A stretch of DNA of 64,000 nt from Gammaproteobacteria bacterium. Its GTDB lineage: Bacteria; Pseudomonadota; Gammaproteobacteria; HTCC5015. Shown piece after piece: positions 1 to 64,000 of the stretch. The notes under the pieces were generated by a model. The model had not been told where the DNA came from and did no database searches. It worked only from the letters and a program-made list of their open reading frames with translations. The stretch spans positions 372,001 through 436,000 of the forward strand of contig JACDDA010000001.1 of NCBI GenBank assembly GCA_013817245.1, given 5' to 3'. The translations under genes were made by a program, and so were the position numbers. Within the stretch, counting starts at the first letter, position 1. The number at the start of each line of letters is the position of its first letter.

Positions 1-842
1 CCTACGCCACCGGCAACCACTATGCGTTTCAAACCCGTTTGTTGCAAAGCGCGATCGACCTTCATAGATAAGGTGTCTACCACCGCTTCTTCAAATGCGC
101 GGGCAATATCCGCACGCGTTTGTGCATCCATCGCAGAACCATCTAATAATCGCTGAATCGTTAACGCCACAGCGGTTTTTAAACCACTAAAACTAAAATC
201 TAGCCCAGGTCTGTCGGTCATAGGACGAGGGAAACGGGCTTTACCTTGAAACCGTGAAGCATCTCCGTGCTCAGCCAAGGCAGCCAAGGCCGGCCCACCG
301 GGATAACCTAAGCCTAATAATTTGGCTGTTTTATCAAACGCCTCACCGGCCGCGTCATCCAAACTTTGTCCCAGTAATTCATATTGCCCCAACGCGCTTA
401 CCGCCATCAGCTGAGTGTGGCCACCGGATACTAATAAGGCTAAAAAAGGAAATTCAGGCGCGGGTTCTTCTAATAACGGCGCTAATAAATGGCCTTCCAT
501 GTGATGTACACCTATCGCGGGACAACCCAAGCTCCAGGCTAAGGATTTCGCAAAAGCAGCGCCGGTTAACAAGGCGCCTATCAGGCCGGGGCCTTCGGTA
601 TAGGCAATCGCATCGAAGCTATTTGGATCAATTTGGGTTTCCGCCAATAATTGTTGATACAGCGCGGGCAAGCGCCGCACATGATCTCGTGAGGCTAATT
701 CGGGAACGACCCCGCCGTATTCGGCATGCAAAGCGACTTGGGAATGCAAAACATGCCCCAACAAACCCTGCTGACGATCATAAATCGCCAATCCGGTCTC
801 ATCGCAGGATGTTTCTATGCCTAAAACCCTTATTGTTTTCAT
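1..842 (-). CDS. tsaD: tRNA N6-threonylcarbamoyladenosine synthase subunit TsaD (3' end cut by window edge)
   Basis: TsaD transfers the threonylcarbamoyl group to A37 of ANN-decoding tRNAs, working with TsaB and TsaE in the cytoplasm. Reading leftward from the ATG at 842, the protein begins [17 protein letters not shown], the ASKHA-type N-terminus of the family. The metal-binding HMEGH motif lies at about residues 114-118, followed by LLVSGGHTQ. The frame stays open to base 1, where it reads IVVAGGVG, a late glycine-rich motif; about 280 codons of the usual 340 or so are present. It is divergent from rpsU, a classical arrangement in proteobacteria. The identification is secure; only the C-terminus is missing. 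Confidence 0.97.
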
Positions 843-859
843 ATCTACGCTTTCTATGT

Positions 860-887
860 TTGCTTTCGCTGGAGTCGCGATTATAAT
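860..887 (+). promoter_or_regulatory. Putative sigma70 promoter of rpsU
   Basis: A perfect TATAAT lies at 882-887, with TTGCTT at 860-865 and a 16-base spacer. It sits in the tsaD/rpsU divergent gap, 32 bases before the rpsU start. This is pattern recognition only. Confidence 0.55.
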
Positions 888-919
888 CGGCGACCCTTGA
901 ATTGGAGAGTGTTACTTTC

Positions 920-1135
920 ATGCCGAATGTCCGTGTTAAAGAGAACGAACCTTTTGAATCTGCTATGCGTCGTTTTAAGCGTACGTGTGAAAAAGCCGGT
1001 GTTTTGACCGAAACCCGCCGTCGTGAGTTTTATGAAAAGCCTACTACCGAACGCAAGCGTAAATCTGCTGCTGCGGTAAAACGCCATCAAAAGCGTATTT
1101 CTAAAGAACATTCTCGTCGCATACGCCTTTATTAA
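920..1135 (+). CDS. rpsU: 30S ribosomal protein S21
   Basis: S21 is a small basic protein of the 30S subunit platform, needed for efficient initiation. The 71-residue product has the length of the E. coli protein and its typical features: a start [26 protein letters not shown] in the middle and a strongly basic tail ending RRIRLY. I chose the ATG at 920, with a GGAG-like site at 904-908, over the in-frame TTG at 902, because the family starts at MP(N/V). It normally heads the rpsU-dnaG-rpoD macromolecular synthesis operon. Here it is followed by yqeY, but dnaG lies about 22 kb away. Confidence 0.97.
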
Positions 1136-1195
1136 GCCGTTTGCATCAACTCGATCCCCTAAATCCATAAGGGTGGTCAAGGTTGTGAGTCAATT

Positions 1196-1654
1196 ATGAG
1201 TGTCGCCAACGAAAACCTGAAAACCCGTCTTCAGGATGACATGAAAGCCAGCATGCGTGCGGGTGAAAAGACACGCTTGGGTACGATTCGGTTAATTTTG
1301 TCGGCCATTAAACAAATTGAAGTCGACGAACGCATTGAACTAGACAATACCCGGATCTTAGCCATCTTAGACAAAATGGTGAAACAGCGTCGTGAATCTA
1401 TTGGCCATTTTGAAAAAGCTGCGCGGCAAGATTTGATCGACATTGAACAAGCAGAATTAGTGTTGATTCAATCTTATCTGCCGGAACCCTTAAGCGAAGC
1501 AGACATTTTAGGCTTAATTGACGCCGTCATCGCTGAAACAGGCGCAAGCTCTGCGAAAGACATGGGCAAAGTCATGGCATTGCTCAAACCAAGATTACAA
1601 GGTCGCGCTGACATCGGCCAAGTTAGCACTCTAATTAAAACCAAATTAGCTTGA
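1196..1654 (+). CDS. yqeY: GatB/YqeY domain protein
   Basis: The 152-residue protein matches the YqeY family throughout: N-terminal LKTRLQDDMKASMRAGEK, RLGTIRLILSAIKQIEVDER, and a C-terminal QGRADIGQVSTLIKTKL. The fold is shared with the tail domain of the amidotransferase GatB. A role in tRNA-dependent amidation has been suggested for the family but is not established. It follows rpsU by 60 bases on the same strand, a common neighbour pair, and probably shares its transcript. A short inverted repeat (GATTCC at 1653-1658, GGAATC at 1670-1675) overlaps the stop codon but has no T-run. Confidence 0.93.
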   Translation: MSVANENLKTRLQDDMKASMRAGEKTRLGTIRLILSAIKQIEVDERIELDNTRILAILDKMVKQRRESIGHFEKAARQDLIDIEQAELVLIQSYLPEPLSEADILGLIDAVIAETGASSAKDMGKVMALLKPRLQGRADIGQVSTLIKTKLA

Positions 1655-3133
<1,479 letters not shown>

Positions 3134-3186
3134 GCGGACGTATTCGTTAGACTTCAAAGGTTTACCCTATTATTCTGAGTCGTTAA

Positions 3187-3205
3187 GATTGCGGTTATCG
3201 CAATC
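3187..3205. other. Perfect 7-bp inverted repeat upstream of hemE
   Basis: GATTGCG at 3187-3193 and CGCAATC at 3199-3205 form a perfect hairpin with a 5-base loop, 56 bases before the hemE start. No T-run follows, so a terminator is unlikely. It could be an operator or a leader structure. Confidence 0.4.
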
Positions 3206-3260
3206 GATACAGAATTCAAAATAAATTCATTCGCCTCTGTTACGCGCAGGATGTAGTGTC

Positions 3261-4328
3261 ATGACCAGCCCCTTGCAAAATGATCGCTTTCTTAAAGCAC
3301 TGTTGCGTGAACCCGTGGATCGCACGCCGGTTTGGATCATGCGTCAAGCAGGTCGTTATTTACCGGAGTATCGTGCGACACGCGCTAAAGCCGGTAATTT
3401 TATGGGCTTATGCACTAATCCTGAATTAGCCTGCGAAGTTACGCTACAACCACTCGAACGTTTTCCACTCGACGCCGCTATTTTATTTTCTGATATTTTA
3501 ACTATCCCTGATGCCATGGGTTTAGGTTTGTATTTTTCGGAAGGCGAAGGCCCGCGTTTTAAACATCCAGTACAAACGCTTAAAGCCATTGAAGCGTTAC
3601 CCATACCCGATCCAGAACAAGAATTACGTTATGTGATGGATGCCGTACGCACTATTCGCAAAGCGTTAAAGGGGCGAGTGCCATTAATTGGTTTCTCTGG
3701 CAGTCCGTGGACGCTCGCAACGTACATGGTAGAAGGTAGTTCTACTAAAAATTTCGAACACATTAAACGCTTGATGTTTTCTGAACCTGCGACCTTGCAT
3801 TTATTATTAGAAAAAACGGCGCAATCGGTTACCAGTTATTTGAACGCACAAATTGCGGCGGGCGCACAAGCCGTTATGATTTTTGATACGTGGGGCGGTG
3901 TGTTATCACCCGCAACTTATCGCGAATTTTCTTTGCACTATATGCAACAGATTGTTTCACAACTCACCACTCATGCCGATGGTCGTCGCGTACCTTGCAC
4001 CTTGTTTACTAAAAACGGCGGTAACTGGTTAGCTGATATGGCGAAAACAGGTTGTGATGCCTTAGGTGTTGATTGGACTTATTCATTAAGCGACGCACGT
4101 CGTGCGGTTAATGATAGCGTTGCATTACAAGGTAATATGGATCCTTCTATTTTATATGCTGATCCAGATACGATTCGTCGCGAAGTTGGTAATGTATTAC
4201 GTGATTACGGCCCTGGTAATGGTCATGTATTTAATTTAGGTCACGGCATTCATCCTGGTATTCATCCTGACAATGTCGCCGCCTTAGTACAAGCCGTGCA
4301 TGATTTAAGTCCTGCTTATCACACTTAA
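3261..4328 (+). CDS. hemE: Uroporphyrinogen decarboxylase
   Basis: HemE removes four carboxylates from uroporphyrinogen III to give coproporphyrinogen III in haem synthesis. The 355-residue protein has the family signatures: [16 protein letters not shown] near residue 25 (substrate-binding arginine), the conserved aspartate in [12 protein letters not shown] near 80, [13 protein letters not shown] near 150, FDTWGG near 210, and the C-terminal NLGHGIHPG. The ATG at 3261 has AGGA at 3248-3251. It lies downstream of gltD, as in Pseudomonas, and a 23-base gap separates it from the following MFS gene. Confidence 0.97.
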
Positions 4329-4351
4329 CATCACATATTTATAAAACCAAT

Positions 4352-5530
4352 ATGAACACTGCCTCGTTTCCAAATCGAAACATTTGGTTGCTGTGTCTCT
4401 CGCAAGCCATATTACTTACACATTCCATCACCTTAGTCACCATTGATGGTTTAGTGGGCGCACAGTTAGCGCCTCATGCTAAATGGTCGACCTTACCGAT
4501 CACTGCGTTTGTATTTGGTTCAGCATTAATAATTTTACCCGCTGCATTTTTTATGCAACGCTTTGGCAGACGTTTAGGTTTTTCTTTAGCTGCGTTGTTT
4601 GGCATGGCAGGTTGCGCGTGTAGCGCGTTCGCAATATGGCAACAAAATTTTTGGCTGTTGTGTTTAGGCGCGATATTTATCGGCAACTACATGGGCATTG
4701 GTCAATATTATCGTTTTGCCGCCAGTGAAGTTGTTGATGCCAACTTTAAAAGCAAAGCTATTTCTTGGGTATTAGCTGGCGGTATTGTGGGTGGCGTGGT
4801 CGGCCCAGAGCTCAGCAAATTTACCCGTGATTTAATGCCTACCGCTTTTGTTGGTTCATTTATTATCATGATGTTATTAAGCGCGGCGGCTTTTTTCTTG
4901 GCGCGACAGCTTAACATTCCGCACTCTCGGAATCACAATGCATCTGCGCCTCAAGCACGCGCCCTGTTTACTATTATTCGCCAACCTATTTTTATTATTG
5001 CTGTACTCGGAGCCGCCTTAGGTTCTGGCGTGATGAGCTTATTAATGACCGCAACACCTTTAGCAATGCATGCGCATCATCATAGTTACAATGCAACTGC
5101 CTTTGTTATTGAATGGCATGTGATTGCTATGTTTTTGCCTTCATTTTTTACCGGCCATTTGATTCAAAAACATGGCGCACAAAAAGTTATGTTAGCAGGG
5201 ATCGCGTTTAATATATTGGCCTTAGGTTTTGCGTTTAGTCATCTACAAGTATTAGATTTTTGGTTATCGCTCGTGTGTGTTGGCATTGGCTGGAATTTTT
5301 TATTCATCGGTGGCACCACCTTGCTCACGCACGTTTGCTTGCCGGGAGAACAAGCCAAAGTACAAGGCAGCAATGATTTTTTAGTGCTGTGCGCGCAACT
5401 CATTGCGTCTTTATCGGCTGGTTTTTTGTTAGCCAAGGGCGGTTGGCTTGCGCTCAATATAATCGCCTTGCCGTTTGTATTATTGGTGTTAGTCGCTGTG
5501 TTGTTTTTGCGCGAACCGCGCACAACTTAA
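4352..5530 (+). CDS. MFS transporter, substrate unknown
   Basis: This is a 392-residue integral membrane protein with about 12 hydrophobic segments and the general look of major facilitator permeases. The MFS motif-A region appears as FFMQRFGRRLGF near residue 70, between TM2 and TM3, and a central hydrophilic loop with His/Asn/Ser-rich sequence near 195 divides the halves. It resembles small drug- or metabolite-efflux permeases, but I see nothing that fixes the substrate. It is 23 bases after hemE and probably co-transcribed. Its stop overlaps by four bases the end of the convergent gene on the minus strand. Confidence 0.85.
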   Translation: MNTASFPNRNIWLLCLSQAILLTHSITLVTIDGLVGAQLAPHAKWSTLPITAFVFGSALIILPAAFFMQRFGRRLGFSLAALFGMAGCACSAFAIWQQNFWLLCLGAIFIGNYMGIGQYYRFAASEVVDANFKSKAISWVLAGGIVGGVVGPELSKFTRDLMPTAFVGSFIIMMLLSAAAFFLARQLNIPHSRNHNASAPQARALFTIIRQPIFIIAVLGAALGSGVMSLLMTATPLAMHAHHHSYNATAFVIEWHVIAMFLPSFFTGHLIQKHGAQKVMLAGIAFNILALGFAFSHLQVLDFWLSLVCVGIGWNFLFIGGTTLLTHVCLPGEQAKVQGSNDFLVLCAQLIASLSAGFLLAKGGWLALNIIALPFVLLVLVAVLFLREPRTT

Positions 5531-6135
5531 ATAAAGTTTTGCTCGTCAGCAATTAATTGCTCAACTGTTTTTATATCTGCTCGCTTCATCGGCTTACCAT
5601 CTACTGGACTAGCGGGAGCTTGACGCAAATCATCTACTGTAAATAAAGTTAATTCAATCGGCGTATCGCCGGCATTAAACATGCAAACAGTTTGGTCTTC
5701 GCGAACGCCTTTATAATTTTGCACGCTGCGTGTCCGTATAGTGCAATTAATTCCACGATCGCCTAGAAAAAACAAAACCTCTTCCACTGTTTCAGCAAAC
5801 ACATGCAAATGCACGGCAGCGTAAGGATCTGCGGTACCGTTTAATACTGAGCCGACTAAACGCGGATGAAATGCTATTAACCATCGCATCACGTCTAACG
5901 CAGCTTCGCGAAGTTGTTTAATTAAAAAAGGCTGGCTGTCGCTTTTAAATGCAAGCAAATAATCATAAAGCGCTTGTTGAATTTCTAGATTGCTCGGCAA
6001 GATTGCTTTATTACGCGTATCAACATCTGATCTTTCGCAAGCTTTATGTTTGGCTTGCTCATAATCACGCACCGCTTCTTCATACATAATTTGCGCCGCA
6101 GTGCGCGCCAGTTGTAATCGCATCTTTTCATTCAT
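5527..6135 (-). CDS. Hypothetical protein with nucleotidyltransferase-like motif, downstream of PBP1A
   Basis: The 202-residue soluble protein starts three bases after the ponA stop, so it is very likely translated from the same mRNA. The first half is helical. The middle reads RLVGSVLNGTADPYAAVHLHVFAE (residues about 95-118, shown here broken by function: G-S, a loop, then H-L-H), which resembles the nucleotidyltransferase G-S...D-x-D signature, but the metal-binding acidic pair is replaced by H-x-H. I therefore see a possible NTase fold with a non-canonical or lost active site. No signal peptide or membrane segment is visible. Similar proteins occur in other gammaproteobacteria as far as I recall, without known function. 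Confidence 0.7.
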   Translation of the reverse strand: MNEKMRLQLARTAAQIMYEEAVRDYEQAKHKACERSDVDTRNKAILPSNLEIQQALYDYLLAFKSDSQPFLIKQLREAALDVMRWLIAFHPRLVGSVLNGTADPYAAVHLHVFAETVEEVLFFLGDRGINCTIRTRSVQNYKGVREDQTVCMFNAGDTPIELTLFTVDDLRQAPASPVDGKPMKRADIKTVEQLIADEQNFI

Positions 6136-6138
6136 GCT

Positions 6139-9012
6139 TTAAAATAATTCCGTGGCTCCCACTGGCCGCGTGCTGCCTGCCGGACTTTCATCATCCGCGG
6201 TTGAAGCAGGCGATTCTTCCGTAGGCACATCTTCTTCTTTGAATAATTCAAAAATAGTTTCCGTGCTATACGGCGATACTAACAAACCCGTTTTTGCATC
6301 TACTCGAATGTTCACAATGCCCGTGGGTTGCGCGCGCGATCTTTCCGGCTTGTCTTTTAACGCTACTCGCATGTAATCAATCCACACCGGTAACGCCGCG
6401 TGCGAACCTGCTTCTACAGCGCCCAAGGGATCATGATTGTCGTAACCTATCCACACGGTTGCAGCAATGTCTTGGTTGTAGCCAGAAAACCAAGCGTCGC
6501 GTTGATCATTCGTGGTGCCGGTTTTGCCCGCTAAATCATTGCGGCCTAACTCGCGCGCGCGCGCCGCAGTTCCTCGTCGAATCACATCTTGTAATATGTG
6601 AGTGATTAAATAATTATCCCGCTTCTCCATAATTCGTTTAGCGATTTTTATTTTGCGTACCGGCGCCACATATTTTTCATTTTCAGTCTGCGCCGCAACA
6701 TCCATATCACTTAATAATGAAGCGGCATCTTCTCGCACTTTGTTTTGCACCATCAGCGCTGTATTTAATTGCACACCGCTTTGATTATCATCCAATGGGG
6801 TTGCAACGACAGCTTCTTCAGGACTTTGCGCTGGTTTTTCATGTTCAGTATTTTTCGCGAGTTGCTCCGGCAACATTTTAGTTTCGGTACAATCACGACA
6901 AACTTGCGCGTAATCAGTTACTAAAATAACGCGGCCTTGTTCGTCTTCAACCCGATCAATAATCCACGGCGATATTTTATAGCCGCCATTAGCTAACGCT
7001 GCATAGCCGGTCGCTAATTCCATTGGCGTTATCGTACCCGTACCTAAGGCCAAAGATAAATTTCTCGGCACAGTCTTATCTTTAAATCCAAAACGTTTTA
7101 CATATTCTAAGGCTTTGCCAATACCTAACTGATTTAATAAACGAATAGAAACCAGATTACGAGATTTAACTAAACCTTCACGCAAACGCATGGGACCATA
7201 AAATTCGCCGCTGTAATTTTCTGGGCGCCATTTGCCTTCTAAAGTAGGATCATCAATGACTAACGGCGCATCTAAAATAATAGACGCGGGTGTATAACCA
7301 TTCGCTAATGCTGCTGCATATACAAAGGGTTTAAAATTAGATCCCGGCTGACGCTCGGCTTGTAAGGCGCGATTAAATTTACTTCTAAAATAATCAAAAC
7401 CACCCGCCACCGATAACACTGCACCGTTATCAGGATTCAATGAAACCAATGCGCCCTCAACCATCGGCATTTGACTTAAACGCCATTCTTCAGGGATCGC
7501 AGTTGGACGCACCCAAACAAAATGTCCAACGGCAACTGCGCTATGAATTGTTTTTAAAGATTCGCCTAAAGAATCCACGTTAATAAATTTGCGCGCCCAT
7601 TTCGCTTGTTCCCAGGGCAGCGAACCATATTGTCCTCTACCTAAATACAAATAAGCACGACCCGACGTGGCGATTTTTTTATCGACTGTTGGTTTATCTT
7701 CTAAAACCGCCAACACTAATGCCGGGCGCAAGCCTCTAAATTGTCCTGCTGCGAATAAGGCCTGATCTGCATCGTGATCAGCGATGGTAAATACATTTGC
7801 TTGTTGCGGGTCAGGTGTTAAAGACAAAACACCTCGATTAATTAGATCACGTTTATTTGCATTTTCAGCTTCTACTTCTTCTACCGAAACATCTTCTTCA
7901 GGCAACGCTTCAATTACCGCTGGAACAACTTTTAACGCTTGCGCATTCGCTGGCAAAATTAATTTATTAAATGCTCCTCTATAACCATGACGCTCATCAT
8001 AGGCAAACAAACCGGCACGCAATGCTTCTGTAGCCGCGTTTTGCATCTTGCTATCTAACGTGGTGTAAACCTTATATCCACCTGTATACAAAGTATCGCC
8101 TAAACGTTCGACCAGTTCTGCGCGCACCATTTCTGCTGCGTATTGAGCATCAACATCTGTGGCCATTTCATTTTCGATAACGGTTAATGGGGCTTGTAAA
8201 CTATTTTTATAATCCTCTTCATTAATCATATCGAGCTGCCACATACGACGTAAAACATAATTACGACGTTGCAACGCGCGCGCGGGATTGATGATGGGGT
8301 TGTAACTAGAAGGTGCTTTAGGCAAACCGGCGACCAAGGCAATTTCAGGCAAAGTTAGTTCATCAATTTTTTTACCATAATAAATTTGTGCTGCTGCAGC
8401 AACGCCATACGCTCGCTTACCTAGGTAAATTTTATTTAGATACAACTCCAGTACTTTGTCTTTGCTCAGTTCTTTATTAATTCGCAAGGCGAGTAAAATT
8501 TCTCGGAATTTACGAATGAAACTTTTTTCATTTGTTAAAAAGAAATTACGCGCGACCTGCATAGTAATGGTACTGCCGCCTTGCTTCTTTTCACCGGTAA
8601 CCGCAAAACTCAACACCGCTCGCAATAAACCTTGGTAATCCACACCCGGGTGTTTGTAAAAACGATCATCTTCGGCTGCGATAAAGGCATTTTTTACTAA
8701 TACGGGAATTTGTTCACCTGCCAAAGGAATCCGCCGTTTATCGCCGTATTCCGATATCAATTCATTATCTTGGGTATAAATGCGCAGCGGCTGTTGAAAT
8801 TGCACTTGATTTAATTGATCCACCATCGGCAATTGCGGGGCAATATAAAAATACAAACCGAGTACACCAATCACACCCACAATTGTAAGAGCAGCTAATC
8901 CAAGCAATCCGCGTTTTAACCACCGACGATGTAACTCTGCGCGCAGATCTTGATTATTTAATCCTACTTGAGTATCAATAGGCGCTTGCGGATCTTGTTC
9001 AGATGACGACAT
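6139..9012 (-). CDS. mrcA: Penicillin-binding protein 1A (bifunctional class A PBP)
   Basis: This enzyme polymerises lipid II and cross-links peptidoglycan in the periplasm. The 957 residues show a short cytoplasmic tail, one transmembrane segment at about 34-54, the glycosyltransferase domain with FIAAEDDRFYKHPG and GGSTITMQVARN, an OB-like insert, and the transpeptidase with SNFK (catalytic Ser558), SRN and KTGTT. It is about 100 residues longer than E. coli PBP1A (850); the extra length is in acidic linkers, one near 355-385 and one between the SxN and KTG motifs after CRDC. A C-terminal acidic, proline/serine-rich tail follows. It is divergent from pilM, as in Pseudomonas (ponA/pilMNOPQ). 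Confidence 0.97.
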   Translation of the reverse strand: MSSSEQDPQAPIDTQVGLNNQDLRAELHRRWLKRGLLGLAALTIVGVIGVLGLYFYIAPQLPMVDQLNQVQFQQPLRIYTQDNELISEYGDKRRIPLAGEQIPVLVKNAFIAAEDDRFYKHPGVDYQGLLRAVLSFAVTGEKKQGGSTITMQVARNFFLTNEKSFIRKFREILLALRINKELSKDKVLELYLNKIYLGKRAYGVAAAAQIYYGKKIDELTLPEIALVAGLPKAPSSYNPIINPARALQRRNYVLRRMWQLDMINEEDYKNSLQAPLTVIENEMATDVDAQYAAEMVRAELVERLGDTLYTGGYKVYTTLDSKMQNAATEALRAGLFAYDERHGYRGAFNKLILPANAQALKVVPAVIEALPEEDVSVEEVEAENANKRDLINRGVLSLTPDPQQANVFTIADHDADQALFAAGQFRGLRPALVLAVLEDKPTVDKKIATSGRAYLYLGRGQYGSLPWEQAKWARKFINVDSLGESLKTIHSAVAVGHFVWVRPTAIPEEWRLSQMPMVEGALVSLNPDNGAVLSVAGGFDYFRSKFNRALQAERQPGSNFKPFVYAAALANGYTPASIILDAPLVIDDPTLEGKWRPENYSGEFYGPMRLREGLVKSRNLVSIRLLNQLGIGKALEYVKRFGFKDKTVPRNLSLALGTGTITPMELATGYAALANGGYKISPWIIDRVEDEQGRVILVTDYAQVCRDCTETKMLPEQLAKNTEHEKPAQSPEEAVVATPLDDNQSGVQLNTALMVQNKVREDAASLLSDMDVAAQTENEKYVAPVRKIKIAKRIMEKRDNYLITHILQDVIRRGTAARARELGRNDLAGKTGTTNDQRDAWFSGYNQDIAATVWIGYDNHDPLGAVEAGSHAALPVWIDYMRVALKDKPERSRAQPTGIVNIRVDAKTGLLVSPYSTETIFELFKEEDVPTEESPASTADDESPAGSTRPVGATELF

Positions 9013-9041
9013 TGTGAAGGCTCATGGTTACGATGCGCAGG

Positions 9042-9071
9042 ATTATATAGGTATCAAAACAGCAAGGCGAA
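9042..9071 (-). promoter_or_regulatory. Putative promoter of the PBP1A gene
   Basis: On the minus strand a perfect TATAAT (complement of 9042-9047) is preceded by TTCGCC (complement of 9066-9071) with an 18-base spacer, 30 bases upstream of the start codon. The -35 match is poor. Confidence 0.4.
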
Positions 9072-9178
9072 ACTAAGCTGAATCAGCATTTAGGCTAGTA
9101 TTTTTATGTACTTAGTACTAGTATTTAAACCACATATTCATGTAGGCTATGTAAACCCATAAAGACAAAGGAAATTAT

Positions 9179-10246
9179 GTGTTTTTGATCGGCAGAAAAA
9201 CCCCACCGCGATTGGGAGTGGATATCAGTTCCACCTCGGTTAAGGTACTGGAATTCAGCCGGGCTGGCAAAGACTCGTATCGGGTTGAAGCCTATGCCGT
9301 AGAGCCCCTTCCAGCAAATGCTGTCGTGGAAAAATCAATCCAGGACATTGAAGCTGTGGGCGAATGCTTGCGCAGAGCAGTAAAAAAATCAGGCACTCGC
9401 GCTAAAGAAGCCGTAATGGCTGTTGCCGGCTCCGCCGTGATCACCAAAAAAATTAATATGCCTGCCAGTTTGACCGAAGACGAAATGGAACTGCAAATTC
9501 AGCTTGAAGCTGATCAATATATTCCATATCCCTTAGATGAAGTTAATCTCGATTTCCAAATTCTCGGCCAATTGCCGAACAATCCCGAAACCGTTGAAGT
9601 GTTATTAGCGGCATCACGCAGCGAAAATATTGAAATGCGTCAAGCGGTCGCAGAGCTTGCGGGCTTAAAAGTCAAAATCATTGATGTAGAAGCCTATACT
9701 ATTGAAAGCTGCTACCGTTTATTAAGCGAACAAATTCCTGATTATGGTGTAGATAAAACCGCCGCTATTATCGACATCGGCGCAACCATGACCTGTTTAA
9801 ATGTCATCGAAGATGGTCGTCTAATTTATACTCGTGAACAACCTTTTGGCGGTAAATTACTTACTGAAGAAATCATGCGTCGGTACGGCTTATCTTATGA
9901 AGATGCCGGACGCGTTAAAAAAGAAGGCGGCTTGCCTGAAAACTACGAGCCCGAAGTTCTATTTCCATTTAAAGAAACCATGGCGCAGCAAGTCGGTCGC
10001 TTTCTACAATTTTTTTACTCTTCCAGTGAGCACGAACACGTCGACCAAATATTATTAGCCGGCGGCTGCTCTAGCATCGAAGGTATTGCGGAGCTAGTAG
10101 AAGCAAATTTAGGCATCCCTACTATACTCGCCGATCCCTTTTCTAACGCTAAACTTTCCGGACGCATTCCTAAAGCCCGCATTCAAAACGATGCACCTGC
10201 TTTATTGATTGCCTGTGGACTGGCTGTCCGTGGAGTCGACGGATGA
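9179..10246 (+). CDS. pilM: Type IV pilus inner-membrane platform protein PilM
   Basis: PilM is an actin-like (FtsA-like) cytoplasmic protein that binds the N-terminal tail of PilN and links the assembly motors to the alignment complex. The 355-residue protein starts near LGVDISSTSVKVLEFSR and has an ATPase-type IIDIGATMTCLNVIEDG near 198 and ILLAGGCSSIEGI near 288. The start is the GTG at 9179, preceded by AAGGA; the overlapping ATG at 9177 runs straight into a stop (ATG-TGT-TTT-TGA). It is the first gene of pilMNOPQ, and its stop overlaps the pilN start (ATGA). Confidence 0.96.
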   Translation: MFLIGRKTPPRLGVDISSTSVKVLEFSRAGKDSYRVEAYAVEPLPANAVVEKSIQDIEAVGECLRRAVKKSGTRAKEAVMAVAGSAVITKKINMPASLTEDEMELQIQLEADQYIPYPLDEVNLDFQILGQLPNNPETVEVLLAASRSENIEMRQAVAELAGLKVKIIDVEAYTIESCYRLLSEQIPDYGVDKTAAIIDIGATMTCLNVIEDGRLIYTREQPFGGKLLTEEIMRRYGLSYEDAGRVKKEGGLPENYEPEVLFPFKETMAQQVGRFLQFFYSSSEHEHVDQILLAGGCSSIEGIAELVEANLGIPTILADPFSNAKLSGRIPKARIQNDAPALLIACGLAVRGVDG

Positions 10247-10797
10247 GCAATACTCGTTTAAACCTATTACCTTGGCGCGAAGAACTTCGTCGTCAAAAAA
10301 CTACTGAATTCAGCATTCTTGCTGGCGTGGTAATAGTAGCTACCTTAATTGTAGCGGCGGGCGCTTGGTTTCAAATTGGTTTAATGATCGATCATCAAAA
10401 AACTCGTAATCAATATTTAGAAAGCCAAATTAACGTCTTACAAACCAAATTAGACAAAATAAAAGAATTAGAGACTGTTAAAAACAATTTATTGGCACGG
10501 ATGAACATTATTCAAGAACTGCAGCGTAGCCGTCCCGAAGTTGTGCACTTATTTGAAGAAATTGTCAAAACCATACCCGACGGCCTCTGGGTAAGTAAAA
10601 TCAACCAACAAAATAAGAAATTGTCGATTGAAGGTTTAGCGGAATCTAATGCTCGCGTTTCTGCTTATATGCGTAATCTAGAAGCGTCGACGTGGTTGAA
10701 AAATCCAGTTTTAGATGTGATTACGGCGGACAAAGAAACGAAAGTAGCGCAATTCACGCTATCCGCAGAACAAGAATCTCCTAATGCTGAGAAATAA
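10243..10797 (+). CDS. pilN: Type IV pilus assembly protein PilN
   Basis: PilN is a bitopic inner-membrane protein whose cytoplasmic tail binds PilM and whose periplasmic domain pairs with PilO. The 184 residues begin with the conserved NLLPWREE motif at residues 6-13, which docks to PilM. A transmembrane helix (about 24-45), a coiled coil (about 50-85) and a ferredoxin-like periplasmic domain follow. The start overlaps the pilM stop by four bases, consistent with translational coupling. Confidence 0.95.
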   Translation: MSNTRLNLLPWREELRRQKTTEFSILAGVVIVATLIVAAGAWFQIGLMIDHQKTRNQYLESQINVLQTKLDKIKELETVKNNLLARMNIIQELQRSRPEVVHLFEEIVKTIPDGLWVSKINQQNKKLSIEGLAESNARVSAYMRNLEASTWLKNPVLDVITADKETKVAQFTLSAEQESPNAEK

Positions 10798-10812
10798 TCA
10801 GGAATATTCGGC

Positions 10813-11430
10813 ATGACTAAAAAAGAACTAGACGCGTTTTTAAAAGACCCGGACGCACTGAAAAAAATCGGTATCGCACCGCTGCCCATTCAAATTGGCG
10901 CTTTAGTCATTTTAATTATTGTAGTGTTAGGTCTGTGCACATGGAAAATTCTCTATCCCGCATGGCAAGACCTTAAAGTTCAAGAAGCCAAAGAAATTGA
11001 ATTGCGCACGAGTTTTGAACAAAAAATGCAAAAAGCCGTCAATCTCGAAGCTTATGAACAACAGTTAGATGATATGCGTCGCGACTTTGGCGTCATGCTG
11101 CGCCAATTACCCGATAAGACCGAAGTAGAAAATTTAATTGTGGATTTGTCACAAGCCAGTTCTGCGAATGGTTTAAAGGTCGATAACTTCAAACCGCAAG
11201 GTGAAGTTACTAAAGAATTCTATGCTGAATATCCTATTAACATGCGAGTTTTTGGCCAATATCATGAAATAGCGCGCTTTGTGAGTGACGTTGCAGCGTT
11301 ACCCCGCATTGTTACTTTGCACGAAATCAGCCTTGTTCCTGTTGGCAAAGATGATAAAAATGCCCGCGTCGGTGATTTAAAAATGGAAATGATTGCTAAA
11401 ACCTATCACTACTTAGACGATAGCAAGTGA
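10813..11430 (+). CDS. pilO: Type IV pilus assembly protein PilO
   Basis: PilO forms heterodimers with PilN in the periplasm and is part of the alignment complex between the inner-membrane motor and the PilQ secretin. The 205-residue protein has a short cytoplasmic N-terminus, one transmembrane helix (about 28-50), a coiled coil (about 55-95, many Glu/Gln) and a compact domain containing LRQLPDKTEVENLI, typical of the family. It lies 15 bases after pilN, and its TGA shares a base with the pilP ATG. Confidence 0.95.
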   Translation: MTKKELDAFLKDPDALKKIGIAPLPIQIGALVILIIVVLGLCTWKILYPAWQDLKVQEAKEIELRTSFEQKMQKAVNLEAYEQQLDDMRRDFGVMLRQLPDKTEVENLIVDLSQASSANGLKVDNFKPQGEVTKEFYAEYPINMRVFGQYHEIARFVSDVAALPRIVTLHEISLVPVGKDDKNARVGDLKMEMIAKTYHYLDDSK

Positions 11431-11975
11431 TGGCCATGCAAAACTTTAAACTTGCCTTAACACAAGCAAGATCCATCAATCGCCTATGCTTTGCTTTGAT
11501 GACAACGTTCATGATGGCCGCTTGTACGGGTGATGTTTCAGATTTAGAAACGTTTGTGGAAAACACTAAAACCCGTTATCAAGGTTCAGTCGAGCCGCCA
11601 CCACCGTTCGAGCCTTATGCTAATTATGTATATAGCACAGGGGAAATGCGGGATCCTTTTTCAGAACCTGCGAAAAAAGATGATCCAAGTGCGCAAGGAA
11701 GTCCCGAAGGTGGTCGCCGCAAAGAACCTTTAGAATTCTTTCCATTAGATACGCTCAAAATGGTTGGTGTCATCGAGCAACGTGGTCAAATTTGGGGCTT
11801 AGTCCGCGACCCCGAAGGCAAAATACATCGTGTACAGCGCGGTGATCATGCCGGCCAAAATTACGGCGAAATCACACTGATTACAGATACTAAAATTAAT
11901 TTTCTGGAAATTGTCGCAGACGGCCAAGGCGGTTGGGTCGAGCGAGAAATTTCTTTATCTCTTAGTGAAATTTGA
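11430..11975 (+). CDS. pilP: Type IV pilus lipoprotein PilP
   Basis: PilP is an inner-membrane lipoprotein that joins PilN/PilO to PilQ. The 181-residue product from the ATG at 11430 (TGATG overlap with pilO; a GTG one codon earlier is also in frame) has a hydrophobic leader ending MMAAC, with Cys32 as the likely lipidation site, a proline-rich unstructured stretch (VEPPPPFEPY), the RDPF motif near 70, and a C-terminal beta domain with MVGVIEQRGQIWGLV and VQRGDHAGQNYG, the signature of PilP. Confidence 0.94.
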   Translation: MAMQNFKLALTQARSINRLCFALMTTFMMAACTGDVSDLETFVENTKTRYQGSVEPPPPFEPYANYVYSTGEMRDPFSEPAKKDDPSAQGSPEGGRRKEPLEFFPLDTLKMVGVIEQRGQIWGLVRDPEGKIHRVQRGDHAGQNYGEITLITDTKINFLEIVADGQGGWVEREISLSLSEI

Positions 11976-12018
11976 AATCTAACTAATTGTTGTAATAGAC
12001 CCATCAGGGGAATCGATC

Positions 12019-14229
12019 ATGCAAAAAATCCCATATAAGCTAATGCTCAAAACAATTTCCCAACTTATAATTGGTTTGGCATTAACAACATTAAGCCTTT
12101 ATAGTTTGGCACAAACACCTAATTCTTTAGAAAAAGTGGATTTCCAATCGCTCCCGGGTAATCGTTTACAAATTACCCTGCAATTAGCCAGCGCCGCAAT
12201 TGAACCTTTAAGTTTTACGATTAACAACCCTGGGCGTATCGTGTTCGATTTGGCAGATACCCAAAGTAATTTAGCTCAACGCAATATCGCAGTGGGTGTT
12301 GGTATCGCTAACGCCATAACCGTTGCCTCAACTAAAAATCGCACACGTTTAGTAATCAATGTTTCACAATTAGTGTCTTATGACACCAAAGTAGACGGCA
12401 ATAAAATCTTAATTACTTTAGACAACTCTTCTGCCCCTGAAAAAGCGAGCAATAACAAAAGCAACGTTAACACGGCCTTTAACGATACGGGTACTGGTTT
12501 ACCCATCAACAGAGGTGCCACTCGCAACATAAATAATATTGATTTCCGTCGTGGCCCCAATGGCGAAGGCCGCATTATTGTTAAACTATCCAGCGCCAAA
12601 ACGCCTATTGATATCGAAGAACAAAGCGGCAAATTAATTATCGATTTTTTACAGACAGAATTACCTGAAGACTTTCAACGCCGCTTAGATGTATTAGATT
12701 TTGCAACGCCCGTTAAAACTATAGACTCATTTAAGCATGGGAAAAATACCCGCGTAGTAGTGACGCCCGTAGATTTCAACTATGACCATCTCGCTTATCA
12801 GTCAGACGACACCTTCACCTTAGAATTAAAACCTATTTCTCGTGAAGACAAAGAAAAACAAGCTAAAGATAAGTTTGGGTATACCGGGGATCGCTTGTCT
12901 TTGAATTTTCAAGATATTGAAGTCCGTTCCGTCCTGCAATTAATCGCAGACTTCACCAACCTCAATGTCGTCGTCAGTGATAGCGTAAAAGGTAATCTAA
13001 CTTTGCGCTTAAAGAATGTACCTTGGGATCAAGCTTTAGACATCATTTTGGATGCTAAGGGTTTAGATATGCGCAAATCTGGGAGCGTATTATTAATTGC
13101 GCCTACCGAAGAATTAGCTAAACAAGAACAAGCTCAATTACAAGCGCGTCAACAAGCACAAGAGTTAGCGCAACTACGTTCTGAATACATCCAGATTAAT
13201 TACGCCAAAGCTAAAGATCTAGAAGCACTGATTATGGGTTCGAGCGGTGCGAGTGGTGCGAGTGGTGCGAGTGGCGGTGGTAAACAAGGCGCGCTAATTT
13301 CTGACCGCGGCAAAATTTCTACTGACGAACGCACGAATACTTTGTTAATACAAGAAACCGCTCAAAATTTAGAAGAAATTCGTAGCTTAATTACTCGACT
13401 AGACGTTCCCGTACGACAAGTATTAATTGAATCGCGTATCGTCATTGCAACTGATGATTTCGAGCAACAAATGGGCGTGCGATTTGGCGGGTTACGCAGC
13501 ACAGATGCTAGCAATAATGCTGCAGACACTGATCCTAATCGACTTTCTCCACCCGTTGTCCCTTCTAATGGTTCAATTATTACAGGTGGACTAGGCGCTG
13601 TTACTGATTATATAAACGGAACCGCTGTCGATCTCGACGATCGTATGAATGTGAACCTGCCCACTACACAAGCAGCTGGCAAAATTGCATTTGCACTTGC
13701 CAAAATGCCTTGGGGAACATTGTTAGAACTCGAGTTATCTGCCTTACAAGCTGAAAATCGCGGTGAAGTGATCTCCAACCCCCGCGTTATTACCGCTAAT
13801 CAACAAAAAGCCTTCATTGAACAAGGCACGGAAATACCGTATGTGTCAGCAAGCTCCAGTGGAGCCACCACTATTTCATTCAAAAAAGCAGTCTTAAGCT
13901 TAACTGTTACGCCACAAATTACACCGGATGACCGCATTATTATGGATCTATCCGTTACCAATGATTCGGTAGGACAAATATTTTCAGGTATTCCAAGCAT
14001 CGATACTCGCGAAATTAACACCAAGGTACTTGTTAATAATGGCGAGACTGTTGTATTGGGTGGCGTATATGAAGAAATCAATCGCAATGAAGTTGATCGA
14101 GTGCCATTTTTAGGAAACTTGCCAGGCATTGGATTCTTATTCCGCCGTACTGACGTCGCAAACGAAAAGTCAGAACTATTAATCTTCGTCACACCCAAAA
14201 TCTTGAAAGACGGCCAATCAATACAGTAA
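12019..14229 (+). CDS. pilQ: Type IV pilus secretin PilQ
   Basis: PilQ forms the outer-membrane channel through which the pilus passes. The 736-residue protein carries a signal peptide (about 1-31), two AMIN peptidoglycan-binding regions (about 37-125 and 170-265), a secretin/TonB short N-terminal domain (about 295-370, with LSLNFQDIEVRSVLQLIADF), an N1-type domain with YIQINYAKAKDLEALI, and the C-terminal secretin domain with VLSLTVTPQITPDDRI and NGETVVLGGVY. GGGG at 12007-12010 lies eight bases before the ATG. A Gly-Ala-Ser tandem repeat sits between the N1 region and the secretin core. It is the last gene of the pil operon. Confidence 0.96.
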   Translation: MQKIPYKLMLKTISQLIIGLALTTLSLYSLAQTPNSLEKVDFQSLPGNRLQITLQLASAAIEPLSFTINNPGRIVFDLADTQSNLAQRNIAVGVGIANAITVASTKNRTRLVINVSQLVSYDTKVDGNKILITLDNSSAPEKASNNKSNVNTAFNDTGTGLPINRGATRNINNIDFRRGPNGEGRIIVKLSSAKTPIDIEEQSGKLIIDFLQTELPEDFQRRLDVLDFATPVKTIDSFKHGKNTRVVVTPVDFNYDHLAYQSDDTFTLELKPISREDKEKQAKDKFGYTGDRLSLNFQDIEVRSVLQLIADFTNLNVVVSDSVKGNLTLRLKNVPWDQALDIILDAKGLDMRKSGSVLLIAPTEELAKQEQAQLQARQQAQELAQLRSEYIQINYAKAKDLEALIMGSSGASGASGASGGGKQGALISDRGKISTDERTNTLLIQETAQNLEEIRSLITRLDVPVRQVLIESRIVIATDDFEQQMGVRFGGLRSTDASNNAADTDPNRLSPPVVPSNGSIITGGLGAVTDYINGTAVDLDDRMNVNLPTTQAAGKIAFALAKMPWGTLLELELSALQAENRGEVISNPRVITANQQKAFIEQGTEIPYVSASSSGATTISFKKAVLSLTVTPQITPDDRIIMDLSVTNDSVGQIFSGIPSIDTREINTKVLVNNGETVVLGGVYEEINRNEVDRVPFLGNLPGIGFLFRRTDVANEKSELLIFVTPKILKDGQSIQ
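13246..13272 (+). repeat. Three perfect 9-bp tandem repeats within pilQ
   Basis: GGTGCGAGT is repeated three times without mismatch, giving (Gly-Ala-Ser)3 in a flexible loop of PilQ. The unit is a multiple of three, so copy-number change would not shift the frame. Confidence 0.85.
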
Positions 14230-14253
14230 TTCACATCATTTCAAGCTAAACTA

Positions 14254-14280
14254 AGCGCTGTACTTTCAGCGCTTTTTTTT
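14254..14280 (+). terminator. Rho-independent terminator after pilQ
   Basis: AGCGCTG (14254-14260), a six-base loop and CAGCGCT (14267-14273) form a perfect stem followed by a run of eight T (14273-14280). It closes the pilMNOPQ operon only 10 bases before the aroK start, so aroK needs read-through or a promoter within pilQ. Confidence 0.85.
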
Positions 14281-14290
14281 GCCTATACAT

Positions 14291-14818
14291 ATGCCGCTTA
14301 AACATAATAATTTATTTTTGATTGGCCCCATGGGTGCTGGTAAAACCACTATTGGCAAACAACTCGCGCGCCAATTACAGCTGACTTTTATGGATGTCGA
14401 TCATGTGTTGGTAGAACGCACGGGGGCTGATATCCCCACTATTTTTGAATACGAAGGCGAACAAGGTTTTCGTCAACGTGAAACACGTTTGCTAGAAGAA
14501 TTGACACAACAAACAGGCTTATTACTTGCCACGGGCGGAGGGGCTGTGTTGCGAGAAGAAAATCATCTGTTATTACAAAACAATGGCACGATCATATATT
14601 TAAAAGCCGACCCTAAGCTACAACTTGCGCGTATCGGCAAAGACAAAAACCGGCCTCTCTTGCAAACAGATAACCCTTTAACAACATTAGAAAACTTACA
14701 GCTCGAACGTGAGTTTTTATATCTGCAATTATGCGACTTTAGTTTTGATACGCGTACCCACACCGTAAACTCATTACTTGAACTCATAATGTCTCAACTT
14801 AACGAACATGTTTCATGA
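14291..14818 (+). CDS. aroK: Shikimate kinase
   Basis: AroK phosphorylates shikimate at O3 in aromatic amino acid synthesis. From the ATG at 14291 the protein has 175 residues with the Walker A motif GPMGAGKTT at 12-20, the shikimate-binding DVDHVLVERTG near 33, LATGGGAV near 80 and the lid arginine in KNRPLL. An in-frame TTG at 14279 lies in the terminator T-run and is not a credible start. There is no clear Shine-Dalgarno sequence before 14291. The stop overlaps the aroB start (ATGA). The pilQ-aroK-aroB order is widespread in beta- and gammaproteobacteria. Confidence 0.95.
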   Translation: MPLKHNNLFLIGPMGAGKTTIGKQLARQLQLTFMDVDHVLVERTGADIPTIFEYEGEQGFRQRETRLLEELTQQTGLLLATGGGAVLREENHLLLQNNGTIIYLKADPKLQLARIGKDKNRPLLQTDNPLTTLENLQLEREFLYLQLCDFSFDTRTHTVNSLLELIMSQLNEHVS

Positions 14819-15912
14819 AAAAATTAAACGTTAATTTAGGCGACAGGACTTACCCAATCTTTATTGGCTCTGCCTTATTAACGCAAGCTTCTTTATTAGC
14901 CCCCTATATTATTGGCAATCGCGTTATTATCATCAGCAGCGAAACAATAGCGCCATTATATTTGGCAACCTTAAAATCAACTCTGGCACCCAACAATTAC
15001 CATGTCGGCGAAATTATTTTGCCCGATGGTGAGCATTACAAAACGCTAGGCACATTGAATATCATTTACACCCAATTGCTCGCACAAAAAGCCGATCGCA
15101 AAACCACCTTAATAGCTTTGGGCGGTGGCGTGATTGGTGATATGACAGGCTTTGCAGCGGCTACTTTTATGCGCGGTATTCCTTTCATACAAATCCCCAC
15201 CACACTACTCGCACAAGTAGATTCATCTGTAGGCGGCAAAACAGCGGTTAATCATCCTGCTGGTAAAAATATGATCGGCGCTTTTTATCAACCAAAATGC
15301 GTACTTGCCGATATCGATACATTAAACACGCTACCCGAACGCGAATTCCGTGCGGGTTTTTCGGAAATCGTGAAATATGGATTAATTCGCGACAGTGAAT
15401 TTTTTAGCTGGTTGGAAAATAATTTTGAATCTATCTTCGACCGCGAAGATCACGTGCTGATTGAAATGATTGCGCGCGCCTGTCAAAACAAAGCGGATGT
15501 GGTCATTGCCGATGAACATGAACAAGGCGAACGTGCTTTACTGAATTTTGGCCACACATTTGGTCACGCGATTGAAACCCATCAACACTACGAAGGTTAT
15601 TTGCACGGCGAAGCAGTCGCTATCGGCATGTTGATGGCGACAGAATTTTCTGCGCGCTTAGGTTATTTGTCTACAAGCCAAACTGAGCGAATCAAGCATC
15701 TTTTGCAAGCAGCTCAACTTCCCTTGGATGTGCCCGGCACATTAAGTCCCGCAAGCTTTTTAGAGCTTATGGCGCATGATAAAAAAACCTTAAACAATAT
15801 AATTAGACTAATATTACTAAAGGATATTGGTCACGCCATCATCAGCCAAGATTATGATCGTGCTCAACTACAACACTACTTACAAGATCGCCTAACACCC
15901 GCTGGGAGTTAA
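14815..15912 (+). CDS. aroB: 3-dehydroquinate synthase
   Basis: AroB converts DAHP to 3-dehydroquinate using NAD and a divalent metal. The 365-residue protein has the family landmarks: [10 protein letters not shown] near 65, the NAD-binding [14 protein letters not shown] near 101, [21 protein letters not shown] near 129, and the metal ligands E in FSEIVKYG and H in [11 protein letters not shown] and LHGEAV. It overlaps aroK by four bases and lies one base before the next gene, so aroK-aroB-dgt form one operon. Confidence 0.97.
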
Positions 15913-15913
15913 T

Positions 15914-17068
15914 ATGCAACACCCGTTTGCACAACTTGCGCCCTACGCTGCCAATGAAGATCAATCAGCAGGTCGCATGCATCCTGAACCTCACCCAGGT
16001 TATCGCAACCAATATCAACGCGATCGTGATCGCATTATTCACTCCACTGCTTTTCGTCGTCTCGAATATAAAACTCAAGTCTTTGTAAATCATGAAGGCG
16101 ATTTATTTCGCACGCGTTTAACGCATTCATTAGAAGTTGCGCAAATTGCTCGTTCTATCGCACGCGCGCTTGGTTTGCACGAAGAACTCACCGAAGCCAT
16201 TTCATTAGCGCATGATTTGGGCCATACACCTTTTGGCCATGCTGGCCAAGATGCACTTAACGACTGCATGAAACCTTATGGTGGTTTTGAACATAATTTG
16301 CAATCGTTACGTGTAGTCGATGTACTCGAGGAAAAATACGCGGAGTTTGATGGCTTAAATTTAATGTTTGAAACTCGCGAAGGAATTTTAAAACACTGTT
16401 CGGCTAAAGTAGCCAAAACCTTAGGCACCATTGGTAAACGCTTTTTACAACAAAAACAGCCCAGCTTAGAAGCGCAACTCGCCAATGTTGCCGATGAAAT
16501 CGCTTATAACAATCATGACGTTGATGATGGGTTGCGCTCTGGTTTAATCAACTTAGACGAGCTACTGGAAATCGAGTTGTTCCGCACGGAATATGAAAAA
16601 GTGTCTCGAGAATATCCAAACCTGCTCATCCGCAGAAGAATTTACGAAATAATTCGTCGCATGATTAATCGTCAAGTAAATGATTTAATCGAAACCAGCC
16701 GACAAAATATCGCACACGCCAATCCGAAAAGCATTGAAGAAGTCCGCGCACTTAAAGAGCCATTGATTCGTTTCAGCCCTGAAATGAAAAATATTCATTT
16801 ACAATTAAAACAATTTTTAAGAAAAAAGCTTTATTTGCATTATCGCGTTCACCGCATGACCACTAAAGCGCAACGCATTATTCGTGAGATTTTTGCGGTC
16901 TACATGCACGATTCATTATTATTACCCAACGAATACCTGCAACGCACCTTCGATCACAATAACGATGAAGATCGCGCACGCGTAATTGCAGATTACATTG
17001 CGGGCATGACGGATCGTTACGCCATTGCCGAATATGATCGGCTTTTTGATCCTAAAGTCACCTCATGA
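15914..17068 (+). CDS. dgt: dGTP triphosphohydrolase-like protein (HD domain)
   Basis: Members of this family hydrolyse dNTPs to deoxynucleosides and triphosphate. The 384-residue protein has the HD-domain metal ligands in order: H of [13 protein letters not shown] near 72, the HD pair of [13 protein letters not shown] near 97, and the D of [16 protein letters not shown] near 190. The N-terminal SAGRMHPEP and the [21 protein letters not shown] block are typical. Length matches the short dGTPase-like group rather than E. coli Dgt (505). It starts two bases after aroB. Confidence 0.93.
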
Positions 17069-17095
17069 ACATCTGCGCGTCAACCTCGGGCAATC

Positions 17096-18457
17096 ATGAA
17101 TAGCACGCCGACATTAACGCGTAACCAACTCGCAGCGCTGAGTCTTAAGCAACAGCCTTTTCAAGCGCCACAAAGATTAGCTGAAATATTTTTATCGCCC
17201 GCACTCAATATGCTCGTGAATGCTTTAAGTTTGCAGCTCATCGCGCACTCACATACACAAGTTGTAAAAGGTGAAGCCGGTAGCGGCAAAACCACCTTAG
17301 CGAGCTTGTTAATTTATAAACAACCGCAAAACGCTTCTATATATAAAATACAAGCCACGCGCAGCGCTTCCGTGAATGATTGCCTGCAACAAATATACCC
17401 CAATCTTTCTAGCCATGATTTAAAAACCGTTTCTACCAAAGTCGCTACTTTATTATTTCGGGAATTACGCAATCGCATCCAGCCCGTTATCATTATCGAT
17501 GACGCACATGTCTTATCAAAAAAAACGCTGCGTTCATTATTAAAATACGCGGAAACCATCGGCAAACAAGGTAGCGGTCAACCGCGTTTTGTTTTAATTG
17601 GCGAACGTTCTATCGATCAACTGCTTGAACAAGTAGAACCTGAATTACTCGATCCCAGCCAAGTTCACAGCTCTTTACTACGACCCTTTAATCGCATGGA
17701 AGTAGAAGCCTATATACAACATCGTTTTGCAGCCGCCGGTTGCACTGCATTACCGTTCGACAATGACTCGCTAGAACGCATATTAAATCAAGCCGGCGGC
17801 TCTCCCGGCAACGTCAATTATCTTTGTTGGCGAGAATTGAATAAAGAAGCGCCTTCTGCATTATTAACTTGGCTGCGCAACCATAAAACCTTACTGATAG
17901 TACCGGGGCTCGTCATCACATTATTATTTGCGTGTTTAATAGTGTGGTCATTCAGAACTTATTTATTACCTTATAACGTTGCGGCTCAACGCGGCAACGA
18001 TGCGCCCGTTGAAATTAAAAACTCAATTACGCAGCAGCCTAACACTCCCACAAAACCAGTAACGGCCGCGCCCGCGCTTATTGCTGCCACGCCCAGCACT
18101 ATCAACACGACTACGAACAATAACGTTATCAATAACAACGCGACCCAAAATGCTGCGCCACTTTATGCGCATCAATGGTTGCGTGATCAAGCCCCGAATC
18201 ACTACATGATTCAACTTTTAGGTACGTGGGATTATCCGAAGTTACAAGCCCTAAATAATTCGCTTAAATTACCGCGCTCGCTTGCTTATTATCGTACTGA
18301 ACGTAATGACCAGACGTGGCACGTTTTGGTTTATGGTCCTTTCGACGATTACGAACAAGCGCAACAAGCTTTACAGCAATTACCTCCAGAGCTCAAAGCG
18401 AGCCAGCCGTGGATCCGTAAAATCGACTCTATTTTATCCAGCCTCGATACAAAATAA
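17096..18457 (+). CDS. damX: DamX-like cell-division protein: AAA ATPase, TM segment and SPOR domain
   Basis: The 453-residue protein has an N-terminal ATPase domain with Walker A GEAGSGKTT (59-67) and Walker B VIIIDDAHVL near 125, one transmembrane segment near 265-285, a low-complexity Thr/Asn/Ala-rich periplasmic linker, and a C-terminal SPOR domain (about 370-450, YMIQLLGTWDYPKL through VLVYGPFDDYEQAQQAL) that binds denuded glycan strands at the septum. This layout matches DamX-type proteins found between aroB and gltB in Pseudomonas and Vibrio. The gap to dgt is 27 bases. Confidence 0.9.
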   Translation: MNSTPTLTRNQLAALSLKQQPFQAPQRLAEIFLSPALNMLVNALSLQLIAHSHTQVVKGEAGSGKTTLASLLIYKQPQNASIYKIQATRSASVNDCLQQIYPNLSSHDLKTVSTKVATLLFRELRNRIQPVIIIDDAHVLSKKTLRSLLKYAETIGKQGSGQPRFVLIGERSIDQLLEQVEPELLDPSQVHSSLLRPFNRMEVEAYIQHRFAAAGCTALPFDNDSLERILNQAGGSPGNVNYLCWRELNKEAPSALLTWLRNHKTLLIVPGLVITLLFACLIVWSFRTYLLPYNVAAQRGNDAPVEIKNSITQQPNTPTKPVTAAPALIAATPSTINTTTNNNVINNNATQNAAPLYAHQWLRDQAPNHYMIQLLGTWDYPKLQALNNSLKLPRSLAYYRTERNDQTWHVLVYGPFDDYEQAQQALQQLPPELKASQPWIRKIDSILSSLDTK

Positions 18458-18479
18458 ACGCCCAACGGCGGCTGCTTAT

Positions 18480-18508
18480 TTGGCGTGCTTTTGCGCCTGC
18501 GCTATAAT
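18480..18508 (+). promoter_or_regulatory. Putative sigma70 promoter of gltB
   Basis: TTGGCG (18480-18485), a 17-base spacer and a perfect TATAAT (18503-18508). It would give a leader of about 100 bases with a GC-rich inverted repeat (CCGGG...CCCGG near 18523-18539) before the gltB start. Confidence 0.6.
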
Positions 18509-18617
18509 CCCCGTCCTTTTGCCCGGGGCAAATTTCCCGGACTTATGCCGACTCGACGATTGATTGGTTTTTTCCGTCAAGCCGGTTTTTGAACTTCACT
18601 TTTCAGGATTTTTCGGT

Positions 18618-21600
18618 ATGTCGAGCGAGAACAGACAACCTGTTGGCGGGCTTTATCGCCCCGAATTTGAACGCGATAATTGTGGTTTCGGCCTTATTGC
18701 CCATATGGACAATGCGCCCAGTCACTTTTTAGTGAAAACCGCCATCACTGCATTAATGCGCTTAACGCATCGTGGCGCGGTCGCGGCCGACGGTAAAACC
18801 GGCGATGGTTGCGGCTTGTTACTCAAAAAACCTGATAGCTTTTTGCGCGCTAAAGCCGCTGAAAATGGCTTCAAATTGGCTGATATTTATGCGGTCGGCA
18901 TGGTTTTTCTCAATAAAGATCCTGCTTTAGCAAACCACGCCAAACAGTTTTTAAATCAAGCACTAAGCGAACGAGGACTCGATGTTCAAGGTTGGCGGGT
19001 AGTGCCTACCGATACCCACGCGTGCGGTGAAGAATCGCTCAAGACCTTGCCACATATCGAACAAATTTTTATTAATGCTCCAGCCGGAATGGATGTTGCG
19101 CAATTCGAACGTATTTTGTTCACCGCCCGCCGGATCAGCGAAAATGCGCTGGAAACTCAAGATCCCACCTTTTATATACCCAGTTTATCGAGCAAGCTGA
19201 TTTCATATAAAGGCTTGGTGATGCCCGCCCATTTGGCCGAGTTTTACCAAGACCTGCAGGATGAAAGCTTAACGTCAGCACTGTGCGTGTTCCATCAACG
19301 CTTCTCAACCAATACTTGGCCCCAATGGCGTTTAGCGCAACCGTTCCGTTACTTAGCGCATAACGGTGAAATCAACACCATTCAAGGCAATCGTTTTTGG
19401 GCTTTAGCGCGTGGGCCTAAATGCCAAACGCCTTTATTACCTGAATTACCCAAAATGTTGCCGCTGGTATCGTTACAAGGTTCGGACTCTTGTTCGCTGG
19501 ATAATATGCTGGAAGTGATGCTGGCGGGCGATATCGATATTTTCCGAGCAATGCGCACTTTAATTCCGCCGGCTTGGCAAAATATGTCAAATATCGACGC
19601 CAACCTCAAAGCATTTTATGAATATAACTCCATGCACATGGAACCGTGGGATGGTCCCGCGGGCATTGTGCTCACCGATGGTCGTTACGCTGCCTGTTCA
19701 ATGGATCGTAACGGTTTACGGCCGGCGCGTTGGGTCATCACTAAAGATCGCCACATCACGCTTGCCTCAGAAATTGGGGTGTGGGATTACAAACCCGAAG
19801 ACGTGGTTAGTAAAGGACGTTTGAGCCCGGGCCAAATGATCGCAGCCGACACCGAAACCGGTAAATTATTATCGTCAGCTGAAATTGATGCGGTATTGAT
19901 GCGTCGTGTACCCTATCTTGATTGGCACAAAAAACATGTGCAACAAATGGAGTCACGTTTAGACGATCAAAGCTTTAGTGATCCGCCCATCAGCGCAACG
20001 ACGTTAAGCGTGTACGAAAAACTATTTCAAGTCACCTTTGAAGAACGCGATCAAATTTTACGCGTTTTAGCCGAAGCCGGACAAGAAGCGGTCGGTTCAA
20101 TGGGTGATGACACACCCATGGCGGTGCTCTCACAAAAAGAACGCTCACTTTACGATTACTTCCGTCAACAATTTGCGCAAGTTACCAATCCTCCGATTGA
20201 TCCTTTGCGCGAACAAATTGTAATGTCGCTGGAAACACGTTTAGGCCGACAAAGTAATTTATTTGAAGAAAAAGCCGAATACGCAAAACGCTTCATCATG
20301 AAGTCACCGATTTTATCGCAAGTGACTTTCAAAAAAGTACTCGCTATTAATGATCCGCATTATGCGAGTCAGGTGATCGATTTAAATTACGAGCCCAGTC
20401 TCGGTTTAAAACAAGCCATCATCACTATTACTGATCAAGCCGTAGCAGCTGTTAAAGCTGGCAAAACTTTAATTGTGTTATCCGATGCAGCAATCGCGCA
20501 AAACAAACTACCTGCGCATGTTTTATTAGCCACCGGCGCGGTACATCATCGTTTAATTCGCGAAGGTTTACGCTGCGATGCCAATATCATTATCGAAACC
20601 GCAACAGCACGTGATTCACATCACTTCGCCGTGTTACTAAGTTATGGCGCAACGGCTATTTATCCTTATCTTGCCTATGAGTCTTTAAATGGCATGATCG
20701 GCACCAATGAAATAAAAGACAAAGACCGTCATCATCTTGCGAAAAATTTTCGCGCGGGCATTGATAAAGGTCTATTTAAAATCATGTCGAAAATGGGCAT
20801 CTCCGCGATTTCTAGTTATCGCGGTGGCCAACTATTTGAAATCATCGGTTTGTCTGATGACATTGTGGAATTATGTTTCAGCGGCACTACCAGTCGCGTC
20901 AAAGGCGCAGACTTTGCTGATTTGCAACACGATCAACAAATTCTTGCTAACGAAGCGTGGGATACACGCAAATCAACACGCCAAGGCGGCTTACTAAAAT
21001 ATATTCACGATGGTGAATACCATGCTTACAATCCCGATGTGGTCAACACCATTCACAAAGCGGTTGAGTCAGGTAGTTATGCCGATTATTTAGCCTTTGC
21101 TGAAGTCGTTAATCAGCGCCCGCCTATGGTGTTTCGTGATTTATTAGTTTTAAAAAATAATACGACCGCAGTTCCTATCGACGAAGTTGAAGCCGATACC
21201 GAATTATTTAAACGTTTTGATACCGCGGGCATGTCACTCGGTGCTTTGTCACCCGAAGCACATGAAGACTTAGCGATTGCAATGCATCGTTTAGGTGGCC
21301 GCTCTAACTCTGGCGAAGGTGGCGAAGATCCTAATCGTTTCGGCACTGAACGCATGTCGAAAATTAAACAAGTCGCATCAGGTCGTTTTGGTGTGACGCC
21401 GCACTATTTAGTGAATGCGGAAGTGTTACAAATAAAAATCGCGCAAGGTGCAAAACCTGGCGAAGGCGGGCAATTGCCCGGCCATAAAGTAAATGAAATG
21501 ATCGCTAAACTGCGTTACTCAAAACCCGGTGTTGCATTAATTTCACCGCCGCCGCATCACGACATTTATTCAATTGAAGATTTAGCGCAATTAATTTTTG

Positions 21601-23090
21601 ATTTAAAACAAGTGAACCCTGCTGCTTTAGTCTCAGTGAAATTAGTATCTGAGCCGGGCGTGGGCACCATCGCCGCCGGTGTAGCAAAAGCGTACGCTGA
21701 TTTAATTACCATTTCAGGTTATGACGGCGGCACCGGTGCAAGTCCATTAACGTCGGTACGTTATGCTGGCTCACCGTGGGAATTAGGTTTAGTAGAAACT
21801 CATCAAACCTTACGCGCTAATAATTTGCGCGACAAAGTTCGTTTGCAAACCGATGGTGGTTTAAAAACCGGTATTGATGTGATCAAAGCGGCGATCTTAG
21901 GTGCAGAAAGTTTTGGTTTTGGCACTATGCCGATGGTAGTGTTGGGTTGTAAGTTTTTACGCATTTGTCACTTAAACAATTGCGCCACGGGTGTGGCAAC
22001 GCAAAACAATATTCTGCGCTTGCGTCATTTCCGCGGCAATCCAGAAAAAGTAATGAATTATTTTAAATTCGTCGCACGCGAAACACGCGAATTAATGGCG
22101 CAATTAGGCGTGCGTAAAATTACTGATTTAATTGGCCGCACCGATCTTTTAGACGTGTTACCAGGCACAACTGAAAAACAACGCAAATTAGATTTAAGCG
22201 CGATGTTATCAGACGCCGGCGTACCAGCAGACAAACCCACACATTGTGTAACGCCAACCAATCCGCCGTTTGACAAAGGCGAGTTAGCCGAACAAATGGT
22301 GCGCGATACTTTGTCTGCGATTGAGAAAAAACACGGTGGTGAGTTTAGTTACGCAGTAAGTAACTACAATCGCTCCATGGGCGCACGTTTATCCGGTGAA
22401 ATCGCTAAACGTCATGGCAACTTAGGCATGGAAGACGCACCCATTACTATTAAATTAAAAGGCACCGCAGGACAAAGTTTAGGCGTTTGGAATGCGGGCG
22501 GTTTACATTTATATTTAGAAGGTGATGCTAACGACTATGTCGGCAAAGGTATGGCAGGCGGCAAAATCGTAATACATCCTGCAAGCGATGCGCCTTTCGT
22601 TGGCAAAGACACCACCATCATCGGCAACACATGTTTGTATGGTGCAACCGGCGGGAAATTATTTGCAGCAGGTCAAGCGGGCGAACGTTTTGCTGTGCGT
22701 AACTCTGGCGCATTTACGGTAGTAGAAGGCATCGGTGATCACGGTTGCGAATATATGACCGGCGGCGTAGTGACTATTCTCGGCCCCACCGGCGTGAACT
22801 TCGGTGCAGGTATGACGGGTGGTTTTGCGTTTGTACTGGATCACGACAATAGTTTTGTTGATCGTTTTAATCGCGAATTGATTGATATTCATCGCATCAA
22901 CACGGAAGCGATGGAAGCGTATCAACATTTCTTGATGGACACTTTGCGCGAACACGTGCGAGAAACTGCGAGTCCTTGGGGGCAACAACTGCTAGAGGAT
23001 TTTTATGGTTCATTGCACCGCTTCTGGTTAGTCAAACCAAAAGCAACCGAACTAGATTCCTTACTCGAAACACTGCGCGAAGCCGCTTAA
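18618..23090 (+). CDS. gltB: Glutamate synthase (NADPH) large subunit
   Basis: GltB takes ammonia from glutamine and adds it to 2-oxoglutarate, giving two glutamates. From the ATG at 18618 (AGGA nine bases upstream) the protein has 1490 residues. The class-II amidotransferase nucleophile is Cys22 in [11 protein letters not shown], exposed after removal of a 21-residue propeptide. The central domain, the FMN-binding synthase domain ([29 protein letters not shown]), the 3Fe-4S ligands in [15 protein letters not shown], and the C-terminal beta-helix (GEHC-type glycine repeats, [10 protein letters not shown]) are all present. An upstream in-frame start at 18564 is less likely. gltD is not adjacent but at 1703. 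Confidence 0.97.
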
Positions 23091-23114
23091 ACTAGCACGC
23101 GCGTGACACTAACA

Positions 23115-23161
23115 ATCTCATCTGCAGCTGTTTTGATTCATACAAAACAAGCAGATGAGAT
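23115..23161. other. Long imperfect hairpin between gltB and dnaG
   Basis: ATCTCATCTGC (23115-23125) and GCAGATGAGAT (23151-23161) are perfect 11-base complements, and GTTTTG/CAAAAC inside them pair as well, giving about 17 base pairs around a short loop. No T-run follows on either strand. It may stop or stabilise the gltB mRNA. It lies at a probable rearrangement junction. Confidence 0.6.
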
Positions 23162-23176
23162 ATTAATTGTTAAATC

Positions 23177-24976
23177 ATGAGCCGCATCCCACAATCTTTT
23201 CTTGATGACTTATTAAATCGTATTGATATTGTCGATGTGATTGACGCGCGCGTCACACTCAAAAAAACCGGCAGTAATTATTCTGCTTGCTGCCCTTTCC
23301 ATCATGAAAAATCACCTTCGTTTACGGTCAGCCCCACGAAACAGTTTTATCATTGTTTTGGTTGCGGCGCACACGGCACGGCCATTCGTTTTATTATGGA
23401 ATATGAGCGCATTGAATTTCCAGAAGCAGTTGAACAACTTGCTGCCTCAATTGGTTTAGATGTTCCGCGCGAAGGCGGCGAACATGTTTCACGCGACGCC
23501 AATGCATTACTGTATGAAACATTAAATGCGGCCAAAGTTGCCTATAAACAATATTTGAAACAAACGCCTACAGCCATTGAATATTTAAAAAATCGCGGCG
23601 TTAACGGCGAAACCGCCGCATTGTTTGAAATAGGTTATACACCCGAAGCTTGGGATACTTTATTCAAAACCGCCAATAATCAAACCGAAGCAATTCAAGC
23701 TTTATTACAAAGCGGCATGTTGATTGAAAAAGAAAATAGTAAAAATGCATTTTATGATCGTTTTCGACAACGCATCATGTTTCCTATTCGCGATCGACGC
23801 GGTCGCACCATTGGTTTTGGCGGACGTTTGTTAGTAAACGCAGAGAATCAACCAAAATATTTAAACTCGCCCGAGACGCCTATTTTTCACAAAGGCCAAG
23901 AATTATTTGGTTTATACGAAGCCCGCAGCGCCAACAATAAATTAGAACAATTATTAGTCGTTGAAGGTTATATGGATGTCGTCATGCTGCATCAGCATGG
24001 CATTAATTATAGCGTCGCGACTTTAGGCACCGCCACTACTAGCGAGCATTTACATTTATTATTCCGTTATACCGATACGGTGGTATTTTGTTTTGATGGC
24101 GATAATGCAGGAAGACGCGCCGCGTGGCGTGCATTGGAAACATCATTACCTTTAATCAACGGTAGCAAACAAGTACGTTTTTTATTTTTGCCCGATGGCG
24201 AAGATCCAGACTCCTTAGTTCAAAAAGAAACTAACAGTGTATTTGCGCAGCGTGTTTTTAATGCGCAAAGTTTGCCGGATTATTTGTTTGCGCATTTAAC
24301 CGAAGAGTTACCGCTGAATGACGCGGCTAATCGCGCGCGATTAGTGGAAAAAGCGAAGCCTTTATTGCAACGCATTCAAGATGGCGTTTTAAAAGCCTTA
24401 ATCGTTCAACAGCTTGCAGAAAAAGTCCAACTACCGATTAATACCTTACTCAATAGTTTAGGCAACAGCTTGATCGCGCCCACGAAACCCGAACGTGCTG
24501 CACGTCCCACTGAAGCTTTGATCTCAACTATTAGTTCGCCTATAAAACCTCAACAACCCGTATTAGTACAACATCAATTACAAATGAATGATGTGCGCAC
24601 CGCGATTGCGGTATTACTCGCACAACCCACAGTTGCCTTGCAATGCAGCGAAAGTAGTTTGGAAGCCATTCAACAAGTTCAGCAAGCAGGTGTGGAATTA
24701 CTGGTCGAGCTAATTGATTGTGTGCGCGAAGAACCTTCCTTAAGTTCGCCTGCCTTGCTCAATCGTTATGAAGATCATGAACACGCAAATGCTTTATATC
24801 AATTAGCACTACAGCCGTTAGCCGTGCACGATGCTGAAACAGAATTACCCGGAATTTTTATGGATGCTATTAACAATCTGGTTAAAAAAGCGCATAAACA
24901 ACGCATCACCGAACTATCTCAACGTTACGATCAACTGAGCGATGAAGAAAAAGTCGAATTACAGCGTTTGTCTTAA
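23177..24976 (+). CDS. dnaG: DNA primase
   Basis: DnaG makes RNA primers at the replication fork. The 599-residue protein has the zinc-binding domain (C39, H42, C60, C63 in CPFH...CFGC), the RNA polymerase core with GRTIGFGGRLL near 213, the TOPRIM motifs VVEGYMDVV (catalytic Glu) near 257 and FCFDGDNAGRRAA near 305, and a divergent C-terminal region of about 150 residues expected to bind the DnaB helicase. It normally sits after rpsU and before rpoD; here it follows gltB, and metK follows it. Confidence 0.96.
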   Translation: MSRIPQSFLDDLLNRIDIVDVIDARVTLKKTGSNYSACCPFHHEKSPSFTVSPTKQFYHCFGCGAHGTAIRFIMEYERIEFPEAVEQLAASIGLDVPREGGEHVSRDANALLYETLNAAKVAYKQYLKQTPTAIEYLKNRGVNGETAALFEIGYTPEAWDTLFKTANNQTEAIQALLQSGMLIEKENSKNAFYDRFRQRIMFPIRDRRGRTIGFGGRLLVNAENQPKYLNSPETPIFHKGQELFGLYEARSANNKLEQLLVVEGYMDVVMLHQHGINYSVATLGTATTSEHLHLLFRYTDTVVFCFDGDNAGRRAAWRALETSLPLINGSKQVRFLFLPDGEDPDSLVQKETNSVFAQRVFNAQSLPDYLFAHLTEELPLNDAANRARLVEKAKPLLQRIQDGVLKALIVQQLAEKVQLPINTLLNSLGNSLIAPTKPERAARPTEALISTISSPIKPQQPVLVQHQLQMNDVRTAIAVLLAQPTVALQCSESSLEAIQQVQQAGVELLVELIDCVREEPSLSSPALLNRYEDHEHANALYQLALQPLAVHDAETELPGIFMDAINNLVKKAHKQRITELSQRYDQLSDEEKVELQRLS

Positions 24977-25147
24977 CTTATACAATCCCGCTGCGCTTAT
25001 GGCGCTGGTTTTATCATTAAAAGTTCATCACCATTCATAGCCAATATGAGTAGAAATACTCCCCTTCCCCAACCGTCTTCAGTAGAATGGCGACCTTTCT
25101 TGGCCCGGTCTTCCGGCAACCCCGGTTTTTTATAGGTACGGCGTGTT

Positions 25148-26308
25148 ATGGCAAAAAACTACATTTTTACTTCCGAATCGGTCTCTGAAGGCCATCCCGA
25201 CAAAATGTGCGATCAGATTTCAGACGCCGTGTTGGATGCCATCCTCGCGCAAGACCCCTACGCCCGCGTGGCCTGCGAAACCTTGGCCAAAACCGGCATG
25301 GTAGTGCTGGCCGGTGAGATCACCACTACCGCCAACATCGACTACGAGAAAATCGTCCGCGAGACGGTTTTAAGCATTGGTTACAACCATTCTGATATGG
25401 GTTTTGATGGTGCCACCTGCGCGGTAATTAACGCCTTAGGCAAACAATCCCCCGATATCGCGCAAGGCGTCGATCGTCAAAAACCAGAAGACCAAGGTGC
25501 CGGCGATCAAGGTTTGATGTTCGGTTTTGCGACCAATGAAACCAGTGTATTGATGCCCGCTCCGATCACCTATTCGCATTTGTTAGTGCGCAAACAAGCC
25601 GAATTACGCAAATCCGGTAAATTGCCATGGTTACGTCCGGATGCCAAAAGCCAAGTCACTTTCCGTTATGAAAATGGTAAGCCTGTCACCGTTGAAGCGA
25701 TTGTATTGTCCACCCAGCATTCCCCCGATATCAGCCAATCGGAATTGCGCGATGCGGTTATGGAAGAAATCATCAAACCCGTATTTCCTGGCGAATGGTT
25801 AAATGCCAAAACTCAATATCATATTAATCCTACCGGCCAATTTATTATTGGCGGCCCGGTGGGTGATTGCGGCTTAACCGGCCGCAAAATTATTGTGGAT
25901 ACTTACGGCGGCATGGCGCGCCACGGCGGCGGCGCTTTTTCCGGTAAAGACCCTTCAAAAGTGGATCGCTCCGCGGCCTATGCGGGTCGTTATGTGGCAA
26001 AGAATATTGTTGCTGCCGGTTTAGCCGAACAATGCGAAATCCAAATTAGCTATGCCATCGGGGTCGCGCAACCAACGTCTATCAGCGTTGATACTTTCGG
26101 CACAGGTAAAATCGATGACGCTAAAATTGTTGGGCTAGTGCGCGATCATTTTGATTTACGTCCTTACGGCATTCAACGCATGCTCGATTTACTACATCCG
26201 ATCTATCAACCCACCGCGTCTTATGGCCACTTTGGTCGCGAAGACATTGCCTTGCCTTGGGAGCGTACTGATAAAGCCGCCATCCTAAGCAAAGCTGCAG
26301 GAGTATAA
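25148..26308 (+). CDS. metK: S-adenosylmethionine synthetase
   Basis: MetK makes SAM from methionine and ATP. The 386-residue protein has [20 protein letters not shown] at the N-terminus, [12 protein letters not shown] near 118, and the phosphate-binding [19 protein letters not shown] near 258. All three repeats of the fold are present. The 171-base gap upstream contains a TAGAAT (25083-25088) and, 17 bases before the start, a short CCGG...CCGG stem followed by six T (25113-25131), which could be a weak attenuator. ahcY follows after two bases. Confidence 0.97.
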
Positions 26309-26310
26309 AG

Positions 26311-27732
26311 ATGCAAAACAATACCGCTGAAAAACTAAATCCCGATTACGCCATTGCTGATATCAAATTAGCTGATTGGGGTCGTAAAGAAATTGCTATC
26401 GCCGAAACTGAAATGCCGGGGCTTATGTCCACGCGCGAAGAATATCGTAAAGCACAACCTTTAAAAGGTGCGCGCATTGCCGGTTCATTGCATATGACGA
26501 TTCAAACTGCAGTGTTAATTGAAACACTGGTGGAACTCGGTGCAGAAGTGCGTTGGGCATCGTGCAATATTTATTCTACTCAAGATCACGCAGCAGCAGC
26601 CATTGCAGCGCGCGATGTACCCGTTTTTGCTTATAAAGGTGAATCACTGGAAGAATATTGGGAATACACACATCGCATCATGGAATGGCATGACGGCGGC
26701 ACTCCCAACATGATTCTCGATGATGGCGGCGACGCCACCATGTTAGCGATTTTAGGCTCTAAAGCCGAAAAAGATATTAGCGTGTTAAATAATCCCGGCA
26801 GCGAAGAAGAAACTTTTTTATTCGCTTCGATCAAAAAACATTTAGCGCTCAAACCCAGCGGTTGGTACACCCAGTTAGCGAAAAACATTAAAGGCGTTAC
26901 TGAAGAAACCACTACCGGTGTGCATCGTCTATATCAAATGCAAAAAGATAACACCTTGCCATTCCCCGCAATTAACGTGAATGACTCCGTCACCAAATCT
27001 AAATTTGATAATTTATACGGCTGCCGCGAATCTTTGGTTGACGGCATTAAGCGTGCAACCGATGTCATGATCGCCGGTAAAATCGCTATCGTTTGCGGTT
27101 ACGGTGATGTAGGTAAAGGTTGTGCACAATCATTACGCGGTTTAGGCGCTGTTGTATGGGTCACCGAAATTGATCCGATCTGTGCATTACAAGCAGCAAT
27201 GGAAGGTTATCGCGTAGTAACGATGGAAGATGCAGCGGCGGTTGGTGATATTTTTGTTACCGCAACTGGTAATTTCCACGTCATCACTCACGAACACTTA
27301 ATCGCTATGAAAGACCAAGCGATTGTTTGCAATATTGGTCACTTCGATAATGAAATTGATATTGCCAGTCTTAAACAATATCAGTGGGACAATATCAAAC
27401 CCCAAGTTGATCACGTCATTTTCCCCAACAAAAAACGCATTATCTTGTTAGCAGAAGGCCGCTTAGTGAATTTAGGTTGCGGTACAGGTCATCCGAGTTT
27501 TGTAATGTCGAATTCATTTACCAATCAAACGTTGGCGCAAATCGAATTATGGAATAACAACGGTCAATATAAAAACCAAGTGTATATCCTGCCAAAAATT
27601 CTTGATGAAAAAGTCGCCGCATTACATTTAGGTAAAATTGGCGCCAAACTAACTAAGCTGACACCAACACAAGCGAAATACATTAGCGTTTCAGCAGATG
27701 GTCCTTATAAGCCCGATCATTATCGTTATTAA
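26311..27732 (+). CDS. ahcY: Adenosylhomocysteinase
   Basis: AhcY hydrolyses S-adenosylhomocysteine to adenosine and homocysteine, clearing the inhibitory product of methyl transfer. The 473-residue protein has the substrate-binding [19 protein letters not shown] near 50, [13 protein letters not shown] near 198, the NAD-binding [20 protein letters not shown] near 267 and the C-terminal [11 protein letters not shown] that reaches into the neighbouring subunit. The length is that of the long proteobacterial form with an insert. It is tightly coupled to metK (two-base gap). Confidence 0.97.
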
Positions 27733-27746
27733 TTAGCTCCCGCCAA

Positions 27747-27782
27747 GGGCGATAACATTCTATAAAAAAAATATTATCGCCC
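27747..27782. other. Perfect 9-bp inverted repeat between ahcY and metF
   Basis: GGGCGATAA (27747-27755) and TTATCGCCC (27774-27782) flank an 18-base A-rich loop, and the right arm ends 18 bases before the metF start. Without a T-run it does not look like a terminator. It may be an operator or a processing hairpin within metK-ahcY-metF. Confidence 0.5.
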
Positions 27783-27800
27783 GTTCAGGAAAAATAAAAT

Positions 27801-28646
27801 ATGGAATCACAACGCCTGCACGTACCGACTTTTAGTTTTGAATTTTTCCCACCCAAAACAGCCGAAGGTCGACAAAAACTCTTAAAAGTACATAGCGAAT
27901 TAGCCGCATTAAAGCCGCGCTTTTTTTCCGTGACTTTTGGTGCAGGTGGTTCTACTCGCGATCGTACCCTAGAAACCATCGCTGACATTAAAAGCGCCGG
28001 CTCCGATGCCGCACCACACATCTCATGTGTCGCGTCTAGCAAAACCGAAATCGCTGAGTTATTAATTCATTATCAACAAACCGGCATTAAACATTTAGTC
28101 GCTTTGCGCGGCGACATGCCTTCCGGCGACCCTGCTCGTGGCGAATTTAATCATGCGAATGAATTAGTTGAATTCATTCGCAAAACCACCGGTAAGGATT
28201 TTTTTATTGAAATTGCAGCTTATCCAGAAACGCATCCACAAGCACATTCTACTGAAAAAGATTTGCAAAACTTTAAACGCAAAGCAGACGCCGGTGCCGA
28301 TAGCGCCATCACTCAATATTTTTATAATCCAGATTCCTATTTTTATTTTGTGGAACGCTGCGAAAAAATGGGCATTAATTTACCCATCGTGCCGGGCATT
28401 ATGCCGATTACTAACTACACGCGCCTGGCACGTTTTTCCGATGCCTGTGGCGCAGAGATTCCGCGTTGGATTCGCAAACAACTTGAAGCCTACGGCGATG
28501 ACGAAGCCGCGATTCGCGACTTCGGCACCGAAGTAGTTACTAATTTATGTCACACCTTATTAGAAGCAGGTGCGCCGGGATTACATTTTTATACTATGAA
28601 TCAAACCGAACCGACGTTAGCGTTGTGGAAAAATTTAGGCTTATAA
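27801..28646 (+). CDS. metF: 5,10-methylenetetrahydrofolate reductase
   Basis: MetF reduces methylene-THF to methyl-THF for methionine synthesis, with FAD as cofactor. The 281-residue protein shows the TIM-barrel family motifs FEFFPPKT near 13 (catalytic Glu), FSVTFGAGGSTRDRT near 40, HLVALRGDMPSGD near 97, ADSAITQYFYNPDSY near 168 and PGIMPITNYTRLARF near 195. It completes a metK-ahcY-metF cluster for the activated-methyl cycle. Convergent dps ends 8 bases beyond its stop. Confidence 0.96.
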   Translation: MESQRLHVPTFSFEFFPPKTAEGRQKLLKVHSELAALKPRFFSVTFGAGGSTRDRTLETIADIKSAGSDAAPHISCVASSKTEIAELLIHYQQTGIKHLVALRGDMPSGDPARGEFNHANELVEFIRKTTGKDFFIEIAAYPETHPQAHSTEKDLQNFKRKADAGADSAITQYFYNPDSYFYFVERCEKMGINLPIVPGIMPITNYTRLARFSDACGAEIPRWIRKQLEAYGDDEAAIRDFGTEVVTNLCHTLLEAGAPGLHFYTMNQTEPTLALWKNLGL

Positions 28647-28654
28647 AACATTAA

Positions 28655-29125
28655 TTAACTCTCTAGTAAACTCCGCAACATCCACGCATTCTTTTCATGC
28701 AACTGAATGCGCTGAGTTAACAAATCTGCACTCGCTTCATCAAATGCTTTTTGCACCATCGGATAGGCTGCGCGCGCAGTACGAACCACCGCTTCTTGAC
28801 CTTCTGCCAATAATTTAATCATATCAACGGCTTTAGGTACACCCGTGGTTTCTTGAATAGAACCTAACTTCAAATATTCTACATAAGTACCCGGCGCCAG
28901 AAAATCTAAAGCACGAATACGCTCTGCAACCAAATCAACGGCTAAAGCTAATTCGTTGTACTGAGTTTCAAACAATAAATGCAAGGTTTGAAACATAGTT
29001 CCCGTCACATTCCAATGGAAATTATGCGTTTTCAAGTACAAGATATAAGCGTCCGTCAATAGTTTAGAAAGCTCATGGCTGATGTTTTTACGATCTTGCT
29101 CACTAATACCAATATTGATGTCCAT
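28655..29125 (-). CDS. dps: Dps-family DNA-binding/ferritin-like protein
   Basis: Dps proteins form 12-subunit shells that oxidise and store iron and protect DNA under stress. The 156-residue protein has the intersubunit ferroxidase motif THNFHWNVTG near 33-42 (His), FETQYNELALAVDLVAERIRALD at about 52-74 (Asp, Glu), and the helical C-terminus. The N-terminus is short with few lysines, so DNA binding is uncertain. It is transcribed alone, divergent from bioA across an AT-rich 188-base gap in which I find no clear OxyR or Fur site. Confidence 0.92.
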   Translation of the reverse strand: MDINIGISEQDRKNISHELSKLLTDAYILYLKTHNFHWNVTGTMFQTLHLLFETQYNELALAVDLVAERIRALDFLAPGTYVEYLKLGSIQETTGVPKAVDMIKLLAEGQEAVVRTARAAYPMVQKAFDEASADLLTQRIQLHEKNAWMLRSLLES

Positions 29126-29313
29126 ACTAAACTCGCTGTGTTTGTGTTACATATTTGGGCTTATCTATACGAATTTGGGTGATTAAAAATTCATACTATA
29201 AATAAAATTAATAGGATCCTGCGTGCCAAGCCTTCTGACAGGTTCTGAAATGGTTTTTCAAGCTGTCGTAATATCTGGCCTATATCTCCCTTCTCCGCAT
29301 TGACTGTATTACA

Positions 29314-30672
29314 ATGCACAATATGAATAATCAACAACTGATCGAACGCGATCTTGCCGTCCTCTGGCATCCTTGCACCCAAATGAAAGATCATGAATGG
29401 CTGCCTTTAGTGCCGATTCAATCTGCACAAGGTGTGTGGTTGCATGATTTTGATGGCAATCGTTATTTAGATGCGGTGAGTTCTTGGTGGGTAAATTTAT
29501 TTGGGCATAATAACCCTCGTATTAATGCCTCGATTCAACAACAGTTACACACGCTAGAACATGTCATGCTCGCGGGTTTCAGTCATGAGCCTGCCATTAA
29601 ACTCGCCGAACGTTTAATCGCGCTCGCACCTCCCGGTTTGCATCGCGTATTTTATGCAGACAACGGTTCTGCAGCCGTTGAAGTCGCGTTAAAAATGAGT
29701 TTTCACTATTGGAAAAATAGTGGCCAAACCCAACGCACTAAATTTATTACGTTAGCAAATAGTTATCACGGCGAAACCTTAGGTGCATTAGCCGTGGGTG
29801 ATGTAGCTTTATATAAAGATACCTACGCACCTTTATTGATGGAAGTGATTACTGCGCCGTCACCGGATTGTTTTTATTGTGAGGCAGGCGAAAGCTGGGA
29901 AGCTTACAGCTTAAAACAATTCACCAAGATGGAAGCGTTATTAGCCGAGCATCATCAACACACTTGCGCGGTGATTGTAGAACCCTTAGTACAATGCGCG
30001 GGTAGTATGCGCATGTATCATCCTATTTATTTAACTAAATTGCGCGAGGCTTGCGATCGTTATCACGTGCATTTAATCGCGGATGAAATTGCCGTGGGCT
30101 TTGGCCGTACAGGTACTTTATTTGCCTGTGAGCAAGCTAACATCACGCCTGATTTTATGTGTTTATCTAAAGGTTTAACTGGCGGTTATTTGCCATTATC
30201 AGCCGTGTTAACTCGTGAATCTATTTACGCCGCTTTTTACGATGATTACGCGGCCCAAAAAGCATTTTTGCATTCGCATAGTTACACCGGCAATGCACTT
30301 GCCTGTAGCGCAGCGCTCGCTACTTTGGATATTTTTTCAACTGATGATGTGTTATTGAGCAATCAAAATAAATCTCGTTTATTGCATGCTGCGGTGGCTG
30401 ATTTAGTCGACCATTCGCAGGTAGCTGAAATACGTCAACACGGCATGATATTGGCGATTGAATTGATTAAAGATAAAGCTAACCGCACACCTTTCCCTGC
30501 CGCAGAACGCCGTGGTTTAAAAGTTTATCAACACGCGTTAAAGAACGAGGTTTTATTGCGACCATTAGGGAATGTCATTTATTTTATGCCGCCTTACATT
30601 ATTAGCGAAGCAGAAATAAGACAATTAGGCAGCGTCGCTAAAAACAGCATCGCTTTTGCTCTTAAAGACTAA
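29314..30672 (+). CDS. bioA: Adenosylmethionine-8-amino-7-oxononanoate aminotransferase
   Basis: BioA uses SAM as amino donor to make 7,8-diaminononanoate in biotin synthesis. The 452-residue class-III aminotransferase has LWHPCTQMKDHE near the start, DAVSSWWVNLFGHNNP near 55, YHGETLGALAVGD near 150, IADEIAVGFGRTGTLF near 253 and the PLP lysine in CLSKGLTGGYLPLSA near 287. ATG codons at 29314 and 29323 are both possible starts. No other bio genes are in view and I see no BirA operator upstream. Confidence 0.95.
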   Translation: MHNMNNQQLIERDLAVLWHPCTQMKDHEWLPLVPIQSAQGVWLHDFDGNRYLDAVSSWWVNLFGHNNPRINASIQQQLHTLEHVMLAGFSHEPAIKLAERLIALAPPGLHRVFYADNGSAAVEVALKMSFHYWKNSGQTQRTKFITLANSYHGETLGALAVGDVALYKDTYAPLLMEVITAPSPDCFYCEAGESWEAYSLKQFTKMEALLAEHHQHTCAVIVEPLVQCAGSMRMYHPIYLTKLREACDRYHVHLIADEIAVGFGRTGTLFACEQANITPDFMCLSKGLTGGYLPLSAVLTRESIYAAFYDDYAAQKAFLHSHSYTGNALACSAALATLDIFSTDDVLLSNQNKSRLLHAAVADLVDHSQVAEIRQHGMILAIELIKDKANRTPFPAAERRGLKVYQHALKNEVLLRPLGNVIYFMPPYIISEAEIRQLGSVAKNSIAFALKD

Positions 30673-30692
30673 GTAGGGATTAATTTCATAAC

Positions 30693-31424
30693 ATGCGCAA
30701 CACTCGTGTTTATTTACCAACGCCATTACACGCTGGTGAAACAGTTAATCTAGATGAACGCGCGCGCCATCATCTGGTAACGGTGTTGCGTTTTGAATCT
30801 GGAATGAGTTGCAACATCTTCGATGGCCAGGGTAATGAATACAGTGCGACTTTAGAAGTAAAAGGCAAACATGCACACGCATTATTGCAAAGTAAGATTA
30901 TTTCTCCGCGCGAATCACCGCTAGCCTTGCATCTCGGTCAAGGCATTTGCCGCAATGATCGTATGGACTGGGTGACTCAAAAAGCAGTCGAACTAGGCGT
31001 GCAACGTATCACGCCCATCATTACTGAGCGCACTCAAACACGCATGGATGTTAAGCGCGAAACCAAACGAATGGAACATTGGCAAGCGATTATAATTGCT
31101 GCGTGTGAACAATCAGGTCGTTGTTATTTGCCTACATTGCACGCACCATTAAATGTGCCCGAATGGCTAGATGCGTGCACGAATTTAGATGCGTGTTTAT
31201 TACTTGATCCACAAGGCGCGCAGACTGTGCAATCATTGCCGACCAACATAACATCGGCGGCATTATTTATTGGGCCAGAAGGTGGCTTAAGCGATAAAGA
31301 ACGTGAGGCGGCGTATCAACAAAATTGGCAAGGTTTACGTTTAGGGCCGCGTATTTTGCGCACAGAAACGGCTGCGTTAACCGGCATTAGCATTTTGCAA
31401 GCACGCTGGGGAGATTTTATTTAA
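30693..31424 (+). CDS. rsmE: 16S rRNA (uracil-1498-N3)-methyltransferase
   Basis: RsmE methylates U1498 of 16S rRNA using SAM and has the SPOUT trefoil-knot fold. The 243-residue protein has LDERARHHLVTVLRFE near 22, the substrate-binding KAVELGVQRITPIITERTQ near 97, and the knot motifs LFIGPEGGLSDKE near 190 and LRLGPRILRTETAALTGISIL near 212. It starts 21 bases after bioA and converges on chpC with a 6-base gap. Confidence 0.95.
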   Translation: MRNTRVYLPTPLHAGETVNLDERARHHLVTVLRFESGMSCNIFDGQGNEYSATLEVKGKHAHALLQSKIISPRESPLALHLGQGICRNDRMDWVTQKAVELGVQRITPIITERTQTRMDVKRETKRMEHWQAIIIAACEQSGRCYLPTLHAPLNVPEWLDACTNLDACLLLDPQGAQTVQSLPTNITSAALFIGPEGGLSDKEREAAYQQNWQGLRLGPRILRTETAALTGISILQARWGDFI

Positions 31425-31430
31425 AAGTGT

Positions 31431-31895
31431 TTATTGCCAATAACGATGTGTATAGGTCATCAATGCTTCGAAGTTAGGGATCGCAGCAATAATATCGCCA
31501 TTGATTTGAATATTCATGTTCACTAAACCATGACTGCTGTGTTCGCCATAGTCCACTACTTTTAACTGCGCTTCACCTAATACTAAAGGCGTAGGATCTT
31601 TTTGCGCCGTTAATGCAATATAGGGTAACAATTCCTCGTCATCTTCTGACAACGCATGCAAGACGATGGCTTTAGTTTGCATATTAAATTTAGGAATAGT
31701 ATCGCCAACTGCCGCTTCAAACGATAACAAGGGTACAGTCCATCCTCGCCACTGCACTTTACCAATCAAACCACCTTGCGCATCCACGACGATATCCAAT
31801 TCGCGGCCGTTAATAATATCTACCACCACGCTTGCAGGTAACAACAATTGTTGTTCATACATGCTTAGTAACATACATTGTATGGTGTCGCTCAT
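31431..31895 (-). CDS. chpC: CheW-like protein of the Chp system
   Basis: This 154-residue protein consists of one CheW-like domain (LPASVVVDIINGREL, GKVQWRGWTVPLLSFEAAVG, KAIVLHAL). It starts nine bases after the chpA stop, so it is the last gene of the chemosensory operon. By position and size it corresponds to P. aeruginosa ChpC, an accessory adaptor that may couple further receptors to ChpA. Single-domain CheW proteins diverge quickly, so the name rests mainly on position. Confidence 0.82.
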   Translation of the reverse strand: MSDTIQCMLLSMYEQQLLLPASVVVDIINGRELDIVVDAQGGLIGKVQWRGWTVPLLSFEAAVGDTIPKFNMQTKAIVLHALSEDDEELLPYIALTAQKDPTPLVLGEAQLKVVDYGEHSSHGLVNMNIQINGDIIAAIPNFEALMTYTHRYWQ

Positions 31896-31904
31896 GCATC
31901 ACTC

Positions 31905-34900
31905 CTAGACAGATTCGCGACCTAATAAAGCATCAATTTCTTGCATTAATTCCACTTCTTGGAAAGGTTTGCCTAAATAACGCTCAACGCCAATTTTGCG
32001 TGCACGTTCTCGATGTTTTTCGCCGGTGCGAGAAGTAATCATAATAATGGGAATGTGTTGCAAACGCGGATCACCGCGCACATGCGAAGCCAATTCGAAA
32101 CCATCCATACGTGGCATTTCAATATCCATCAAGAACAAATCAGGTATATGATCACGTAATTGTTCAATTGCGTCTAAACCATCTTTAGCCGTTAGAATTT
32201 CTAAATTATGCCGCGCCAAAATACGCGCGGTTACTTTACGAATGGTGATTGAATCATCCACTATCATGACTACGTGTTTGCTACGAGTTGCGTGCGTAAT
32301 GGTTTGTTCAACTTGTTGTTCTTCCGCTTCTGCTTCAAATTGCGTTAGCGCTGTATCGCGCTCTGAACGCATTAATGCGCCAGGTTCTAAAATTAACGCA
32401 ACACGACCATCAGCTAAGATCGTGGCACCCGATATGCCGGGCAAAGAAGAAATTTGTGAACCCACGGGTTTTACGACGATTTCGCGACGACCCAACATAT
32501 TATCAACATAAGCTGCTAGGCGGCGTTCGCCCGCGCGGATAAGCAATAATGAAAACTGAGTTTCGGTATTTAAATTAGCGGGTTTAGGTACTGCTAAAAC
32601 CGAACCCAAATAGAACATGTGATAAGCATCACCGGCATATTGATACTCTGTTACTTCCCCACTGAGATTTTTTTCAACATCTTGATTTGATATACGCGCG
32701 ACACCTTCGATGACCGCTAAGGAAATAGCGTAAACATCTTCGCCGACTTGAATTAATAGTGCCTGATTAATCGCTAAGGTTAATGGCAAACGAATACTAA
32801 AAACAGTACCTTTGCCTTTCTTCGAATTAATGATTAATGAACCGCCTAACTCTTTAATTTCAGTATCCACTACGTCCATGCCGACACCACGACCGGCAAG
32901 TTGGCTCACGCTATCCGCGGTACTAAAACCTTCGTGCAAAATAAACTGCATGACTTCTTGATCACTGCGAGGATCATTGGCGGCCATCAAACCTTTTTCA
33001 ATGGCTTTGCGTCGAATAATGGCAGGATCAATGCCGCGGCCATCATCAGCGACATTCATAACAATATAAGAGCCGTCGCGTTCAATGGAGACTTGAATAA
33101 TACCCGTTTCATTTTTATCAGCAGCACGACGTTCTTCGGGTGTTTCAATGCCGTGAAACACCGCGTTGCGCAGCATATGCTCTAACGGTGCCAACATCCG
33201 ATCTTGCACGCTACGATCAATTTCTTGCTCCGCGCCTAAGACTCTTAATTCGACTTTCTTTTTTAATTGTTGTGCCGTTTGACGCACCAAACGACGCAAT
33301 CGATTGGTTAAGCCTTCGAAACGCACCATGCGAGTTTGCAGTAATTCTTCTTGCAACTCGGTGCTAACACGCGATTGCTGCAACACCATTACTTCTGAAT
33401 CACGTACCAAATCACCTAAGGCATCACGAATATTTTCAATATCATTGGCGCTTTCAGCTAAAGAACGCGATAGCTGTTGCATATTAGAATAACGATCCAT
33501 TTCTAAGGGATCAAAATCTTCATTTGGATTATCCATTTCTCGTTCAACACGCGAAGCAATTTGCGCTTCGGTTTGCATATCCATATCACGTAACTGCAAG
33601 CGCAAACGACGTACTGTTTGTTCTAATTCACCTAAGTTGAAAGTAATATCGGTAAATTGTTTACCTAATCGAGATTGATAAATATTTACTTCGCCAGCAA
33701 AATTTACCATCGCATCTAAACGATCAGCACGTACGCGAATCAAATCTTGTTGGATTTGTGTAGCCGCACTCGGTAAATCTTTATCGCCGACATCAGTGAC
33801 ATCGGGCATGTCAAAACCAATCGCTTGCTTCGCATCCATTTCGCGACGCACTGCTAACATTTGCGCTTCAGCCGATGATACGTCTGCTGCAAAAATCACA
33901 TTCGACCCCGTTTTTTCGGGCTCTTCGGGCACTTGTACGGCCTGATGGACAGCGGTGGTTTCTGGCAGATTGCCGTGCCGCGCAGCTTCCAATAACGCAG
34001 CATATTCAGGCGTTAGATAGGGCATTTGTCCTTGTCGCACTTGTTCTAACATGCTGGACAATCGATCCACTGCTTCTTGTAATACTCGTTGCAAAGCCGG
34101 TGTCATCTTTAGTTTTTTGTTGCCGATAGGAATAAATAAAGATTCCATGGCATGCGCTAAATCGCCGATGCCCGACAAACTCGCCATATGCGCACTGCCT
34201 TTTAAGGTATGCAACTGACGCAAGATTTCTGAAAAACTTTCTGTGCTATAACCTGACTCTAACCAGGTCTGCAATGCATGATCGGTGGATTCCACCATAT
34301 CAGGCGCTTCTTCCATAAATATATCGAGCAACTCAGAATCTATTTCTTCGGTAATCATCGAACCGGTTTTTTGTTGTTGCGTTTCTCGAAACGATTCAAC
34401 CCGCGGCTGGCTTTGCGCCAAACATTCCTGCAAGCGTATTGTTAAATTTTGCTCGTCAATTAATTCTGCGGTGTGTTCGTGCAAGTATTCCAAACTAGCG
34501 TCAACATAACGCACTAATTCATCTAATAAACTTAATTCTAATGCGGCCCATTGCTCACCTAGTTCGATGAGATTATTAGAATGCAACTCCATCGCTTTGG
34601 CCATTTCAGCCATGCCTTTACATTTCGCAGTTTTAGCGCTGCCGTGCATAGTATGTAAAGCACGAATTAAAACTTCTTTGTCTTTTGCTGTTACGTTGGT
34701 GTGTCGAGCTGTTTGAGTAAAGCCGGTGATAACTTTATTGAGATGACGAACTTCATCGGTAAATATTTCTAATAGTACAGAGTCAATCTGTACTGCGGGG
34801 CCGACGTTTGTCGGGAGCTTTTTTGCAGTATCAATCTCCTCTTCCAGAGACAACAACTCTATTTCATCGTTATCACTGCTGTCATTATCGGCTTCAGCAA

Positions 34901-37670
34901 AAAAATCTTCGTGGCCAAACTCATCTAAAGAAGGTTCTTCTAAATTAATTCCATCGAGCTCGGCTATTAAAGAATCACTAGCAGAAGGCGTTTCAATGTT
35001 AGCGAATTGATCTAGTTCATCTATATCAGCAAAATTATCTAATTCAATAGAATCCGTACTGCGTCGTGCGGCCATGGGCACACTAGTTGTTTCCAACATA
35101 ATTTCTTCGCGCGCCATTTCTTCGCCGCCGAAATTATCGTCATCGCCGATATCATTACTGACATCACCATCAGCAACTTCTAATAAAATTTGTTCGGATT
35201 CAGCCGGTTCTTCCGCAAGCGTGGATTCATCCATGCGACGTAATGCACCTAACGACACTTGTTCTGCCTGCTGCATTAATTCAAAAACATTATCGGCGGG
35301 TTGTTCGTCGCCGCGCAGCTGCGCAATAAGTTGCGGCAGAACGGTAATTGCTTCTTCAATGACTGCAAATAATGCAGGCGAAGTATTAATAGTGCCTTCA
35401 ATAAAACGATTCAACATCGTTTCCATCGCCCAAGCAAACTCACCAATGAGCGTTGCGCCCATCAATCGGCCACTGCCTTTTAAGGTATGGAAAGAACGAC
35501 GAATAGTGGTAACCGCTTCACCGCTGCCATGATCTTGTTGCCACAGCGGGAAATATTCATTTAAGCGATTTAATTCTTCTAATGCTTCTTCAATAAAAAT
35601 TTCTAGAATTTCTTCATCGGCATCTTGGCCAATAATTTGCAGATGCGCGTATTTCTCTGTCAGTTCCGCATGGCTAAGGAGGCGTTTTTTAGAAACTGGA
35701 ACCGTCGCAGCGGGAGCTGATGCAATTACTCTCGATGAGAAATTCATTTCATCATCAACAACCGCTGCATCGATATCAAGTGAATGTATGTCTGAACTTA
35801 AGTCAGCCGCTAAGGCGGATAACTCGCCCGTTATATCTTCTAAAGTAGGGCCATTACCTTCGCCGTCAACCGCCTCAAACTCAGAGGTTAAATCATCTAA
35901 ACTGATGCCATCGTCTTCAAAAATATTGTCGTCATTTTCATATTCTGAAACATCGCCCTGCACATTACCTGAACGCAAGCGTGACAATGCATCTTCTGCC
36001 GCTGCCACGTATAAATCCATTTCCATACGATTTTCAGCGGCCGCCTCAAGAAAACATTCTATGTTGGTGACAACATCCGCTAGGCGATCTTGTTCCCGCT
36101 CCGATAATGGGCGCGGTTTAGCAATTAAGGTTTGTACAAAATAATCGTGCATGCCTGCAATCACGCCCACCACAGCGTCTAAAGGCGAAACGAACATTGC
36201 GCCGGCTAACTCTTTTAATGCTGGTGGAATTTCTTTTAAATGCTCGACTTCGTTATCTTGGACATAACGTAAAAATGCATCTTTTAATCGCGAAATGTTT
36301 TTATAAGCTTCATTTACAACCGCACCAATAACACGTTGATTATCGGAAGTGGTTTTATTATCGGCTTCACTAACACGCGCATTAACATTGGCTGGTTCTG
36401 GCTGACGATGATGAACATAGGCTTCAAGTTCATTTTCGACAATCAACAAAACGCCGGCGGCTTGCATCAATGCATTTTCTGATGGTGCAGTATCTAGTTT
36501 AATAGCGGCGTCTAATTTATTACGGCCATCTAATACGCTTTCGCGTGCTCCGCCCATTCCCAACATGCCTAAGGTATCAGCAATCTTGGTATATAAAGGT
36601 AAGACTTCCCGAATACGATTAATATCTTTATTGGCCGTCTCCGCGAAGATTTCGAGCAAATCTTTGGCTTGATTAACATCTTCATGCACCGCTTCCGCGA
36701 CTTTTTCTAGCAGCTCTTGAGTTGGCCCGGTCATTTGTTGTTCGGCGCGCGCGCGATCTTCATCACTCGCTAAATAACGATCTAAATTAAAATCTTTTTG
36801 AACTTGCACGATAGTGTCGCTAACTGGTTTAGCGCGTGCTACGTAATACAGAATGTTTTTTGTGAGTTGTTCTGGTAACGTTTTGACAAAGGTTTTTTCG
36901 GGTTGCTCGCTCAGATTTTTTATTTGTCTATCAACTTTACCCATTAAAGACTTCAATGCAACGCTCGCATCAACACCTTTTTTTGCTAAGGCTTCAGTAA
37001 TCGCGAGTGACACCCACCATAAACGCCGACTCGCATCATCATTAGCGGCGCGGCGTAAGCGACTAATCACTTGCCGCATGCGCTTTAAACCCGCTTCTGA
37101 ATCTTGGCCTTTAAACCAACCTAACAAGCCTAATTGATAGTGATGACGCAATTGTTTGGCGAGCGCTTGGATATCTTCGCCACTGCTTTTTTGTGCAGCA
37201 CTTGCCGCACCATCGTAAGTACCCGTAGCAACAGAGGTATCAGGAAAGAACAAAACATTTTCAGATAATAAAGCCGCATTGCGACAAGCACGTAAATCAT
37301 TTAATAAAGGCAACAACACCATTGGCACGTCTTTATTGCCAGCAGCCAAACTATCAAGATAACTGGGTAATTTAAAAACCGCTGCTAATAAAACTTCTTC
37401 TGCATTTTCACGGTTGGGAACAGTGTCATCGCGTAAACCACGAACCACTTCTTCCATTTCTTCGCATAATAAAGACGCGCCATATATTTCAACAAGCGAC
37501 AAAGTCCCGCGGACTTGGCGTAATAAATTAATAATTTCATCAAGACGTCCGCGATCATCTGGTGCTTCAATAAAAGCTTCCAACATCCGTTGAATTTCAA
37601 CGATGATCTGCTGGAGCTCTTCTTTAACCCATTTGAGCGAATTAAATTGGACTGTGTTTCCCAACTGCAT
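31905..37670 (-). CDS. chpA: Hybrid chemosensory histidine kinase ChpA
   Basis: ChpA is the CheA-type kinase that controls twitching motility and, in P. aeruginosa, cAMP levels. The 1921-residue protein has degenerate Hpt-like helical modules in its first 600 residues and three canonical Hpt sites (HTLKGSGR, His728; HTMHGSAK, His1006; HTLKGSAH, His1154). Dimerisation and catalytic domains follow (HMLRNAVFHGIE, VADDGRGIDP, GRGVGMDVV), then a CheW-like domain and a C-terminal receiver with phospho-acceptor Asp1849 in LFLMDIEMPRMDG. P. aeruginosa ChpA is longer (about 2470) with more phosphotransfer sites. Acidic low-complexity linkers separate the Hpt modules. Confidence 0.95.
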   Translation of the reverse strand: MQLGNTVQFNSLKWVKEELQQIIVEIQRMLEAFIEAPDDRGRLDEIINLLRQVRGTLSLVEIYGASLLCEEMEEVVRGLRDDTVPNRENAEEVLLAAVFKLPSYLDSLAAGNKDVPMVLLPLLNDLRACRNAALLSENVLFFPDTSVATGTYDGAASAAQKSSGEDIQALAKQLRHHYQLGLLGWFKGQDSEAGLKRMRQVISRLRRAANDDASRRLWWVSLAITEALAKKGVDASVALKSLMGKVDRQIKNLSEQPEKTFVKTLPEQLTKNILYYVARAKPVSDTIVQVQKDFNLDRYLASDEDRARAEQQMTGPTQELLEKVAEAVHEDVNQAKDLLEIFAETANKDINRIREVLPLYTKIADTLGMLGMGGARESVLDGRNKLDAAIKLDTAPSENALMQAAGVLLIVENELEAYVHHRQPEPANVNARVSEADNKTTSDNQRVIGAVVNEAYKNISRLKDAFLRYVQDNEVEHLKEIPPALKELAGAMFVSPLDAVVGVIAGMHDYFVQTLIAKPRPLSEREQDRLADVVTNIECFLEAAAENRMEMDLYVAAAEDALSRLRSGNVQGDVSEYENDDNIFEDDGISLDDLTSEFEAVDGEGNGPTLEDITGELSALAADLSSDIHSLDIDAAVVDDEMNFSSRVIASAPAATVPVSKKRLLSHAELTEKYAHLQIIGQDADEEILEIFIEEALEELNRLNEYFPLWQQDHGSGEAVTTIRRSFHTLKGSGRLMGATLIGEFAWAMETMLNRFIEGTINTSPALFAVIEEAITVLPQLIAQLRGDEQPADNVFELMQQAEQVSLGALRRMDESTLAEEPAESEQILLEVADGDVSNDIGDDDNFGGEEMAREEIMLETTSVPMAARRSTDSIELDNFADIDELDQFANIETPSASDSLIAELDGINLEEPSLDEFGHEDFFAEADNDSSDNDEIELLSLEEEIDTAKKLPTNVGPAVQIDSVLLEIFTDEVRHLNKVITGFTQTARHTNVTAKDKEVLIRALHTMHGSAKTAKCKGMAEMAKAMELHSNNLIELGEQWAALELSLLDELVRYVDASLEYLHEHTAELIDEQNLTIRLQECLAQSQPRVESFRETQQQKTGSMITEEIDSELLDIFMEEAPDMVESTDHALQTWLESGYSTESFSEILRQLHTLKGSAHMASLSGIGDLAHAMESLFIPIGNKKLKMTPALQRVLQEAVDRLSSMLEQVRQGQMPYLTPEYAALLEAARHGNLPETTAVHQAVQVPEEPEKTGSNVIFAADVSSAEAQMLAVRREMDAKQAIGFDMPDVTDVGDKDLPSAATQIQQDLIRVRADRLDAMVNFAGEVNIYQSRLGKQFTDITFNLGELEQTVRRLRLQLRDMDMQTEAQIASRVEREMDNPNEDFDPLEMDRYSNMQQLSRSLAESANDIENIRDALGDLVRDSEVMVLQQSRVSTELQEELLQTRMVRFEGLTNRLRRLVRQTAQQLKKKVELRVLGAEQEIDRSVQDRMLAPLEHMLRNAVFHGIETPEERRAADKNETGIIQVSIERDGSYIVMNVADDGRGIDPAIIRRKAIEKGLMAANDPRSDQEVMQFILHEGFSTADSVSQLAGRGVGMDVVDTEIKELGGSLIINSKKGKGTVFSIRLPLTLAINQALLIQVGEDVYAISLAVIEGVARISNQDVEKNLSGEVTEYQYAGDAYHMFYLGSVLAVPKPANLNTETQFSLLLIRAGERRLAAYVDNMLGRREIVVKPVGSQISSLPGISGATILADGRVALILEPGALMRSERDTALTQFEAEAEEQQVEQTITHATRSKHVVMIVDDSITIRKVTARILARHNLEILTAKDGLDAIEQLRDHIPDLFLMDIEMPRMDGFELASHVRGDPRLQHIPIIMITSRTGEKHRERARKIGVERYLGKPFQEVELMQEIDALLGRESV

Positions 37671-37703
37671 AATGAAAACCCGGAGCTAGCTCGCAAGCCC
37701 GCT

Positions 37704-39785
37704 CTAGTTAATCGCCACAGTGGTGACATCACCGGATTCTGGCAGCTTAAAGCCCGAAACTGATTGCCGTAATTCGTTGGCTAGTTCCGTTAAGTTACCT
37801 ACCGATTGACTTGCTTCGCCCGTACCTTCATACGTTTCTTTAGTAATGTTTTGAATAACATTCATTGATTGTGAAATCTCAATTGCATTTCCAGCTTGTT
37901 CACTCGCTTGACGTGAAATGCCTTGAATCAAATCTGCCAGTTGTTTAGAAACCGATTCAATTTCATTCAACGCCGCGCCCGCATCTTCTGCGAGTTTCGC
38001 ACCCGTTACTACACCCGCGGTGCTTTGTTCCATCGAACTGACCGCTTCATTCGTATCCGCCTGAATGGTTTCAACCAGCACGGAGATCTGTTTTGTTGCA
38101 GCCGAGGCACGTTCTGCCAAACGCTGAACTTCGTCCGCGACCACCGCGAAACCGCGGCCCGCATCACCGGCCGATGAAGCCTGAATGGCGGCGTTTAACG
38201 CTAGAATATTCGTACGGTCGGCAATATCAGTAATCAGCAATACGATTTCACCGATCTGTTGCGATGATTCACCCAATCGTTTAATTCGTTTTGACGTTTC
38301 TTGAATCGTTTCACGAATGGAATCCATACCTTCAATATTACGACGCACCGTTTCCGCACCTTTATGCGCGATCTCAACTGACTTCAGCGCTACTTCTGAA
38401 GAATTCAAAGCGTTCTTCGATACTTGCTCCATGGTTTTCGCCATGCGCGAAATAGCATTGGTAGTAGTCGTAATTTCACTAGTTTGTTGTTGCGATGCAT
38501 CGGTCAAACGATTCGCAATATTTTGCGTTTGACGAGTCGCTTGCGATACCCGCGCTACTGTATTGTGAATAGCTTCTACCAACGAACGCAATGCGTCGAT
38601 AGAGAAATTAATAGAATCCGCAATAGCGCCGGTAATATCTTCCGTTACGGTCGCGTGCGCGGTTAAATCACCTTCTGCAAGGTGAGTCATTTCATCTAGT
38701 AAACGCAAAATAGCTTCTTGATTACGACGATTAATTTCTTGTGATTCGGCCGCACGATAACGCGCATCGCGGAACTGTAATACAGTTAACAAGCCAGCAG
38801 AAAATACCGTGATCAAAGCGGCCAAAATACCTACCACAATCGTCCCGCCATTTTGATCATCTAATTCATTAATGGCTTTTTCTAAACGTACGGCAGCTTC
38901 TAATAACTCAGGAGATGTTAATTGAATATCTCCTGCTGCATCTTTTACTTCAGACAACAACGGCGCTTGAGTAACAATCGTCGCTACCGCACCCTCCACT
39001 GACGTAACAATTTTTTGGGCTTGCACTAATTTTGTTACTGCTCGATCCGATTTAACGCGCGGAATGTTTAATTCTTGGCTGCCATGTAATAGACCATCTA
39101 GTACGCGACCAAAGAAATCAAAGTCGCGACCAAACTGCTCAACTGCGGTTGCCGCTTCTTGATTGCCATTTAAAATTAAATTCAAGTTACTTTGAGCACG
39201 CTCAACAAATAAAGATTGTCGCGATGCCATATATAAAGTTTGCATATTGTTGGCGTCTTGCACCAAATCACCGGCCGAACTTTCCACTATACTTTCAATC
39301 TCTTTAAGCGCTTTCGTTACTTCAGTTACGCGCGCTGCCACATTCTTAACTGAATCGCGATTACTGATAATGACATTTATGTTCAACAGGAAGTCTTGCT
39401 CCCATTTGTTGACCATGTTTTCCAAATCTTTTTCTGGTGTTTCAGGAAACGCAGGCAAACCTGTTTCAGGATTACCATTGCGAATAATATTCAACGTTTC
39501 TTGAAAACGATCGCGATATTTTTCTAAGCGTTCAAACGCAGCAGAGTTACCGCTGGCGGCTTCTACCGCAGTGGTAGTAATGCGTTGCGACAGTAATTTT
39601 TGTTCGGCAATGTAACCCAGGTTTTCACTATTGAATTGATTCATAAACCATGCAAACAAGAACGTGATGATAACGACCACCAACGATACAAAACCGGCAA
39701 CGGCAACGAAAAACTTCAATGCATTGCCTACTAGCAATCCACGAAAATCCGTCGGTCTGCGCATGCTTTGGCCAAATAAACCCAT
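37704..39785 (-). CDS. pilJ: Twitching-motility methyl-accepting chemotaxis protein PilJ
   Basis: PilJ is the receptor of the Pil-Chp pathway. The 693-residue protein has an N-terminal transmembrane helix (about 25-50), a long periplasmic region with two helical PilJ-type repeats (one with EQKLLSQRITTTAVEA, one with TLYMASRQSLFVERAQSNL), a second transmembrane helix near 315-340, a HAMP-like linker and a cytoplasmic signalling domain with the hairpin tip IADRTNILALNAAIQASSAGDAGRGFAVVADEVQ (given here only to locate it, about residues 520-553). Length matches P. aeruginosa PilJ (682). Confidence 0.95.
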   Translation of the reverse strand: MGLFGQSMRRPTDFRGLLVGNALKFFVAVAGFVSLVVVIITFLFAWFMNQFNSENLGYIAEQKLLSQRITTTAVEAASGNSAAFERLEKYRDRFQETLNIIRNGNPETGLPAFPETPEKDLENMVNKWEQDFLLNINVIISNRDSVKNVAARVTEVTKALKEIESIVESSAGDLVQDANNMQTLYMASRQSLFVERAQSNLNLILNGNQEAATAVEQFGRDFDFFGRVLDGLLHGSQELNIPRVKSDRAVTKLVQAQKIVTSVEGAVATIVTQAPLLSEVKDAAGDIQLTSPELLEAAVRLEKAINELDDQNGGTIVVGILAALITVFSAGLLTVLQFRDARYRAAESQEINRRNQEAILRLLDEMTHLAEGDLTAHATVTEDITGAIADSINFSIDALRSLVEAIHNTVARVSQATRQTQNIANRLTDASQQQTSEITTTTNAISRMAKTMEQVSKNALNSSEVALKSVEIAHKGAETVRRNIEGMDSIRETIQETSKRIKRLGESSQQIGEIVLLITDIADRTNILALNAAIQASSAGDAGRGFAVVADEVQRLAERASAATKQISVLVETIQADTNEAVSSMEQSTAGVVTGAKLAEDAGAALNEIESVSKQLADLIQGISRQASEQAGNAIEISQSMNVIQNITKETYEGTGEASQSVGNLTELANELRQSVSGFKLPESGDVTTVAIN

Positions 39786-39831
39786 AACTACTCTCCGTTA
39801 AATGCTTTACACAAACGAGATGTCTTCAGCA

Positions 39832-40386
39832 TCACGCGTGCTGCCGTTCGGCAATGTCTAAAAATTTTTCATTCATCGTAAACGCATGGAAATCAAAAAC
39901 GGGCCATGAATCATAGCCGCGTCGAAAATGACCTTTCGTATACGGCGCGAGCTTTTCATCAACGATGGCTTGCGCATTTACAAATTCTTCTGCGCTCAAG
40001 TTCTTCAAACCTGTCACGCCGGTTACTACCAAACCCACTAGCGACGTACCTAAACGAAACAAAATAGTCCGATCCCCGCGTTTTACCGTGCGCCGCGTAT
40101 CATACAAGTAACCATGAACATCCATGATCGGCACTAACGTGCCACGCACATTCGCAATACCGTAAAACCAAAAACGGCTCCAAGGGATCCGTGTGCAATT
40201 AACCGTTTCTAAAATTTCCGATACTTGATCCATATTAACGATCAATTCGGTTTCACCAATTTTAAAACCTAAACCACGCCATTCGGTAGTTTTCTGCAAC
40301 GTCCGATGTTGTCCACGACCTTCACGCGCACGTGCATGTGCGTCTAACTCTTTTAACAATACCACCGGCGTTACATTTGCCGGCAT
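39832..40386 (-). CDS. pilI: CheW-like adaptor PilI
   Basis: PilI couples PilJ to ChpA. The 184-residue CheW-domain protein has WRGLGFKIGETELIVNMDQVSEIL near 37, FYGIANVRGTLVPIMDVHGYL near 74 and GLVVTGVTGLKNL near 116. The ATG at 40386 shares one base with the pilH stop (TGATG), implying translational coupling; a TTG one codon upstream is less likely. Confidence 0.92.
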   Translation of the reverse strand: MPANVTPVVLLKELDAHARAREGRGQHRTLQKTTEWRGLGFKIGETELIVNMDQVSEILETVNCTRIPWSRFWFYGIANVRGTLVPIMDVHGYLYDTRRTVKRGDRTILFRLGTSLVGLVVTGVTGLKNLSAEEFVNAQAIVDEKLAPYTKGHFRRGYDSWPVFDFHAFTMNEKFLDIAERQHA

Positions 40387-40751
40387 CAAACGCTGCCTAA
40401 TAAAGAGCCTAACCGGCCAATTAAATCATCTTCTTCTACCGGCTTGACCAAATAATCCAAAGCGCCTTGACGCATGCCCCATACTTTATCGGTAGCACCG
40501 CCTTTGGTGGTCAACATAATGATGGGGATATTCGCCGTACGCGCATCTTTAGTCAGTTGGCGCGTGGCTTGAAAACCATTCATGCCGGGCATTACCACAT
40601 CCATCAAAATGGCATCGGGTAATTCGGTTTGCGCTAAACGCACGCCATCTTCACCGGTGTTCGCTACCAATACCTCATAATGATGCTTTTCAAGGTAGGT
40701 TTTAACGACATAGGTTTCAGTAGGGGAATCATCAACAACTAAAATTTTCAT
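40386..40751 (-). CDS. pilH: Twitching-motility response regulator PilH
   Basis: This is a 121-residue single-domain receiver. It has acidic residues in LVVDDSPTE (about 5-13), phospho-acceptor Asp in AILMDVVMPGMNGFQATRQL near 52, and the conserved Thr and Lys in MLTTKGG and LVKPVEE. I place the start at 40751, where GGAGA lies seven bases upstream and the protein begins MKILVVDD like its homologues; an in-frame upstream start would add seven residues. In P. aeruginosa PilH acts opposite to PilG and favours retraction. Confidence 0.94.
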   Translation of the reverse strand: MKILVVDDSPTETYVVKTYLEKHHYEVLVANTGEDGVRLAQTELPDAILMDVVMPGMNGFQATRQLTKDARTANIPIIMLTTKGGATDKVWGMRQGALDYLVKPVEEDDLIGRLGSLLGSV

Positions 40752-40806
40752 GGCCGTCTCTCCAGCAGACAACGTACGTTCATTCCTTGGAATTTTGTTT
40801 TACGCA

Positions 40807-41190
40807 TTAACTGCCAACATGCTCTTTAATAGCGCCTAACAAATCCTCTTTAGTAAAAGGTTTGGTTAAGTATTTTTCAGAACCGACAATACGGCCCCGC
40901 GCGCGATCAAAAATGCTGTCTTTGCTCGACAACATCACCACTGGCGTGGATTTAAACATGCTGTTGTTTTTAATCAGCGCACACGTTTGATAACCATCCA
41001 AACGCGGCATCATGATGTCGACAAAAATAATGTCGGGTTTGTGCTCACTGATTTTAGCTAAAGCCTCAAAACCATCACTCGCGGTGATAACTTCGCAGCC
41101 CACTTTTTTAAGTAAACTTTCGGCAGTTCGCCGAATAGTTTTACTATCATCAATGACCATGACCTTGAGGCCAGTTAATTCTTCGCTCAT
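40807..41190 (-). CDS. pilG: Twitching-motility response regulator PilG
   Basis: This 127-residue receiver domain is very close to P. aeruginosa PilG: KVMVIDDSKTIRRTAESLLKKVG at about 9-31, phospho-acceptor Asp in IIFVDIMMPRLDGYQTC near 58, MLSSKDS and YLTKPFTKEDLL. PilG promotes pilus extension and adenylate cyclase activation in Pseudomonas. It is the first gene of the pilGHIJ-chpAC operon and is divergent from gshA. Confidence 0.96.
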   Translation of the reverse strand: MSEELTGLKVMVIDDSKTIRRTAESLLKKVGCEVITASDGFEALAKISEHKPDIIFVDIMMPRLDGYQTCALIKNNSMFKSTPVVMLSSKDSIFDRARGRIVGSEKYLTKPFTKEDLLGAIKEHVGS

Positions 41191-41552
41191 AAGCCTACGT
41201 GATCTTTGTCGCGGTTATCCATTATCCGGTTATGCCTTCAAGGCAATAACCAGCTGTTTTTTGTTCGTCCCCATAGGCCAAACGCACTCGGGGTCGAGCG
41301 TTCCAAAATGTAGCCCAACTGACTCTTCTAAGCAATAAAAATGCACACAAAATAAGCCACTTAGCCGATATTCTTGATGATTGGCTTAAAATCACTCATT
41401 ACTCTCTAACTATTGTTATCCGACCGCCTAAAAAATTCCCACGAGCACGCCATTCGCTTACTCCAACAAAATATCCACGACGCTAAATAAACGAAGCGCG
41501 GCCTTATTCAGCTAAACTACCACAACGCTCTTTTCTCACATGGTATCAAACG
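41191..41552. promoter_or_regulatory. Divergent intergenic region between pilG and gshA
   Basis: These 362 bases hold no gene that I can recognise. They should contain the pilG operon promoter and the gshA promoter, though no strong sigma70 pair stands out. A hairpin lies at 41228-41251 (GGTTATGCCTT pairing with AAGGC-A-ATAACC), followed on the plus strand by a T-run at 41256-41262. It falls in the 5' leader of the pilG transcript. Confidence 0.45.
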
Positions 41553-42869
41553 ATGAATGCTCCCATTTTTCAGGCAGTCCCCCATTTAACGACTGCGAGC
41601 AACGGTCCTTTGCACCAGATCGAGTCGCGTTTATTGACCCGCCAAACCGATATCGAAACTTGGTTTCGCCAACGCTGGCTACAAACTCCCGCGCCTTTTT
41701 ATGCCTCCGTGGATTTGCGCAATGCCGGCTTTAAACTGGCGCCCGTAGATACCAACTTATTCCCCGCCGGTTTTAATAATTTAAACCCCGCCTTTTTCCC
41801 CTTAGCTATCCATGCCGTGCAATCGGCGATGGAACGTTTATGTCCTAACGCGTGCGACATTTTGCTAGTCCCAGAAAACCACACACGTAATCTTTACTAT
41901 CTTGATAGCGTTGCCACGCTCAAACACATCATTGAACAAGCAGGCTACAAAGTTCGAATTGGTTCTTTATTGCCCGATATCGGCAGCGGCATGACCATTG
42001 ATAATTTACCGTCGGGGCGTTCTTTACAACTGGAGCCATTATTACGTGAAGGTAATCGCCTTAAATTGCAGGACTATAATCCTTGCGTGGTGTTACTGAA
42101 TAACGACCTAAGTGGTGGTCGCCCGCCTATCTTAGAAAATCTGGAACAAATCGTTATTCCCCCGTTGGCATTAGGTTGGATTAATCGTCTTAAATCCCAA
42201 CATTTTGCGATTTACCACGATCTTGCTACCGAATTCGCCGAACTTATTGATATTGATCCGTGGTTTATCGATCCGTTATTTCGCAACTGCGGCCAAATTG
42301 ATTTTATGAGCCGGGAAGGTACCGAATGCTTAGAACACGCGGTAGGCGAATTATTAGCGTCCATTGGTGTGAAGTACCGGAAAAATGGCATTGATCGCAA
42401 ACCCCATGTATTTGTCAAAGCGGATGCCGGCACCTACGGTATGGGCATTATGAGCGTCTCCAGTGTTGACGAAATTCGTCACCTGAATCGCAAACAACGC
42501 ACCAGCATGAGCTCCGCAAAAGAAGGTTTACGCGTACAACGGGTATTGATTCAAGAAGGTGTTTATACCTCTGAAACGATAGGCGAAAATGCGTCCGCCG
42601 AACCGGTGGTCTATATGGTGGGACATTATGTGATCGGTGGCTTTTATCGCGTGCACTCGCAAAAAACCTCGATGGAAAATTTAAATTCACCCGGCATGCA
42701 CTTTGAACCATTAGCCTTTGTTGAGCCTTGCAATGTACCTGATAAAACCCAACAACCCGATGCAATACCCAACCGTTTTTATGCTTACGGCGCTATTGCG
42801 CGTTTAGCGTTGTTAGCTGCTGCCAAAGAAATCGCTCAACAAAGCACGATCGTGATAAACGAATCATAA
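41553..42869 (+). CDS. gshA: Glutamate-cysteine ligase, Acidithiobacillus ferrooxidans-type
   Basis: GshA joins glutamate and cysteine, the first step of glutathione synthesis. The 438-residue protein is not of the E. coli GshA type. It matches the rarer proteobacterial family first described in A. ferrooxidans, with PFYASVDLRNAGFKLAPVDTNLFPAGFNNL (residues about 48-77), LLVPENHTRNLYYL near 107, and HVFVKADAGTYGMGIM near 286, an ATP-grasp-like segment. gshB follows 43 bases later on the same strand. Confidence 0.93.
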   Translation: MNAPIFQAVPHLTTASNGPLHQIESRLLTRQTDIETWFRQRWLQTPAPFYASVDLRNAGFKLAPVDTNLFPAGFNNLNPAFFPLAIHAVQSAMERLCPNACDILLVPENHTRNLYYLDSVATLKHIIEQAGYKVRIGSLLPDIGSGMTIDNLPSGRSLQLEPLLREGNRLKLQDYNPCVVLLNNDLSGGRPPILENLEQIVIPPLALGWINRLKSQHFAIYHDLATEFAELIDIDPWFIDPLFRNCGQIDFMSREGTECLEHAVGELLASIGVKYRKNGIDRKPHVFVKADAGTYGMGIMSVSSVDEIRHLNRKQRTSMSSAKEGLRVQRVLIQEGVYTSETIGENASAEPVVYMVGHYVIGGFYRVHSQKTSMENLNSPGMHFEPLAFVEPCNVPDKTQQPDAIPNRFYAYGAIARLALLAAAKEIAQQSTIVINES

Positions 42870-42912
42870 AATACGTGATCACTCATTTAAAAATAAAACG
42901 AGAATTGTAAAC

Positions 42913-43875
42913 ATGTCGCTACGACTAGGCGTGCTGATGGATCCCATCGAACGCATCAATCCTAAAAAAGATTCTACGCTCGCAATGTTGCTCGCCGCGC
43001 AAGCACGCGGTTGGTCTTTGCACTACATGACAACGGCCGATATCTATACGCGTGACGGCCAAGCACACGCGCAACTCGCCACACTGCGCGTGTTTAATGA
43101 CACTAAACATTGGTTTGAAATAGAAGCCAGCACTCTCACCACTGCGGATTTAGATATCGTGTTAATGCGTGTCGATCCTCCGTTTAACATGGAATACATC
43201 TACGCCACTTATTGGCTAGAACAACTCGCACAAAATCACGGCACGCTCATTGTGAATAATCCTGCGGCGCTGCGTAATTTCAGCGAAAAATACACTATCA
43301 GTCGCTTCCCGGATTTATGCGCGCCGACACTGATCACGAATCAACGCTCACGCATCCGCGAATTTCTTGCTGAACAACAAGATATCGTCGTTAAACCTTT
43401 GGATGGGATGGGCGGGCAATCGGTATTCCGTTTACAAAATGGCGATGGCAATACCGGGGTTATTCTCGAAACACTGACCCAACACGATCACGTCACTATT
43501 ATGGCGCAACGGTATTTACCAGCGATCAAACAAGGTGATAAACGGGTTTTAGTTATTAACGGCAAACCCGTTGAATATGCTTTAGCGCGCATCCCTTCGG
43601 AAGGCGAATTGCGCGGCAATCTTGCCGCAGGTGGTCGCGGCGAAGCGCAAATTTTAACCGCGCGGGATCGCGTGATCGCAGAAGAAGTCGGCGTATTTTT
43701 AAAAGCCGAAGGCATATTATTCGCGGGGCTCGATATTATTGGCGAATACCTAACAGAAATTAATATCACCAGCCCTACTTGCATTCGAGAACTCGATGCT
43801 CAGTGCAATCTAAATATCGCGAATGACTTACTCGAAATAATTGAACAACAGCTACTTGTAAAATTTAAAAAATAA
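42913..43875 (+). CDS. gshB: Glutathione synthetase
   Basis: GshB adds glycine to gamma-glutamylcysteine. The 320-residue ATP-grasp enzyme has the N-terminal MDPIERINPKKDSTLAML, VKPLDGMGGQSVFR near 161, KRVLVINGKPVEYALARIP near 209, and the metal-binding EINITSPTCIRELD near 287. It forms an operon with gshA; in P. aeruginosa gshB also lies beside pilG, though without gshA. Confidence 0.97.
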   Translation: MSLRLGVLMDPIERINPKKDSTLAMLLAAQARGWSLHYMTTADIYTRDGQAHAQLATLRVFNDTKHWFEIEASTLTTADLDIVLMRVDPPFNMEYIYATYWLEQLAQNHGTLIVNNPAALRNFSEKYTISRFPDLCAPTLITNQRSRIREFLAEQQDIVVKPLDGMGGQSVFRLQNGDGNTGVILETLTQHDHVTIMAQRYLPAIKQGDKRVLVINGKPVEYALARIPSEGELRGNLAAGGRGEAQILTARDRVIAEEVGVFLKAEGILFAGLDIIGEYLTEINITSPTCIRELDAQCNLNIANDLLEIIEQQLLVKFKK

Positions 43876-43913
43876 TTTATAAAATTAGCTAATCGGGTAC
43901 CGGCGGGAACACT

Positions 43914-44711
43914 ATGTCGACTTCATGGAAACAAAAAACAAAATCTAGCGATGCTTGGTTAGGGCAATTCAGTCGGCTGCGCGCATTTTCCGTGCACTTA
44001 ATAATCGGTTTAGTTATTTTTTCAATATTATCGGCATTAATCATTTTTATTTGGTATCCCGCTGCCTTGTTTTATACCGACGGCGGTTGGCAAGGTTTAC
44101 GAATTATTGCGGGTGTCGACATCGTCCTAGGCCCAGCACTCACGCTCATGTTTTTTAAGAAACACAAACCTGGTCTTACGCTGGATGTCAGCGTTATTGC
44201 CACATTACAAATCATCGCCTTAATAATAGGCATCATCACTGTCTACCATAGCAGACCGGCAGTCATCACTTTTGCAAGCAATGCCGCCATCGGTTTTACT
44301 CCGTCACAATTAAAAGATGCGCAGAATCAACTTGCGGCATTAAACATTCAAGCCGATACACCGAATACCAACCTAGTCAGCTGGCCTGCGCTTTATGAAA
44401 TTGTGCCGCCTACCGACAAGGCGCAACGTAAAACATTTTTCAACGAAATGTATAAAGCGGGTTATCCCATTCCGCATTTACGCATAGATCAATACAATTC
44501 TCTGCAAAATCGTTTACCGACTACAGCCGCCGTTAATATTGAAAACGCAGTAGATGCTGCCACCTTGAAAGAAATTCTGTCCAAATACAAAATCGATCAG
44601 GGCGATCTGCTTTTTTATCGCTACAGCCCACGTTACACAAATGACACCGTTTTTATTGTGCTCGATAAAAACACGCACGAAGTGCTGGACTATTTGTTAG
44701 TAAATAAATAA
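43914..44711 (+). CDS. TfpX/TfpZ-family type IV pilin accessory protein
   Basis: The 265-residue protein has two to three transmembrane helices near the N-terminus (about 25-50, 62-80 and 90-112) with the family-like stretch SRLRAFSVHLIIGLVIF, IWYPAALFYTDGGW and GVDIVLGPALTLMFFKK, then a periplasmic domain of about 150 residues. These features match my memory of TfpX/TfpZ proteins, which in other species are encoded next to the pilin gene and help its surface assembly. No pilin gene is near here. It lies between gshB and the tonB-like gene, 38 bases after gshB. Confidence 0.78.
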   Translation: MSTSWKQKTKSSDAWLGQFSRLRAFSVHLIIGLVIFSILSALIIFIWYPAALFYTDGGWQGLRIIAGVDIVLGPALTLMFFKKHKPGLTLDVSVIATLQIIALIIGIITVYHSRPAVITFASNAAIGFTPSQLKDAQNQLAALNIQADTPNTNLVSWPALYEIVPPTDKAQRKTFFNEMYKAGYPIPHLRIDQYNSLQNRLPTTAAVNIENAVDAATLKEILSKYKIDQGDLLFYRYSPRYTNDTVFIVLDKNTHEVLDYLLVNK

Positions 44712-44796
44712 ACCAACACCCAACTTCCTCCGTTCGATAATGGCTAGCTAATTTAAAGTAGTTATCCATGCGCTGTTGGCGGTAGAATCGCCTCAC

Positions 44797-45726
44797 ATGT
44801 TGAAAGAAAACTTATCAGCCATCCATCCAACGTCGGCAACCACACAAATGTTGCTGCCCACGCCTGCGGCGCTAAAAATTAGCGCGGCAGATCGTTTAAG
44901 CCTAACTTTATTTTTAGCGGCGGCGGCGCATGCGGTGCTTATTTTAGGCGTGTCTTTTGTACCGGGTGACTTGGCTAATTTAAAGCCGCCACCGACGCTG
45001 GATATTATTCTGGTGCAACAACACGACAATGATCGCCCCGACGAAGCCGATTATCTCGCGCAAACCTCGCAAACCGGCGGCGGCACGTCGGAAGAACGTG
45101 CGCGACCCAGTGATTTATTTGCTTCAACCGAACCTTCTATTAATCAAGGCATCGCGCCCCAACCCATGGAAGCCGGCAAAATAAAACCGCTCACACAAGA
45201 ACAAATGCGGGTGCTAACACAATTACAAGCGGAAGAAAAAACCGCGCTCACTGAAGCGATGGAAAAAACCGAACCGACTGTTAATGAAGAAGAAAAACCG
45301 TTTGAATATGATTTAGAAATCGCCCGATTAACGGCCGAACTCAATCAATCAATGGATACTTATGCAAAACGTCCGACTAAATTAGTCGTTAGCGCCAGCA
45401 CTCATGAAATTGTATCTGCACAATACATGCAGCAATGGGTAGAAAAAATCGAACGCTTAGGCAATATCAATTACCCTAATGAAGCGCGTGTAAAAAAACT
45501 CGAAGGCGATTTGATTCTAGAAGTCGAATTAAAATGGGATGGCAGCATTGTTGCGATTCGTTTAATTCAATCATCAGGTCATCGCATTTTAGATGACGCT
45601 GCGAAACGCGTTGTTGAAATGGGCACACCGTATCCACCGTTCCCACCTAATCTGCGTAAAAAAGCCGATCATTTACAAATTGTGCGCACCTGGCAATTTC
45701 AGCAAGGCGATTTACAAACACATTAA
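44797..45726 (+). CDS. tonB: TonB-family energy transducer (TonB3-like)
   Basis: From the ATG at 44797 the protein has 309 residues: a cytoplasmic tail, one transmembrane segment (about 36-58), a long acidic Glu/Gln/Thr-rich periplasmic spacer, and a C-terminal TonB domain (about 215-300: RLGNINYPNEARVKKLEGDL, VAIRLIQSSGHRILDDAAKR). Position between gshB and algH matches P. aeruginosa tonB3, which is needed for twitching motility rather than iron uptake. No ExbB/ExbD genes are nearby. A TAGAAT at 44783-44788 lies just upstream. Confidence 0.88.
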   Translation: MLKENLSAIHPTSATTQMLLPTPAALKISAADRLSLTLFLAAAAHAVLILGVSFVPGDLANLKPPPTLDIILVQQHDNDRPDEADYLAQTSQTGGGTSEERARPSDLFASTEPSINQGIAPQPMEAGKIKPLTQEQMRVLTQLQAEEKTALTEAMEKTEPTVNEEEKPFEYDLEIARLTAELNQSMDTYAKRPTKLVVSASTHEIVSAQYMQQWVEKIERLGNINYPNEARVKKLEGDLILEVELKWDGSIVAIRLIQSSGHRILDDAAKRVVEMGTPYPPFPPNLRKKADHLQIVRTWQFQQGDLQTH

Positions 45727-45772
45727 CTGTCTGGCGCCGATTTAATATATAAGTACTCAACACAGGACAATC

Positions 45773-46333
45773 ATGTCAGCAACCCATCTTGCACATCATT
45801 TTTTGCTCGCCATGCCCGCGTTAAAAAATCCGCATTTTTTCCATGCGCTCATTTACATTTGCGAACATGATGATGACGGCACCATGGGCATCGTCTTAAA
45901 TCGAATTACAGAATATCGTGTCGGTGAATTATTTGGTCAACTCGGCATTCGCGATGCCGACAAAAATACCAAAGAACGTTTGTTATTAGCAGGCGGGCCC
46001 ATGCAAGCAGAACGCGGTTTTATTTTGCATAGACCCAGCGGTGATTGGGAAGCCAGCCTTACCGTGCAAGACGATGTCACCTTAACGTCTTCACGCGATA
46101 TTTTAGAAGTCATTGCGCAAGGCAAAGGTCCCGCCGAGAATATTATTGCGCTCGGTTACGCCGGCTGGTCACCTGGACAATTGGAACAAGAAATCGCCGA
46201 CAGCGCGTGGTTAACCATGCCCGCTGATAGCGATATGATATTTAACACGCCACCCGATAAATTATGGCAAAGCGCTGCGCATGCCATGGGTGTAGATCTT
46301 AATTTACTCAGCTCACAAACAGGTCATGCCTGA
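45773..46333 (+). CDS. algH: YqgE/AlgH family protein
   Basis: The 186-residue protein belongs to the YqgE/AlgH family: LAHHFLLAMPALKNPHFFHALIYICEH at residues 5-31, GTMGIVLNR, LLAGGPMQAERGFILHRP near 68, and LGYAGWSPGQLEQEI near 124. The biochemical function is unknown; in P. aeruginosa AlgH affects alginate regulation. It overlaps the ruvX start by eight bases, the usual neighbour. Confidence 0.95.
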   Translation: MSATHLAHHFLLAMPALKNPHFFHALIYICEHDDDGTMGIVLNRITEYRVGELFGQLGIRDADKNTKERLLLAGGPMQAERGFILHRPSGDWEASLTVQDDVTLTSSRDILEVIAQGKGPAENIIALGYAGWSPGQLEQEIADSAWLTMPADSDMIFNTPPDKLWQSAAHAMGVDLNLLSSQTGHA

Positions 46334-46784
46334 AAATCCCGTCATCAATTCGCTATTAGGATTCGATTTTGGTTTGAAGCGTATCGGCGTAGCCAGTGGC
46401 CAAACGTTTACTAACACCGCATCGCCGGTAGCCATTGTTGATGCTAAAGACGGTGAACCCGATTGGTTAGCACTGGATAAATTAGTTCGCGAATGGCGCC
46501 CACATGGATTAGTCGTGGGCTTACCGCTATTCCCTGATGGCAGTCCTGGCGATATGACTGAGCCCGCCAAACGTTTTGCCAAAGCACTAGAACTACGTTT
46601 TCAATTGCCGGTGTTTTTACAAAACGAAGCTTTAAGTTCTCGTGAAGCGGATAGCCTGATGCAACACCAACGCGCCACTGGCATTCGCAATCGCAAAGTC
46701 CGCAAAGGTGATAATGATCGCGTCGCCGCGAGTTTAATTTTGCAGCGCTGGTTGGCCCAGCAACAAAATCTAAAATCTTCCTAA
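46326..46784 (+). CDS. ruvX: Putative pre-16S rRNA nuclease (YqgF/RuvX)
   Basis: This RNase H-like family protein processes the 5' end of 16S rRNA in E. coli. The 152 residues include the catalytic-site motif LLGFDFGLKRIGVASGQ near 10, VVGLPLFPDGSPG near 61, LQNEALSSREAD near 95 and the C-terminal DNDRVAASLILQRWL with a conserved Asp. It overlaps algH; pyrR, found next in Pseudomonas, is absent here. Confidence 0.95.
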   Translation: MPENPVINSLLGFDFGLKRIGVASGQTFTNTASPVAIVDAKDGEPDWLALDKLVREWRPHGLVVGLPLFPDGSPGDMTEPAKRFAKALELRFQLPVFLQNEALSSREADSLMQHQRATGIRNRKVRKGDNDRVAASLILQRWLAQQQNLKSS

Positions 46785-46804
46785 CGCCACACTCTAAAAT
46801 TCGC

Positions 46805-46834
46805 TGCGTGTTCGGCCCGCATTCCCGCTATAAT
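46805..46834 (+). promoter_or_regulatory. Putative promoter of pyrB
   Basis: A perfect TATAAT lies at 46829-46834, 27 bases before the pyrB start. The -35 element (TGCGTG, 46805-46810, 18-base spacer) is poor. I see no pyrimidine attenuator leader. Confidence 0.4.
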
Positions 46835-46860
46835 GGCCTCCCTTACGCGGCTAAGACGGC

Positions 46861-47841
46861 ATGAGCACCCACAACCTGCAATTAACTCCCGATGGGAAAC
46901 TGCAACACCTGCTCGACACCGAGGGTTTATCCCGTTCGCTGATAGAACATATTCTCGATCAATCTGAATCTTTTATTGATCTCAATACTGCCTCTATAAA
47001 AAAAGTGCCTTTGCTACAAGGCAAAACCGTCGCCAATTTATTTTTTGAAACCAGCACACGCACACGCACCACGTTTGAACTCGCAGCCAAACGCTTATCA
47101 GCGGATGTACTCAACGTTAATATCGCGACATCTGCAACCTCGAAAGGCGAAACGCTGCTCGACACCATCAAAAATATTGAAGCGATGCACAGCGATATGT
47201 TTGTCGTGCGTCACGCCGATAGCGGTGCGGTGAATTTTCTTGCGCAACATGTTGCGCCCCACGTTAGCGTCATTAACGCAGGTGATGGTCGACACGCACA
47301 TCCCACCCAAGCATTATTAGATTTATTTACGATACGTCGTCACAAAACAGATTTCAAAAAACTACGCATCGCAATCGTCGGTGACATCTTGCACTCTCGC
47401 GTTGCACGCTCACAAATTCACGCTTTAAAAACGATGGCCACCGCTGAAATTCGCGTCATTGCACCACGTACTTTACTACCGACCTCTATTGCACAATGGG
47501 GTGTCAGCGTTTTTCATGACTTACAACAAGGTCTACGCGATGTGGATGTCATCATCATGTTGCGCTTACAAAAAGAACGTATGCAAAGTGGTTTATTACC
47601 CAGCGAACATGAGTTTTATCACAGCTATGGTTTAACCCCTGAACGTTTGCGTCTAGCAAAACCTGATGCGATCGTGATGCATCCGGGGCCTGCGAATCGC
47701 GGTGTTGAAATTGCATCCAGCGTTGCCGACGGGCCGCAATCAGTCATTCTCGAACAAGTAACTAATGGTATTGCAGTGCGCATGGCGGTGATGGCAATGA
47801 CACTGCAAAATCGTCAACAAACAGCGAGTGCAAAAACATGA
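46861..47841 (+). CDS. pyrB: Aspartate carbamoyltransferase catalytic subunit
   Basis: PyrB forms carbamoyl-aspartate in pyrimidine synthesis. The 326-residue protein has the carbamoyl-phosphate-binding STRTR at 65-69 ([13 protein letters not shown]), [20 protein letters not shown] near 140, [12 protein letters not shown] near 172 and [12 protein letters not shown] near 277. The roughly 10-15-residue N-terminal extension over E. coli PyrB resembles the Pseudomonas type, in which PyrB works as a complex with an inactive PyrC'. The start of that partner overlaps the pyrB stop by four bases. Confidence 0.96.
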
Positions 47842-49121
47842 GCACGCGCATTGTCATTCAAAACGGTCGCTTGCTGGATCCCGCGAATAAATTAGATCGC
47901 GTCGCTCATCTTTATATTGAACAAGGTGTCATTGTTGGCATCGACAAAACGCCCGCCAATTTTAAAGCCGATCACATTATCGACGCGAATAAACAGTGGG
48001 TGATTCCTGGTGTTGTTGATTTAGCAGCACGTCTACGCGAACCTGGCGCAGAATATAAAACCACGATCGCAACCGAAACACGCGCCGCTGCCAATGCCGG
48101 CATTACTACTTTATGTTTACCACCGGATACCGATCCGGTGATTGACGAACCCGCTGTAGTCGAACTGATACAACAGCGCGCACTGAGCGCAGGCGGCGCT
48201 AAATTACAAACCTTAGGCGCGTTAACGGTTGGATTAAAAGGCGAACAACTCAGTGAAATGTTGGCGTTAAAACAAGCGGGATGTTTAGGTGTTTCTAATG
48301 CGTTTAAACCCTTAAGTAATAATCGCGTGTTACGCCGCGCGTTTGAATACGCTGCTACTTTCGATTTAACCGTACACATTTCACCCATGGATCTGGCGCT
48401 GTCCGCCGATGGCGTGGCGCACGATGGTTACATCGCCGCGCAACTCGGTTTAATGGGTATTCCCGTGTCAGCTGAAACCAGTGCGCTAGCGCAATGTTTA
48501 ATTTTGATTGAAGAAGTCGGCGTTAAAGCCCATTTCGGACGTTTATCTGCAGCGCGCAGCGTCGAAATGATTGCAGTTGCCAAACAGCGCGGTTTAAACA
48601 TCACCGCCGATGTAGCCGCGCATCAATTACTTTTAAATGATTCCGCCATTGCGCACTTCGACGCGCGCGCTCATGTACTGCCGCCACTGCGCGATGAAAC
48701 TGATCGCTTAGGATTATTAGCAGGTATTCGTAACGGCAGCATCGATGCTATTTGCTCCGATCATCAACCACACGAAAGTGATGCGAAAGCAAATCCATTT
48801 CCGATGACAGCGCCCGGAATTTCCGCGCTAGAAACGTTATTGCCACTTTGCTTAAAACTGGTAGCGACGCAACAACTAGATTTATCGACCGTACTAACCT
48901 GTCTGACGCGCAAACCCGCAGAAATTTTGGGTTTATCAGTAGGACAATTAGCCGTAAACACACCCGCCGATATCGCCATTATTAATCCCAATGCCAACTG
49001 GACTCTCAATTCCGCACAGATGATTAGTCGCGGCCATAACACGCCGTTTGATGGTTGGGCATTTAATCATCAAGTACAACTCACACTTGTAAATGGCAAA
49101 ATAATCGAACGCGATCTGTAA
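47838..49121 (+). CDS. pyrC: Non-catalytic dihydroorotase-like subunit PyrC'
   Basis: The 427-residue amidohydrolase-fold protein is homologous to class I dihydroorotase. Active enzymes have D-x-H-x-H before LREPG; here the sequence is [12 protein letters not shown], with Ala63 and Arg65 in place of both metal-binding histidines. Other motifs remain ([29 protein letters not shown]). In Pseudomonas the equivalent gene downstream of pyrB encodes an inactive subunit required for ATCase assembly. I infer the same role, and that an active PyrC is encoded elsewhere. The start overlaps pyrB (ATGA). Confidence 0.92.
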
Positions 49122-49208
49122 TATTTTATTAAACCCAACGTCATCTCCGCCGCTAAGCACTTTCTGTGATTGCAAAAAATTCATACCGTCCGCGAAGATG
49201 GAGTTCTT

Positions 49209-49628
49209 ATGTTTTTCATGATTTATGTCAGTTCTGCAACCCAACCTTTTTCTACAGAACAACTACGCGATTTATTAAGCGTAAGCCGCGCCAACAATAC
49301 AACCCTAAACATTAGCGGCATGCTGCTATATAAAGACGGCAACTTTATGCAAAGCTTAGAAGGCGAAGAATCAGTAGTACGCGCACTCTATGAAAAAATA
49401 TCGCTGGATAACAGACACAAAGGCACCTTGGTTTTATTACAAGACAACGTCGAAGTAAGACAATTTCCCGATTGGTCGATGGGATTCAAAAACCTAGATA
49501 ACGAAAATAACGAATCGTTGCCGGGATATAATGAATTAATGAATTATCGTTTTACTGGCGAAGAGTTTTCAGCAAACCCTACACAAGCACAGAAATTATT
49601 ATTGAGCTTTAAAAAGAATATGGGGTGA
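49209..49628 (+). CDS. Single-domain BLUF blue-light photoreceptor
   Basis: BLUF domains bind FAD and change conformation in blue light. From the ATG at 49209 (GGAG five bases upstream) the protein has 139 residues: the BLUF domain plus a short helical tail, like PixD or BlsA. The photo-active residues are Tyr6, Asn30 (in SRANNT), Gln48 (in NFMQSLEG), Trp89 and Met91 (DWSMGF); their spacing equals that of Tyr21, Asn45, Gln63, Trp104 and Met106 in AppA. With no output domain it must act through a partner. It lies between the pyr genes and the accessory region. Confidence 0.94.
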   Translation: MFFMIYVSSATQPFSTEQLRDLLSVSRANNTTLNISGMLLYKDGNFMQSLEGEESVVRALYEKISLDNRHKGTLVLLQDNVEVRQFPDWSMGFKNLDNENNESLPGYNELMNYRFTGEEFSANPTQAQKLLLSFKKNMG

Positions 49629-49735
49629 TCGTCAAATTTTTTACAATCAATTAAACCCTCATGCTAAAACGCTTTTTAGCGAATGGGGCGCAATAAACAA
49701 CGGGCATAGCGCCGTATGAAAATATAATTTTGAAC

Positions 49736-51174
49736 TCAAAAAGTCTGACCCCTTGATTTTCTATCTTGCCAAACGGATATTTTGAAGCGCCGATCCTTCT
49801 GTTGTTCGCCGACTGGTTTTATCGCGATTTCATTTTTATCTGCGTCCCAAGAAAATGCTTGTCCACTCACAGGATGAGTCGCCCATTCTGGGTGTTGTTG
49901 AATAAATGCGGGAATCTCTTTAGTCGTAATTTTTTGGCGACGAATCTCATAACCCAACTTAACCATGCGCTGTAGCGCAGCAGCATCGTAAGCACGCAAG
50001 GGGTAGTTTCGTACATTGAAGCACCGATCGCTAATAAGGTTTTGCCCATAGGGTTGTACGCGAAATTAAGTCCAAAGCTCAGATTTTTCCTCATCCAAGT
50101 CGAGTATGCATCACGAGCTACGTAAACGTTTTCTGGTTCGGCGTCAGTCATCTTAGTCAATTGTTGTATTACTTTTGAGTTCAGATTTACTGTTGCGCGT
50201 GCTTTGTAAAAATGGAGGCTGAAGCGACTCCAATAACGTTCCCACCATTTTGGCGTATCTCCCGCTATTGCGTTGCGAATATCAAATTGCGCGTCTGCGT
50301 CACGAGACATTCGATCCCATATACTTGTCATCGTCCTAAACTCGTAGGTGAACATCTTGCCAATTTTCCAGTCGTCTTGGTCGAACTGCATCACCATATG
50401 ATCGAGTTCCGTTGAAAAACTTGACAGATCGATAGTGCTATCCGCAATCATGTCGGCCAGCATTAAATAGTCTCCTTGTAGATATGCAACGGCACTCATC
50501 TTTGAAACTAGATCGCCCTCTCCCATCAACATAGCGCGCCAAACACGAATATCTCCGTCTAAATCCATAAGTGCTGCTTTTTGTTGGTGTAGATTTTGAC
50601 TTTTCATCTGCACTGCAAAATTGACAAGAAACAAAGATCGTATTTGTGATGATGGATAGATCAGCGGGGAATATAAGCTCGGTGTCGCAGTGTCGTAGTA
50701 GCCTGTAAAGTTTTTTAAGGCGAGATAACGTTGGTACAGTTCTCGGTTGTCATCGAGTAACTTCTCAATCTCGTCTTTGTGATTCTCGATTTTGTCCCAA
50801 CACGACGTTTGCAACGGATGGCAGAAATCGAGCTTGCCTTTGAAGTCGAGTAACCGTGGATTTTTTTTCGACACATCCTCGAGCGCAATACGCGGATCTT
50901 TAAGTCTGGCCTCTAGACCGACTTCGTATTCTTTGACTTTTTCGAGACCAAAGGCAACCGGTGACTCACCCATTGGAGCATCAGACCCCAATAAGGCCAA
51001 GTAAAGATTTTGATCGGCGCTAAACTGATTAGGAGGCGCAGTAAGTAGAACCGTCGTCTCTGGTGCAAGATCTTCGTCAAAGAAGTTAATCGCAATCATC
51101 ACCAGCAGCAAACCAACTGCAAACGCGAATACCCATAGCAAGCCCTTGGAGAGCCATCGCCAAATCGTTTTCAT
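49736..51174 (-). pseudogene. Frameshifted membrane-anchored protein of unknown function
   Basis: A minus-strand gene starts at the ATG at 51174: an N-terminal transmembrane helix (about 12-30), then a large, mostly helical extracytoplasmic domain, with no family I recognise. The first frame runs to 49867, but from about 50010 the sensible protein continues in another frame down to 49736 (RAYDAAALQRMVKLGYEIRR...PVSGQAFSWD). The switch falls at a CCCC run (50004-50007), so one base appears to be missing or added, by mutation or sequencing error. The last nine residues (DRKSRGQTF) are encoded by the repeat motif at 49742-49760, so the true 3' end may be lost too. Confidence 0.75.
49742..49760 (-). 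repeat. RAYT-associated repeat motif, copy 1
   Basis: AGTCTGACCCCTTGATTTT, the complement of the motif at 53271-53289 with one change. It overlaps the 3' end of the frameshifted gene. Confidence 0.7.
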
Positions 51175-51249
51175 CTTACGTACCTGCCTGATAAAGCGTT
51201 GATGAGAAATATCATCATGACCTTAATTTTAAGATGACTATCCATTCTC

Positions 51250-51357
51250 CTACTCGATCCCATTAAAAATTACGACTGCTTGATTCATAATCAAAGGGCG
51301 AGACTGGATTGATATTCTTACTAATCGAAATTCATTCACTATTTCATCAAGACTCAT
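51250..51357 (-). CDS. Possible small ORF (35 aa)
   Basis: The short frame begins MSLDEIVNEFRLVRIS and ends at 51250. Its ATG overlaps the last codons of the preceding small ORF, as in a coupled pair, but there is no other evidence. A degenerate copy of the RAYT-associated motif lies inside it (51289-51305). Confidence 0.2.
   Translation of the reverse strand: MSLDEIVNEFRLVRISIQSRPLIMNQAVVIFNGIE
51289..51305 (+). repeat. RAYT-associated repeat motif, degenerate copy 2
   Basis: AATCAAAGGGCGAGACT differs at a few bases from the copy at 53271-53289 and is in the same orientation. Confidence 0.5.
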
Positions 51358-51493
51358 AAATCACTCCATTGGGCTCCAGATCATTCACAATATTTTTTAA
51401 TTTTATTTGCTGCCCATGCTTCTGTTTGCAAACATCTTCAGGCGAAAGTACAACACGCTCTTTCGCTGCATTTGTTTGCGATAATATGCTCAT
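51347..51493 (-). CDS. Possible small ORF (48 aa)
   Basis: ATG at 51493; begins MSILSQTNAAKERVVLSPED and reads like coding sequence, but has no recognisable family and no Shine-Dalgarno site. It lies between the frameshifted gene and the transposase fragment and may be a remnant. The rest of 51175-51524 holds nothing I recognise. Confidence 0.25.
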   Translation of the reverse strand: MSILSQTNAAKERVVLSPEDVCKQKHGQQIKLKNIVNDLEPNGVIYES

Positions 51494-51524
51494 TACGGAA
51501 TCGATCTTGGTCATAGAGAAGAGT

Positions 51525-51670
51525 CAAGGCTCAGACTCTTGTTCCTTACGATAAGCCACCGATTTTCGATCCCCGCCATGCCCTGCTGATTCTACCGCTC
51601 TATCCAATTGTTTTTCTCACTGTTTAAAACGATCACTGTCTAACACCCAAGCTTTATTAGTCGCATCACA
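51525..51670 (-). pseudogene. Duplicated 3' fragment of the REP-associated transposase
   Basis: About 145 bases match, with scattered changes and a small deletion, the 3' end of the intact RAYT gene at 53283-53999 together with its flanking motif (51524-51537, TCAAGGCTCAGACT). Shared stretches include CCCCGCCATGCCCTGCTGAT. The orientation is the same as the intact copy, so the two form a direct repeat about 1.75 kb apart. The match stops at about 51670 (GTCGCATCACA). Confidence 0.85.
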
Positions 51671-51693
51671 CATGAAATAAATAATTAGTTTAG

Positions 51694-51705
51694 CCCCTTG
51701 ATTTT
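51694..51705 (-). repeat. RAYT-associated repeat motif, partial copy 4
   Basis: CCCCTTGATTTT, half of the motif, lies 11 bases before the IS3-family fragment begins. Confidence 0.4.
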
Positions 51706-51715
51706 AAGTTAGTCG

Positions 51716-52094
51716 ATGGACGACAAAAATAATGCCGCGTCGGCTCAAGATGCATTAACGATGCCCGTGTGGAGACGAGGAAAATGCAAATCCGTTATTG
51801 CACATGCTGATCGCGGCAGTACCTATGCTTCAGGTGTTTACCAAAAATGACTGACGGACTATCAATTAATTTGCAGCATGCGTCGTAAAGGCGAATGCTT
51901 GGATAACGCGGTGGCTGAAAGTTTTTCTGATACATTGAAAACAGAATGGATTGGTCATGAAGATTACAAAACCAAATCCGATGCTAAGCAAAGTCTATTT
52001 GAATACACTGGAAGTGTTTTACAATCGCCAACGACGTCATTCATACTTAGGCTACGTCAGCCCAGAATATGAGCGGCGATTTGCCTGTCACTAA
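51716..52094 (+). pseudogene. IS3-family transposase OrfB remnant (C-terminal part)
   Basis: The fragment carries the DDE integrase end of an IS3-type OrfB: ALTMPVWRRGKCKSV, the catalytic Asp region IAHADRGSTYAS, then SMRRKGECLDNAVAESF with the catalytic Glu and LKTEWIGHEDY. An in-frame TGA at 51848 and a frameshift near 52010 interrupt it; after the shift the typical end NRQRRHSYLGYVSPEYERRF is read to the TAA at 52092. The N-terminal half, OrfA and terminal inverted repeats are not visible, so this is a dead remnant. Confidence 0.9.
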
Positions 52095-52127
52095 AACTGT
52101 CTGTTAAATCGAGGGAAGATCGGCATC

Positions 52128-52217
52128 GTGAACAATAAACCGCTTCAAACCAAATTTGTTGATCCGGATTGGCCGCCTTCTGTGCGGGAAGACTTCAAAA
52201 ATGAGCTTGCACACTAA
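52128..52217 (+). CDS. Possible leader ORF coupled to the oxidoreductase gene
   Basis: A GTG at 52128, with GGGA eleven bases before, opens a 29-codon frame (VNNKPLQTKFVDPDW...) that ends in TAATG, sharing one base with the oxidoreductase ATG. It may be the end of a truncated upstream gene or a leader peptide. There is no family evidence. Confidence 0.3.
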   Translation: MNNKPLQTKFVDPDWPPSVREDFKNELAH

Positions 52218-53218
52218 TGCCGAACGCTCCGGGTTTCATGAAAGCAATGGTGTATGAAAAATACGGGTCACCCGATGTTCTTCAGCTGAAGGAGGTGGTG
52301 AAACCCATCCCCAAGGACAACGAAGTCCTGATAAAAATACATGCAACAACAGTCACTTCAGCGGATTGCCGATTGCGCAGTCTCAATATTCCTCGCGGAT
52401 TCGGACTCATCTCGCGTCTGATTTTTGGCATCACGAAACCAAGGCAGTCCATTCTGGGAACAGAAATCGCCGGCGACATTGAATCGATTGGCAAAAACGT
52501 CACAAAGTTCAAGGTTGGGGATCCGGTTTTTGCCATTAGCGGTTTCGGAATGGCGGCTCACGCGGAGTACAAATGCATACCCGAAGATGGCGCGATGGCG
52601 CTGAAACCGAGCTGCCTTACCTACGATGAAGCCGCCGCAATGTCGTTTGGCGGGACAACAGTGTTGGATTTCTTCAGGAGAGGCAAGCTTCAGCGTGGGG
52701 ATAAATTACTCATAAATGGCGCTTCCGGCAGTATCGGCACCGCTGCAGTACAACTCGCCAAACATTTTGGGGCAGAAGTAACCGGAGTATGTAGTGCTGC
52801 GAACCTGGATTGGGTCAGGTCACTGGGCGCGACGCATGTCATCGACTACACCCGAGAGGACTTCACGCGGAATGGCGAAACCTATGACGTTATTGTTGAT
52901 ACGGTTGGCACAGCGCCTTTCTCTCGCAGCAAGGATTCGCTCAAGGAAGGAGGCCGTCTGCTGCTGGTATTAGCTGGATTGCCAGACATGCTTCCTATCC
53001 CATGGGTGTCAATGACGAGCAGCATGAAGATCATCGCTGGGCCAGCAGAAGAGCGGGCAGAGGATTTGCGCTTCCTCGCGGAACTAGCTGAGGCAGGAGC
53101 ATTCAGACCGGTCATTGATCGGCGCTACCCATTTGAACAGATCGCTGAAGCTCACCGCTATGTCGACAGCGGGCGCAAGAAAGGAAATGTCATCATAACT
53201 CTGAAGCATAACGACTAA
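52217..53218 (+). CDS. NAD(P)-dependent zinc-free alcohol dehydrogenase / quinone oxidoreductase (MDR)
   Basis: The 333-residue medium-chain dehydrogenase has the N-terminal GroES-like fold (MKAMVYEKYGSPDVLQLKEV), GTEIAGDIESIGKNVTKFKVGD near 75, the Rossmann motif INGASGSIGTAAVQLAKHFGA near 165 and a C-terminal GRKKGNVIITL. Structural and catalytic zinc cysteines are absent, as in quinone oxidoreductase-like MDRs. Base composition and codon choice (more C/G-ending codons, CTG leucines) differ from neighbouring genes, and transposase fragments flank it on both sides, so recent acquisition is likely. The substrate is unknown. Met8 (52238) is an alternative start. Confidence 0.88.
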   Translation: MPNAPGFMKAMVYEKYGSPDVLQLKEVVKPIPKDNEVLIKIHATTVTSADCRLRSLNIPRGFGLISRLIFGITKPRQSILGTEIAGDIESIGKNVTKFKVGDPVFAISGFGMAAHAEYKCIPEDGAMALKPSCLTYDEAAAMSFGGTTVLDFFRRGKLQRGDKLLINGASGSIGTAAVQLAKHFGAEVTGVCSAANLDWVRSLGATHVIDYTREDFTRNGETYDVIVDTVGTAPFSRSKDSLKEGGRLLLVLAGLPDMLPIPWVSMTSSMKIIAGPAEERAEDLRFLAELAEAGAFRPVIDRRYPFEQIAEAHRYVDSGRKKGNVIITLKHND

Positions 53219-53270
53219 CCCGCAACTGCGAGGTTTACTCGGAACGAGGAAGTCCCCTTCATTCGTTAGC

Positions 53271-53289
53271 AAAATCAAAGGGTCAGACT
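53271..53289 (+). repeat. RAYT-associated repeat motif, copy 5
   Basis: AAAATCAAAGGGTCAGACT lies at the 3' end of the RAYT gene and overlaps its last codons. Confidence 0.7.
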
Positions 53290-53999
53290 GCATGATCTTT
53301 ACGATAAGCCACGGATTTCCGATCCCCGCCATGCCCTGCTGATTCTACTGCTCTATCCAATTGTTTTTCCATTCGCCGTTTAAAACGATCACTGCCTAAC
53401 ACCCATGCTTTATTGGTCGCATCACGCAAGGCCTCTAGGGTAAGTTCAGGTATGCGAGTACGAAACAGTTCACGATAAGCGGCTGGTCGTGCGGTCACTT
53501 CTTTAGCTAAGCGTTTGTATTCTTTGTGTGCGGTGATCAGCGGATTATCTTCGCCCAGCGCATTATGTCGATAACTTGACCAAAGATAATCTGCAGGGTG
53601 TTTAACTTTCTGTGGCGCTCTGACAGGATTGAGCTCTATGTAACGCATGCAGGTTAATAGGTATTGTTCGCTGTCAATCAACGTGGCTTTATAACGTCCT
53701 TCCCATAATGCGCCAGCGCGGTTGTAGCGATCGTTAAAATACTGCGTATAACAACGGCCTACGGATTGCATGACTTTGCTAATGCTGTTCTCTTCACGCG
53801 GCGTGAGCAGTAAATGCAGATGGTTAGGCATGAGTACATAGGCATGAATATCACAAGAATACTTGTCCGCTGCTTCGCCGAGTTTTTCTAGATAAAAGGG
53901 ATAGTCGTCCTTGGATCGAAAGATGTTTTTGCGATTATCGCCGCGCTGGATGATATGTTGGGGCTGGCCGGGAATTGCAAAGCGCGGTAGGCGTGGCAT
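53283..53999 (-). CDS. REP-associated tyrosine transposase (RAYT, Y1 HUH family)
   Basis: RAYTs are single-copy, domesticated relatives of IS200/IS605 transposases that are linked with REP/BIME repeats. The 238-residue protein has the N-terminal MPRLPRFAIPGQPQHIIQRG, the HUH metal motif MPNHLHLLLTP near 57-67, the tyrosine region GRCYTQYFNDRYNRAGALWEGRY near 82-104 and YIELNPVRA near 121. It looks intact. Copies of a TCAAGGGGTCAGACT-like motif flank it, and a broken copy of its 3' end lies at 51525-51670. Confidence 0.92.
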   Translation of the reverse strand: MPRLPRFAIPGQPQHIIQRGDNRKNIFRSKDDYPFYLEKLGEAADKYSCDIHAYVLMPNHLHLLLTPREENSISKVMQSVGRCYTQYFNDRYNRAGALWEGRYKATLIDSEQYLLTCMRYIELNPVRAPQKVKHPADYLWSSYRHNALGEDNPLITAHKEYKRLAKEVTARPAAYRELFRTRIPELTLEALRDATNKAWVLGSDRFKRRMEKQLDRAVESAGHGGDRKSVAYRKDHAV

Positions 54000-54059
54000 A
54001 GTCGTTTAGTGTCCTGTGCATTCAGTTAACGGTTAGCACTTTAGCGGTGTCCACCCCCT

Positions 54060-54089
54060 AAATCAAGGAATATGACCCCTTGATCTTTT
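54060..54089 (+). repeat. RAYT-associated repeat motif, inverted pair
   Basis: AAATCAAGG (54060-54068) and GACCCCTTGATCTTTT (54074-54089) form a small hairpin made of two opposed copies of the motif, 60 bases upstream of the RAYT start. Confidence 0.65.
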
Positions 54090-54139
54090 CTATTAATGCG
54101 TCGCAAAACTCTGTAGGGCCGCATATCAATCACGTTTAT

Positions 54140-54175
54140 AACAGCCTATTCAATATTATTGACGGGCTGTTTTTA
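54140..54175 (+). terminator. Rho-independent terminator of unknown transcript
   Basis: ACAGCC (54141-54146) pairs with GGCTGT (54165-54170) across an AT-rich loop and is followed by TTTTTAT. No plus-strand gene precedes it within 900 bases, so it may end an unannotated small RNA or be left from a lost gene. Confidence 0.55.
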
Positions 54176-54233
54176 TATGCGACTAAGGAATGCATAAGTC
54201 CTATAACATATTCGATTTTAACAACAAATGGGA

Positions 54234-54343
54234 TGTGCGCTTTCGCACAGATCTATTAAGAAATCATCTATAGATTATTAATGCGTAACGAAAAATAGAA
54301 TTAAAACTCTAAACAAGCGCTCAACCAAACAGAGTTGGCGCTT
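54234..54343 (+). promoter_or_regulatory. Hairpin-rich leader upstream of the DUF4142 gene
   Basis: Two hairpins are visible in the 280 bases before the gene: TGTGCG-CTTT-CGCACA (54234-54249), a perfect six-base stem, and AAGCGC-T-CAAC...GTTG-GCGCTT (54315-54343), a ten-base-pair stem with one bulge, ending 33 bases before the ATG. They may be an operator and a translation-control element. Confidence 0.45.
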
Positions 54344-54376
54344 ACTTTAAAAATAATTATATGCGGGAATTATTTT

Positions 54377-54925
54377 ATGAAAAAACTTATTCTCAACAGC
54401 TGTGGTTTTATAGGCCTTATTAGCTTATCAATTATCGGCCATGTGTCAGCGGATAATACGAATAGCAATTTGAAAACGTCAACGGCTAGCAATGTCAGCG
54501 CAAATGACGCTGATTTTTTTCAAAAAGCGGCACAAATCGGCCTGTTTGAACTTAGGGCTGCTGAAGTTGCGTCCACTAGAGCAATTATGAAAAACACAAA
54601 ATCGTATGCCAGCATGCTGGCTATGGAACACAATAAAAACAATGACCAACTTAAAGCGCTCGCTGCGAGCAAAAATGTGCAGCTACCTGATCAATTAAAT
54701 GACGATCATCAAAAGCATCTGAAAGATTTGCAAAAAGAAAACTATAAAGATTTCGATGAATCTTATATCGAAGAAATGATCGAGGGTCATAAAGACGCGA
54801 TTTATTTATTTGAAAAAACCGCAAAAGATTCTAAAGATGCCGACATTCGTGCTTATGCGAACAACACCTTACCTGCCCTAAAGAAACATTTACAGGCAGC
54901 CCAAGCCATAGATAAGAAAAATTAA
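54377..54925 (+). CDS. Secreted DUF4142 protein
   Basis: From the ATG at 54377 the protein has 182 residues: a signal peptide ending about HVSA (residue 25), then a helical ferritin-like DUF4142 domain (DADFFQKAAQIGLFELRAAEVASTRA, YASMLAMEHNKNNDQLKALAASKNV, YIEEMIEGHKDAIYLFEKTA). Histidines in the EHNK and EGHKD motifs are conserved in the family. The role is unknown; a periplasmic or outer-membrane stress function has been suggested for relatives. GGGA lies eight bases before the start. The next gene follows after 21 bases. Confidence 0.88.
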   Translation: MKKLILNSCGFIGLISLSIIGHVSADNTNSNLKTSTASNVSANDADFFQKAAQIGLFELRAAEVASTRAIMKNTKSYASMLAMEHNKNNDQLKALAASKNVQLPDQLNDDHQKHLKDLQKENYKDFDESYIEEMIEGHKDAIYLFEKTAKDSKDADIRAYANNTLPALKKHLQAAQAIDKKN

Positions 54926-54946
54926 TAGCGTTAGTAGATTGCATTC

Positions 54947-56161
54947 ATGGATTTAAATAGCGGTTTGCCATTTTGGTTAGTCAAAAACGGTCTGTTACAG
55001 ACTTTCCCGCGGTTAGGTGAAAATCTGCAGTGCGATGTCTTGGTAGTTGGTGCGGGCATTACAGGTGCATTAATCGCCGATGAATTAACTCAAGCCGGCA
55101 TGAATGTATGCGTAATCGATCGTCGCGAAGCTGGCTGGGGAAGTACTTCAGCCAGCACTGCATTACTACAATATGAAATAGATACTGAATTACAAGCATT
55201 AAGTGAACGTTATGGCCTTGCCGATGCACTCCTCGCCTATAAATCTTGCGAACAGGCGATTCATACCTTAGCTAAATTAACTAAAAATCTACGCGGTATT
55301 GATTTTCAATTGATGCAAAGTTTGTATTTTGCGAGTCATTGGTATCACAAAAACCAGATACAAAAAGAAGGTTTATTGCGCCAAGCGAATGGCTTCAGTT
55401 TGGCTATTTTAGATCGCACAGCTCTTAATACGCGCTTTGGTATCGACGCACCTATTGGATTATTAAGCGCAGTAGCGGCTGAAATAGATCCTTATAAATG
55501 CACACATCGTTTATTAAAACGCATCCAATCATTAGGCGGACGTATCCATGCGCGTACTGCTTTACAACATTTTTCTAGTGTCCGGGGTGGGTTGCGAATC
55601 GAAACGGAGGATGGTCATGTTATTCGCTGCAAACATATGATTATCGCGGCAGGTTATGAATCTCAACAATGGATTGATGAAAAAGTTGCCAGTAATCGTA
55701 GTAGTTATGCATTTATCAGCGAGCCTTTACCGAATCAATTAGGGGCACTTAAACAAACGCTTATATGGGAATCTGCCCGTCCCTATCTTTACCTACGGCG
55801 TACCGGCGACGAACGTTTATTAGTCGGTGGCGAAGATGATCTTATAGATATACCCTTACGCCGTGATGCACGTGTAGCGGCTAAATCAACTAAATTACTC
55901 AAACGTGTTAATAAATTATTTCCACTGCTGCCGCTTAAAATTGCTTTCGCCTGGGCCGGAACATTTGCTGAAACTAAAGATGGCTTACCTTTTTTTGGTA
56001 ATCACGAACAACATGACAAACGTGTGCATTTCGCGATGGCTTATGGGGGTAATGGAATTACTTATAGCATGATCGGTGCACAACTATTGCGCGCTACACT
56101 ATCCGGCCAAGCACATCCTTGTGCGAAACTATTTAGTTTTAAACGTCTGAAACGGGGATAA
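54947..56161 (+). CDS. FAD-dependent oxidoreductase (DAO family)
   Basis: The 404-residue protein of the glycine/D-amino-acid oxidase type has the N-terminal dinucleotide motif VLVVGAGITGALIADELTQAG near 31-51, the following acidic VIDRREAGWGSTSAS (FAD contact), and a C-terminal FAWAGTFAETKDGLPFFG and MAYGGNGITYSMIGAQLL. It lacks a signal peptide. Substrate cannot be deduced; relatives include gamma-glutamylputrescine oxidase-like and glycerol-3-phosphate dehydrogenase-like enzymes. It lies just downstream of the DUF4142 gene and may share its transcript. Confidence 0.85.
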   Translation: MDLNSGLPFWLVKNGLLQTFPRLGENLQCDVLVVGAGITGALIADELTQAGMNVCVIDRREAGWGSTSASTALLQYEIDTELQALSERYGLADALLAYKSCEQAIHTLAKLTKNLRGIDFQLMQSLYFASHWYHKNQIQKEGLLRQANGFSLAILDRTALNTRFGIDAPIGLLSAVAAEIDPYKCTHRLLKRIQSLGGRIHARTALQHFSSVRGGLRIETEDGHVIRCKHMIIAAGYESQQWIDEKVASNRSSYAFISEPLPNQLGALKQTLIWESARPYLYLRRTGDERLLVGGEDDLIDIPLRRDARVAAKSTKLLKRVNKLFPLLPLKIAFAWAGTFAETKDGLPFFGNHEQHDKRVHFAMAYGGNGITYSMIGAQLLRATLSGQAHPCAKLFSFKRLKRG

Positions 56162-56328
56162 CCTCGTGTTAATTTTCTGCCTATTATTCAAATTATAAGA
56201 GACGCTGCGTTGTGAAAGGCTCTCTAAACGGCTGACCTCTTTATGTTCTCTGCTCTAAGGCGGCTGCCTGCATGTGCGCTGGCGTTAGGTTGACCTTCGC
56301 TCGAAAAACAACCAAGTGATTGCTTGAC

Positions 56329-56601
56329 TCACTTTTCTCTACGTTCATAGTCATCAAGCTGAAAAAGCAGAGACGCTCGATCATCTCTTGATACGTGTTT
56401 CCAGTCTTGGTTTGTCAGCGCGCCTTCAATTGCCCACAACAAGTTGAGACTTGAGGAGCAGCCCGCGTTCTTCACAGCGACGAATGCCGCAACACTGCCC
56501 ATGGCGCGGAGTTGCTCTTCTGACTTTATTCCTGCGGATAGAAGCATTTTAGAAGAAGTCTTACCCAGATTGCGCATCTTGCTTAACAAACCAACCTCCA
56601 C
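56329..56601 (-). CDS. TfoX C-terminal domain protein
   Basis: The product of 86-90 residues is a stand-alone TfoX C-terminal domain: LSKMRNLGKTSSKMLLSAGIKSEEQLRAMGSVAAFVAVK, a helix-hairpin-helix-like fold, then LNLLWAIEGALTNQDW. In Sxy/TfoX this domain follows a regulatory N-terminal domain and promotes competence gene expression; the role of the isolated domain is unknown. The start is ambiguous: a TTG at 56589 has an ideal GGAGG five bases upstream, whereas the GTG at 56601 gives the longer product. It is alone on the minus strand, downstream of a convergent gene. Confidence 0.8.
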   Translation of the reverse strand: MEVGLLSKMRNLGKTSSKMLLSAGIKSEEQLRAMGSVAAFVAVKNAGCSSSLNLLWAIEGALTNQDWKHVSRDDRASLLFQLDDYERREK

Positions 56602-56990
56602 TTTAGCGATGCTCTTACTGAGTCATAACCAAACTTACTTCAGCAATATTTTATAACGGAGGTGAATCAACCTGAGTTGTTACAAGACGACGTTAGTTTT
56701 CTGACTTTATTATTCCGTGCCACTGCACCCAAAACCGAAGCAGTCACATTTGGGAACACAAAGCTAAAACCGGAAAAGCATATAATGCCGCCCTATAAAT
56801 AATCCGCTGCTAAGAATTCGTCCATAGAAGCGAGTCTTGCATTCATTGCAAACCAGACAAACATTGCTGTTGGTACAGAAAAGAATAACGATCCAAACAT
56901 AGCCACAAAACGAGCCGAAAGCCCTAAGTCTTTATTATTTATATGCTTCTGATGTGAAATAGCTTGCCAGTGTTGTTGTTACATCCATCA
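56602..56990. other. Intergenic region between TfoX-like gene and pilU paralogue
   Basis: About 390 bases hold no long ORF. On the minus strand a frame open from 56978 to 56793 encodes a plausible short membrane peptide (see the separate entry). Nothing else is recognised. Confidence 0.5.
56793..56960 (-). CDS. Possible small membrane protein without an ATG start
   Basis: The minus-strand frame reads ...INNKDLGLSARFVAMF then a hydrophobic stretch GSLFFSVPTAMFVWFAMNA and a short acidic tail ending DEFLAADYL. One transmembrane helix is likely and the composition looks coding, but there is no ATG. Possible starts are an ATT at 56960 or a GTG at 56906. It follows the third pilU-type gene on the same strand by about 30 bases. 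It may be a decayed or non-canonically started gene. Confidence 0.35.
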   Translation of the reverse strand: MSHQKHINNKDLGLSARFVAMFGSLFFSVPTAMFVWFAMNARLASMDEFLAADYL

Positions 56991-58172
56991 CTACAAATCA
57001 CCCAACTCATCCGACAAATCTTCTAATTCATCTTGGTCGATCGTTGGCATGTCGCGCGTTGGCTCTTTTTTCTTGCCTGAATCCATGCCGCCGCCAAAAT
57101 TAATTTTCCATTCAAGATTAGTACGCGAATCAGCAAACGCTAATGCTTGTTCAAGATCAATTTTGCCGTCGCTGTATAAAATAAATAATGATTGATCGAA
57201 CGTTTGCATGCCGGTTTTGCCGGCTTTTTCCATGGTTTCTTTAATGCCGCCCAACTCACCTTTGCGAATTAATTCGGCAATGTGCGGCGTATTAATCATA
57301 ACTTCAACTGCGGCAATACGACCGCCGCTTTTGCTGGGCACTAAACGTTGCGACACTACTGCGCGCAGGTTTAAAGACAAGTCCATTAAAATTTGATTTT
57401 TCTGTTGCGGCGGAAATAAATTAATCACGCGATCTAATGCTTGGTTCGCATTCACGGCGTGCAAGGTGCTTAAACATAAATGACCGGTGTCCGCATAAGT
57501 AATTGCGGCTTCCATGGTTTCTAGATCGCGTACTTCGCCGATCAAAATTACATCAGGCGCTTCGCGCATCGCTTCACGCAAAGCATTTTCATATGAATGA
57601 GTATCTAAACCAATTTCACGTTGACCAATGATAGATTTTTTATGTTGATAAACATACTCGATAGGATCTTCAATCGTCAGAATATGGCCAGCATGTGTTT
57701 CATTACGATAATCAATCATTGCGGCTAGCGTGGTAGATTTACCCGAACCTGTAGCACCCACCATCAACAGCAAGCCATTTTTATTCATGACTAAATCTTT
57801 TAATACCATAGGCAAACCTAATTCTTCAATTTTAGGTATGCGGCCTTTTATATAACGAATCACCATGGAAACTTCGCCGCGCTGCATATAAAAATTCACA
57901 CGGAAACGGCCTAAGCCAGCTTTACTAACACCTAAATTTAATTCGAGATTGTCTTCGAATAAGCCCATTTGTTTTTCGGTCAGCATCGAGTAGGCAATTT
58001 TTTTTGTCATGCCGGGTTCGAGCCGCGATTTACTTAAAGGGCGTAATGCGCCTTGTACTTTCATACTCGGTGGCGCGCCGGTCGTGAAATAAAGATCCGA
58101 CGCTTCTTTTTCGGCCATTAATTTTAGATAAGGATCTAATAAATTTTGCGATACTGGATTTGGCGTGCTCAT
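56991..58172 (-). CDS. PilT/PilU-family type IV pilus ATPase, third paralogue
   Basis: The 393-residue protein is a complete retraction-type ATPase: ASDLYFTTGAPPSMKVQG at the N-terminus, Walker A GATGSGKSTT near 136, the Asp box LTIEDPIEYV, Walker B DVILIGEVRD, and the His box GHLCLSTLHAVNANQALDR. It is closer to PilU than to PilT (FRVNFYMQRGEVSMVIR, LMDLSLNLRAVVSQRLVPS), and has an acidic C-terminal tail (QDELEDLSDELGDL) and a Gly/Lys-rich linker. It lies 33 bases after pilU on the same strand. Motor function is likely intact; the specific role is unknown. Confidence 0.92.
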   Translation of the reverse strand: MSTPNPVSQNLLDPYLKLMAEKEASDLYFTTGAPPSMKVQGALRPLSKSRLEPGMTKKIAYSMLTEKQMGLFEDNLELNLGVSKAGLGRFRVNFYMQRGEVSMVIRYIKGRIPKIEELGLPMVLKDLVMNKNGLLLMVGATGSGKSTTLAAMIDYRNETHAGHILTIEDPIEYVYQHKKSIIGQREIGLDTHSYENALREAMREAPDVILIGEVRDLETMEAAITYADTGHLCLSTLHAVNANQALDRVINLFPPQQKNQILMDLSLNLRAVVSQRLVPSKSGGRIAAVEVMINTPHIAELIRKGELGGIKETMEKAGKTGMQTFDQSLFILYSDGKIDLEQALAFADSRTNLEWKINFGGGMDSGKKKEPTRDMPTIDQDELEDLSDELGDL

Positions 58173-58205
58173 GCGATGTAGTTAACTCCCAACTCAGTGC
58201 GCAAT

Positions 58206-59351
58206 TTATTCAGTTTCTTGTAGATTGTAGCCTTTGACTTCATCTAACAAGTTCGTATCTTTAGCGCGTTTACCGTCTAGTTTAATCCGCAAGCGCAAAT
58301 CGTTTACAGAATCAGCGTTACGCAAACCTTCGTCTAAGCTAATTGCATCATCTTCAATCAAAACAAATAACGCTTGATCGAATGTTTGCATGCCTTGCTC
58401 GCGCGATTTTGCCATCAAACCTTTCATTTCATGAATTTCACCTTTGAGCATTAAATCCGCCATTAAAGGTGTATTGATTAATATTTCTACCGCTGCGCGA
58501 CGGCCATTGCCGTCGATGGTACGAATCAATCGCTGCGAAACAATCGATTTTAAATTTAACGATAAATCCATTAATAACTGCGGACGACGTTCTTCAGGGA
58601 AGAAGTTAATAATCCGATCCATTGCTTGGTTAGTGCTGTTAGCGTGCAAGGTACATAAACATAAGTGACCTGTTTCAGCAAAGGCAATAGCATGATCCAT
58701 GGTTTCACGATCACGCACTTCTCCGATCAAGATAACATCGGGCGCTTGACGCAACGTATTCTTCAACGCAATCGACCAATTATCTGTATCAGTACCTATT
58801 TCGCGCTGTGTAACTAAACAACCTTTGTGATTGTGTACATATTCAATTGGGTCTTCGATGGTAATAATATGGCCGCGACTATTTTCATTACGGTAATCAA
58901 TCATCGCTGCAAGTGATGTTGATTTACCCGAACCCGTGGCGCCTACGAAAATAACTAAACCGCGTTTAGTCATCGCAATGTCACGCAATACAATCGGTAA
59001 CAACAATTGATCCATGGTGGGAATTTCAGCAGTAATTAAACGAATCACCATGCCGACGCTGCCGCGTTGCACTAATGCGTTCACCCGAAAGCGCGAGACG
59101 CCGACTAAGCTAATCGCGAAGTTACATTCATTCGTCGCTTCAAACTCAGCGATCTGTTTATCATTCATGATGGCGCGAGTCAGTTCCATCGTATGTTCAG
59201 GCATCAATTTTTGTTTTGATACAGGCGTTAACTGTCCATCAATTTTCATTGACGGCGGCGCGCCAGCAGCAATATAAAGATCCGAACCATTCTTTGCTTT
59301 TAGCATGCGCAACAGATCGTGCATGAATTTTATCGCCTTATCGCGATCCAT
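58206..59351 (-). CDS. pilU: Type IV pilus retraction ATPase PilU
   Basis: PilU assists PilT in pilus retraction at the inner-membrane platform. The 381-residue protein matches P. aeruginosa PilU (382) along its length: GSDLYIAAGAPPSMKIDG, NECNFAISLVGVSRFRVNAL, Walker A GATGSGKSTS, CLVTQREIGTDTDNW, DVILIGEVRDRETMDHAIAF, GHLCLCTLHANSTNQAMDR and an acidic C-terminus. It lies 34 bases downstream of pilT. Confidence 0.95.
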   Translation of the reverse strand: MDRDKAIKFMHDLLRMLKAKNGSDLYIAAGAPPSMKIDGQLTPVSKQKLMPEHTMELTRAIMNDKQIAEFEATNECNFAISLVGVSRFRVNALVQRGSVGMVIRLITAEIPTMDQLLLPIVLRDIAMTKRGLVIFVGATGSGKSTSLAAMIDYRNENSRGHIITIEDPIEYVHNHKGCLVTQREIGTDTDNWSIALKNTLRQAPDVILIGEVRDRETMDHAIAFAETGHLCLCTLHANSTNQAMDRIINFFPEERRPQLLMDLSLNLKSIVSQRLIRTIDGNGRRAAVEILINTPLMADLMLKGEIHEMKGLMAKSREQGMQTFDQALFVLIEDDAISLDEGLRNADSVNDLRLRIKLDGKRAKDTNLLDEVKGYNLQETE

Positions 59352-59385
59352 ATTCCCGTCTCTCCAAAGTTAACTGTTGCTGGCT

Positions 59386-60420
59386 TTACAAAGAATCAGC
59401 GTTAGACGCTTTTTTCGCCGCATCTTGTCGATTCACAATGCCTTTTTCAACCAAGTTCTTTAAGCATTGATCCAAGGTTTGCATACCGTGTTGTTGTCCG
59501 GTTTGAATAGCAGAATACATCTGCGCAACTTTGTCTTCACGAATCAAGTTACGAATCGCGGGTGTACCTAACATGATTTCATGTGCGGCCACACGACCAC
59601 CACCATTGCGCTTCAATAATGTTTGCGAAATTACCGCACGCAAAGATTCCGACAACATCGAACGCACCATGGATTTTTCAGCGGCGGGGAAAACGTCAAC
59701 AATACGATCGATGGTTTTAGCAGCAGAACTGGTATGCAAAGTACCAAATACTAAATGGCCGGTTTCCGCTGCGCTCAAGGCTAAGCGAATGGTTTCTAAG
59801 TCGCGCATTTCGCCGACTAGAATAGTATCCGGATCTTCGCGCAACGCGGAACGCAAGGCTTCATTAAAACCCATCGTATCGCGATGGACTTCGCGTTGAT
59901 TGACGAGACACTTTTTACTTTCATGCACAAATTCAATGGGATCTTCAATCGTTAGAATGTGACCATGTTCGTTTTCATTTTTATGATTCACCATTGCTGC
60001 CAAGGTAGTTGATTTACCCGAACCCGTAGGTCCAGTAACCAACACGATGCCGCGTGGAATCATGGTGATGTCTTTAAAAATTTTCGGACAATTCAAATCT
60101 TCCAAACTAAGAATTTTGGATGGGATCGTTCGGAACACGGCACCCGCGCCGCGATGATGATTAAACGCATTAACTCGAAACCGCGCGAGTCCGGGAATTT
60201 CAAACGACATGTCTGTTTCCCAAAACTCTTCATAATCTTTACGTTGTTTATCGTTCATGATGTCGTACACCATGCCGTGAACCTGTTTATGGTCCAAGGG
60301 TTCCACATTGATGCGGCGAACATCGCCATCAACGCGAATCATCGGCGGCAAGCCTGCCGATAAGTGTAAATCTGAAGCATTATTTTTAACGCCAAACGCT
60401 AGTAACTGCGCGATATCCAT
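59386..60420 (-). CDS. pilT: Type IV pilus retraction ATPase PilT
   Basis: PilT drives pilus retraction and twitching. The protein starting at 60420 has 344 residues, the same length as P. aeruginosa PilT, and begins MDIAQLLAFGVKNNASDLHLSAG; in-frame upstream ATGs would add a non-conserved extension. It has GPTGSGKSTT near 131, IEDPIEFVHESK, ILVGEMRDLETIRLAL, HLVFGTLHTSSAAKTIDRIVDVFPA and the conserved AIRNLIRE near 288 that is needed for retraction. First of three tandem motor genes, divergent from yggS. Confidence 0.97.
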   Translation of the reverse strand: MDIAQLLAFGVKNNASDLHLSAGLPPMIRVDGDVRRINVEPLDHKQVHGMVYDIMNDKQRKDYEEFWETDMSFEIPGLARFRVNAFNHHRGAGAVFRTIPSKILSLEDLNCPKIFKDITMIPRGIVLVTGPTGSGKSTTLAAMVNHKNENEHGHILTIEDPIEFVHESKKCLVNQREVHRDTMGFNEALRSALREDPDTILVGEMRDLETIRLALSAAETGHLVFGTLHTSSAAKTIDRIVDVFPAAEKSMVRSMLSESLRAVISQTLLKRNGGGRVAAHEIMLGTPAIRNLIREDKVAQMYSAIQTGQQHGMQTLDQCLKNLVEKGIVNRQDAAKKASNADSL

Positions 60421-60474
60421 CGCCATCGAATTCACCACTCATTCTTTGTTTAAATACTCACCCCTGACACCCAA

Positions 60475-60504
60475 TTACGTTGCGGTGTAGACAGGCTCTA
60501 TAAT
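60475..60504 (+). promoter_or_regulatory. Putative promoter of yggS-proC-yggT
   Basis: A perfect TATAAT at 60499-60504 is preceded by TTACGT at 60475-60480 (18-base spacer), 31 bases before the yggS start in the pilT/yggS divergent gap. The -35 is weak. Confidence 0.4.
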
Positions 60505-60534
60505 AGGCCATTCGCCTAAAGCTACGGTACTGCG

Positions 60535-61248
60535 ATGGATCATAACATGCAAACATTCTACGATCGTTTAACGCAGTTTCGCAGCCAACTTGATGATTGC
60601 GAGCGCCAATATGGCCGACCCGCTAATAGCGTGCAACTGCTTGCGGTCAGCAAAACCCAACCGCCGACCGAACTCCGTAATGCCTTTGCGGCCGGTCAAC
60701 GCGCCTTTGGAGAAAATTATTTACAAGAAGCACTAGAGAAATGCATGGCCTTAAGCGACTTGCCTTTGGAATGGCATTTTATTGGTCACATTCAGTCCAA
60801 TAAAACCTCCGTGATTGCGCAACATTTCCACTGGGTGCACAGCGTCGATCGACTTAAAATTGCGGAACGACTCAGCGCGCAGCGGCCTGCCCAATTAGCG
60901 CCTTTAAATATATGTCTACAAGTGGATTTAGATGCAGAACCCCAAAAAGGAGGCGTAGCGCCCACCGAACTCCGGGCTTTGGCTTGCGCCGTCAATGCGC
61001 TGCCTAATCTTCGCTTACGCGGATTAATGGCGCTACCGACTCCGCGTGAGGATTTTGCCGCGCAACGTCAAAGTTTGGCGCGTTTACAAAACTTATTCCG
61101 CGCCTTGGCGGAAGAACTCAATACAAAAACACAAAACCATTTCGATACACTTTCGATGGGCATGTCAGATGATTGGCCTGCGGCCGTGGCTGAAGGCGCG
61201 ACTATGATCCGCATTGGCACCGCTTTGTTTGGCGCACGCCGTGCGTGA
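60535..61248 (+). CDS. yggS: PLP homeostasis protein YggS
   Basis: YggS is a small PLP-binding protein (PLPBP family) that regulates vitamin B6 and amino acid pools. The 237-residue protein has the PLP lysine in LLAVSKTQPPTELRNAFAAGQRAFGENY near 36-63, EWHFIGHIQSNKT near 82, LNICLQVDLD near 123, and LSMGMSDDWPAAVAEGATMIRIGTALFG at the C-terminus. It heads yggS-proC-yggT next to pilT, as in Pseudomonas. Confidence 0.95.
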   Translation: MDHNMQTFYDRLTQFRSQLDDCERQYGRPANSVQLLAVSKTQPPTELRNAFAAGQRAFGENYLQEALEKCMALSDLPLEWHFIGHIQSNKTSVIAQHFHWVHSVDRLKIAERLSAQRPAQLAPLNICLQVDLDAEPQKGGVAPTELRALACAVNALPNLRLRGLMALPTPREDFAAQRQSLARLQNLFRALAEELNTKTQNHFDTLSMGMSDDWPAAVAEGATMIRIGTALFGARRA

Positions 61249-61289
61249 GCAATGTGCTATTCAAGGAATGAAATTGTTATGATACAGAC

Positions 61290-62120
61290 ATGAAAACAAT
61301 TTCTCATATCGGTTTTATCGGCGGCGGCAATATGGCGCGTTGCCTGATTGGTGGTTTATTAGCCGACGGTCATCCCGCTGACGCTATTTCAGTTAGCGAA
61401 CCTGACGCAACTCAACGCGATTATTTACACAACACTTTCGGTGTTAGTTGTTATGCAACTGCCGAGCAGTTAGTCGCACACGCCGACGCTATTGTGTTAG
61501 CGGTTAAACCCCAAATCATGTCGACGGTGGCGCACGCATTACGCGAATCTTTATCCACACATAAACCGCTGATTATTTCTATCGCAGCAGGCATTACTAT
61601 TAAAAGTTTACAACGTTGGTTAGGTGCTGATCTCGCTATCGTGCGCAGCATGCCCAACACACCGGCGTTAGTACAAGCAGGCGCAACGGGTTTATATGCA
61701 GCGCCGCAGGTGAACGCAACGCAACGCAGTTTAGCCGAATCAGTATTACGCGCCGTTGGTATCACCGTGTGGGTTGAACAAGAAAATACTTTAGATACGG
61801 TTACCGCTTTATCGGGTAGTGGTCCTGCTTATGTGTTTTTGTTAATGGAAAGCTTACAACAGGCCGCGGAGCAATTAGGTTTAAACACGGAACAAGCGCG
61901 CTTGTTAACGTTGCAAACGGTGTTTGGCGCCGCCAAAATGGCGGTGGAAAGCCCTGAATCTACTGCGACGTTACGCGAACGTGTCACCTCAAAAGGCGGC
62001 ACTACCGCTGCCGCATTAGCCGTCTTTGAAAATGGTGGGTTTCGAAATTTAGTCAACAAAGCTGTCAGTGCAGCACAACAACGCGCGCAAACGTTAGCGC
62101 AAGAATTGGATCAGGATTAA
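61290..62120 (+). CDS. proC: Pyrroline-5-carboxylate reductase
   Basis: ProC makes proline from pyrroline-5-carboxylate with NADPH. The 276-residue protein has IGFIGGGNMARCLIGGLL near 6-23 (dinucleotide binding), VLAVKPQIMSTV near 69, IVRSMPNTPALVQAGATGLY near 117, and the active-site TALSGSGPAYVFLLMESL near 172 and RVTSKGGTTAAALAVFE near 228. It lies 41 bases after yggS. Confidence 0.96.
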   Translation: MKTISHIGFIGGGNMARCLIGGLLADGHPADAISVSEPDATQRDYLHNTFGVSCYATAEQLVAHADAIVLAVKPQIMSTVAHALRESLSTHKPLIISIAAGITIKSLQRWLGADLAIVRSMPNTPALVQAGATGLYAAPQVNATQRSLAESVLRAVGITVWVEQENTLDTVTALSGSGPAYVFLLMESLQQAAEQLGLNTEQARLLTLQTVFGAAKMAVESPESTATLRERVTSKGGTTAAALAVFENGGFRNLVNKAVSAAQQRAQTLAQELDQD

Positions 62121-62125
62121 TATTT

Positions 62126-62686
62126 ATGAATAGTTATTTCGCTAGCCCTTTATTATTAATCGTCGATACGTTTTTTTATATTGTGATGCTGATCGTCTAT
62201 TTACGCTTGATTATGCAAGTGGTGCGCGCTGATTTTTATAATCCTTTGGCGCAAGGTGTATTAAAAGCCACTAGTCCTGTATTAATTCCTCTACGCCGTC
62301 TGTTACCCAGTTTTGGCAAATGGGATACCGCTTCCCTTGTTTTGTTATGCTTACTCGCCATCGCGCATAGCATGTTAACGTTACTCATTCACGGCGTTTC
62401 TTTATTGCCGAATGCCGTTGTCGTATTTGCATTTATTGATCTCGTGAAGTTCTTATTTCAATTTTATTTTTTCTCCATCTTGATTCAAGTTATTCTCAGT
62501 TGGGTGCAACCGGGTGATATGAACTACACCAGCATTTTGCTGCATCAAATCAATCGACCTTTATTAAATCCGGTACAAAAATTATTACCGCCGATGGGTG
62601 GTTTTGATTTATCACCCATGATTGTTTTATTACTTTTACAAGTCGCACAAATGTTAATAATGCCTTTGTTAAATCAGCTTTTATAA
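62126..62686 (+). CDS. yggT: YggT family membrane protein
   Basis: The 186-residue integral membrane protein has two copies of the YGGT module: RLIMQVVRADFYNPLAQGVLKATSPVLIPLRRLLPS (about 27-62) and SWVQPGDMNYTSILLHQINRPLLNPVQKLLPPMGGFDLSPMIVLLLLQ (about 127-174), with four to five hydrophobic helices. A role in osmotic shock tolerance has been reported for E. coli YggT; otherwise the function is unknown. It starts five bases after proC. Confidence 0.93.
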   Translation: MNSYFASPLLLIVDTFFYIVMLIVYLRLIMQVVRADFYNPLAQGVLKATSPVLIPLRRLLPSFGKWDTASLVLLCLLAIAHSMLTLLIHGVSLLPNAVVVFAFIDLVKFLFQFYFFSILIQVILSWVQPGDMNYTSILLHQINRPLLNPVQKLLPPMGGFDLSPMIVLLLLQVAQMLIMPLLNQLL

Positions 62687-62743
62687 CAAACCCAATAGCA
62701 ACAGCGCAGCGCGCAGACTTTACTGCTGGATTCAGGGCTTGTT
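62685..62743 (+). other. Structured 3' region after yggT
   Basis: AACAAACCC (62685-62693) pairs with GGGCTTGTT (62735-62743) with one mismatch and encloses a GCAG...CTGC hairpin. It may stop or stabilise the yggS-proC-yggT mRNA; the following T-run is weak. The rest of the 250-base gap before metX holds nothing I recognise. Confidence 0.35.
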
Positions 62744-62936
62744 ATTTGGATTTACACGTTCAAGCCCATGCCAAGGTCCTATCCAAACTCCCGCTGCGTT
62801 CTGACTTATCACACCGACCGTCTTATCACCCCTCATTTGGCTGCTGCCACCACAGCAATCCGCTATGAGCATTGCGCCCTAAGCACGAAGTGATAGACTT
62901 CGCCTTTCTTTGCAGACATAGGCTGTTTTATCCGCG

Positions 62937-64000
62937 ATGGCCAAGCCGCTAACTCCGCAACATAATGCTAATTTTCCAGCTGATTCCGTCGGTTTAGTTG
63001 CGCCGTTGCTGTATCACTTTGACGAACTTTTATTGTTGGAAAGTGGCAAAACACTTAAGCAATATGATTTGCTGGTGGAAACCTATGGCGTACTCAATGC
63101 AGAAAAATCCAACGCCGTATTAATCTGCCATGCTTTATCTGGCGATCATCATGCGGCCGGTTATCACCATGCAGATGATGACAAACCCGGCTGGTGGGAT
63201 AACGCGATTGGTCCTAATAAACCTATCGACACCAATAAATTTTTTGTCGTCAGTTTAAATAATCTAGGTAGTTGTCGCGGCTCTAGCGGGCCTTCGAGTA
63301 TCAGCCCCGAAACTGGCAAACCTTTCGGCCCCGATTTTCCCATCGTCACCGTTAAAGACTGGGTGATTAGCCAAGAACGTTTAATGCGGCGTTTAGATAT
63401 TCCGCGCTGGGCAGCAGTGATTGGCGGCAGCTTAGGTGGCATGCAAGCTTTGCAATGGGCAATTACTTTCCCAGACAAATTACGTCACGCCATCGTCATT
63501 GCCGCTGCCGCACGTTTGACGGCACAAAATATCGCGTTTAATGAAATTGCGCGTGCGGCAATTTTAGCGGATCCCGATTTTCACGCAGGTCGTTATTACG
63601 ATCACAACACGATTCCTGCTGGCGGTTTGCGTTTAGCGCGGATGTTAGGTCATGTCACTTATCAATCCGATGATTTAATGCGCGATAAATTTGGCCGTGC
63701 ATTACGCACTGGCAAATTTAGCTATAGCTATGGCGCTGAATTTGAAGTGGAAAATTATTTACATTATCAAGGCCAAGCCTTTGTTGATCGCTTTGATGCA
63801 AACTCTTATTTGCTCATGACTAAAACGTTGGATTATTTTGATCCCGCTCGCGAGTTCGACAATAGTCTCACGCTCGCCATGCAACGCGTGCAATGCCAAT
63901 TTTTGGTCATGTCGTTCAGCACCGATTGGCGCTTTTCACCAGCACGTTCACGTGAAATCGTAAAAGCTTTACTCGATAGTGACAAAGATGTGAGTTATGC
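62937..64000 (+). CDS. metX: Homoserine O-acyltransferase MetX (3' end cut by window edge)
   Basis: MetX activates homoserine for methionine synthesis. Some 354 codons are present; the protein has [19 protein letters not shown] near 60, the oxyanion-region [20 protein letters not shown] near 112-131, the nucleophile Ser165 in [12 protein letters not shown], and the catalytic Asp in [17 protein letters not shown] near the right edge; the catalytic His lies beyond. It resembles P. aeruginosa MetX closely, including GSSGP, which suggests succinyl-CoA as acyl donor, but this is inference. No clear Shine-Dalgarno site precedes the ATG at 62937. It lies downstream of yggT, as in Pseudomonas. Confidence 0.95.

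Follow-up and report, generated by a model that had tools for sequence, protein, structure and literature searches.

A predicted PixD-type short BLUF photoreceptor gene at a variable site separating pyrC from pilus motor genes in a gammaproteobacterium

The window, a 64,000-nucleotide stretch of contig JACDDA010000001.1 from a gammaproteobacterium of the HTCC5015 lineage, includes a short BLUF photoreceptor gene that lies between a pyrB-pyrC pair on the same strand and genes for PilT/PilU-type ATPases on the opposite strand. The key features are summarized in Table 1. The names pilG and pilH in the Pil-Chp set are presumptive, assigned by position. In the convergent gene that follows BLUF, the C-terminal part carries on in another frame. 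The REP-like repeat located just 3' of BLUF is present in 9 copies in the genome at 2 or fewer mismatches, compared with 0 copies of the reversed control.

Table 1. Features of the window around the BLUF gene (positions are those of the window)
Feature	Position	Strand	Remarks
Pil-Chp chemosensory genes (chpA, pilJ, pilI, pilH, pilG)	31905..41190	-	Hpt/HATPase/CheW/REC, PilJ, CheW, two receiver proteins
TonB3-like gene, TonB_C	44776..45726	+	Pfam scan; gene order conserved
pyrB, aspartate carbamoyltransferase	46861..47841	+	Pfam scan
pyrC-like dihydroorotase-family gene	47838..49121	+	Pfam Amidohydro_1; 87 nt upstream of BLUF
GGAG, probable ribosome-binding site	49200..49203	+	5 nt before ATG; predicted by reading the sequence
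BLUF photoreceptor gene, short, 139 aa	49209..49628	+	BLUF core aa 1-92, helical tail aa 93-139
Convergent gene of unknown family, no Pfam match	49736..51174	-	apparently frameshifted near 50000
REP-like repeat GTCTGACCCCTTGATTTT, just 3' of BLUF	49742..49760	+	further copies near 51687, 53271, 54069
Second RAYT and rve/DDE transposase, both as remnants	51540..52069		within the pyrC-pilU gap
RAYT-type Y1 transposase	53283..53999	-	Pfam Y1_Tnp 1e-16
Three PilT/PilU-type (T2SSE) retraction ATPases	56991..60438	-	domain match

The BLUF open reading frame is intact from its ATG to the stop codon. An in-frame TTG is located upstream, at 49170, but 49209 is the likely start because the relatives begin at the same Met or Val. 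Given that BLUF is on the pyrBC strand and closely follows pyrC, co-transcription with pyrC is possible; a promoter and terminator scan of 46700-50000 gave counts within the shuffle expectation and nothing usable. The protein matches the complete profile of the Pfam BLUF family PF04940 (7.7e-30, 103.3 bits against a cut-off of 25; protein residues 1-92, profile positions 1-92 of 92), the Pfam scan of its 139 residues detects no second domain, a tail of 47 residues follows the core, and phmmer matches include structures of AppA, PixD, BlsA and photoactivated cyclases. The product is an ordinary short BLUF receptor that probably works.

All five flavin-site residues, Y6, N30, Q48, W89 and M91, are present with the spacing found in AppA, where phmmer pairs query residues 6-93 with residues 21-108 of the chain (2iyg), segments of equal length. 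We take these residues to be the counterparts of Y21, N45, Q63, W104 and M106 in AppA numbering. None of 46 aligned relatives deviates at Y6, N30, Q48 or M91, and the conservation of W89 among them is 90% or more. The preliminary description had proposed a single-domain BLUF protein, flavin-site residues with the exact AppA spacing, and a photocycle that should work, with control through a partner; the full PF04940 match with no output domain found confirms the first of these claims, the pairing with 2iyg bears out the second, and for the third, a predicted competence, sequence, profile and fold all give good support. By analogy with the chemistry of PixD and AppA, blue light would shift the hydrogen bonds among Tyr6, Gln48 and the flavin, the signal would move the beta5 region around Trp89-Met91 together with the C-terminal helical tail, and these shifts would change either the assembly of the protein or the binding of a separate protein encoded away from the BLUF locus.

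The tail is conserved along with the core. Across an alignment of 20 sequences with at least 50% identity, the query included, there is no variation at tail positions such as Y107, L130, L131 and F134, and conservation reaches 90% or more at F110 (where the query has Leu), N112 and F120. The AlphaFold model of the protein has a mean pLDDT of 87, with lower values of 64-79 in the tail. In VIA-align comparisons, the strongest structural matches are PixD (2hfo; Z 21.4, 136 residues at an rmsd of 1.7) and Tll0078 (Z about 21), with 135-136 residues for the two matches, whereas BlrB and BlsA score 18.4-18.6 over 129-130 residues; Tll0078 and PixD are near the top in Foldseek as well. A profile built from 46 relatives aligns with Tll0078 (1x0p) over positions 2-133 (3.3e-28) and with PixD (2hfn) over positions 1-131, whereas its alignment with BlsA, BlrB and AppA is confined to about 1-95, so that, among single-domain structures, Tll0078 and PixD are the only ones matched through the tail. 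Because both the profile and the fold reach through the tail to PixD and Tll0078, the protein is built like PixD, and the 139-aa product is, by its predicted architecture, a PixD-type short BLUF. In PixD, the C-terminus is reported to matter for dimer formation and for PixE binding (PMC5899715).

The gap between pyrC and pilU spans 7869 bp in the window, against 133-4130 bp in 10 relatives (134 bp in the same-family genome G001). This comparison covers 10 genomes with pyrC and a PilU-type ATPase on one contig; searches of the 36 relatives yielded pyrC in 20 genomes and a PilU-type ATPase in 27, the host counted in both. In all 10 genomes, the pyrC ortholog faces pilU or pilT with pyrB, ruvX and algH behind it, and the order tonB3-algH-ruvX-pyrB-pyrC facing pilU/pilT is common to them all, as far as the stretches reach. 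The gap in the window contains BLUF, the frameshifted gene, an alcohol dehydrogenase, the RAYT transposase, a DUF4142 gene and a DAO oxidase, as well as pieces of the second RAYT, rve-type transposase pieces and REP-like repeats. The segment 49742-54087 within it is, judged by these repeats, the RAYT and the transposase remnants, an insertion hot spot. In this lineage, the BLUF gene appears to occupy a variable pyrC-pilU/pilT gap that is also used by transposable elements.

The pilus genes named in the preliminary description are all there, namely the Pil-Chp set, the TonB_C protein and three PilT-type ATPases, on either side of BLUF. As a sign of twitching control, however, this neighborhood fails: the gap is BLUF-free in 10 of 10 syntenic relatives, and tblastn with the window genes found pilM/N/O/P/Q/T/U, tonB3, algH, ruvX, pyrB or pyrC near BLUF relatives at none of 98 loci, some of which have flanks of only 1.5 kb and a few of which overlap each other. 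Apart from generic receiver and kinase domains, the same searches brought up one MCP, some matches to ADH and some to RAYT, and nothing else. Position therefore gives little reason to assume control of twitching, because the pilus genes sit there in relatives that have no BLUF; since the neighborhood is ancestral and the gap is variable and used by transposable elements, closeness to pilus genes is better read as inherited from the site than as a sign of function. Pilus regulators can settle in this gap nonetheless, given that the corresponding gap of one relative (G028; L114:5173-7609) carries pilH-like and pilJ-like genes.

A search for partners among conserved neighbors, in which the open reading frames around 71 of 76 BLUF loci (the window among the 76; L001, L003, L007, L009 and L010 skipped as duplicates) were clustered, gave no shared partner: the largest clusters, of ABC ATPases and of PAS/kinase proteins, varied in position from locus to locus. 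A photolyase-family cluster occurs near some BLUF relatives (4 loci by blastp, others by eye), and in the host genome the single photolyase match is on a different contig. When two other photolyase-like queries were used, tblastn matched only their own source loci, and for that reason we claim no photolyase enrichment.

One scan of genome contigs gave 63 loci with BLUF relatives. The closest ones, with 54-61% identity over residues 1-138, come from Rubrobacter, Nitrospiraceae, Thiothrix, Ignavibacteriaceae, a planctomycete and Methylococcaceae, so that Actinomycetota, Nitrospirota, Thiotrichaceae and Planctomycetota are all represented among the nearest relatives. In a sample of 369 genomes of the class, 46 have a BLUF match, the host included, and the best non-host match is 47% identical; among the 36 near relatives searched, one of the 3 same-family genomes other than the host has a match, which is 38% identical and adjoins an unrelated gene. 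With the nearest kin either outside the class of the host or in scattered members of it, we infer that the BLUF family spread horizontally, and we name no specific donor. The phyla are mixed in a tree of 56 rows, which has weak support at 33 of its 52 inner branches and places the query in no starred clade; transfer is accordingly read from similarity and scatter rather than from firm topology. At 0.40, the GC3 of the BLUF gene is the same as in its host neighbors, so the gene is not a fresh import.

A recently gained gene that has no present function and is heading for loss would fit the adjoining frameshifted gene and transposase debris, but we regard this as very unlikely, considering the intact reading frame, the conservation of the flavin-site residues and the tail, and the host-like codon GC3.

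Other arrangements of BLUF domains are found among the relatives. Three short BLUF genes stand in a row on one strand in G028 (L006, L009 and L010; G028:C7:109983-111638), and, by eye, one BLUF protein has a receiver-like (L032:1459-2370) and another a cyclase-like C-terminus (L005:1492-2556). A C-terminal PsiE-like membrane domain is present in BLUF proteins at six loci, given by their BLUF match coordinates (L073, L074, L077, L079, L083 and L087), from Mariprofundus, Methylotuvimicrobium/Methylomicrobium and a Methylococcaceae bin; the Pfam PsiE matches in the two scanned fusions are 4.2e-36 and 1.4e-25, and the other four were recognized by sequence match. A match on a Thiodictyon plasmid (NZ_CP020372) is also annotated as PsiE. 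Among papers that match BLUF and PsiE, no title has such a fusion as its subject. These fusions suggest a light-regulated PsiE and, in part of this BLUF group, an output at the membrane; they may deserve more attention than the original finding. Extending this output to the window protein, with a membrane PsiE-type partner as the ancestral state of the group, draws on the six fused loci and on one genome with stand-alone divergent BLUF and PsiE genes (L012:1489-2669), but is barely credible: PsiE is found at only 7 of 98 BLUF loci, and no PsiE match exists in the host genome, an absence that already disfavored this reading and for which PsiE was rejected as the partner there.

Regulation of a diguanylate cyclase or EAL phosphodiesterase, bound in trans by the BLUF protein, is a tentative and rather doubtful proposal. 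The PapB-PapA pair exemplifies trans regulation of this c-di-GMP kind. There are 7 EAL matches in the host genome, whose second short BLUF gene (L002; G000:C1:149251-149637) follows a PAS-GGDEF gene, about 400 bp downstream on the same strand, although this second BLUF is only 34% identical to the one in the window, which no GGDEF or EAL gene adjoins. On account of the EAL matches and the second BLUF behind PAS-GGDEF, a c-di-GMP output is no less plausible than twitching control.

Twitching control, in which the PixD-like BLUF would target the Pil-Chp pathway or directly the retraction ATPases, and blue light would thereby alter pilus retraction, is reasonable in general. It is in line with the PixD-like core and tail, with a Pil-Chp and PilT/U set that is complete in the window, and with co-occurrence, PilT being present in 44 of 46 BLUF genomes versus 265 of 323 others (Fisher p 0.018, uncorrected for kinship and genome size, and with G344 scored as PilT-negative, being one of 40 genomes absent from the matched rows). 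This class-wide association is a weak, confounded hint. Among the 29 genomes with close BLUF relatives, 22 carry PilT over the curated cut-off, whereas 7 do not, in one case missing it by half a bit. The host genome (G000) has no match to DUF4388/PATAN (PF14332, which we take to be PATAN) at E 1e-3, and the same search is positive in Synechococcus elongatus; PixE/PATAN was thereby rejected as the partner in the host, and the known PixD-PixE route is not available to it. Precedents exist in the PixD-PixE-PilB1 model of Synechocystis (PMC7690835; PMC5899715), in which the pilus motor PilB1 is the presumed target of PixE (PMC7690835), and in Acinetobacter baylyi, where three short BLUFs are reported to inhibit twitching (PMC4844311). 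Given these precedents, twitching control by the window protein is possible, with little support added by this locus; the ancestral neighborhood, BLUF-free in relatives, the lack of pilus structural or motor genes beside BLUF relatives at the 98 loci, the scatter of the nearest relatives over phyla and the missing PATAN protein all argue against it, and we consider it unlikely. That a PixD-type BLUF was gained in the pyrC-pilU gap and recruited there for light-set PilT/PilU retraction or Pil-Chp signaling in the absence of a PATAN regulator seems distinctly improbable.

The reading that we favor, and hold to be probable, is that of a functional PixD-type short BLUF with a partner encoded elsewhere, which has spread horizontally and owes its closeness to pilus genes to a variable site. 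The likeliest output class would be surface motility or c-di-GMP regulation through that partner. The gene itself changes little, as short BLUFs are common and have already been described in the literature as controlling surface motility in response to light. The locus calls for caution, in that an apparent photoreceptor-pilus cluster may arise from a mobile receptor gene landing in an old, pilus-flanked gap. If the link to twitching were true, light would feed into Pil-Chp twitching without a PATAN regulator, by a route unlike that of cyanobacteria.

Compared with known systems, the window protein is closest in single-sequence PDB searches to OaPAC and the Beggiatoa photoactivated cyclases, in the BLUF core only; these proteins carry a cyclase domain, which the window BLUF lacks. 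The BLUF domain of AppA has the same five flavin-site residues with the same spacing. AppA is a multidomain protein that binds PpsR. PixD (Slr1694) of Synechocystis and TePixD (Tll0078) share with the window protein the single BLUF domain and short helical tail, but are only 26-28% identical to it; PixD has a PixE-type DUF4388/PATAN partner that finds no match in the genome of the window BLUF, and operates in a phototaxis context, whereas no phototrophy or phototaxis is known for the window host. BlsA is matched by the profile of the window protein's relatives in the core only (3-95), and by fold over 129-130 residues. BlsA and the short BLUFs of Acinetobacter are likewise single-domain proteins with output in trans, for which control of surface motility or of twitching has been described (PMC6695109; PMC4844311), including control of surface motility by BlsA (PMC6695109).
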